From: Candidatus Limivicinus sp.
GTDB taxonomy: Bacteria; Bacillota; Clostridia; Oscillospirales; Oscillospiraceae
DNA: 34,043 bases
Direction of reading: 5' to 3'
Assembly (NCBI GenBank): GCA_029264685.1
Contig: JARHZW010000067.1
Location: 1-34,043, forward strand
Shown piece by piece: positions 1 to 34,043 of this stretch (position 1 is the first letter of the stretch; the number at the start of each line of letters is the position of its first letter). A program made the position numbers and the translations under genes. A model generated the notes under the pieces. The model made no database searches, was not told the DNA's origin, and worked only from the letters and a program-made list of their open reading frames with translations.

Positions 1-854
1 TGGTCAGCGGCAATATTTGTGGTTGTAAATATTGGGGCAAGCTCATGCTGCGCCGGTGCAGTTTCATTGTGTTCGGTCTTGGCTAACACGCCAAGCTTCC
101 ACAGCTCAGTATCAAGATCAGCCATGAAATCCGCTACTCGGGGTTTTATGGCACCAAAATAGTGGTCGTTCAGCTCCTGTCCTTTCGGAGGACAGCTTCC
201 GAAAAGGGTTCGTCCCGTATAAATAAGGTCCTTGCGCTTTTCGTATACTTCTTTGTCAATTAGAAAATATTCCTGTTCAGCTCCCACCGTTGGTTTAACA
301 GAGTTTACATCGCTGTTTCCGAAAAGGGCCATTATCCTCATGCCCTGACGGTTGATTGCTTCCATGGAGCGCAGCAGCGGAGTTTTTTTGTCCAGTGCTT
401 CACCGCCGTATGAACAGAAAGCCGTCGGAATACAAAGCACATTGTCCTTTATAAAGGCGTAGGAGGTAGGGTCCCACGCAGTATAGCCTCTTGCTTCAAA
501 GGTTGCTCTAAGGCCACCGGATGGCAGACTGGAAGCGTCAGGCTCACCGTGAATAAGTTCCTTTCCGGAAAATTCCATAATAACCCGTCCGCCGTCAACA
601 GGAGAAATAAAGCTGTCGTGCTTTTCGGCTGTAAAGCCTGTCATAGGTTGAAACCAGTGGCTGAAGTGAGTTGCGCCCTTTTCTATGGCCCAATCCTTCA
701 TGGCATTGGCAACCACATAGGCAGCAGCGCTGTCAAGCCGCTTCCCTTCTTTTATAGAGCGCTGAACCTGTTCAAACACATCTTTCGGCAGACGCGCCCT
801 CATTACCGAGTCATTAAAGACCATTGAGCCAAAGACTTCTGTAGCTGTATTCAT
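1..854 (-). CDS. glnN: Type III glutamine synthetase (GlnN), 5' part only
   Basis: The gene starts at 854 with ATG preceded by a GGTGGAG ribosome site and stays open to the left edge, so about the first 284 residues are visible. The translation opens [18 protein letters not shown] and includes [20 protein letters not shown], the segment PVGDGG-like [31 protein letters not shown] and [16 protein letters not shown]. These are hallmarks of the roughly 700-residue type III glutamine synthetases of Bacteroides, cyanobacteria and Clostridia, which make glutamine from glutamate, ammonia and ATP in the cytoplasm. VGAEQEYF and NETAPAQHE belong to the metal- and substrate-binding core. It has its own promoter (905-933), separate from the upstream membrane-protein gene. 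The C-terminal half cannot be judged. Confidence 0.95.
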
Positions 855-904
855 GTCTCCACCATACTTTCTCCATGTAAAACGGTAAAATTAAACTCCA
901 AATA

Positions 905-933
905 ATTATATTCCTGCAAAAAAACTTTGTCAA
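905..933 (-). promoter_or_regulatory. SigmaA-type promoter for glnN
   Basis: Reading the minus strand, TTGACA (928-933) and TATAAT (905-910) are separated by exactly 17 bases, a consensus housekeeping promoter. The start of transcription should lie near 898, giving a leader of about 44 bases before the glnN ATG. Confidence 0.8.
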
Positions 934-973
934 CGACCGTGTTCGCCCTGATATAAGAATGAATTACAAAAGA

Positions 974-3735
974 TTATGCTTTTTTCTTTCTGACCGTAAT
1001 TATAACAGCAGTCAAAACAGAAAGCAGACTCAGTCCGCTTATAATAGCGCCGGCATATAGACCGGGCGGAACGAATTTTATCTCTACTGTGTGCTCCCCT
1101 GCCTGAAGCGGCACGGACAACATCAGTCCAAAGGCTTTTTGCGCTTCGGTTTTATTTCCGTCAACGCTTACATGCCATGCTTTGCTGTATGGAATAGTAT
1201 AAAGCAGATATTGGTCATCAGAACCGACATTAAGCTTAGTAATTATATGGGAGTCTGTGTCGGACATGGTTTCACCCGCTCTCTCGGAGATAAGCTTGGA
1301 GTAATCTTTGAGAGCCGCAGCGTTTTCGTGGCTGACATAGACATCATCGCCTAAAGTGCCTTCGCTTCCGCTTTCCAGTACAAGCTCAAGGGTAAATTCC
1401 TCACCTGTTTTAAAGCTGCCAAGGTAAATTGTCCTGCAGTCAAACTCGCTGCTCATATCGCTGACATATTTGCCGTTCAGGTAGAGCTTGCCGCTGTGAT
1501 CCTTAAATTCGGAGTTATAAAAATATACGGCATCCTCGCCTGTGGCTCTGTAGCGGTATGCAATTATTCCGTCCTTGGATTTATCTATAAGCTTATATTC
1601 ATTTTCGGAGATTTTTTCAAGATTATGGTATTCCTTTGCAATTAAATCCGAAGGGGTAAAAATATCCAATCCCCGAGGATAGACAGCTTTAAACAGTTTG
1701 TTCTGGTTTACGAATGGATTTGGAGAATTTATCTCCGTGTTTAAAACTGTCATGTCAGCGGTAAAGACAAGGGGGAATACATTTTCAGTCCTATAAATAT
1801 CAGAAGAAAGTTTTTGGTACATAGGAAGATTATCCGGCTCAGTGGTATATTTGATACCGAAGAAAGTGTCTAATGCGCTTGTCCTGCCAAAAGCAACGCT
1901 TGACCATATGTTTTCATATGAGGCAACACCCATTGTCTTCATAAAATCAACAACCGTGGTCTCTTCGTTAGAACTGAAATGGCTCATACCGTTATACCCG
2001 CACATCATGGGAGAGTTGATTTTTGTGCCTATATTCGCTCTGTAAAGTCCTTGATCGTGCCCCTTAACAGACAGGGCTTTGGCTTCAAGCTCTGAAATTT
2101 CAGCCTGAAAATCGGACATTGATTCATCGCCGCACAGTTTCTTCAAGCCGAGCACTCCCTGCCATGCAATAGAAACGGTGCAGCACAGGGCAAGTGCGGT
2201 CCAAAGTCCGTTTTTGACATATTTATTTTCGGAGAAGTTGAAAATGAAATACAACAGTAAACAGATGAAAACTACCTCAAGCAGTACAAATAAGTACTGA
2301 GAATTGTCGGCCAGAGTTTTTGGTGAAGCTTTGGCAAGAATAAGAAGTGCCGCTGCAAAGGCTGTAAGTACTCCGGCCTGCTTCAGCGAAAAACTGTTTA
2401 AATTACAGAATGCCTCCTCACCTAAAGAAATAAGAACGAAGCTGAAGATAAAGGTGTATCTGTAATTGAACATACTGTTTGTGGTGAAGCCGTGCCAGAC
2501 CATATTGGGAACTTTAAAATGCATTGAAAAAATCAGTGTTAGTAATAGAAAAGCAGCGGACAGTTTCCTGTGTCTGTTTGGCTTGTCGCTTATAAAAAAG
2601 TAAACTGCCATCATTAAAGGAAAAATTCCGGAGTAAAGCGCAGGATACCCGTTTGTCATTTCAGCTGAATCGGCAAAACCTATCAATAGTTTCTGCATAA
2701 AGAAGCCGTTGCTCTCATATATAGCCCCGTAAGCTAAAACCAATATGGTAAACAGGGTAAAAATGCCGACCCTTATTTTGATATTTATTCTTTTCCTCGT
2801 GCAGAAAAATACCATCAAACCGAAGACTGTTACTACACAAATCGCCAGTATATAGGGAAAAAAGGAAGTAAAAGCGGTACTTTGCAGACTTTCAGGCAAT
2901 TTGCTTATAAAGAAATCAGAAAAAGAAACAAGCTGTTGTTTAAGCAGCTCCGAAAAAGGAATTCTTTTCCCGTTTTGCATTGACATAAGTGCAGGAAGAA
3001 TAACAAAGGCAGAAATGCCGCCGGCACATAGTGAGCTTAGGGCGAAAGAGGATAAGGTTCTGAATTTTGGTTTTCCGCCGTTGGATATAAGCAGACTTAC
3101 AAAATAGAGAACTGAGAATATGCAGAGCATAAGCCTGTGTAGTAATTGCATATAATGGCCACGCCAAGAGAGAAAATGTACAGCCATGGCTTTTTTCCGT
3201 TGCTAATCTGCTTTAACCCAAGGGCAATAAGCGGTAGAAGCATAAAGCCGTCAAGCCACATAAGGCACCATGAATAACTGAGAATGTATCCGCAGAAGGC
3301 ATATGCAGTTGTAAAAATAAGACTCTTTATGGAAAGCTCGTGACTGTTTTTAAAGAAAAGGGACATAAAAAGGCTGCCGAAACAAAGCTTCAGCATCAAA
3401 ATAAGATGAATAGCCAAAGGCATTTTACTTACGGGAAACAGCAAAAACAGAAGGTTAAACGGGCTTATGCAGTAGTATCCTATTAGTCCGACCACATTAT
3501 TGCCCATCGTCATCTCAAGTGCATAAAAAGGATCCTGCTCCCCTTTCAGCATAGCTCTTAGATATGACCAGAAGCTGGTGTACTGGGAAGCGGAATCGGA
3601 TATAACAAGAGTGTTATCCCCAAAGGGGGCAAGTCCGGCTAAAACCGCCAAAATTAAACACATAAGCATGGTGCAGACAAAAGACAGCGCCATAATCATT
3701 GTGTTTTTACTCCGTTTTTCCAGCTTTACTCCCAT
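974..3735 (-). pseudogene. YfhO-family multi-spanning membrane protein, interrupted by a frameshift
   Basis: Two overlapping reading frames form one protein. The N-terminal part (start ATG at 3735, GGAGGT four bases upstream) has a first membrane helix, then FGDNTLVISDSASQYTSFW and WLDGFMLLPLIALGL, typical of YfhO proteins. These are GT-C-like membrane proteins thought to act in cell-wall or lipoteichoic-acid glycosylation. Near 3130-3132 the frame shifts: one frame reads NYYTG then stops soon after, and the other continues MLCIFSVLYFVSLL. One extra T in the coding strand (GGCTTATG to GGCTTTATG) would give NYYTGFMLCIF, the expected family sequence. The C-terminal part carries about ten more helices, a large extracytoplasmic domain and a last helix near 980-1040. 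The joined product would be about 920 residues, a usual family length. It is either a true disruption or a one-base sequencing error; the intact downstream frame favours a recent event or an error. Confidence 0.85.
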
Positions 3736-3950
3736 TTGTACCTCCGATTCAACCATTAAGTATAAACCATTTATGTAATATTTTGAAAATACACTTATTT
3801 TGTATCAAAAAAATACTTTTACTCTGTATATGTCATAAGCTTAATATGTTTTAAGGGATCCGTCAAGATTATTTTCCGAGTTTTTACTCACAGGAAAAGA
3901 AAAAACAAGCAATCAATTTAAATATTTAATTCATAAAATCGCAAAAGTGC

Positions 3951-3979
3951 TTGACAAAGTCATTCAAGGGTATTATTAT
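3951..3979 (+). promoter_or_regulatory. Promoter of the T-box/trpXYZ unit
   Basis: TTGACA (3951-3956) and TATTAT (3974-3979) are 17 bases apart. The predicted start near 3986 sits just before the T-box leader. The stretch 3736-3950 upstream is AT-rich and shows no gene. Confidence 0.8.
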
Positions 3980-3989
3980 GTGTCCATAA

Positions 3990-4265
3990 TATCTTTAAAC
4001 CTGAGATGAAGAGTAAGTAGCTTTCAGAGTGGTTTTCAGAGAGCCGTCGGTTGGTGTGAGGCGGCAGCTGTGCGGTTAGCGAATGGACTTCTGAGGGTGA
4101 CCGAAAGCATTTTGTGTGAGTAGCAGTCAACGGGTATTCCGCACCCGTTATCAGAGCGGAATCGTATGATGGTACGGTTATGAGCGGGTATTTTCATACC
4201 AACTTGGGTGGCACCGCAGGTTTTTCTCCTGTCCCTTGATTTTAAGGGACAGGATTATTTTTTTA
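3990..4265 (+). promoter_or_regulatory. T-box riboswitch, tryptophan specifier (UGG)
   Basis: A tRNA-sensing leader. Stem I includes the AGTA side of the specifier loop near 4012-4016, the AGAGAG and GGTTGGTG elements (about 4039-4057), and the specifier context GAA-TGG-A with TGG at 4084-4086. The conserved T-box TGGGTGGCACCGCA lies at 4205-4218. The variable base after UGG is C (4212), which would pair with a G discriminator, as bacterial tRNA-Trp has. A terminator follows at 4227. When uncharged tRNA-Trp binds, the antiterminator forms and the importer is transcribed. The downstream genes fit known tryptophan-regulated TrpXYZ-type transporters. Confidence 0.92.
4227..4265 (+). terminator. 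Regulated terminator of the T-box
   Basis: An 11-bp perfect stem (4227-4237 with 4244-4254, loop of six bases) is followed by a T-rich tail. It lies directly after the T-box sequence and is the alternative to the antiterminator. Confidence 0.9.
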
Positions 4266-4353
4266 TTCAGAGGTATTTTCTATGTATATTTTATCGAAAC
4301 GATGGCAAAGACTTACTTTTCTCACAACATAAAAATTTATGGAGGATTGTAAA

Positions 4354-5325
4354 ATGAAAAAAATAATATCAATAATAATATCTGTACTTTCCGTTTTTTC
4401 TCTTGCTGCCTGTGGAAATAAAAATGAGGCACAAACTGACATTCCGGTGATCGGTATTTCTCAATACGGCGAGCATCCTTCTCTTGATAACTGCTTTAAC
4501 GGCTTTTTTTTGGGGCTCGAAGAAGCAGGGCTTCAAGAGGGCGTGGATTTTAAGTATATTTATCAGAACGCCGGTTTTGACGACAATGTGGCAGTACAGA
4601 TTGCTCAGAATTTTTCGGCAAAAAATGTTGATTTGATGTGCGGCATAGCTACAAATTCAGCTACAGCGTGCTATGCGGCGGCTGAGGACAAAAACATTCC
4701 CGTGATTTTTAACGCAATCACCGATCCGGCAGAGGCGAAGCTTGACTCCGGAAATGTGACCGGAGTTTCCGATAAGCTCCCAATAGAGGCCCAGCTGAAG
4801 CTTATAAGAGCCTGCCAGCCGGATGCAAAAACCATAGGAATTGCATACACCACAAGTGAGCCTAACTCGGTCTCTGCTATTTCGGAATACAAAGAAAAAG
4901 CACCGGAATTCGGGTTTGAGATAGTAGAAGCCGGCGTCACATCACAGTCTGAGGTAACTCAGGCTATAGACAGCCTAATTCAGAAAGGTGTTGACTGCAT
5001 TTCCAACCTCACCGACAACAGCGTCGTTGGTGTATTGGATTCTGTGCTTGACAAAACTTCAGAAGCGGGAATTCCGGTTTACGGCAGCGAAATAGAACAA
5101 GTCAAGAAAGGCTGTGTTGCATCGGCAGGAATAGAATATGTGGAGCTTGGAAAGCAGGCAGGCAGAATGGCGGCTAAGATTTTAAAGGGTGAAGCAGGAT
5201 GCGAAGAAATTCCTTATGAAACAGTTACTGAGTTTCAGATATATATAAACAGCAATGAACTGAAAAAGATGAACCTTGTACTTCCACAGGATATGGCTGA
5301 CAAGGCACAGGATGTTTGCGAATAA
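4354..5325 (+). CDS. trpX: TrpX-type ABC transporter substrate-binding lipoprotein
   Basis: The chosen start is ATG at 4354, since GGAGGA at 4341-4346 is correctly spaced for it and overlaps the earlier ATG at 4339. The 323-residue protein begins with a lysine-rich signal peptide and a lipobox ending LAAC-G, so it should be exported and lipid-anchored. The mature part is a two-lobed type I periplasmic-binding fold of the family that includes TrpX (VIGISQYGEHPSLDNCFNGF; a hinge region with NLTDNSVVG and PVYGSEIEQVKKGCVASAG). It should capture tryptophan for the permease and ATPase encoded next. The tryptophan T-box upstream supports the substrate; the protein sequence alone would also allow another aromatic or branched amino acid. 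Confidence 0.88.
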   Translation: MKKIISIIISVLSVFSLAACGNKNEAQTDIPVIGISQYGEHPSLDNCFNGFFLGLEEAGLQEGVDFKYIYQNAGFDDNVAVQIAQNFSAKNVDLMCGIATNSATACYAAAEDKNIPVIFNAITDPAEAKLDSGNVTGVSDKLPIEAQLKLIRACQPDAKTIGIAYTTSEPNSVSAISEYKEKAPEFGFEIVEAGVTSQSEVTQAIDSLIQKGVDCISNLTDNSVVGVLDSVLDKTSEAGIPVYGSEIEQVKKGCVASAGIEYVELGKQAGRMAAKILKGEAGCEEIPYETVTEFQIYINSNELKKMNLVLPQDMADKAQDVCE

Positions 5326-5337
5326 AAGGATGATACA

Positions 5338-6231
5338 ATGGAGATTTTTGAATTAGTTGAAAGTACGGTTACTCAGGGTTTAATTTATGCTCTGCTTACA
5401 TACGGAATTTATATTACATATAAGCTTTTAGATTTTCCGGATTTAACAGTGGATGGAAGCTTCCCTCTTGGCGCTGCCGTTACTGCCGTGCTGCTGACAA
5501 AGGGCATGAACCCATTTCTGACCCTTTTAGCAGCAATGGCGGCAGGGGCGCTTGCAGGCTTTGCTACAGGCTTTATTCATGTGAAGCTTAAAGTCCGTGA
5601 CCTGCTTGCAGGAATTATTACCATGACGGCGCTTTTTTCAATCAACTTGCAGATAGCCGGTTCAAACCTGAATATAGGCCGTGAAATTGACACAATATTT
5701 ACCTCGGCGGTATTTAAGCCCATTTTCGGGTCTATGGCGCTTATACACCGAAAGATGATAGTTTCCCTGGTTCTGGTTTTGATATTTAAAATCTTCCTTG
5801 ATTTATATTTGGAAACAAAAAACGGTCTGCTGTTACGAGCCACAGGAGATAATGCTGCTCTTGTGACAACTCTTGCAAAAGACAAGGGCAAGATGAAAAT
5901 ACTGGGGCTTGTAATTTCAAATTCGCTGGTAGCTCTTGCCGGAGCGGTGGTGTGCCATGAGCAGAGAGGTTTTTCTGCCACTATGGGAACCGGTCAGATG
6001 GTATTTGGACTTGCGGCTGTAATTATCGGAACCACGATCTTTAAAAAGCTTTCTTTTGTTAAAGGTACAACCGCTGTTATAGCAGGAAGTATAATTTATA
6101 AGGCTTGCATCCAGCTCGCAATCAGCATGGGCCTGCCTGCAAACCTGCTGAAGCTAATTACCGCAGTGTTGTTTCTTTTTATTTTGGTTCTTGGAAATTA
6201 CGGGGAAGGCAGGAGCAGAAACAATGCTTGA
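5338..6231 (+). CDS. trpY: TrpY-type ABC transporter permease
   Basis: A 297-residue hydrophobic protein with about eight to nine membrane helices, starting at ATG 5338 after AAGGA. The N-terminal stretch YKLLDFPDLTVDGSFPLGAAV is a hallmark of the branched-chain-permease-like family that accompanies PF04392-type binding proteins. It forms the membrane channel for the TrpX substrate. It begins 12 bases after trpX and its last 8 bases overlap the ATPase gene, so the three genes are translationally linked. It shares control by the tryptophan T-box. Confidence 0.88.
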   Translation: MEIFELVESTVTQGLIYALLTYGIYITYKLLDFPDLTVDGSFPLGAAVTAVLLTKGMNPFLTLLAAMAAGALAGFATGFIHVKLKVRDLLAGIITMTALFSINLQIAGSNLNIGREIDTIFTSAVFKPIFGSMALIHRKMIVSLVLVLIFKIFLDLYLETKNGLLLRATGDNAALVTTLAKDKGKMKILGLVISNSLVALAGAVVCHEQRGFSATMGTGQMVFGLAAVIIGTTIFKKLSFVKGTTAVIAGSIIYKACIQLAISMGLPANLLKLITAVLFLFILVLGNYGEGRSRNNA

Positions 6232-6997
6232 ACTTAAAAATATAAAAAAAATATACAATCCGGGCTCAGTAACTGAAATGTGCCTGTTTGATAGCTTTAA
6301 TTTCACTATAAATGACGGGGAATTCGTCTCTGTAGTAGGCAGCAACGGCAGCGGTAAAACCTCCATGCTGAATATTATATGCGGCAGTATCCCTGTAGAA
6401 GGCGGAGAAATCCTGATAAACGGAGAGAAAATTAACGGTCTTGAAGACTATAAACGCTACCGCAAAATAGGCCGTGTCTATCAGAATCCCTCTATGGGAA
6501 CCTGTCCCAATCTTACTATGCTTCAAAACTTATCTTTGGCAGATAACAAGGGAAAACGCTTCGGTCTGAGCAAAGGTATCAATTATAAGCGCAGGGAGTA
6601 CTACAGAGAGCAGCTTGCCTCTTTGGGACTGGGGTTAGAAAATAAAATGGAGGTGAAGCTGGGGGCATTATCCGGCGGGCAAAGACAGGCGGTGTCTCTG
6701 GTTATGGCAACCCTTACACCTATAGATTTTCTTATTCTTGATGAACATACGGCGGCTCTTGACCCTAAAACAGCGGAAAAAATTATGGAGCTGACAGATA
6801 AAATAGTTAAAGAGAAAAATCTTACAGCTATTATGGTTACTCATAATCTGCGTTATGCGGTTGAATACGGAAACAGACTAATTATGATGGACAAGGGCCA
6901 TGTTATCCTGGATAAATCGGAAAGAGAAAAATCTGAGGTTAGTGTTGATGACCTGCTTCATATCTTTAATAAAATCAGCATAGAGTGCGGTAACTAA
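6224..6997 (+). CDS. trpZ: TrpZ-type ABC transporter ATP-binding protein
   Basis: The start is ATG 6224, inside the end of trpY, with AGGAG at 6211-6215; an earlier in-frame TTG at 6191 lacks such a site. The 257-residue ATPase has Walker A GSNGSGKTS, signature LSGGQRQAVSLVMA, Walker B FLILDEHTAALD and H-loop VTHNL. Walker B carries DEHTAALD in place of the usual DEPTxxLD, as known for this subfamily. It powers tryptophan uptake with TrpX and TrpY. No terminator-like hairpin was found directly after it; the next promoter begins at 7051. Confidence 0.9.
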   Translation: MLELKNIKKIYNPGSVTEMCLFDSFNFTINDGEFVSVVGSNGSGKTSMLNIICGSIPVEGGEILINGEKINGLEDYKRYRKIGRVYQNPSMGTCPNLTMLQNLSLADNKGKRFGLSKGINYKRREYYREQLASLGLGLENKMEVKLGALSGGQRQAVSLVMATLTPIDFLILDEHTAALDPKTAEKIMELTDKIVKEKNLTAIMVTHNLRYAVEYGNRLIMMDKGHVILDKSEREKSEVSVDDLLHIFNKISIECGN

Positions 6998-7050
6998 AAT
7001 GCTAATCATCCAAAATTTCGAGCATTGTAAAACATAACTATATATGGATA

Positions 7051-7097
7051 TTGACAACAGTCCGAAACCAGACTATAATAGTCCCGTTTCGGACTGT
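7051..7097 (+). promoter_or_regulatory. Consensus promoter inside a 41-bp palindromic operator
   Basis: TTGACA (7051-7056), a 17-base spacer, and TATAAT (7074-7079) form a perfect sigmaA promoter. Centred on 7077, within the -10 box, is a nearly perfect palindrome: outer 12-bp arms ACAGTCCGAAAC (7057-7068) and GTTTCGGACTGT (7086-7097), and inner arms GACTAT and ATAGTC (7071-7083). Only the two-base joints (7069-7070 with 7084-7085) fail to pair. This placement would block RNA polymerase when occupied, and the gene just downstream is a MarR-type repressor. Confidence 0.85.
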
Positions 7098-7131
7098 TTC
7101 GCAGCTGCGATATAAATGTGAGGTGATATGG

Positions 7132-7557
7132 GTGAATGAAGAATTAGGAAAATGGAACAGGCTCATTAAGCGTCAGGATGAGCTCTATCATAAGTGTGCC
7201 AGGCGCTCCGGTTTGACGGATGCCCAGTTTTGGGTTTTATATGCAGTGTGTGAAGAGGAGCAGCTTCTCTGCCAGAACACTTTCTGTGAAAACTGGTGTT
7301 ATTCAAAACAAACTGTGAGTACTGCGGTGTCCGGCCTTGAAAAAACAGGGCTGATACAGCTTTCCTATGCCAAAGGCTCAAAAAAGCAAAAGGATATAAC
7401 ACTTACAAAGGACGGGGAAATTTTTTGCGATAAATACATCAGGTCTTTACAGGCTGCGGAAGAAAAAGTTTTAAAGTCATTAAGCAAAAATGAGAGAGAT
7501 GCTTTTTTTAATACACTTGAGAGCCTACAGGTGAGACTGGAAAATGAACTGTTATAA
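7132..7557 (+). CDS. MarR-family transcriptional regulator
   Basis: Start GTG 7132 is chosen because the promoter at 7051-7079 places the transcription start near 7086, ruling out earlier starts, and AGGTG at 7121-7125 is suitably spaced. The 141-residue protein is a winged-helix regulator: LTDAQFWVLYAV begins the DNA-binding domain, YSKQTVSTAVSGLEKTGLI is the recognition region, and YAKGSKKQKDITLTKDG forms the wing. MarR proteins are dimeric repressors released by small phenolic or oxidising ligands. Five cysteines lie in the first half, so redox sensing is possible but not shown. It is the first gene of an operon with a nitroreductase and a MATE exporter, and probably represses its own promoter through the palindrome. 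Confidence 0.85.
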   Translation: MNEELGKWNRLIKRQDELYHKCARRSGLTDAQFWVLYAVCEEEQLLCQNTFCENWCYSKQTVSTAVSGLEKTGLIQLSYAKGSKKQKDITLTKDGEIFCDKYIRSLQAAEEKVLKSLSKNERDAFFNTLESLQVRLENELL

Positions 7558-7572
7558 TAAAAAGGAGAAAAA

Positions 7573-8085
7573 ATGGAATTTCAGGATTTAATTAAGAAGC
7601 GGTATTCATGCCGAAAATTTTCAGATGCCCCTGTATCGGCTGATTTGATTGAAAAAGTTATAGAGGCTGCGTCTTTAGCTCCTACTGCAATGAATACTCA
7701 GCCATTTAAAATATGGCTTATAAGTTCACAAGGTGCAAAAGAAAATATCAACTCTGTTACAAGCTATAGCTTTGGTGCAAATAATTTCATGGTTCTGGGA
7801 TCAAAGAGCGGGAATTCATGGGTCCGTCCATATGATAATATGGATTGCACTGATATTGACGCCGCTATTGCAGGGACACATATTATGCTTGCCATGTATG
7901 AATACGGACTTGCTACTACATGGGTAGCTTCTTTTAATGCGCCGGAACTTAAAAAGCTATACCCGCAAATGAGTGAGTACAAGCTTTTAGGACTGTTTCC
8001 TTTCGGTTATCCTGCCGCAGACTCAATGCCGTCCTCTTCACATGAAAAAAGGAAATCTTTCGGCGAACTGACGGAGGTACTATAA
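7573..8085 (+). CDS. Nitroreductase-family FMN oxidoreductase
   Basis: A 170-residue protein beginning IKKRYSCRKFSDAPVS, the classic N-terminal phosphate/FMN-binding motif (RxSxRxF) of nitroreductases. SLAPTAMNTQPFKIWLI provides the second FMN contact, and the C-terminal region LLGLFPFGYPAADS is the usual family ending. Members use NAD(P)H to reduce nitro compounds, quinones or other electron-poor molecules in the cytoplasm. The start follows AAGGAGA closely. It sits 15 bases after the MarR gene and 2 bases before the exporter gene, which suggests a detoxification unit. The physiological substrate cannot be read from sequence. Confidence 0.88.
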   Translation: MEFQDLIKKRYSCRKFSDAPVSADLIEKVIEAASLAPTAMNTQPFKIWLISSQGAKENINSVTSYSFGANNFMVLGSKSGNSWVRPYDNMDCTDIDAAIAGTHIMLAMYEYGLATTWVASFNAPELKKLYPQMSEYKLLGLFPFGYPAADSMPSSSHEKRKSFGELTEVL

Positions 8086-8087
8086 GT

Positions 8088-9455
8088 ATGCAGGAAAATC
8101 GTTTGGCACAGAAGTTCACCTTTAACAGCCTTATGAAATTCAGTATTCCAACCATGATAATGATGGTGTTTATGGCATTGTATCAAACGGTAGACGGTGT
8201 ATTCATCTCCAATCTTGTAGGCGAAATTGCTTTGACGGCTTTAAATATTGTCTACCCATATACAAGTGTTGTAATTGCGGTGGCTATAATGCTTTCAACG
8301 GGAGCAAGCGCAATTATTGCCAGAGACATGGGTATGGGTGAGACTCGCAGAGCGAAAGAAAACTTTTCTTTTATTGTACTGACAGGTGTTATGCTTGCGG
8401 TTATACTGACTGTTTTCGGACTGCTGTTCATTGATAAGATTATTTGGTTTCTGGGTGCCACACCTCGTATTCATAAGTTATGCTATGATTATCTCATAGT
8501 TATGGTGCTCTCCACTCCCCTTGCAATGCTCCAGATGCTGTTTCAAACCTTTTTAGTAACCGCCGGTAAACCAAAGCTGGGTCTTTTATTGACGGTTTCA
8601 GGCGGTATTACCAATATTCTGCTTGATGGCTTGTTTATGGGCCCTTTAAACATGGGGGTTCGTGGTGCTGCATTGGCTACTGCAATAGGCTATAGCTTGA
8701 CGGCTATTTACGGACTTGGATATTTTTCCTTGAACCGAAAAGGTCAGCTGTATTTTGTTAGGCCACGCCTGAGAATGAAAGTGCTGAAAAATACCTGTCT
8801 TAACGGAAGCAGTGAAATGGTAAACAACCTTGCTGTTGCAGTCACAACTCTGCTGTTTAATATAGTAGGTCTCCATTTTCTGAAAGAAGAAGGTGTGGCG
8901 GCAATCTCGATTATCCTATACGCTCAATTTGTCATGACCGCTGTATTTATAGGATATTCAAACGGTATTGCTCCTATTTTCAGCTATAAATACGGGGCCG
9001 ATGATTTGGTACAAATAAAAAAAGTATTCAAACTGAGCATATTTTTTGTCATAGGTGTTTCTGCTATTGTATTTTTGCTTTCCTTTGTGGTTTCAAAGCC
9101 TATTGCAATGGTGTTTGCCTCAGATAACCCATATGTTCTGGAACTTGCGGTACATGGATTTAAGCTCTTTGCAGTCTCTTTCCTTTTTTCAGGTATAAAT
9201 ATATTTGCTTCTGCATTGTTTACGGCTTTTTCTAATGGCATGATTTCCGGAGCTTTATCATTTTTAAGAACCTTTGCACTGCTTATTATTGCGCTTCTTG
9301 CTTTACCTGCTCTGATCGGCGTTGACGGTATATGGTTGGCGGTTCCTGTTGCTGAGGGCATAGCCGCCGTATTTTCTTTAGCTGCCTTGTTCATTTACAG
9401 GAAAAAATATCACTACGGTGGCAGTGATGGTAAACTTTATAATACGGCAGCATAA
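8088..9455 (+). CDS. MATE-family efflux transporter
   Basis: A 455-residue membrane protein with about twelve helices in two halves. MKFSIPTMIMMVFMALYQTVDGVFISN and the matching element LNIVYPYTSVVIAVAIMLSTG mark the MATE family, which exports drugs or metabolites in exchange for sodium or protons. FLGATPRIHKLCYDYLIVM and the mid-protein loop are typical of the clostridial DinF/NorM-like group. GGAGG precedes the ATG at 8088. It is the last gene of the MarR-nitroreductase operon and ends before a hairpin at 9505. Which compound is exported is unknown. Confidence 0.9.
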   Translation: MQENRLAQKFTFNSLMKFSIPTMIMMVFMALYQTVDGVFISNLVGEIALTALNIVYPYTSVVIAVAIMLSTGASAIIARDMGMGETRRAKENFSFIVLTGVMLAVILTVFGLLFIDKIIWFLGATPRIHKLCYDYLIVMVLSTPLAMLQMLFQTFLVTAGKPKLGLLLTVSGGITNILLDGLFMGPLNMGVRGAALATAIGYSLTAIYGLGYFSLNRKGQLYFVRPRLRMKVLKNTCLNGSSEMVNNLAVAVTTLLFNIVGLHFLKEEGVAAISIILYAQFVMTAVFIGYSNGIAPIFSYKYGADDLVQIKKVFKLSIFFVIGVSAIVFLLSFVVSKPIAMVFASDNPYVLELAVHGFKLFAVSFLFSGINIFASALFTAFSNGMISGALSFLRTFALLIIALLALPALIGVDGIWLAVPVAEGIAAVFSLAALFIYRKKYHYGGSDGKLYNTAA

Positions 9456-9504
9456 AATATATCGTCGTATGATACACGGTAAATTAAACAGAATAATACA
9501 TAAA

Positions 9505-9541
9505 AGGTCCTGCATTCTGTAATAAACAGACCGCAGGACCT
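9505..9541. terminator. Hairpin between convergent MATE and thioredoxin genes
   Basis: A 9-bp stem AGGTCCTGC (9505-9513) with its complement (9533-9541), plus an inner 5-bp stem (9516-9520 with 9526-9530). It probably ends transcription of the MATE operon and possibly of the opposing thioredoxin operon. The tails are only moderately T-rich. Confidence 0.65.
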
Positions 9542-9599
9542 TTCGGTTATTTCGTATATTTAATCAAAATCATATGGGACTTGCCCGGACTCAAATTTT

Positions 9600-9911
9600 T
9601 TATTTGAGCATATCCTCTATCATACCCTTGGAACGCACGCCAACAGAGCTTGCGGCAACCTTGCCGTTTTTGAAAACGATAAGAGTAGGAATGCTGGATA
9701 TACCGTACTGTGCGGCAAGCTGGGGCTGCTGATCTATATCAACTTTACCAACCTTTACAATACCCTCCTGCTCATCTGCAATCTGAGAAATGGTGGGAGC
9801 AAGCATTTTGCAGGGGCCGCACCAGGTAGCCCAGAAGTCAACGAGGACGGGTTTTTCAGAGTTAAGTACCTCCTGCCGGAAGTTCTGTTCGGTAAGAATA
9901 ATTTCAGACAT
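9600..9911 (-). CDS. trxA: Thioredoxin
   Basis: A 103-residue, full-length cytoplasmic thioredoxin: VLVDFWATWCGPCKMLAP contains the active-site pair Cys-Gly-Pro-Cys, and YGISSIPTLIVFKNGK carries the cis-proline. It reduces disulphides and would pass electrons to CcdA in the membrane. AAGGAAA lies upstream of the ATG. It is the third gene of a ccdA-tlpA-trxA cluster, so the whole cytoplasm-to-outside electron path is encoded together. Confidence 0.95.
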   Translation of the reverse strand: MSEIILTEQNFRQEVLNSEKPVLVDFWATWCGPCKMLAPTISQIADEQEGIVKVGKVDIDQQPQLAAQYGISSIPTLIVFKNGKVAASSVGVRSKGMIEDMLK

Positions 9912-9938
9912 TTTAATAATTTCCTTTCAGTTTAGTTT

Positions 9939-10493
9939 TTAATTTTGTTTAAGCATTTCGCTTATAATGTCTTGCAGGATATTTTCAGACATGAGCCCTA
10001 TATGACTGTCATAAAGGGTTCCGTCAGGGTTTATAAAAACAGTGCGTGGAATAGAGCGCAGACCGTAGAGCATTGCGGCGCTCATATCCTTATCATAATA
10101 GACGGGAAGCTCAAGCTCATTGTCTTCGAGGAATTTCTTTACGCCTTCCTCGGTTTCACGACCTGAGGTAAGGTTAACCATCATAAACTCGACTTCCTCG
10201 CCGTATTGCTTATACATCTTCTGGAAAGCCGGAAGTTCAGCCTTGCAGGGACCACACCAGGTTGCCCAGAAATTGACTACTACAGGCTTGCCCTGCTTAT
10301 CAGAAAGACTGACAAGATTACCTTCATCGTCATATACCTTAAAGTCGGGAGCTAATTTTGCCTCCGTACTGCCGGTGTTTGAATCGGGCGTCTGTGCAAT
10401 GTCCTTTGATAGATTATTATACCATATTGTAGCTCCGATTAACAGTGCTATAAGAGCTACTGCCAGAATAACAGTTAATATTTTTCTGTTCAT
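9939..10493 (-). CDS. Membrane-anchored TlpA/ResA-like thioredoxin
   Basis: Start ATG 10493 (MNRKILTVILAVALIALLIG) is chosen over 10520 because GAGGT is well placed and because it leaves a 10-base gap after the ccdA stop. The 184-residue protein has one N-terminal membrane anchor and then an extracytoplasmic AhpC/TSA-Redoxin domain with FWATWCGPCKAELPAF and the cis-Pro segment LRSIPRTVFINPDG. Such proteins reduce disulphides outside the membrane, for example in cytochrome maturation or oxidative repair. It should receive electrons from the CcdA encoded upstream. No cytochrome c biogenesis gene is present here, so its partner is unknown. Confidence 0.9.
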   Translation of the reverse strand: MNRKILTVILAVALIALLIGATIWYNNLSKDIAQTPDSNTGSTEAKLAPDFKVYDDEGNLVSLSDKQGKPVVVNFWATWCGPCKAELPAFQKMYKQYGEEVEFMMVNLTSGRETEEGVKKFLEDNELELPVYYDKDMSAAMLYGLRSIPRTVFINPDGTLYDSHIGLMSENILQDIISEMLKQN

Positions 10494-10503
10494 CAAATAT
10501 ACC

Positions 10504-11157
10504 TCATGAAAGAAGTGCAAGAAGTTTTCCGAGAAGTCCGAAAGCCATCATAAGACCCACAACTATAAGGAAAATTCCGCAGATAAGATTGATTACCTTG
10601 TAGTGGCTTTTTATAAAATTAAATGCTGTGTTAAGCTTATCAATGAGTACTGCTGAAAGTATAAACGGAATTCCAAGTCCGAGAGAATATGTTATGAGAA
10701 GCATTAAGCCTGTCATTGCGGTAGATGAAGAAGAGGCCAGCATTAAAGCGGAACCGAGAAATGCACCAACGCAGGGAGTAAGACTAATGGAATAAATCAT
10801 ACCGAAGAGGAAAGCCGAAAAGGCGCTGTCAATCTTCTTTCCGCTTTGCATACCCTTGAAAAACGGAAGATTTATGACTTCAAGATAGCTTAAACCGAAA
10901 ACAACAACTATCGCACCTGTAACTATGTTTACAGCGGTCTGATACCTTGTAAGAAATGAACCAAGAGTTCCGGCAAAGAGACCTAAAAGACTGAAGGTCA
11001 CCGTAAATCCAAGTACAAAACATATGGCTCTAACTAAAACTTTATGTTTGCTGTCTGAGCCTCCGGCAAAATAAGAAATATAAATCGGAAGCATGGGCAA
11101 CATGCAGGGGGAAATGAAGGAGATAATCCCTTCAAGAAAAGTTATGGCATATTGCAT
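10504..11157 (-). CDS. ccdA: CcdA-type thiol-disulphide transporter
   Basis: A 217-residue membrane protein with six predicted helices. The two conserved cysteines sit in FISPCMLPMLP (helix 1) and SLTPCVGAFLGSAL (helix 4), as in CcdA and the core of DsbD. It carries reducing power from cytoplasmic thioredoxin across the membrane to TlpA-like proteins. The genes for both partners follow it on the same strand. Its upstream region (11188-11228) shows a layout typical of Crp/Fnr-activated promoters. Confidence 0.92.
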   Translation of the reverse strand: MQYAITFLEGIISFISPCMLPMLPIYISYFAGGSDSKHKVLVRAICFVLGFTVTFSLLGLFAGTLGSFLTRYQTAVNIVTGAIVVVFGLSYLEVINLPFFKGMQSGKKIDSAFSAFLFGMIYSISLTPCVGAFLGSALMLASSSSTAMTGLMLLITYSLGLGIPFILSAVLIDKLNTAFNFIKSHYKVINLICGIFLIVVGLMMAFGLLGKLLALLS

Positions 11158-11187
11158 TAAATTTAAACACCTCGCTTTACTGTTGCA

Positions 11188-11228
11188 ATTATAACATCAC
11201 TGAATTAGTGTTACCGTGACCAAGTCAC
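11188..11228 (-). promoter_or_regulatory. Possible Crp/Fnr-dependent promoter for ccdA-tlpA-trxA
   Basis: On the minus strand TATAAT lies at 11188-11193 with no good -35 box. The palindrome GTGAC-N3-GTCAC (11216-11228) is centred at 11222, about 41 bases before the predicted start near 11181. That is the usual position for a class II Crp/Fnr activator. The Crp/Fnr gene is the next gene upstream. A weaker dyad CACT-N5-AGTG lies at 11198-11210. Confidence 0.5.
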
Positions 11229-11236
11229 ATTATTTC

Positions 11237-11283
11237 AAAAAAATAAAAACCCCTGAAAAGAATTTATAATCCAATCATGGGGT
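11237..11283 (-). terminator. Terminator of the Crp/Fnr-family gene
   Basis: On the minus strand, ACCCC (one bulged A) TGA pairs with TCAGGGGT (arms 11275-11283 and 11249-11256). A long T-rich tail follows, complementary to 11237-11248. It lies just after the stop of the regulator gene. Confidence 0.7.
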
Positions 11284-11300
11284 GAAGCCACAGACTTTGT

Positions 11301-11966
11301 TTATAGAAGCTTTTTCAGCCCTTCGGGATCTTTAATAATGATAACTCCCCTTTTGATTTCTGTCAGTCCGTCCTGAACAAAGCGTTTAAGCGTTCTTGCC
11401 ACCACTTCCCTTGCAGAGTTAATATACTGGGCAACCTGCTCATGCGTCATTCTGATTTCAGTATCCCCGGTTCTTTCATATTCTGACAATAGGAAAGAAG
11501 CAAGTCTCCCCTCCAATTTCAAAAAAAGAAGGTTATCCATGGTTTTCATTGCAGAAGAAAACCGACGAGTGGCCAGTTCATATGTAAAACAGCGGAAATA
11601 AATGTTTTGCCTGCTGAGCCTTGAAACTGTACTTGCGTTTATAATCATCAGCTTTGTATCTTCGTCAGCCGCCATATAACTGTCGAAGCTTATTTCTTTT
11701 ATAACACAGGAAGCAGATAAAACACAGCACTCACCTTTGTTGAGCCTGAAAAGAGTTACTTCCTTACCTTCATCTGACATCATATAAGTTCTGAGACTGC
11801 CCTCAATAACATATACAAAACCCAGACATTCGCTTGCGGAGTGGAAAATCACACTGCCTGCCGGATATATTCTGCCTATTGCGTTTTTTCTTATATCTGT
11901 TTGCTCTTCATCCGACATATGAGACCAGAATTCAAAACCACTTAAATATGTTGAAATATCATCCAT
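11301..11966 (-). CDS. Crp/Fnr-family transcriptional regulator
   Basis: Start ATG 11966 (MDDISTYLSGFEFW) is preferred because GGGGAGG sits eight bases upstream; an upstream in-frame ATG has no such site. The 221-residue protein has an N-terminal cyclic-nucleotide-binding-like beta barrel (AGSVIFHSASECLGFVYVIEG, SDEGKEVTLFRLNKGECCVL). A C-terminal helix-turn-helix follows (MTHEQVAQYINSAREVVART). It lacks the N-terminal cysteine cluster of Fnr, so it is not an Fnr-type iron-sulphur sensor by that criterion. The CC and C of ECCVLSASC in the barrel resemble other clostridial members whose signal is unknown. It may activate the neighbouring ccdA-tlpA-trxA operon. Confidence 0.85.
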   Translation of the reverse strand: MDDISTYLSGFEFWSHMSDEEQTDIRKNAIGRIYPAGSVIFHSASECLGFVYVIEGSLRTYMMSDEGKEVTLFRLNKGECCVLSASCVIKEISFDSYMAADEDTKLMIINASTVSRLSRQNIYFRCFTYELATRRFSSAMKTMDNLLFLKLEGRLASFLLSEYERTGDTEIRMTHEQVAQYINSAREVVARTLKRFVQDGLTEIKRGVIIIKDPEGLKKLL

Positions 11967-12053
11967 TGAATTTTCCTCCCCAAGATAAGCTGTGTTTAAA
12001 GAATAACATTTTATTTTTATCATTTCAATGCAGAAAAAATGAATTTTTTTAAA

Positions 12054-12077
12054 CAGCGGCGTATAAAAACGCCGCTG
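12054..12077. terminator. Hairpin between pgsA-like and Crp/Fnr genes
   Basis: A 9-bp perfect stem CAGCGGCGT (12054-12062) with ACGCCGCTG (12069-12077), loop of six bases. On the minus strand only TTT follows, so it may be an incomplete terminator or attenuator after the phosphatidyltransferase gene. Confidence 0.45.
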
Positions 12078-12092
12078 CTCACTTAACATGTT

Positions 12093-12668
12093 TTATTTAT
12101 ATTCTGCACTTTCTGCTTTATATTTTTTCAGCGTATTTATATTACGCATGATATACATTACAAAAGAAATAAGCATCATTACGACGCATATGGAAATAAG
12201 AAGCGTGGAAGCAGAAGATGGTATATTATACCAGAGCACATGAGTTATCATCATTCCGTACAGTAAAAATGTAGTAACTTTTCCGTGCCAGTCTGCTCCC
12301 ATAACAGCGCCGGTCTTTTTTATAACCACAAGACTTGAAATTCCGGTGCTGAGTTCTTTAATCACAATGAGAAGCACAGGGACAAACATAAGTTTAAATC
12401 GAGTCAGCAGGCAGACCAGCATAGAAAACTGAGTAAGCTTGTCAGCCACCGGATCCAATGCTTTTCCGAAATCACTTACCATATTAAAATGTCTTGCAAT
12501 ATAGCCGTCCGCCATATCTGTCAGTCCGGAGAGAACAAGAACCATAGCTGTCATTGGATAATCCTGTTTAAAGCAGTAAGCCCATATAAAGACAGGTATC
12601 ATCAAAATACGCAGTACCGACAAGCCGTTTGGTATAGTAAGAATTTTATTCTTTCTTGTTTCTTCCAT
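12093..12668 (-). CDS. pgsA: CDP-alcohol phosphatidyltransferase (PgsA-like)
   Basis: A 191-residue membrane enzyme with the family signature D-x2-DG-x2-AR-x8-G-x3-D-x3-D, seen in DMADGYIARHF then SDFGKALDPVADK. The aspartates bind the metal and the CDP moiety. The opening LTIPNGLSVLRILMIPVFI is the classic N-terminus of phosphatidylglycerophosphate synthase, which joins CDP-diacylglycerol and glycerol-3-phosphate. About four to six helices are present. GGAGGT lies seven bases before the ATG. A related CDP-alcohol transferase (for example cardiolipin synthase type) cannot be fully excluded. Confidence 0.85.
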   Translation of the reverse strand: MEETRKNKILTIPNGLSVLRILMIPVFIWAYCFKQDYPMTAMVLVLSGLTDMADGYIARHFNMVSDFGKALDPVADKLTQFSMLVCLLTRFKLMFVPVLLIVIKELSTGISSLVVIKKTGAVMGADWHGKVTTFLLYGMMITHVLWYNIPSSASTLLISICVVMMLISFVMYIMRNINTLKKYKAESAEYK

Positions 12669-12869
12669 TATGTTAACCTCCGTTTATATATACCGAAAAA
12701 TGAATAATTAAATACATTTTTCATATATATTGTTTTGGATAATTATAACATCTTAAATTTCCATAATCAATAGATTTATCCAATTTTTAACAAAGTTCAG
12801 CATTTGCATAAAATGCAGGCATTTAAAGGTTTTTACCGTATTTATATCTGAATATCCATTAAAAAGTCG

Positions 12870-12908
12870 CAAAAAAACACACAGCATTTCCTGTGAAACG
12901 CTGTGTGT
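12870..12908 (-). terminator. Terminator of the lipoprotein gene at 12951
   Basis: ACACACAGC (12877-12885) pairs with GCTGTGTGT (12900-12908). The inner TTTC and GAAA pair after one mismatch, and on the minus strand the stem is followed by seven T. It is a strong rho-independent terminator placed just after the lipoprotein stop codon. Confidence 0.9.
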
Positions 12909-12950
12909 CCTTTTAAGCCGATTTTAACGGCGCTTTTCAGTCATATTCTA

Positions 12951-13766
12951 TTACTTAACAGTAACGGAAGTGGTGTGAAGCTGAGGTCCTTCGTACCAGT
13001 ACATAAAGCCCTCAACATCGATGGTGTCACCGACTTTCAGGTTCTTTACTGCGTTGTAAACATCGGAATCCTTGTCGCAAAGGTAAGATTCAACAACGAA
13101 AGTAACGGTCTTGTCACCGAGAGTTACATCGAAGTACAGGTCGTCACCATCAGAACCGGAGCCGTCATAATTGTAAGCAAAAGCTGCGCCTTCACCCTTA
13201 TCAGCAACGGTAAGACCCTTGAAAGCAACAAGCTGGTTCTGGTTCTTTATAAGATCTTCTGAACCGAAGCTATCAGTCAGATCTACAGGCTTTGCAACAT
13301 AGCTGCCATCAACTATTTCTATTGTTGCGTCAACAATTTCAACTTCACCGGACCACTCAGCCTTGAAGCCGTTTACTAAAATTTTAGTACCGACAGCAAG
13401 CTTGTCATAATCTTCCTTGGAGCAGGCAGCGTTGTACAGGAAGTATGCGCCGTCTTCATTCTGAGTGTAAAGAGTGGCAACGCCCTTGCCATCCTTTTCC
13501 CACCAGCTCTGCTTTGCCTGAACATAGGTCTCAACGGTTACGGGAGTGTCAAGTTCGGCAGCCATGAACTCGTCATAGCTCATAACGGCGGCATCTGCAG
13601 GAGCATCAGCAGGCTCCTCAGCGGGAGTTTCTACAGGCTGCTCTGCGGGAGCATCAGCGGGGGTCTCAGCAGGCTGCTCGGGAGCCTTGTCATCACCGCA
13701 GCCGATGAGGGCAAAGACCAGAAGCATTGACATGAGAACCATAGCAAGTTTTTTCAGATTTTTCAT
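12951..13766 (-). CDS. Lipoprotein with Pro/Ala/Glu linker and OB-fold-like repeats
   Basis: Start ATG 13766 has AAGGAGA upstream (an earlier TTG at 13772 does not need to be used). The 271-residue protein has a signal peptide with lipobox ALIGC. A low-complexity linker of about 35 residues follows, rich in Pro, Ala and Glu (EQPAETPADAPAEQPVETPA). Two similar beta-rich modules come next: YDKLAVGTKILVNGFKAEW near the middle and VKNLKVGDTIDVEGFMYWYEG near the end. The phrase 'VGTKI/VGDTI ... V-GF' is typical of extracellular OB-fold proteins of the nucleic-acid-binding-like superfamily. It is probably anchored on the outer face of the membrane with the linker crossing the wall. I do not recognise a specific function. 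It stands alone between terminators. Confidence 0.75.
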   Translation of the reverse strand: MKNLKKLAMVLMSMLLVFALIGCGDDKAPEQPAETPADAPAEQPVETPAEEPADAPADAAVMSYDEFMAAELDTPVTVETYVQAKQSWWEKDGKGVATLYTQNEDGAYFLYNAACSKEDYDKLAVGTKILVNGFKAEWSGEVEIVDATIEIVDGSYVAKPVDLTDSFGSEDLIKNQNQLVAFKGLTVADKGEGAAFAYNYDGSGSDGDDLYFDVTLGDKTVTFVVESYLCDKDSDVYNAVKNLKVGDTIDVEGFMYWYEGPQLHTTSVTVK

Positions 13767-13867
13767 TTTCAATCTCCTTTTCTTTTAAGAGGGATTTCTT
13801 TCCTCTTACCTGTAACAGTTTACTCATGTGAAACGGAAAAATCAAGAACAAATTGAAAATATTTGAT

Positions 13868-15460
13868 TTATAAATGTTTTTTCCCTTTTTTGACCTGAAA
13901 AATCATATAGCCTATAATAAAAATCCATGCCAGGGCAATAGAAATCAACAGCGCAACGGCTGTTGGCGGCAGCGGCCCTAAATCTTTTTTTCCGTTTTCC
14001 GAGCAGCTGTTTTGGTCGAGTCTGTACAGACTGCTTATGTCCTTGAATAGCTTGTCCATATATTCTTCGTCGACGACTTCTTTTCTGCGTTCAGATTTAA
14101 CAGTATTCTCGATGAGTTGCCCGGCGGCGTCACGGAGCGAGGCTGAACCGTTAAAAACAGGAGTTACAAAGGTATTTTCAATATTATCCAGAAGCAGCTG
14201 AGAAGCTTTTATTTTTACATCGTAATGCTCCTTGTTGTCCTCCCCTATTCTGCTTAGATAGTCCTGATATTCCATGGAATTTTGCGCTTTGCTTGTAACC
14301 GGGATATAGCCTTCTGTTTCTGCATAAGCGGTCTGGACTTCATTTGTAAGCAGGTATTGGGCAAAAAGCCACGAAGCAAGGACTTCCTGACTGTCCTCCT
14401 TGTTAAAAATACAGATTGACGGGCCCTGAGAAATCATCTGCGGCTTATCGGTGTCAAACTGTGGCAGAGGCAGCACGGCTGTCTCAAAATCCACAAGCTT
14501 GTCATCGCTTATGTCAATCAAGGGTGCATGAGTACCCATCCATGTAGCGCCCGCAGTTGAATCAACAGCAAAAATACACTGTCCCGCATTCAGAAAATTG
14601 CCGGGATAACTGGAAATTTTAAATGTAGAAAAGGCTCTGCTTTCGCTGTGCTTTGCAATTTCAAAAAGCAGTTCTTTCGTTGTGTCGTTAAAAAGCAGAA
14701 TGTCACCGTTTTCATTTGAATAACCTGCATCTTTTTGCCTGAGCATCTGTATCATCATGTTGTCTGTTGATTTATAAATAAACGGTATAAGCACATTCTG
14801 ACCGTTTACAAGGAAGTTGCCGCTGCTGTCTTTTTCCATTGCGGCTTCTGAAACCTCCCAGACAAAATCCCAAGTAAGCACATCGGGCAGAGTGTATCCT
14901 AATTTTTCCACCATGTCCTTGTTTACATAACACACCTCGGTTGAGCGCATAAAGGGCAAAGCGTAGGTCTGACCGTTGATTATCCCCTCTTCAAGAAATT
15001 TAGGAACAATCTCTTCTTTAGTTACTCCGTCAAAGCGCAGGTTCTGCGCGCCCAGACCGTAGTTTTCGTCAGAAAAGAGACCGTCAAGAGGTACAACTAT
15101 ATTTGACCCGCTCAAATAGGTGGCAATGTGGTCAGGATAGCTTATACATACATTTGGTGTAGTGTTGGTTGCGATGTTTGTAATAACGTCGTTGTATATA
15201 TCGCCGTACTTGGTGTAGAGACGGAGATTAACATGGATATTGGGATATAAGCGTTCAAAATCCCGTATTGTTTTTTCGTATATTTCAGTCTGCGTTTTGT
15301 TTGTGTCGTTTTTAGCCCAGAAAGTAATTTCATAGTTTCGGCTTTCGTCAAATTCCTCCGGCAGCTGAAACTCTGAAATTCCTTTTGAGCCGTGGCAGCC
15401 GCTTATAAGCAGAGCTGCCATGAGAAGCAGTATCGGGAGCAGGAGCTTTCTTTTTTTCAT
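13868..15460 (-). CDS. ABC sugar-type substrate-binding lipoprotein with a C-terminal membrane helix
   Basis: A 530-residue extracellular solute-binding protein (family 1 type). The signal peptide ends in the lipobox LLISGCHG. The mature protein opens with NYEITFWAKNDTNKTQTEIYEKTI and YPNIHVNLRLY, typical of oligosaccharide or glycerol-phosphate binding proteins. Unusually, the last 35 residues form a second membrane segment (ALLISIALAWIFIIGYMIFQV) followed by the basic tail KKGKKHL, so the protein may be held at both ends. GGAGGG precedes the ATG. It follows the permease gene with a 4-base ATGA overlap. The sugar cannot be inferred; no glycosidase gene is nearby. Confidence 0.88.
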   Translation of the reverse strand: MKKRKLLLPILLLMAALLISGCHGSKGISEFQLPEEFDESRNYEITFWAKNDTNKTQTEIYEKTIRDFERLYPNIHVNLRLYTKYGDIYNDVITNIATNTTPNVCISYPDHIATYLSGSNIVVPLDGLFSDENYGLGAQNLRFDGVTKEEIVPKFLEEGIINGQTYALPFMRSTEVCYVNKDMVEKLGYTLPDVLTWDFVWEVSEAAMEKDSSGNFLVNGQNVLIPFIYKSTDNMMIQMLRQKDAGYSNENGDILLFNDTTKELLFEIAKHSESRAFSTFKISSYPGNFLNAGQCIFAVDSTAGATWMGTHAPLIDISDDKLVDFETAVLPLPQFDTDKPQMISQGPSICIFNKEDSQEVLASWLFAQYLLTNEVQTAYAETEGYIPVTSKAQNSMEYQDYLSRIGEDNKEHYDVKIKASQLLLDNIENTFVTPVFNGSASLRDAAGQLIENTVKSERRKEVVDEEYMDKLFKDISSLYRLDQNSCSENGKKDLGPLPPTAVALLISIALAWIFIIGYMIFQVKKGKKHL

Positions 15461-16338
15461 CCCTTGTTCCCTCCTCTTGATACGCCCTCCATGATTTTAT
15501 TCCTGAATACAAGAAACAAAACTACAAGTGGGACGGAAATTACAACGACAGCCGCCATCATGGCAGGGATGTTTTCACGGCCGAAGCCGTTTTCTCTTAT
15601 TTCCTGTATTCCGTTGGAAACGAGAAAATGGTTCTGTTCATCGGTTATCAGTCTTGGCCACACATAGGAATTCCAGCACTCAATAATTTTCAGAATACAA
15701 ATAGTTATAATAGTAGGTTTGCATATGGGTATCACGACCTTGACCAAATATTTCAGATCCGATGTGCCGTCTACCTTTGCGGCGTAATAAAGGGTGTCGG
15801 GAACCTGAGAAAAGTTTTCCTTTAGAAGGTAAATATAAAAAACTGAGGTTACGGATGGTAAAATAAGGCCGAGAAAGGTGTTTCGCAGGTTCCAGTTGGT
15901 GATTGTAGTAAAATTTGTTATTACCACGAGCTCTGCCGGAATCATCATCAGCGCCAGAAAAAAAGTAAACACAAGGTTTTTCCCTTTGAATTCAAGACGT
16001 GCAAAGGCATAGGCAGCCAGAGTGATAACTACTATCATAATTGCAGTTGTGGCGAGAGAAAAAACGAGAGTATTTAAAAGATATCTTCCAAGCGGCACTG
16101 CATTAAAAGCATCTGCATAATTCTGCATTGTGGGAGAAGCTGCATAAAATTTTGGAATATATTCGGAGTTATATTCGCTGTAGCTTTTTATTGAGGTCAG
16201 TATCATCCAGAAAAACGGGAAAAGAACCATAACTGCCCATATTGTAAGGAGGGTGTACAGAACTATATTTTTTACGGCTTTGCGTTTTTCTGCTTTTCTG
16301 CCTATTATCTCATAATCTGTTGAATTACCGTTATCCAT
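15457..16338 (-). CDS. ABC sugar-type transporter permease (MalG/UgpE-like)
   Basis: A 293-residue inner-membrane permease with six helices. The conserved cytoplasmic loop that contacts the ATPase reads YYAAKVDGTSDLKYLVKVVIP (EAA motif), and LVLFLVFRNKIMEGVSRGG is the normal C-terminus of this family. Together with the next permease it forms the channel for the sugar-binding lipoprotein. AGGAGGGGAG lies before the ATG. The gene overlaps its downstream partner by four bases. Confidence 0.92.
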   Translation of the reverse strand: MDNGNSTDYEIIGRKAEKRKAVKNIVLYTLLTIWAVMVLFPFFWMILTSIKSYSEYNSEYIPKFYAASPTMQNYADAFNAVPLGRYLLNTLVFSLATTAIMIVVITLAAYAFARLEFKGKNLVFTFFLALMMIPAELVVITNFTTITNWNLRNTFLGLILPSVTSVFYIYLLKENFSQVPDTLYYAAKVDGTSDLKYLVKVVIPICKPTIITICILKIIECWNSYVWPRLITDEQNHFLVSNGIQEIRENGFGRENIPAMMAAVVVISVPLVVLFLVFRNKIMEGVSRGGNKG

Positions 16339-16355
16339 GAATATCTCCCCTCCTG

Positions 16356-17246
16356 TCAGTAATGAGTGTGCTTACGGCTTACAAGAAGGTTTATGACCGT
16401 TATTGTCAGCACGATGGCAAATAGAATTATGGCAGCGGCAGAAGCGTATGAGGGGTAGCCGCCGCTGTCCCCGTACAGCATATCATAAACATAGCCTACG
16501 ATTGTGTTCATTTCGGCAGCGTTCAGATTTGTGCCGAACAGGGCCACAGCATCTGAATATGCTTTGAAAGCACCTATGAAGCCGGTGATAATAAGGTAGA
16601 ATATAGTGGGTGAAATTAAGGGTAAGGTTATTTTCCGGAAAATACGACGGTTTGATGTGCCGTCAATTTTTGCAGCGTCATAATAGGTTTTGTCAACGGA
16701 CAAAAGAGCACTTGTCAATATAAGAATTTTAAAAGGCATTACTACCCATATGGTATAAAAGCACAGCACAAACATTTTTGCCCAATAAGGGCCGTCAATA
16801 AAGTCAACCGAAGTACCGCCGAAAAGATTTATCAGCATATTCACAAGGCCGTCGGAGTATGGCGTTTTTTTAAAAAGGATCATAAATACAAGCCCTACTG
16901 CCAGCGTATTGGTAACATATGGCAGAAAATAAATGGTTTCATAAAGATTTCTCAGCTTTTTAATCGAACTGAGCTGGGCAGAAATCAAAAGGGCAAGACC
17001 GGTAGAAATCGGAACGGTGATGACCACAAGAAGGACTGTGTTTTTTACAGCCTGAAGAAAATACGGATCGTGCAGGATATAGGAGAAATTATAAAGTCCG
17101 GTATCATAGTAGCTTTGGGACGCAAAATTATAGCCCTCCTCAAAAGAATAGACGAAAACATCTATCAGAGGATAGACCATAAAAAATCCTAAAAACAGTA
17201 TTGCCGGCAGCAGGTAAAGCCAGGCTTTAAGGTTGTTTTTCCCCAT
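16356..17246 (-). CDS. ABC sugar-type transporter permease (MalF/UgpA-like)
   Basis: A 296-residue permease with six helices; the N-terminus KAWLYLLPAILFLGFFMVYP and the EAA loop YDAAKIDGTSNRRIFRKITLP identify it. It is the first gene of a permease-permease-binding protein operon. No ATP-binding gene accompanies it, so, as in many Firmicutes, a shared MsiK/MalK-like ATPase elsewhere in the genome is expected. The operon is read from the promoter at 17444-17472. Confidence 0.92.
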   Translation of the reverse strand: MGKNNLKAWLYLLPAILFLGFFMVYPLIDVFVYSFEEGYNFASQSYYDTGLYNFSYILHDPYFLQAVKNTVLLVVITVPISTGLALLISAQLSSIKKLRNLYETIYFLPYVTNTLAVGLVFMILFKKTPYSDGLVNMLINLFGGTSVDFIDGPYWAKMFVLCFYTIWVVMPFKILILTSALLSVDKTYYDAAKIDGTSNRRIFRKITLPLISPTIFYLIITGFIGAFKAYSDAVALFGTNLNAAEMNTIVGYVYDMLYGDSGGYPSYASAAAIILFAIVLTITVINLLVSRKHTHY

Positions 17247-17381
17247 AATTTTCTCCTAATTTTTTATTGCTTGTATGCTTTAAAAAAATCACATCATCAT
17301 TTCAGTATAACTCTCATTCAGCAGCTATACAAGAGAAGTTACCGATTTAACAGCATTATATACTCTACGATGAGCTGTACC

Positions 17382-17403
17382 ACTGAATATCTGCACATTC
17401 AGT
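17382..17403. repeat. Inverted repeat in the leader of the sugar ABC operon
   Basis: ACTGAAT (17382-17388) and ATTCAGT (17397-17403) are perfect inverted copies separated by eight bases, about 34 bases downstream of the predicted transcription start. It could be an operator or a small RNA hairpin. The rest of the 17247-17750 gap holds the promoter below and AT-rich sequence without a gene. Confidence 0.45.
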
Positions 17404-17443
17404 ATCCGGGCTGCTCCATTAAATGTTCTATATACCAGTATAA

Positions 17444-17472
17444 ATAATAGATATAATTACATAAATTGTCAA
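17444..17472 (-). promoter_or_regulatory. Promoter of the sugar ABC importer operon
   Basis: On the minus strand TTGACA (17467-17472) and TATTAT (17444-17449) are 17 bases apart. Transcription would start near 17437 and give a leader of about 190 bases before the first permease gene. Confidence 0.8.
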
Positions 17473-17750
17473 GCTTTTACAGGCGAAGGGAAATTTTTGA
17501 CCTGTGACTAACGGTGTGCTTTGCCGGAAGTGCGTGGATGAGTTTCTTACAGTAATGTGCGTACTGGTAAATTTTATTTTGTTATGGTATATTATGAATA
17601 ACGACCTTCAATGACGGATATACAGCTTGGAAGCATTCATAAGAACAAGCATACTTATATGTTAATGATAAATAAGTTTCTCTTTCTTTTGGCTTATATA
17701 TGTGCTATTATATGCAGGTTGTTTTAAAATTTAAGGGAGTATAAAGTAAA

Positions 17751-18704
17751 ATGATAGAGAAAGAAAATCTGTTGCAAAAGAATGCAGTTGTTGTGCTGCT
17801 GGCTATGCTGTGCTGTTTCCTGTGGGGCAGTGCGTCACCATGTATAAAAATAGGATATAAGCTGTTTGATATAGCCTCTCAGGACACAGCATCCCAGATC
17901 CTTTTTGCAGGAATTCGTTTTACTCTTGCAGGAGTATTGACCATAGCGTTTGGAAGCCTGTTCAGCAGAAAATTCCTGTTGCCTGCTAAAAAATCATGGG
18001 GTATGGTGTTTAAACTGTCTCTGGCACAGACTATCATCCAGTACTTTTTCTTTTATATAGGGCTGGCTCATACCTCGGGAGTTAAAGGCGCAATAATTAC
18101 TGCATCCAATGTGTTCTTTTCAATTTTGATTTCCAGCCTTATATTTCACTATGAGAAATTGAGCAAGGGAAAAATTTTCGGTTGTCTGCTTGGTTTTGCA
18201 GGTGTTGTGCTTATCAATGTAAGTTCAGGCGGTATCTTAGGTTCAATGAGCTTTATAGGTGAGGGATTTGTGCTTCTCTCTACCATTTCATATGCAGTCT
18301 CATCCGTACTTATAAAAAATTACGGTCAGAAAGAGAATCCTGTTACACTGAGCGGGTATCAGTTCGTGTTTGGCGGGCTGGTTATGCTCTTTGCAGGAAT
18401 TGCAATGGGCGGAAGTCTCCACGGCTTTACGGTAAAATCTACAATGCTTTTGATATACATGGCTCTGATTTCCGCAGTTGCCTACTCAATCTGGGGCCTG
18501 CTTCTCAAGCACAACCCTGTGGGAAAAGTAGCAGTATTCGGATTTATGAACCCTATGTTCGGTGTTATTTTAAGTGCAATTCTGCTTAAAGAACAAAATC
18601 AGGCTTTTACATTTCGGGGACTTGTTTCCCTGCTGCTTGTATGTGCGGGAATTTATGCAGTAAACAGAGAAGGAAAAAATAAACAGGAGGTAAAAAATGT
18701 TTAA
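17751..18704 (+). CDS. EamA/DMT-family transporter
   Basis: A 317-residue membrane protein with ten predicted helices in two repeated halves of the drug/metabolite transporter (EamA) family: FLWGSASPCIKIGYKLF opens the first half. LAHTSGVKGAIITASNVFFSILIS and PVGKVAVFGFMNPMFGVILS are the matched segments of the two halves. Such proteins export amino acids or other small metabolites. GGGAG lies 14 bases before the ATG. It overlaps the next gene by 8 bases, implying co-translation. The substrate is unknown. Confidence 0.88.
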   Translation: MIEKENLLQKNAVVVLLAMLCCFLWGSASPCIKIGYKLFDIASQDTASQILFAGIRFTLAGVLTIAFGSLFSRKFLLPAKKSWGMVFKLSLAQTIIQYFFFYIGLAHTSGVKGAIITASNVFFSILISSLIFHYEKLSKGKIFGCLLGFAGVVLINVSSGGILGSMSFIGEGFVLLSTISYAVSSVLIKNYGQKENPVTLSGYQFVFGGLVMLFAGIAMGGSLHGFTVKSTMLLIYMALISAVAYSIWGLLLKHNPVGKVAVFGFMNPMFGVILSAILLKEQNQAFTFRGLVSLLLVCAGIYAVNREGKNKQEVKNV

Positions 18705-19617
18705 ATCAGTTGCACACATCGGTCTTACGGTAAAAAATTTAGACGCTTCGGTTGCTTTTTACAGGGATGTATTAGGCCTGAAGTATTTGGGCGAAATGTT
18801 TATGGACGGACCGGAAACGGAAAAATTATTTGACAAATCCGGCTGCTGCGCAAGGGTTGCTTATCTTAAAGCACACGGCAGCGAAAGTGTACCTCCTGTA
18901 GAGCTTATTGAATTTACATCTCCGCAGGCCTATAAAGATGTACCCAGTCTCTTCAAAACTTCCATATCAGAACTATGCTTTGAAAGTGATGACATAGACA
19001 AGGAATATAAAAGACTGTCAGGAATGGGAGTGAAATTCATTTCCGAGCCTCAAGACTTTGACAGTACAAAATATGGCTTCGGTAAAAGCCGAGCCGTTTA
19101 CTTCTACGACCCGGATGGAAATATTCTGGAGCTTATCCAAAGTCAGGATGATATTGAAGTCATAAAGGCTCAAAAATATGAGCTTGCTGTCTGCGAGCTG
19201 AAAGACAGAACCGAGGGTGAAACGGATTTAAACGCAAATCTTGCCAACGCTGCTGCAATTTTAAAAAAATATATGCAGGATATAAACTGGGTCGGTTTTT
19301 ACCTTTTCAAAGAAAACCAGCTTGTTCTCGGACCGTTTCAGGGACTTGCTGCCGTTGTAAGAATTGAACTGGGAAACGGAGTGTGCGGTACGGCGTTTGA
19401 AAAGAACCAAATCATGAATGTACCTGATGTACACGGTTTTCCCGGTCATATTGCCTGTGATTTAAGCTCCCGCTCCGAAATAGTGCTTCCAATAAATGTA
19501 AACGGAAGGACAGCCGCTGTTCTGGATATTGACAGTCCCCTGCTTTCACGCTTTACATACACAGACGAAAAATATTTATCCGAAATAGTAAATATTATTC
19601 AGGATATTTGGGCGTAA
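18697..19617 (+). CDS. Fusion of a glyoxalase/VOC domain and a GAF free-Met-sulfoxide reductase-like domain
   Basis: One continuous 306-residue frame, AGGAGG before the ATG. Residues 1-150 form a vicinal-oxygen-chelate (glyoxalase) domain: HIGLTVKNLDASVAFYRDVLG and FYDPDGNILELIQ carry the metal-binding His and Glu. Residues about 155-306 match the GAF-type free methionine-(R)-sulfoxide reductase (YtsP/MsrC): NWVGFYLF, LGPFQG, GVCGTAF (Cys230), VPDVHGFPGHIACD (Cys254), SEIVLPI and VLDIDSP. The reductase normally has a third active-site cysteine in the GPFQG-x2-AC motif; here that position is Val220. Two domains usually made separately are fused, both linked to repair or removal of damaged metabolites. 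A split into two genes is excluded by the single uninterrupted frame. Confidence 0.85.
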   Translation: MFKSVAHIGLTVKNLDASVAFYRDVLGLKYLGEMFMDGPETEKLFDKSGCCARVAYLKAHGSESVPPVELIEFTSPQAYKDVPSLFKTSISELCFESDDIDKEYKRLSGMGVKFISEPQDFDSTKYGFGKSRAVYFYDPDGNILELIQSQDDIEVIKAQKYELAVCELKDRTEGETDLNANLANAAAILKKYMQDINWVGFYLFKENQLVLGPFQGLAAVVRIELGNGVCGTAFEKNQIMNVPDVHGFPGHIACDLSSRSEIVLPINVNGRTAAVLDIDSPLLSRFTYTDEKYLSEIVNIIQDIWA

Positions 19618-19649
19618 AGACGCCTATATACAACCTATCCTAAAAAGAA

Positions 19650-19697
19650 AAATCACCTGTAGAAAAATTGCTGTATCAAGCTCTCTACAGGTGATTT
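19650..19697 (+). terminator. Terminator after the EamA / glyoxalase-GAF operon
   Basis: A 14-bp perfect stem (19650-19663 with 19684-19697), followed by GTTTT. It closes the two-gene operon. Confidence 0.85.
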
Positions 19698-19795
19698 GTT
19701 TTAAAATTGTTTACGAAATAAACGGAATTTTTGTGCTATTATAAGAAATCATAGCTGTTTTTTGATCTTCCGTTTTAAGCTTATATAAAAATTAA

Positions 19796-19827
19796 AACGC
19801 CGCAAATCTACTTAAGACCTGCGGCGT
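19796..19827 (-). terminator. Terminator of tRNA-Arg
   Basis: On the minus strand AACGCCGCA pairs with TGCGGCGTT (arms 19820-19828 and 19796-19804), followed by TTAATTTTTATA. The stem begins at the 3' CCA end of the tRNA gene. Confidence 0.8.
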
Positions 19828-19904
19828 TGGCACTCCCGACGCGATTCGAACGCGTGACCTTCCGCTTAGGAGGCGGATGCTCTATCCTGCTGAGCTACGG
19901 AAGC
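19828..19904 (-). tRNA. tRNA-Arg, anticodon CCT
   Basis: A complete 77-base cloverleaf including the encoded CCA. The acceptor is GCTTCCG with CGGGAGT, the D stem GCTC with GAGC, the anticodon stem TCCGC with GCGGA around loop CTCCTAA (anticodon CCT, reading AGG). The T arm is ACGCG-TTCGAAT-CGCGT. The discriminator base is G. No integrase or duplicated 3' end was seen nearby. Confidence 0.97.
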
Positions 19905-20000
19905 ATATGAACAGCTTTTTTATATTACACCAAATTTGCATTTATGTCAACAAATAGCTGACTTTTCAGTTTGGTTTTTGCACCATGTATGGAGAGAAAG

Positions 20001-21404
20001 ATGAAAAAAACGGGGTTAAACAAGGTATTAAACAGCGCCGAAGTGTTGATTATGGCTTTCGGGGCAATGATTGGCTGGGGCTGGGTGGTTTCTTCCGGAG
20101 AATGGATAGAAAGCGCCGGTGTTTTCGGTACAGCCATTGGATTTGTTATTGGCGGAATAACGATATACTTCGTAGGGATGTGCTATGCAGAACTTACTTC
20201 TGCTATGCCTGCCGGCGGAGAACTGCTGTTCAGCTACAAAGCACTGGGGAAAAATGTGGCTTTTATTTGCAGCTGGACCATGCTTTTGAGTTTTGTAGGA
20301 GTAGTCTGTTTTGAGGCTTGTTCTCTTCCCACAGTCATACAGTTCATTTTTCCGTCATTTTTAAAGGGCTACCTCTATTCCGTTGGAGAATGCGATATTT
20401 ATTTCAGCTGGCTTTTACTTGCCTGCATTATTGCCGGCTTAATTACATTCACTAATATCAAAGGTTTAAAAGCAGCCATGAAGCTCCAAACGGTTCTCAC
20501 AGCAATGATTGCACTTGCAGGAATTATTCTTGTAGCCGCATCAGTCTTGATGGGAGACAGTTCAAACCTGAAAGGTCAGCTTTTCCTTTCCTCTGATCCG
20601 CTGGACAGTATAAAGGGGTGCCTTTCAGTAGCCGCTGTTGCTCCGTTTTTTCTTTTCGGGTTTGATGTTATACCGAAAGCCGCCGAAGAAATCAATGTTC
20701 CACTGCGAAAAGTAGGTAAAATACTGCTGCTGTCAATTATACTTGCAGTCTCATTCTATGCACTTGTTGTTATTGCAATCGGGTTTGCACTTGATAAAAA
20801 CGGTATTGCCGCCTCTTCTCAAGGTTTGGGACTTGCAGCAGCTGATGCTCTTTCCAAGCTCTTTAACAGCAAAGCAATGGCAAATGTGGTCATTATCGGA
20901 GGCATATGCGGAATTGTCACCTCGTGGAATTCTTTTCTAATCGGCGGAAGCCGAACAATGTATTATATGGCAAGAGCCAATATGCTCCCCTCTCCTCTTG
21001 GCAGGCTTCACCAAAAATATCAAAGCCCGTCCGGTGCAATTCTGCTGATAGGCATTATTTCCGCTGCTGCCCCTTTTTTCGGCAGACAAATGTTAGTCTG
21101 GATTTCTAATGCATCCAGCTTTGCCTGCTGCATTGCTTATTTCATTAGTTCGCTTTCATTTCTTGTTTTAAGGGTTAAAGAGCCGCTAATGGCAAGGCCG
21201 TTTAAGGTTAAACACTGGAAAACTGTTGGTTTTTCGGCAATGCTGCTCTCAACTCTTATGATATTAGGCTTTGTTCTGCCTAATACAGGGGCTGACCTGT
21301 CTTTTCAGGAATGGATTATAATACTAACATGGTCCGTATTTGGTCTATTATTTTATTTATTCAGCAGAGCTAAATATAAAGAGCGCTTCGGACGCATAGT
21401 TTAA
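20001..21404 (+). CDS. APC-family amino acid permease
   Basis: Start ATG 20001 (MKKTGLNKVLNSAEV) is chosen because GGAGAG at 19991-19996 fits it; earlier ATG 19989 overlaps that site. The 467-residue protein has about twelve helices. The segment MAFGAMIGWGWVVSSGEWIESAG is the substrate-binding broken helix 1 of the amino acid-polyamine-organocation family, and YAELTSAMPAGGELLFSYKALG is the conserved second and third helix region. FFLFGFDVIPKAAEEINVPLRK is the conserved central motif. It should import an amino acid or amine with protons. The ATPase-permease fusion starts 18 bases later, perhaps in the same transcript, although a functional link is unclear. Confidence 0.9.
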   Translation: MKKTGLNKVLNSAEVLIMAFGAMIGWGWVVSSGEWIESAGVFGTAIGFVIGGITIYFVGMCYAELTSAMPAGGELLFSYKALGKNVAFICSWTMLLSFVGVVCFEACSLPTVIQFIFPSFLKGYLYSVGECDIYFSWLLLACIIAGLITFTNIKGLKAAMKLQTVLTAMIALAGIILVAASVLMGDSSNLKGQLFLSSDPLDSIKGCLSVAAVAPFFLFGFDVIPKAAEEINVPLRKVGKILLLSIILAVSFYALVVIAIGFALDKNGIAASSQGLGLAAADALSKLFNSKAMANVVIIGGICGIVTSWNSFLIGGSRTMYYMARANMLPSPLGRLHQKYQSPSGAILLIGIISAAAPFFGRQMLVWISNASSFACCIAYFISSLSFLVLRVKEPLMARPFKVKHWKTVGFSAMLLSTLMILGFVLPNTGADLSFQEWIIILTWSVFGLLFYLFSRAKYKERFGRIV

Positions 21405-21422
21405 CGGAACAGGAAGGAAAAT

Positions 21423-24335
21423 ATGCTTCAATTAAAGGATATTACAAAAAACTACCTTTCAGGAGAAAATGAAGTTCATGCTCTGAAGGGGGTAAATCTT
21501 CAATTCAGGGAGAGCGAGTTTGTGGCAATTCTCGGCCATTCGGGCTGCGGCAAAACCACTCTTCTGAACATTATAGGCGGACTTGACCATTACACCTCCG
21601 GCGATCTTGTGATCAACGGCAAATCCACCAAAAATTTTACGGACGGAGATTGGGATACTTACAGAAACCATTCAATAGGCTTTGTTTTTCAGTCCTATAA
21701 TCTTATTCCGCATCAGACTGTCCTTTCTAATGTGGAGCTTGCACTTACATTATCGGGTGCAGCTCCTGCAGAACGCAGAGAAAAAGCTATTGAGGCATTA
21801 AAAAAAGTCGGCCTGTCTGACCAGATGAACAAAAAGCCGAACCAGATGTCGGGAGGACAGATGCAGAGAGTTGCAATAGCAAGAGCTCTTGTAAACGACC
21901 CTGATATTCTTCTTGCAGATGAACCCACCGGTGCTCTTGACTCGGAAACTTCAGTTCAGATAATGGAGCTTTTAAAGGAAATATCCAAAGATAAGCTTAT
22001 TATTATGGTGACTCATAATCCTGAACTGGCTGAAAGCTATGCAAGCCGCATTATAAAGCTTAAAGACGGCGTGATTCGTTATGACAGCAAACCATACGCA
22101 GCTTCAGAGCCGGAAAGAACACAGGAGAAAAGAGTGGGAAAGCGCTCCATGAGTTTTTTAACGGCTCTGTCGCTTTCGACAAATAATCTTCTTACGAAAA
22201 AAGCACGAACTCTGCTGACTGCTTTTGCAGGAAGTATAGGAATAATCGGAATTGCACTTATTCTCTCCCTTTCTCATGGTATACAAAATTATATTGATAA
22301 GGTTCAGGAAGACACACTGTCCGGTTATCCTATAACTATTCAGGCAGAAAGCGTGGATATGGTTGGAATGATGACGAACATGATGGGCATACATGCAGAC
22401 AAAATAGAAAATCAGCATGAAAAGGATGCTGTCTATTCCAGCACCATTTTGTATGACATGATGAACTCAATGATTTCTACTGACATTAACAAAAACAATC
22501 TTCGCAAATTTCAGGAATATGTGGAAGACGAAAACAGCGAAATTGCGCCCTATTTAAGCTCGGTTCAGTACGCATACAACATGGACATGAACTTATACGC
22601 AAAAGATGTGGACGGAAATATTCTGAAAACTGATGTTGTGGAAATGCTTAAAAAAGCTATGAGTGCAATGTACGGCGGGGATTTCAGTTCCTTCTTTGAC
22701 AATTACGGGCAGTATTATGCCGTGGCCAATGTATGGCAGGAAATGCTTCCGGGCGATAACGGAGAGAATATTCACCCGCTGCTGAAGGATCAGTATGATC
22801 TGCTTTACGGAAAATGGCCTGAAAACTATGATGAGCTTATACTGGTAGTTGATAAGAATAATGAAATATCGGATATGATGCTGTACACTCTGGGGCTTAA
22901 ATCCATTGATAAGGTTACAGAAGATATGGAGTCATACCTTGTTAACCAGAAAGAAGTGGACACGGAAATTGAAAAATGGAGTTATGAGGACTTATGTAAT
23001 ATCAGCTTTCGTTACATCTTTCCTGCCGACGAGTACAGCTACGACGGGGAAACCGGTGAATATATAAAGCTTACAGATGATGAATTAGGTCTTAAAACCT
23101 TGTATAACAACGGTATGCCTGTAAAAATCGTCGGAATAATCAGGCAAAACGAGGATGCGGTCAGCGGCATGATGACCGGTGCGATAGGATATACCCACGA
23201 GCTGGTTGAGCATATTATGGATGAGACGAAAAAAAGGGATACAGTCGCAAAACAGCTTGAAAATCCGGAAATTGATGTTTTCAGTAAGCTTCCCTTCATA
23301 GATAAAAGCAACGAGGATGAGGAAAAAATCAAGTCTGCCCTGAATTATATTGAAAATGCGGACGATCAGCAGCTTGCACAGCTTTATATCAGCTATATGT
23401 CCAGACCTGAGGACAGCTTTGTAACTGAGACCGTAGAGGAGCAAATGAAGGAGCTGACCAGAAGCGACATAGAAAAAATGGTGCTTGACTATTATCCCGA
23501 GTACGCATCTATGCTTGATAAAATGGATGATGAGACCTTAAATGATTATATATCTAAAATGGCAGCGGAAGAGGTAAAAAAACAATACGCAGTACAAATG
23601 AGCAATTTGTATTCACAACTGCCGGATGCGGAGCTTGCACATGATTTTCAGCTTCTTGTTTTGGAGGATGAGGATTTAATATGGCTTTACGACAACTCAA
23701 TGCCTGCCGCTTTCTCCTCGTCAAACTATGAGGACAGGCTTAAACAGCTGGGGTATATGGACCTTGATTATCCCAGCAGTATAAACCTTTATGCCTCAAC
23801 TTTTCAGGACAAGGAGAATATAGCAAACGCTATAGAAAATTACAATAAAACCGTGGACGAAGAGGACAGGATCCAGTATTCCGATATGGTTGCAAACCTT
23901 ATGAGTTCTATTACTATTATAATTAACGTAATTAGCTATGTGCTTATAGCGTTTGTGGGTATCTCCCTTGTTGTTTCATCGATTATGATTGGTATAATAA
24001 CTTATATAAGTGTGCTGGAGCGAACAAAAGAAATCGGTATTCTTCGGGCAATCGGAGCGTCTAAAAAAGATGTCTCACGGGTGTTTAATGCTGAAACATT
24101 CATAGTCGGTTTTGCCGCAGGCATTATCGGCATCGGAATAACTCTCCTTTTGAATATGCCCATAAACCATATTATCCACGAGTTGACGGGAATAAATTAC
24201 ATCAATGCTTCCCTGCCGTGGCTTGGCGGCGTAATACTTGTAGTTATAAGCATACTGCTTACTCTTGCAGCCGGCATAATTCCGTCCCGCCTTGCGGCAA
24301 AAAAAGATCCGGTTGAAGCGCTCAGGACGGAATAA
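21423..24335 (+). CDS. ABC transporter with fused ATPase and FtsX/MacB-type permease
   Basis: A 970-residue fusion. Residues 1-225 are an ATPase of the LolD/MacB group: Walker [11 protein letters not shown]-loop FVFQSYN, signature [14 protein letters not shown], Walker [13 protein letters not shown]-loop MVTHN. A membrane helix near residues 258-282 ([20 protein letters not shown]) starts the permease. Then comes an acidic extracytoplasmic domain of about 540 residues. The last 140 residues hold three helices with the FtsX motif [21 protein letters not shown] and end [15 protein letters not shown]. Such proteins are mechanotransmitters for lipoprotein or peptide handling, or for antimicrobial-peptide resistance, rather than simple pumps. 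Gram-positive forms usually have separate ATPase and permease genes. AGGAAGGA precedes the ATG; a terminator follows the stop. Confidence 0.9.
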
Positions 24336-24360
24336 AAATATTATTCAGCTTATGTTATGG

Positions 24361-24391
24361 AGACACGGGAAAAATTCCCGTGTCTTTTTTC
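24361..24391 (+). terminator. Terminator after the ATPase-permease gene
   Basis: A 10-bp stem AGACACGGGA (24361-24370) with its complement (24376-24385), followed by six or more T. The 24392-24600 stretch downstream is AT-rich with no gene seen. Confidence 0.92.
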
Positions 24392-24600
24392 AAAGTCTGC
24401 ACTCTGCTCTTTCGGGATTTTCCGTCTGAATTTCAAATATATGTTTAATTTGAACAAGCTGTAATAATAAGGTGAATAAAAACAAGCAAAATCGGCAATT
24501 TTTAAAATATATATTCACTTTTTAGAATTTTACACAAATTAGACAAAAGTTGATTTTATTCCTTTTATATCATGTCTTTCCTTAAAATATAGCGTACATA

Positions 24601-24642
24601 TGTCAAGACAGATATTGACATTTAGCTAACCTATGATAGAAT
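24601..24642 (+). promoter_or_regulatory. Promoter of the AraC-type regulator with an overlapping dyad
   Basis: TTGACA (24615-24620), a 16-base spacer, and TAGAAT (24637-24642) form a good promoter. The -35 box is one arm of an inverted repeat TGTCAA-N8-TTGACA (24601-24620), which could be an autoregulatory site. Confidence 0.6.
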
Positions 24643-24733
24643 ATAGAAGATATTTCATGTTTAGTAAGACTTTTTAGCGGTAAAGTTCTGCTTTAACGTT
24701 TTGTTATTTTATATTTCTACAGGAGGGACTATT

Positions 24734-25972
24734 TTGAGACAGAGCAATTTGCTGTGTGAAAAACCCAGAGAGCATGTTTTCACCGGAACGGATAAATATC
24801 TCACGTTACAGAAAATCGTTGTGACGGAGCAGATGTACCCGGTTCTTGAATACGACAGTTATTTTATTTTGGTCAGAGACGGAACCGGTACATTCATAGT
24901 AAACGGTGAGGAGCTTCCTGTTGAAAAAAATTGTGTTGCATGGATACAAAGTTCACAGGTACTTACAATTGTACCGAATTTCGGCAGCAAGCTTGAGCTT
25001 TGGGTTTGCGATTATGACTATCAGCTTTTAAATTATTTTGTTTTTGAGCAGGTTTCCCTAAATTACGAGGCTGAAATTGTGGTGGGTATGCCAGTCATAG
25101 GCCCAAAGGGCGAGAATATAGAGCGTATAATAAGCTGTTTTGAACAGTTCAACCGCCTCTGCTCCTACAATAATAATTACTCTGCTGTTGTCAGAAGTTC
25201 TTTCCTTAGGAAAATCGAGCTGCTCTATTGCAGAGAAATAAGAAAGCATAAGGATGATTATAAATTCCGGGATCTTCCCTTGGGAAGAAAGGTTAGTCTT
25301 TATATCGCCACGCACAGTACCGACGACATCAATGCAGATTCGGTTGCCAAAGCAATTTCTCCTAAAGTTACCGGTGCAGATGTAAACCATGCCCTGCTTG
25401 TTACAACGGGAATGAATTTCAGCCAGTATATTATACGGCTGAGGCTTGTTATGGCAGCATCATATTTTCTGTATTATGGCTTGCCGTTTGATTACATTTC
25501 CGCAAACTCCGGCTTTGATATTGATGTGACCTTTTACAGAAACTTTAAAAAGCTTACCGGAATGACGCCGCAGACCTACAGAAGCAAAATGCTTAACAGC
25601 AAAAGCAACGGTCGTGTTTACCGTAAGCTTATAATCAGTGAGTCAATTATATCTACAATAAGCTTCCTGTACGAAAATCTGTCTGAACATATAGATGTAA
25701 ATACACTTTCCAAAGAGCTGTTTATTTCAGACAGCCTTATGAGAAAGCAGTTCAAGGATTATTTGCACACAAATTTCAAAAATGTTTTGGCACTTTTCAG
25801 AATTCGCTATGCGGAAGCCCTCCTCACTACCACGGATATGCCTGTACTTGACATTTCTATTGAGGCCGGCTTTATATCTGACCGTACATTCAGCAGGACC
25901 TTCTGCGATATAAACGGCATCTCCCCAGGGGAATTCAGAAAGAGACGCAGAGAGGGAAACAGAAATGACTAA
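24734..25972 (+). CDS. AraC-family regulator with two helix-turn-helix domains, next to the bai-type operon
   Basis: The start is TTG 24734, seven bases after AGGAGGG (24721-24727); an earlier TTG at 24701 precedes the site. The 412-residue protein has a cupin-like sensor domain (about 1-170; ILVRDGTGTFIVNGEELPVE). It then carries two separate AraC-type DNA-binding domains. The first, about 185-290, contains FDIDVTFYRNFKKLTGMTPQTYR; the second, about 310-405, contains IEAGFISDRTFSRTFCDINGISPGEF. Typical AraC proteins have one. AraC/XylS-type bile-acid regulators (Bar) are reported next to bai operons in Clostridium species, and this is the likely activator of the downstream operon. Its cognate ligand would be a bile acid, by inference only. 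Confidence 0.8.
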   Translation: MRQSNLLCEKPREHVFTGTDKYLTLQKIVVTEQMYPVLEYDSYFILVRDGTGTFIVNGEELPVEKNCVAWIQSSQVLTIVPNFGSKLELWVCDYDYQLLNYFVFEQVSLNYEAEIVVGMPVIGPKGENIERIISCFEQFNRLCSYNNNYSAVVRSSFLRKIELLYCREIRKHKDDYKFRDLPLGRKVSLYIATHSTDDINADSVAKAISPKVTGADVNHALLVTTGMNFSQYIIRLRLVMAASYFLYYGLPFDYISANSGFDIDVTFYRNFKKLTGMTPQTYRSKMLNSKSNGRVYRKLIISESIISTISFLYENLSEHIDVNTLSKELFISDSLMRKQFKDYLHTNFKNVLALFRIRYAEALLTTTDMPVLDISIEAGFISDRTFSRTFCDINGISPGEFRKRRREGNRND

Positions 25973-26516
25973 TAACGAGAAAAATACCGAGCCTGTGAAG
26001 AAAATTTCCAAGTTTGGAGAGACACACACCTATTTTATAAAAAATGTTCTTCCAAGCAGTATGAAAGCTCATAAATATAAAGTGTCCATGCCCAACTCCT
26101 ATATTCACATTCAGGATAACACTTTTATTCTTGTAACAGAGGGCACAGGAACTCTTACTGTAAACGGTATTGACTACAGGCTTGAACCGGACACCCTTGT
26201 AAGCTTAGGCTGTTTTCATGTTTTCCGTTTTACTCCTGATGAAGGGCAGGTACTTAAAATTACGGAGGCAAGAATAAACAGCGGCGCATATCTTTATCTT
26301 ATCGCTAATCCTTATTTCAAGGTGGATAAGTTTACTGTTCCTTCAGAACCTCCCATTTTAAAAGTTACCGGGCTTATGAAGGAACTCGCCTATGATGCTA
26401 TGGAGGGCTTATGCGCTGAATGCACCAGTGATGACGCTGATAAATATAATATGTGTTTTTGCTATATCACAGATTTGTTCGCTATAGCCAATGCTCCAAA
26501 AAGCTATAAACCTTAA
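25965..26516 (+). CDS. Stand-alone cupin-like sensor domain paralogous to the AraC regulator
   Basis: A 183-residue protein whose first bases overlap the end of the AraC gene by 8 (ATG 25965). It aligns by eye with the N-terminal sensor half of its neighbour: FILVTEGTGTLTVNGIDYRLEP here, FILVRDGTGTFIVNGEELPVE there; then similar spacing and a Tyr-rich stretch YLYLIANPYFKVD. No helix-turn-helix is present, as the frame ends at the conserved sensor end (SYKP). It therefore cannot bind DNA in the AraC way, but could form a complex with the full regulator or sense a ligand. It is not a truncated pseudogene: the frame is intact, the start is tightly coupled and a strong terminator follows. Confidence 0.7.
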   Translation: MTNNEKNTEPVKKISKFGETHTYFIKNVLPSSMKAHKYKVSMPNSYIHIQDNTFILVTEGTGTLTVNGIDYRLEPDTLVSLGCFHVFRFTPDEGQVLKITEARINSGAYLYLIANPYFKVDKFTVPSEPPILKVTGLMKELAYDAMEGLCAECTSDDADKYNMCFCYITDLFAIANAPKSYKP

Positions 26517-26608
26517 AATATATCCGTGAAAATTTTACATTATAATAAAAAATTTGATATTTTAATTTTTTACCCCGCAAAAATGTATGTAAAGTTTCAG
26601 TAAATGCC

Positions 26609-26660
26609 AAAGCTAACAAATAAGCTGTTCTTTGCACACTTATTTGTTAGCTTTTTTGCT
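26609..26660 (+). terminator. Terminator of the two-gene regulator unit
   Basis: A 16-bp perfect stem (26609-26624 with 26639-26654, 14-base loop) with a T-rich tail. It separates the regulators from the operon below, so that operon must have its own promoter. Confidence 0.92.
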
Positions 26661-26724
26661 TATTTTAGGTAGTAGTTTTGATAGAAATGTACAAGTTTTT
26701 AGAAAAACTTCATTTTTTGTCTAT

Positions 26725-26756
26725 TTGATATGAATAAAAAGAGCTGTTTTTATCAA
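26725..26756. repeat. Inverted repeat upstream of the bai-type operon
   Basis: TTGATA (26725-26730) and TATCAA (26751-26756) are inverted copies 20 bases apart. A weak -10-like TATTAT lies at 26783-26788 without a good -35 box, which would suit an activator-dependent promoter. The assignment is tentative because AT-rich 6-mers recur by chance. Confidence 0.3.
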
Positions 26757-26805
26757 GTAGAGGGATGTAATGCCTGTTAAAATATTATCGTAAAAAGCAT
26801 TTGTA

Positions 26806-26846
26806 CTTTCATGGGACTCAGGGTTGTGGGAAGACCCTGATGAAAG
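26806..26846 (+). promoter_or_regulatory. Hairpin in the untranslated leader of the bai-type operon
   Basis: CTTTCAT (26806-26812) pairs with ATGAAAG (26840-26846), and CAGGGT (26819-26824) with ACCCTG (26834-26839). Together they form a 13-bp stem with a six-base bulge on one side and a nine-base loop. No T tract follows, so it is not a terminator. It ends 45 bases before baiA and could affect stability or translation of the mRNA. Confidence 0.45.
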
Positions 26847-26891
26847 CAGAAAACTACTAAATGTAATTCATATGTCGAAAGGAATATCGTT

Positions 26892-27665
26892 ATGTTTGAG
26901 AATGAATTCAATGGTAAAGTAGTTATTGTCACCGGCGGCAGCCGTGGTATTGGTTTTGCAGCTGTTAAGGGCTTCCTTGCAGCAGGTGCTAAGGTTTGCT
27001 TCCTGAGCCATAAGGAAGAGACCGGCAAAGCCGCTATGGAAAAGCTGATGGCAATCAATCCTAACTACGAAGTTTTCACAAAGGCTATGGACCTTCGTGA
27101 ATGCGATTGGAAAGCCATGAAGGCACTTTTAGAGGAAGTCAATGAGAAATGGGGCCGTATTGATGTGCTCGTAAACAACGCCGGCACCGACTCCCACACT
27201 TGGATCACCAAGCTGAAGATTTCCGAGTGGGACGATGTTTTCAACCTCAACCTGAAAGCTATGTTCCTGATGAGCAAATATGCTCTGCCCTTCCTGAGAG
27301 AGAGCAAGGGCTGCATCATAAACACTGCTTCCGTTGCCGGTGTTTACGGTGCTCCTACCGGTATCCCCTACCCCACTTCCAAGGCTGCTGTTATCGCATT
27401 CACCAAGTCTCTGGCTTACAGCTATGCAGACAAGGGTGTCCGTGTTAACTGCATTGCTCCCGGTGTCGTTGACACTGACCTTGTTGGTGATCTGCCTCAG
27501 TTTGCTAAGGACTCCATCGGTGACACCATTCCTCTCAAACGCTTTGGTCAGCCCGAGGATATTGCAAACGCAATGCTCTTCCTTGCTTCCAGCGCAGGTT
27601 CTTACATCACTGCCCACTGCCTGCAGGTAGACGGCGGCTACAGACCCAGCAACCTTATCGACTAA
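26892..27665 (+). CDS. baiA: Bile acid 3-alpha-hydroxysteroid dehydrogenase-like SDR (BaiA)
   Basis: A 257-residue classical short-chain dehydrogenase: TGGSRGIGFA (14-23) binds the nucleotide, NNAG (95-98) is structural, Ser147 with Tyr160 and Lys164 form the catalytic group. The segments IINTASVAGVYG, GYPxSKAAVI-like PYPTSKAAVIAFT and VDGGYRP match BaiA of Clostridium scindens closely. BaiA oxidises the 3-alpha-hydroxyl of bile acyl-CoA to a ketone, and can also act in reduction. At the end of the second beta strand the sequence is LSHKEE where BaiA2 has an acidic residue, so NADP may be used. AAAGGAA precedes the ATG. It is the first gene of a five-gene operon. Confidence 0.82.
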   Translation: MFENEFNGKVVIVTGGSRGIGFAAVKGFLAAGAKVCFLSHKEETGKAAMEKLMAINPNYEVFTKAMDLRECDWKAMKALLEEVNEKWGRIDVLVNNAGTDSHTWITKLKISEWDDVFNLNLKAMFLMSKYALPFLRESKGCIINTASVAGVYGAPTGIPYPTSKAAVIAFTKSLAYSYADKGVRVNCIAPGVVDTDLVGDLPQFAKDSIGDTIPLKRFGQPEDIANAMLFLASSAGSYITAHCLQVDGGYRPSNLID

Positions 27666-27724
27666 TCAGTATTTTTGAGGTCAAAAAGTTTTAGCTAAAA
27701 ATGATAAATAAGAAGGTTTGTGTC

Positions 27725-29251
27725 ATGTCAAATACATACGAACATTTTAATATATTTAACCACGGGGAGGACAGCAAGTTCACTCCCGGCAAACAGCTGG
27801 CTAACATTGCAGCAGTCAAACCGGATGAAACTGCCCTTATCTATGTGTCAAATGAAAATGTAGAAAGCACTATGACATGGCATGAGCTTGAGCAATACTC
27901 CAACCGTATTGCCTGGTTTCTTATGGACAAGGGTATCGGTCCGGGCAGCAGCGTTATTGTTGCCCTGACCAACACCATTACCCATATTGCTTTGGCGTTT
28001 GGTATCTGGAAAACAGGTGCCTGCTATGCACCTATATCAAATCGCACGCCTAAGCGCAACATGATGGAAATATGCAGCTGTATTGAGCCTGCACTTGTGG
28101 TCACAAATCGCAATCAGCCGGCCGGCTATGAAAGCCTGACCAGCAGCGAGGTCAAGGAATTGTCCAGCACATACTCCAATGAAATGCCGCCTGATATTGA
28201 GGCCATTCCCAATATTGCCAACTGCTCCGGAGGAACATCCGGAAAAACCAAGGTTATTCAGCAGAATATTCCTGCCGGTGAAAGCGATGAAGGGCTTAAA
28301 AACTGGTTTCATAATTCAGGTATGCATTTTGAAATGCGGCAACTTCTGACCGGTCCCCTGTTCCACGGCGCACCTCATTCCGTTGCTTTTAATGGTTTGT
28401 ACTGCGGCAATACTTTGATAATGCCCGCAAATCTCAAAGCAGAGAATATTGTAAAGCTTGTCAGGGAATATAAGATAGAGTATCTTCAGATGGTGCCTAC
28501 TCTTATGCAGAGAATAATCCATGTTCCTGACTTCAAAAAGGAAGACTTCGCCTCCGTTGAGGCTCTGTGCCACACAGGCGGTATGTGTTCTTCCGACCTG
28601 AAGAAAAAATGGCTGGAGATTGTAGCTCCTGAGAAGCTTTATGAAATTTATTCCATGACGGAATGTGTTGGTCTTACAAGCATCAGAGGTGACGAGTGGC
28701 TCAAACACCCCGGCAGCGTTGGCACAATGGCTAACGGCTATATTTCTATCCGTGATGAAGAAGGAAATGAACTTCCCAATGGTCAGGTCGGCGAGATCTT
28801 TATGAGTTGGGGAGAATTCAGTCCTAATGTTGTCTATAAAAATATTCCTAATATCGAGGCAGATGATAAGGGCTTCAAGAGCGTCGGAGATATGGGATAC
28901 CTTGACGCTGACGGTTATCTTTATTTTACAGATATCAGAAGCGACATGATAGTCAGCGGCGGTGAAAATATTTTTGCAGCCGAGGTCGAAACGGTGCTTA
29001 AAAAACACGAAAAAGTTGTCGATGCTGTTATTGTTGGATTACCTGATAAAGAATGGGGCAGGCGTATTCACGCTATTGTTGAAGCGAAAAGCCCTGTTAC
29101 CGATAAAGAACTTATTAAGTTTTCCCTTAATTATCTTCCTCCTTATAAAATTCCTAAATCTTTTGAATTTGTCGATGAAATTCCCCGCAATGAAAGCGGT
29201 AAGCTTCTCAGACATGAAATGCTTGAGAACGCTATAAAAAAAGGATTTTAA
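27725..29251 (+). CDS. baiB: Bile acid-CoA ligase (BaiB)
   Basis: Start ATG 27725 (MSNTYEHFNIFN) is preferred over 27701: AGAAGG at 27711-27716 is spaced correctly only for the later one. The 508-residue protein is an adenylate-forming ligase: ATP motif CSGGTSGKTKV, YSMTECVGLT, SVGDMGYLDADG, SGGENIFAAEVE and the C-terminal NESGKLLRHE with the catalytic lysine. Segments GPLFHGAPHSVAFNGL, ALCHTGGMCS and IRGDEWLKHPGSVG agree nearly word for word with BaiB of C. scindens, which activates primary bile acids with CoA and ATP in the cytoplasm. It lies 59 bases after baiA. This is the clearest bile-acid gene of the window. Confidence 0.92.
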   Translation: MSNTYEHFNIFNHGEDSKFTPGKQLANIAAVKPDETALIYVSNENVESTMTWHELEQYSNRIAWFLMDKGIGPGSSVIVALTNTITHIALAFGIWKTGACYAPISNRTPKRNMMEICSCIEPALVVTNRNQPAGYESLTSSEVKELSSTYSNEMPPDIEAIPNIANCSGGTSGKTKVIQQNIPAGESDEGLKNWFHNSGMHFEMRQLLTGPLFHGAPHSVAFNGLYCGNTLIMPANLKAENIVKLVREYKIEYLQMVPTLMQRIIHVPDFKKEDFASVEALCHTGGMCSSDLKKKWLEIVAPEKLYEIYSMTECVGLTSIRGDEWLKHPGSVGTMANGYISIRDEEGNELPNGQVGEIFMSWGEFSPNVVYKNIPNIEADDKGFKSVGDMGYLDADGYLYFTDIRSDMIVSGGENIFAAEVETVLKKHEKVVDAVIVGLPDKEWGRRIHAIVEAKSPVTDKELIKFSLNYLPPYKIPKSFEFVDEIPRNESGKLLRHEMLENAIKKGF

Positions 29252-29308
29252 TTTCGTTTTCTGTTTTTGCGTTAAATAAATATTTTTAATCAAGAAAGGA
29301 AATTCAAC

Positions 29309-29833
29309 ATGATTGATGAGAAGAAACTGCAGGAACTGATTGACAAGGAAGAAATTAGAGACCAGATTTACACCTATTGCCGAGCACTTGACCGTATTGA
29401 CAATGAGTTGGGATACTCCGTATTTGCAGAGGACAGCCATGTTAACTACGGCCCTACCTTCCCCTCCGGAACAGGCAGAGAGTTTATTGACAATATGCTT
29501 GAGCAGCATCGTCATATGATCTCCACCCACCATATGATGACCAACGTCCTCATTAAGGTTAACGGAGACAGAGCTTCAAGCGAAACATATATGTATGCAG
29601 CGTGCAAGTTCCGCAAGGGCAAGAAGGGTAGCTACACCGTTGAAGCCCGCTGCCGTGACATTGACCGTTGGGAAAAACGTGATGGCAAATGGCTTATCGT
29701 TGACCGTGTTGTCGCCGGCGATAACACCTTCCTTTATTTCCCCGCTGAAACAAGTGATCTGGAAAACTACAATACCCATCGCAATAAGAAGAGAGAAGAA
29801 GATCAGTCTTATATCGTATTTAAAGACATTTGA
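29309..29833 (+). CDS. baiE: SnoaL/NTF2-fold protein, candidate bile acid 7-dehydratase (BaiE-like)
   Basis: A 174-residue protein of the SnoaL-like fold. Tyr23 and Asp28 in YTYCRALDRID align with Tyr30 and Asp35 of C. scindens BaiE (KYFRCLD), and His74 of ISTHHMMTN aligns with His83. In my remembered alignment, BaiE Asp106 falls on Ala97 and Arg146 on Gly137, so two reported active-site residues are missing. BaiE removes the 7-alpha-hydroxyl as water from a 3-oxo-delta4 bile acyl-CoA. The operon position (between baiB and baiG) supports a steroid role. It may instead be a BaiI-type isomerase or a 7-beta-acting relative. AAGAAAGGAA precedes the ATG. Confidence 0.65.
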   Translation: MIDEKKLQELIDKEEIRDQIYTYCRALDRIDNELGYSVFAEDSHVNYGPTFPSGTGREFIDNMLEQHRHMISTHHMMTNVLIKVNGDRASSETYMYAACKFRKGKKGSYTVEARCRDIDRWEKRDGKWLIVDRVVAGDNTFLYFPAETSDLENYNTHRNKKREEDQSYIVFKDI

Positions 29834-29886
29834 TCTGAACTATTTAAAAAGCAATACAACTTAATAAAAGAGAGTAGGTTTATATA

Positions 29887-31308
29887 ATGGAAAATTCTAC
29901 GCAGAAATCTTACATGAAAGGCTTTATGCCCTACGCAATAGTCGCAGCCGTACTCAGCCTTTGCGGCGGTTTTGGCGCACCTGTTCCTAATGCAATTGCA
30001 GCTTCATGGAACGCAGACAATTCTCTTGCATTCATTACTCTGGCATATTCTCTGGCTGCTGCAGCCCTTGCTCCTATTCTTGGTAAGCTCGGTGGTGCAG
30101 TCGGACGCAGAAAAATGCTCCTGACTACTCTTGGTGTTTACACCTTGGGTCAGCTCAGCCTTGCACTCTGCCCCCAGAATGTTAATCTTCTGCTTGTTTG
30201 CCGTTTCATCGCCGGTGTCGGCGCTGCAGGTATTCCTCCTGTGATCATGTCCTACATTATGATGGAGTTCCCTCCCGAGAAAATCGGAAAAGGCTTCACT
30301 ATTTACATGGCACTTTCCTGCGGCATGGTTATCTTTGGACCCACTGTCGGCGGTATCATAATGAATGCTGTTGGCGGACCTGATGCATGGCGTGTAATCA
30401 TGTGGATATGCGTTAGTATCTGCGTTATCACTTTTGCTGTATGCTGTGTTCTTGTTAAGGACAACCCCAATCTTCCCAAGGGCTCTATGAAAGGCTTTGA
30501 CTGGTTCGGCGCTGTTTTCGTACTGCTCATGTTCGGCGCACTCGTTTGTGTTCCCACCTTCGGTCAGCAGGACGGCTGGGGCTCAGTTACCACACTGGCT
30601 TCTATCGCTGTTGCTGTTATCGGCCTTGTTGCCCTCTTCTTCGTTGAAAGAAAGGCATCCAGCCCCATTCTGAGCGGTAAATTTATAGCTCGCAAAAACT
30701 TTGTTCTCCCCGTTATTGTTATGTTCCTTACTCAGGGTCTTATGACTGCCTGCCTTACCGAAATCATTCGTTTTGGTTACGCTATTGATAAGGCAGCTGT
30801 TGCCAGCGTTGCAATGTCTATCGAGTATCTCGGTATGGCAATCGGTACTATCGTTCTCGGACCTATGGCTGATAAGAAAGAGCCCAAAATTGTTGCAGCT
30901 ATCGCACTTGTATTTGTTGCAATCGGCTCCGGTATCATGATGATTATCAGTGAGACTTCCGGTGTTCTCCACATGGGCAGCGCTCTGTTCTTCGTTGGTC
31001 TTGGTCTCGGCGGAAATGTCACCATCTTCATGAAGGTCGCTATGTCCGGTGTTGAAGCTTCCGAGTCTTCTTCTGCATCCGGTACATTCAACGTGTTCAA
31101 GGACATGACCTCTCCCTTCGGCGTTGCAATTTTTGTTCCTATGTTCGTTACTAACATGACTCACAAATCCGCTACTATGGCAGTTCCTGCTGCTGCTGTC
31201 AGCGCTCTTCACTTTGTTGCCATTGTTCAGCTGGTTTGCGTTGCTGTCGGTATCGTATTCTGCTTCATGCTCCCCAGCGTACACGCTAAGACTGAGAAGC
31301 AGGCCTAA
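29887..31308 (+). CDS. baiG: Bile acid transporter of the major facilitator superfamily (BaiG)
   Basis: A 473-residue transporter with about 14 predicted helices. GKLGGAVGRRKMLL is the loop-2-3 signature of the superfamily, FIAGVGAAGIPPVIMSYIMMEFPP and LSCGMVIFGPTVGGIIMNA match BaiG of C. scindens closely, as do PVIVMFLTQGLM, GPMADKKEPK and FVGLGLGGNVTIFMKVAMSG. BaiG takes up unconjugated primary bile acids with protons. Codons ending in C or T dominate here more than in the neighbouring housekeeping genes, which suggests strong expression. The gene lies 53 bases after the dehydratase candidate. Confidence 0.9.
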   Translation: MENSTQKSYMKGFMPYAIVAAVLSLCGGFGAPVPNAIAASWNADNSLAFITLAYSLAAAALAPILGKLGGAVGRRKMLLTTLGVYTLGQLSLALCPQNVNLLLVCRFIAGVGAAGIPPVIMSYIMMEFPPEKIGKGFTIYMALSCGMVIFGPTVGGIIMNAVGGPDAWRVIMWICVSICVITFAVCCVLVKDNPNLPKGSMKGFDWFGAVFVLLMFGALVCVPTFGQQDGWGSVTTLASIAVAVIGLVALFFVERKASSPILSGKFIARKNFVLPVIVMFLTQGLMTACLTEIIRFGYAIDKAAVASVAMSIEYLGMAIGTIVLGPMADKKEPKIVAAIALVFVAIGSGIMMIISETSGVLHMGSALFFVGLGLGGNVTIFMKVAMSGVEASESSSASGTFNVFKDMTSPFGVAIFVPMFVTNMTHKSATMAVPAAAVSALHFVAIVQLVCVAVGIVFCFMLPSVHAKTEKQA

Positions 31309-31377
31309 TAATTCATATATTCTGCTTTTGTAAAGCGGTAATATAATTTTTACCTACATTTTGAAAGGATGTTTCCA

Positions 31378-32745
31378 ATGGAAGTAAAACAGATTTACAA
31401 CAAGCTTACTCAGAAATTTGATGAGTATCCTGAATTCGGTGTTCTTAAAGGTGTTAAGGTCTTTATTTCCGGTACCAACATTGCCGGTCCCTTTGCCGGC
31501 TGCCTGATGGCTCACATGGGTGCTAAGGTTCTTCAGGCTGAGGCTCCCACAATCGCCTGCCAGACCAGAGGTACTATGTCCTGGGCTCAGAACCACAGAA
31601 ACGAGTACTCCATTACTATTAACTCCGCTTCTAAGAAAGGTAAAGAAATCTTCCTCAAGTGCATTGAGTGGGCTGACATTTGGATAGAGGCCGGTCGTCC
31701 CGGCAGCTATGCAAAGCGCGGCATTACTGATGAGGTATGCTGGAGCCACAACAAGGCCCTTACTATCGTACACGTTTCCGGTTACGGTCAGTTTGGACCC
31801 TACAAAGATAAGGCTTCTTACGACGTTTCCGGTCAGGCAATGGGCGGCTATATGTACATGAACGGTGAGTCTCCCACATCCAGCCCCCTGAAGGTCAACC
31901 CCTATATTTCTGACTTTATGACTGCATACAACGTATGCATGGTTTCTCTGGCCGGTTACATCGGTGCTCAGCACTCCGGCGAAGGCGACTCCTGCGATGT
32001 TGCTATGTATGATAACATGTTCACTCTTCTGGACGATTATCCCGCAACCTGGTTCAACATCGGCTACCCCAAGCAGGGTGAGCCTGTTCCCTACCGTACC
32101 GGTAACAAGAGCGACAAGGCTGCTTGCTTCTCCTTCTATGATACCAAGGACGGCGGCGCAATGTTCATCGCTATTGTCGGTCAGGGTCCCGTTACCCGTG
32201 GCTATCCTATCATCGGCATGGGTACTCCCGGCAAGACTCCCGGTATTCCCAAGGACTGCACCGGATTCCCCATCCAGGATCCTCGTGGTCAGCAGGCAGA
32301 TCAGCTCTGCGCCAAGTTCTGCAAAGAGCACACCTGCGATGAGCTGGAAGAAATCTTCACCAAGGCAAACATTCCCTGCCAGAGAGCTTACGGTCCTGAA
32401 GATATCGAAAAGGATCCTCAGTACGCTGCTCGTGAGAATATTGTTGAGTGGGAAGACCAGTGCTTCGGTAGAATGAAGGGTATCGGCTGCACCAACATCT
32501 TCAAGAAGAATCCTTCTCAGATTGTTGCTTCCGCTCCCTGCTTCGGTGAGCATAACCGTGACGTTCTGTCCTCCTTCGGTTACTCCGAGGAAGAGATTGA
32601 TGAGCTGTACAAGAAGGGTGAACTGGTTACCTGGTCTCCCGCTGATACCGCTCGTATCAAGAACTTTGTTTCCTGGCACTACTTCTGGGATCCCGAAAGA
32701 CAGTGCAAGCGCATCGGTCTTGAGTATCCCCCCAAGCAGATGTAA
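31378..32745 (+). CDS. baiF: Bile acid CoA-transferase (BaiF), class III family
   Basis: ATG 31378 is preferred over 31369, since GAAAGGA (31363-31369) is better spaced. The 455-residue protein is a class III CoA-transferase. Shared with BaiF are SGTNIAGPFAG near the N-terminus, NHRNEYSIT, WADIWIEAG, HVSGYGQFGPY, ASYDVSGQAMGGYM and DVAMYDN; Asp212 is at the family's catalytic acidic position. It moves CoA from a processed bile acyl-CoA to a new primary bile acid, saving ATP. It is about 30 residues longer than BaiF of C. scindens, partly through a longer N-terminus. The gene ends the operon at a strong terminator. Confidence 0.9.
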   Translation: MEVKQIYNKLTQKFDEYPEFGVLKGVKVFISGTNIAGPFAGCLMAHMGAKVLQAEAPTIACQTRGTMSWAQNHRNEYSITINSASKKGKEIFLKCIEWADIWIEAGRPGSYAKRGITDEVCWSHNKALTIVHVSGYGQFGPYKDKASYDVSGQAMGGYMYMNGESPTSSPLKVNPYISDFMTAYNVCMVSLAGYIGAQHSGEGDSCDVAMYDNMFTLLDDYPATWFNIGYPKQGEPVPYRTGNKSDKAACFSFYDTKDGGAMFIAIVGQGPVTRGYPIIGMGTPGKTPGIPKDCTGFPIQDPRGQQADQLCAKFCKEHTCDELEEIFTKANIPCQRAYGPEDIEKDPQYAARENIVEWEDQCFGRMKGIGCTNIFKKNPSQIVASAPCFGEHNRDVLSSFGYSEEEIDELYKKGELVTWSPADTARIKNFVSWHYFWDPERQCKRIGLEYPPKQM

Positions 32746-32777
32746 TTTTACATTTGCCTTAAAGCAAATAAATTTAA

Positions 32778-32806
32778 CTCCGCCTTTATTAAGGCGGAGT
32801 TTTTTT
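32778..32806 (+). terminator. Terminator of the bai-type operon
   Basis: A GC-rich 9-bp perfect stem CTCCGCCTT (32778-32786) with AAGGCGGAG (32791-32799), four-base loop, followed by seven T. Confidence 0.95.
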
Positions 32807-32909
32807 ATGTACGCTTTTTTGTTTTTGCGGAGGGCTAAAAATATTGCTTTTCGTATTTTATAATGCTACAATTAAAATATAAAATAGCTTGTATTTTGGA
32901 AGGTAAAAT

Positions 32910-33353
32910 ATGATTATTCGGGTAAATGAATCTGAAATGATGCAGGCCGCAATTATACACTCTCAGAGTTGGAAAGCATCTCATACAGGTATTTGTTCTC
33001 CGGAATTTATTGAATTGCATACGCCTGAACATCAGAGGCAATATCTTGAAAACGCTGTTGCAAAAGGTGCTGAGCTATATATGTTGGTTGATAGAGGACC
33101 GGTTGGAATTGTATCGGTAAACGGAAGTCTTATCGAAAATCTTTATGTACTGCCACAGGAACAAAATAAAGGCTACGGTACTCAATTGTTGATGTTTGCA
33201 GTCAATAAATGTAATAATACTCCGTCACTTTGGATACTTAATTCTAATCAAGGAGCTAAACGTCTTTATGAGCGTAACGGTTTTTGCCCTACAGGTAATG
33301 TGGTACATCACAAGGACGGCTTGTTTGAACTTGAACTTGCATTTAAAATATAA
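32910..33353 (+). CDS. GNAT-family N-acetyltransferase
   Basis: A 147-residue acetyltransferase. The CoA-binding motif is LPQEQNKGYGTQLLMFAV (R/Q-x2-G-x-G/A type), preceded by the strand IENLYVL and followed by LWILNSNQGAKRLYERNGF, the usual last motif of GNAT proteins. The acceptor is not recognisable. Its N-terminal half (AIIHSQSWKASHTG) resembles small-molecule or protein N-acetyltransferases of Firmicutes. GGAAGG precedes the ATG. It lies alone after the bai-type terminator, so a metabolic link is unlikely. Confidence 0.85.
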   Translation: MIIRVNESEMMQAAIIHSQSWKASHTGICSPEFIELHTPEHQRQYLENAVAKGAELYMLVDRGPVGIVSVNGSLIENLYVLPQEQNKGYGTQLLMFAVNKCNNTPSLWILNSNQGAKRLYERNGFCPTGNVVHHKDGLFELELAFKI

Positions 33354-33516
33354 TTATTTTCGTATGTTTTATTTTATAACTAAGACACAGCAGCTGGTAA
33401 TTATAAAATATCTTAATTATATTTCTCTAAATTCATAAAAGTGATGGCAGTATAAATCTACTCTTCAGCCAGTCATATAAGCATATAAAGACAATTTTGC
33501 AGTTTTCTCCTCTTTT

Positions 33517-34043
33517 TTATGATTTATCAAGGTCATTTAATGTCTGCTGGAGCCGATTGAAAAACTGAGCTGCATGATATCCGTCTGAAACTGCGTGGGC
33601 AATAAGCAGATTAACTGCCATAGTAGTTTTACCGTTTTCAGAAATGTATTTTCCAATTGTAATAATTGGGAAAAATTGCGGTTCGCCGTTTGTGGTTCGG
33701 GCTGAATAGGCGGTGAAATCAGTCCATGGTTCGCAGGATATACAGTAGAAGTTGGATGGTTGATCAGGACGCGTTTTTATGCCCTTAACATCCTTAAACC
33801 GCTTCATATCTTCAATGATATTATTGTAAAAAATGTTAAATTCAGCTGAATATTCTGACCAGCAATCGGAAAATGTGAGATCATCCTTGTGAAAAAAAGT
33901 ATAATTGGGATTTAGATAATCCCAAACGCATAAATTACCGTCTTTATCTCTAAACATTTTGAAATTTTCAAGGCTGTTGACCACTTGTGTTACCAAGCAA
34001 ATAAGGGTAGGATAAAATTTGTATCCGTTTTTCTCGCAGAACT
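33517..34043 (-). CDS. Chloramphenicol acetyltransferase-family protein, 5' end outside the window
   Basis: The reading frame stays open to the right edge: upstream of the first in-window candidate start it reads GYKFYPTLICLVTQVVNS, typical of the inner part of type A chloramphenicol acetyltransferases. So about 175 C-terminal residues are visible and the N-terminus lies beyond 34043. NPNYTFFHKDDLTFSDCW, PWTDFTAYS and the catalytic HAVSDGYH (active His in H-x3-DG) are present. Members acetylate chloramphenicol or, in relatives, other acceptors. Resistance cannot be claimed from a partial gene, as many chromosomal homologues have other roles. Confidence 0.88.
   Translation of the reverse strand, partial: FCEKNGYKFYPTLICLVTQVVNSLENFKMFRDKDGNLCVWDYLNPNYTFFHKDDLTFSDCWSEYSAEFNIFYNNIIEDMKRFKDVKGIKTRPDQPSNFYCISCEPWTDFTAYSARTTNGEPQFFPIITIGKYISENGKTTMAVNLLIAHAVSDGYHAAQFFNRLQQTLNDLDKS

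Follow-up and report, generated by a model that had tools for sequence, protein, structure and literature searches.

The window considered here is the whole stretch of 34,043 nucleotides of contig JARHZW010000067.1 (C41 below) from Candidatus Limivicinus sp., assembly GCA_029264685.1. It contains five genes resembling part of a bai-type bile acid operon, and the question is how this locus could serve bile acid conversion when baiCD and baiH are missing from it. A sequence-only reading had named the genes A-B-E-G-F and offered three explanations: that the missing enzymes lie elsewhere, that the host performs part of the pathway, or that the operon works on another steroid.

The window operon

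The ORF check of the window showed that the five genes are same-direction open frames with zero internal stops, separated by 35, 57, 53, and 60 bp (A-B, B-X, X-G, and G-F, where X is the third gene). Genome G915, apparently the C. scindens type strain ATCC 35704, was used as the reference for C. scindens Bai sequences. The products of A, B, G, and F were 41, 50, 44, and 44% identical to BaiA2, BaiB, BaiG, and BaiF, respectively; the earlier assignment thus holds for these four genes, and fails for the third, which is not BaiE. The best solved-structure match of baiA was C. scindens BaiA (4is2, E 1.5e-51). The baiB product matched the solved BaiB 4lgc at E 3.1e-168 and the curated BaiB model NF038344 with 861 bits, i.e. 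211 bits above the cut-off of 650; in a phylum-wide draw of genomes this model matched 1 of 398, the source genome itself.

In a ligase tree of 22 rows, 14 bai-linked BaiB rows together with the divergent ligase B2 of genome G1090 were separated from seven outgroups with 100/100 support, and the bai ligase group without B2 had a support of only 61/59. In an F tree of 18 rows, a single bai group was present in only 14% of the bootstrap trees, although the window F shares 44% identity with C. scindens BaiF as against 34% with E. coli CaiB. Of the placements on which the sequence-only reading had staked its case (BaiB, BaiF, and BaiG), that of BaiB was recovered in the tree with B2 included, whereas the F tree brings out no single bai group.

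Two genes absent from the earlier gene list, barA and barB, precede baiA and have reading frames overlapping by 8 bp. They are related to the pair found in C. scindens: BarA was 36% identical to G915 BarA and 31–67% identical to the products of araC genes beside bai genes in relatives, and BarB was 29% identical over 97 aa to G915 BarB. Both terminators proposed to bound the operon were found again. The upstream one was called from its fold, with a z score that refers to the fold of 26600–26670; the consensus terminator scan, limited to loops of 3–8, omits this hairpin.

Table 1. Features of the window and of the other bai contigs of the source genome
Feature	Position	Strand	Description
barA	24701..25972	+	AraC-type regulator, two C-terminal HTH stretches; PF12833
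barB	25965..26516	+	small cupin-like protein; weak Cupin_2 (E 0.001, below cut-off)
likely terminator after barB	26609..26654	+	long AT-rich hairpin, then T-run; fold z -4.15
candidate BarA/BarB site	26704..26724	-	PWM score 21.1; also present upstream of baiCD
baiA	26892..27665	+	SDR, 3alpha-hydroxysteroid dehydrogenase-like
baiB	27701..29251	+	bile acid-CoA ligase; NF038344
gene X	29309..29833	+	SnoaL_4, PF13577, 89 bits; third clade, neither BaiE nor BaiI
baiG	29887..31308	+	MFS transporter; PF07690
baiF	31369..32745	+	class III CoA-transferase; PF02515
intrinsic terminator closing operon	32776..32801	+	11-bp stem and T-run; fold z -6.9
BaiH	C105 (L028) 2972-4969	-	67% to C. scindens H
SDR	C105 (L028) 5042-5797	-	42% to C. 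scindens A2
BaiCD	C105 (L028) 6332-8266	+	54% to C. scindens CD
BaiE (true)	C105 (L028) 8300-8833	+	62% to C. scindens E
BaiI	contig C13		47% to C. scindens BaiI

The missing bai genes lie elsewhere in the genome

The reported lack of baiCD and baiH is correct for the window and incorrect for the genome: BaiCD, BaiE, an SDR, and BaiH are encoded on contig C105, and BaiI on contig C13, as the first of the three explanations had proposed. BaiA, BaiB, BaiCD, BaiE, BaiF, and BaiH are accordingly all present on C41 and C105 (41–67% identical to G915). For B, CD, E, F, G, H, I, barA, and barB of C. scindens the source genome has orthologues with open frames, together with an A2-like SDR; each gene of the canonical operon has a relative there (29–67% identical). 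In C. scindens the order is B-CD-E-A2-F-G-H-I in one operon, whereas here the order differs, as had been noted, and the genes are spread over at least three loci.

Since CD, E, H, and I occur in the same genome, neither complementation by the host nor another steroid is needed to explain the window operon. The core enzymes share only 41–67% identity with their C. scindens counterparts, which would be compatible with a steroid other than bile acids, but we consider such a role extremely improbable, given the margin by which the BaiB model cut-off was exceeded and the full bai set in the genome. Moreover, BaiB and BaiA of the similarly arranged UBA11811 set are active on cholate, and Eubacterium sp. 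c-25, also with a similarly arranged set, in which cholate induces baiB, baiCD, and baiH, produces deoxycholate (PMC8623032).

The possibility that the split is an artefact, i.e. that C105 or C41 was misbinned or that adjacent loci were broken by assembly, arises from the fragmentation of the source MAG into 121 contigs. C41, C105, and C13 have a common tetranucleotide signature (pairwise r 0.88–0.93; 0.88–0.95 among five contigs of the source genome), whereas comparisons of C41 or C105 with nine other genomes gave an r of at most 0.73, and bin contamination was not supported by this comparison. Each of the two modules also has other genes on both sides within its own contig: the window module is flanked by an ABC/FtsX transporter and by GNAT/CAT-family genes, and the C105 module by DNA polymerase III delta with a DUF4093/Toprim gene at one end and by ten glycan-type genes at the other. 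In the congener G1152 the bar-A-B-G-F module is likewise apart, beside SpoIIIAH, but the contig C44 of that genome starts at baiCD. An artefactual split is thus very unlikely.

We therefore consider it highly probable that the window contains the uptake and activation module (barA, barB, A, B, G, and F) of a bai regulon that is dispersed yet to all appearances complete, in an uncultured member of the Oscillospiraceae. The presence, open frames, homology, and linkage of these genes are observed directly; their catalytic roles here we infer from the published C. scindens scheme. BaiG would import cholate or chenodeoxycholate, BaiB would form the CoA thioester, BaiA would oxidise the 3-hydroxyl, BaiCD would put in the delta4 bond, BaiE would take off the 7alpha-hydroxyl, and BaiF would transfer CoA, with ring reduction by BaiH, BaiCD, and an SDR. 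No match to the bile salt hydrolase family PF02275 was found in the source genome, so conjugated bile acids would need the hydrolase of another bacterium.

Relation to known bai arrangements

The comparison of gene order in relatives, suggested earlier, showed that several genomes carry CD, E, H, etc. contiguous with A-B-G-F. The arrangement is contiguous in L008 and G153, and also in G1090, but there a second module is inserted and a different MFS gene takes the place of BaiG.

Two published systems are similar. In Eubacterium sp. c-25, as described in the accessible part of PMC8623032, bar-A-B-Glike-F, CD-E, H, and I are separate transcription units; barA/barB upstream of A-B-(transporter)-F, the separate CD-E and H, and the distant baiI are all shared with the source genome. 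It differs in that the c-25 locus tags run together save for baiI, while here a different contig carries the A-F module, that its transporter is BaiG-like at 22% (44% for the window BaiG relative), and that X lies inside the window operon. Uncultured Oscillospiraceae, as far as the available text of PMC9426597 describes them, have their bai genes in one locus. Cluster 1 UBA11811 of that study shares with the source genome the barA-barB-A-B-G-F order, E and CD divergent from H, and a related host family; unlike the source genome, it has a single locus, in which F occurs a second time and B is followed by G without an intervening SnoaL gene. Bile salt hydrolase was present in 41 of 41 human cluster 1 MAGs in the same excerpted source, in contrast with the source genome. 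Since similar arrangements are published in these parts of PMC8623032 and PMC9426597, the operon is a physically dispersed variant of a known bai type.

A candidate regulatory site is common to both modules

The site before baiA scored highest in the 34 kb (PWM 21.1), a score reached in 0 of 100 shuffles; a second window site, at 12028, scored 20.3. The PWM was built from seven sites outside the window, but the AT-rich motif itself came out of a comparison between the window and C105, which makes the subsequent scan partly circular. The sites before baiA in G1152, G1090, L008, and G153 scored 19.7, 19.0, 15.1, and 13.5, respectively. The BaiI contig C13 had no motif site above 11.8, and five other region pairs compared for the motif gave no clearly outstanding match. 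These sequence data suggest that BarA/BarB probably control both modules (C41 and C105) via the common candidate site.

Gene X is neither BaiE nor BaiI

The third gene had been labelled BaiE-like. Its product does belong to SnoaL_4, the same Pfam family as BaiE and BaiI, but it falls in a clade of its own (98/99), with a mean identity of 18.8% (about 19%) to BaiE and 17.8% to BaiI; BaiE was thus rejected as its identity. The solved BaiE chains matched X only at E 0.35–0.49, and no NCBIfam family matched it at E 0.001. BaiI was likewise rejected, as the BaiI clade (95/96) excludes X and the BaiI of the source genome sits on C13. By sequence, X is a third SnoaL_4 clade, distinct from both.

Tyr30, Asp35, His83, Asp106, and Arg146 are presumably the functional residues of BaiE. 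The equivalents of the first three were invariant in 27 of 27 proteins compared, including X, BaiE, and BaiI; the nine X proteins (9/9) thus keep three of the five, with Ala and Gly at the positions of Asp106 and Arg146. A single-sequence AlphaFold2 model of X had a mean pLDDT of 42.9.

X (at least 60% identity) was found in 9 of the 15 BaiB genomes examined, and all nine genomes found to carry it had BaiB. It occurred in 3 of 4 BaiB genomes and in none of the 195 others (Fisher p 3e-6, assuming that the 200-genome set lies inside the 400-genome set, and with the three positives from two genera). A set of 397 genomes was screened for BaiE only, X then being sought just in the four BaiE positives. 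Weaker matches in G093, G070, and G1037 (37–41%) and others (<30%) were not counted as X; G093 had no BaiB at 1e-60, and no X relatives were found in viral contigs. The window X was 69–77% identical to those of G888 and G915, depending on the method. The core bai set exists without X in relatives, so X is not needed for it. Earlier descriptions of X, or of glycan genes linked to bai, were not found in the open-access journal literature as far as available. X belongs to a third, dehydratase-like family that is also represented in G915, the apparent C. scindens type strain.

What X might do

From its genomic association and the three kept residues, we infer an accessory role for the SnoaL_4 protein X, most likely that of a dehydratase whose substrate is a bile acid or intermediate not accepted by BaiE. 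One reading, doubtful at present, is that X is the clostridial bile acid 7beta-dehydratase acting on 3-oxo-delta4-ursodeoxycholyl(-CoA), which with other Bai enzymes would open ursodeoxycholate and ursocholate to 7-dehydroxylation. According to the accessible text of PMC10382948, the C. scindens 7beta-dehydratase activity separates from BaiE and BaiI is merely hypothesised as its carrier, and, in that of PMC12175502, Chol11 BaiI homologues gave no activity and further clostridial enzymes are expected. Two tested C. scindens strains both turn UDCA into LCA with cholate present (PMC11293179, in part), and the apparent C. scindens genome G915 carries X. The kept Tyr/Asp/His core with Ala/Gly for Asp106/Arg146 fits another stereochemistry, and X adjoins baiI in two genomes, 4 and 7 bp apart. 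On the other hand, BaiI is an equally open candidate; the G915 X is located outside the bai operon, with the ribosomal protein genes for L1 and L10 on either side; and E. muris is said, in the available part of PMC11293179, to convert UDCA to LCA in vivo, whereas X is absent from the bai genomes G680 and G976 of the E. muris family, which may or may not be Extibacter.

It is also possible, though tentative, that X acts at another steroid position or in another reaction, for example as a 12- or 6-hydroxyl dehydratase or a ketosteroid isomerase, and so widens the bile acid range. SnoaL/NTF2 proteins do work at other positions, SteC removing a 12beta-hydroxyl (PMC13101464, in the text available); X-related genes of G070 (L067) neighbour OYE, SDR, and BaiI-like genes; and X keeps the core residues with altered pocket residues. 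As to the 7beta reading, the full claim, that X founds a third bai-associated SnoaL_4 dehydratase family common to the Oscillospiraceae and the C. scindens family and is the clostridial 7beta-dehydratase for ursodeoxycholate, appears rather improbable. X can be put to the test as a candidate accessory bile acid dehydratase, perhaps the clostridial 7beta-dehydratase.

Bai pathways come in modules, and an assessment of this genome from a single locus would wrongly rate it as incomplete. The new element is X, a conserved candidate for an activity, dehydration of bile acids, which has been measured biochemically without a proven gene. It bears on the consumption of the drug ursodeoxycholate by gut bacteria, and can be tested in a culturable species, as G915, with its C. 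scindens ATCC 35704-type operon, carries X.

Bai-type operon of the window and location of the missing enzymes

The genome to which the window (the whole of contig C41) belongs comprises 2.13 Mb in 121 contigs and is 97% complete with 0.91% contamination. In the window, barA and barB are followed by five co-directional ORFs in the order A-B-X-G-F; neighbouring genes of the A-F stretch are 35, 57, 53, and 60 bp apart. An AT-rich long hairpin 3' of barB splits barA/barB from A-F, and the bounding terminator proposed in the sequence-only reading at the operon end was found to be strong. The reading of the operon as bai-type was confirmed by homology: A, B, G, and F showed 41% (BaiA2), 50% (BaiB), 44% (BaiG), and 44% (BaiF) identity to proteins of G915, presumably C. 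scindens ATCC 35704, whose operon order is B-CD-E-A2-F-G-H-I, and B scored 861 bits against the cut-off of 650 of the curated BaiB model. Checked by phylogeny, the assignment held for B, as 14 bai-linked rows and one divergent ligase of the congener G1090 were split from seven outgroups in a tree of 22 rows (both branch supports 100; 61/59 for the bai group without the divergent ligase); in the F tree (18 rows), a single bai group appeared in just 14% of bootstrap trees.

The reported absence of baiCD and baiH was correct for the window but not for the genome, and is local. A genome-wide PF00724 search found five OYE-type genes, two of which, on contig C105, are BaiCD and BaiH. PF13577 identified four SnoaL_4 genes: BaiE (C105), gene X of the window, one on C102 that adjoins an SDR gene with an OYE gene close by, and one on C13, which is BaiI (47% identity to C. 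scindens BaiI). The tetranucleotide correlations listed among C41, C105, C102, C27, and C13 were 0.88–0.95, and those of C41, C105, or C102 with nine other genomes were at most 0.73. No bile salt hydrolase family match (PF02275) was found in the genome. The C102 genes are possibly another reductive pathway.

Coordinates of the bai genes and of further observed features
Feature	Location	Strand	Remarks
barA, barB, A-B-X-G-F	window 24701-32745	+	
Terminator	window 32776-32801		closes operon
Chloramphenicol acetyltransferase family gene (PF00302)	window 33517-34041	-	truncated by contig end
BaiH	L028 (C105) 2972-4969	-	67% to C. scindens H
SDR	L028 (C105) 5042-5797	-	42% to C. scindens A2
BaiCD	L028 (C105) 6332-8266	+	54% to C. 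scindens CD
True BaiE	L028 (C105) 8300-8833	+	directly after BaiCD; 62% to C. scindens E
Glycan-type genes	L028 (C105) 8955-18346		adjoining baiE; conserved, also in L040, L064, L065, L108, L109
OYE, SnoaL_4, SDR genes, then apparent TRAP transporter genes	L029 (C102) 11012-19146		transporter judged by eye
baiCD match in two pieces	L064 (G997) 5877-7791		different frames; possible frameshift or sequencing error
BaiI-like SnoaL, SDR, X-like SnoaL (40%), OYE gene	L067 (G070) 8370-12151		consecutive
X of G915	L106 9807-10298	-	
Second barA/barB pair, ligase (34% to BaiB), distant CoA-transferase	L107 (G1090) 7556-12539		inserted between baiA and barB
Divergent BaiE relative	L112 9851-10300; L113 8598-9047; L114 4732-5181		g70 genomes

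Gene order in relatives

L008 carries, on one contig, E-CD divergent from SDR-H-barA-barB-A-B-G-F; G153 has E-CD divergent from H-barA-barB-A-B-G-F plus a second F, and G997 is arranged as G153 from A to E, with baiB adjoining A. One contig of G1090 carries, in this order, F-MFS-B-A, a second bar/ligase module, and barB-barA-H-SDR divergent from CD-E. In the congener G1152, C23 has bar-A-B-G-F beside SpoIIIAH, whereas C44 begins with CD-E. Table 1 of PMC9426597 gives the cluster 1 Oscillospiraceae locus as E(-) CD(-) H(+) barA barB A B G F F, and parts of PMC8623032 describe Eubacterium sp. c-25, a deoxycholate producer, as having bar upstream of A-B-G-like-F; this cluster, CD-E, H, and I are each transcribed as a unit of their own, and baiI is distant. 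The window therefore holds a single module of an already known bai type, relocated here to a separate locus, and its operon represents a dispersed form of that type.

The three g70 genomes with BaiB carry only a divergent BaiE relative (37–42% by tblastn; own clade, 99/98), apart from other bai genes seen.

Candidate shared site and genes beside baiE

Sites starting ATGTACAAAA occur upstream of baiCD in seven genomes. Six have the site in the interval that separates CD from H or SDR; in the seventh, G1152, the contig ends in this region. A PWM of these seven sites gave its best score in the window, 21.1, at 26704 before baiA, and none of 100 shuffles equalled it. Several observations speak against the site: the motif is AT-rich, a position within an unrelated ORF, 12028, scored 20.3, the pre-baiA sites of four relatives scored lower (19.7 to 13.5), and the BaiI contig had no site above 11.8. 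We infer that the window and C105 modules may be co-regulated.

The glycan-type cluster beside baiE holds four ATPgrasp_ST genes, a TupA-like ATP-grasp, a polysaccharide pyruvyl transferase, two GT2 genes, and an octopine-type dehydrogenase. Its relatives adjoin baiE in G153, G997, G1090, and G1152, with similar genes in G888. It may specify a surface polymer tied to bile acid use, or be a travelling island.

Gene X is not BaiE

The third gene had been labeled BaiE-like, which proved wrong. X is a SnoaL_4 protein by domain search; it met no NCBIfam family at E 0.001, and it matched solved BaiE chains at just E 0.35–0.49. Tree building with 35 SnoaL_4 proteins put X (nine rows; 98/99), BaiI (seven; 95/96), and BaiE (11; 79/88) into separate groups, with mean identities of 70.6% (X-X), 18.8% (X-BaiE), and 17.8% (X-BaiI). 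Six columns were invariant across 27 X/BaiI/BaiE proteins, including the equivalents of BaiE Tyr30, Asp35, and His83, and X has Ala at Asp106 and Gly at Arg146 in 9/9; these five residues reportedly belong to the BaiE active site (Bhowmik et al. 2016).

Distribution and possible function of X

At 60% identity or more, X was found in six genomes besides its own among 400 family genomes (own included). BaiB was present in all six, and in 4 of the 199 other genomes of a 200-genome sample. Among the four genomes with BaiE of f7, presumably Lachnospiraceae, G888 (77%) and G915 (73%) have X, and G680 and G976 lack it. Overall, X is carried by 9 of the 15 genomes with BaiB that were examined (14 from a set of 22, plus that of L008): G000 (the window's own), G1090, G993, G997, G070, G147, G153, G888, and G915. 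It was absent from G1152, G041, G680, G976, and the L008 genome, and the best match in G1037 (65% complete) was just 37%. The bai set is present in the L008 genome and in G1152 (H not seen in the latter), yet both lack X and gave no match to BaiI at 1e-15, so X is accessory. The consecutive L067 genes form a second reductive cluster of steroid type, in a genome that also carries bai genes.

X is close to bai genes in four genomes. Besides the window's own, where it is part of the operon, these are G153 and G997, in which it follows baiE and is separated from baiI by 4 and 7 bp, and G888 (about 8 kb from baiE). In G915 it lies between the ribosomal protein L1 and L10 genes, in the same direction as both; in the remaining four it is apart from bai genes seen. 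The G915 placement would link expression of X to growth, not to bile acids.

The conserved Tyr-Asp-His core of this SnoaL_4 protein and its bai gene company argue that X may be a steroid dehydratase for reactions not covered by BaiE. Sections of PMC10382948 describe a C. scindens 7beta-dehydratase activity separable from BaiE, with BaiI only hypothesised as its bearer; the Hsh3 authors expect further Clostridia enzymes (part of PMC12175502), and a SnoaL-type protein, SteC, removes a 12beta-hydroxyl (part of PMC13101464). That X is the 7beta-dehydratase seems unlikely; that it would catalyze another steroid reaction is a tentative but less doubtful reading. X is the part worth following, since it would allow an unsettled point of enzymology to be tested directly, in a culturable model species as well.
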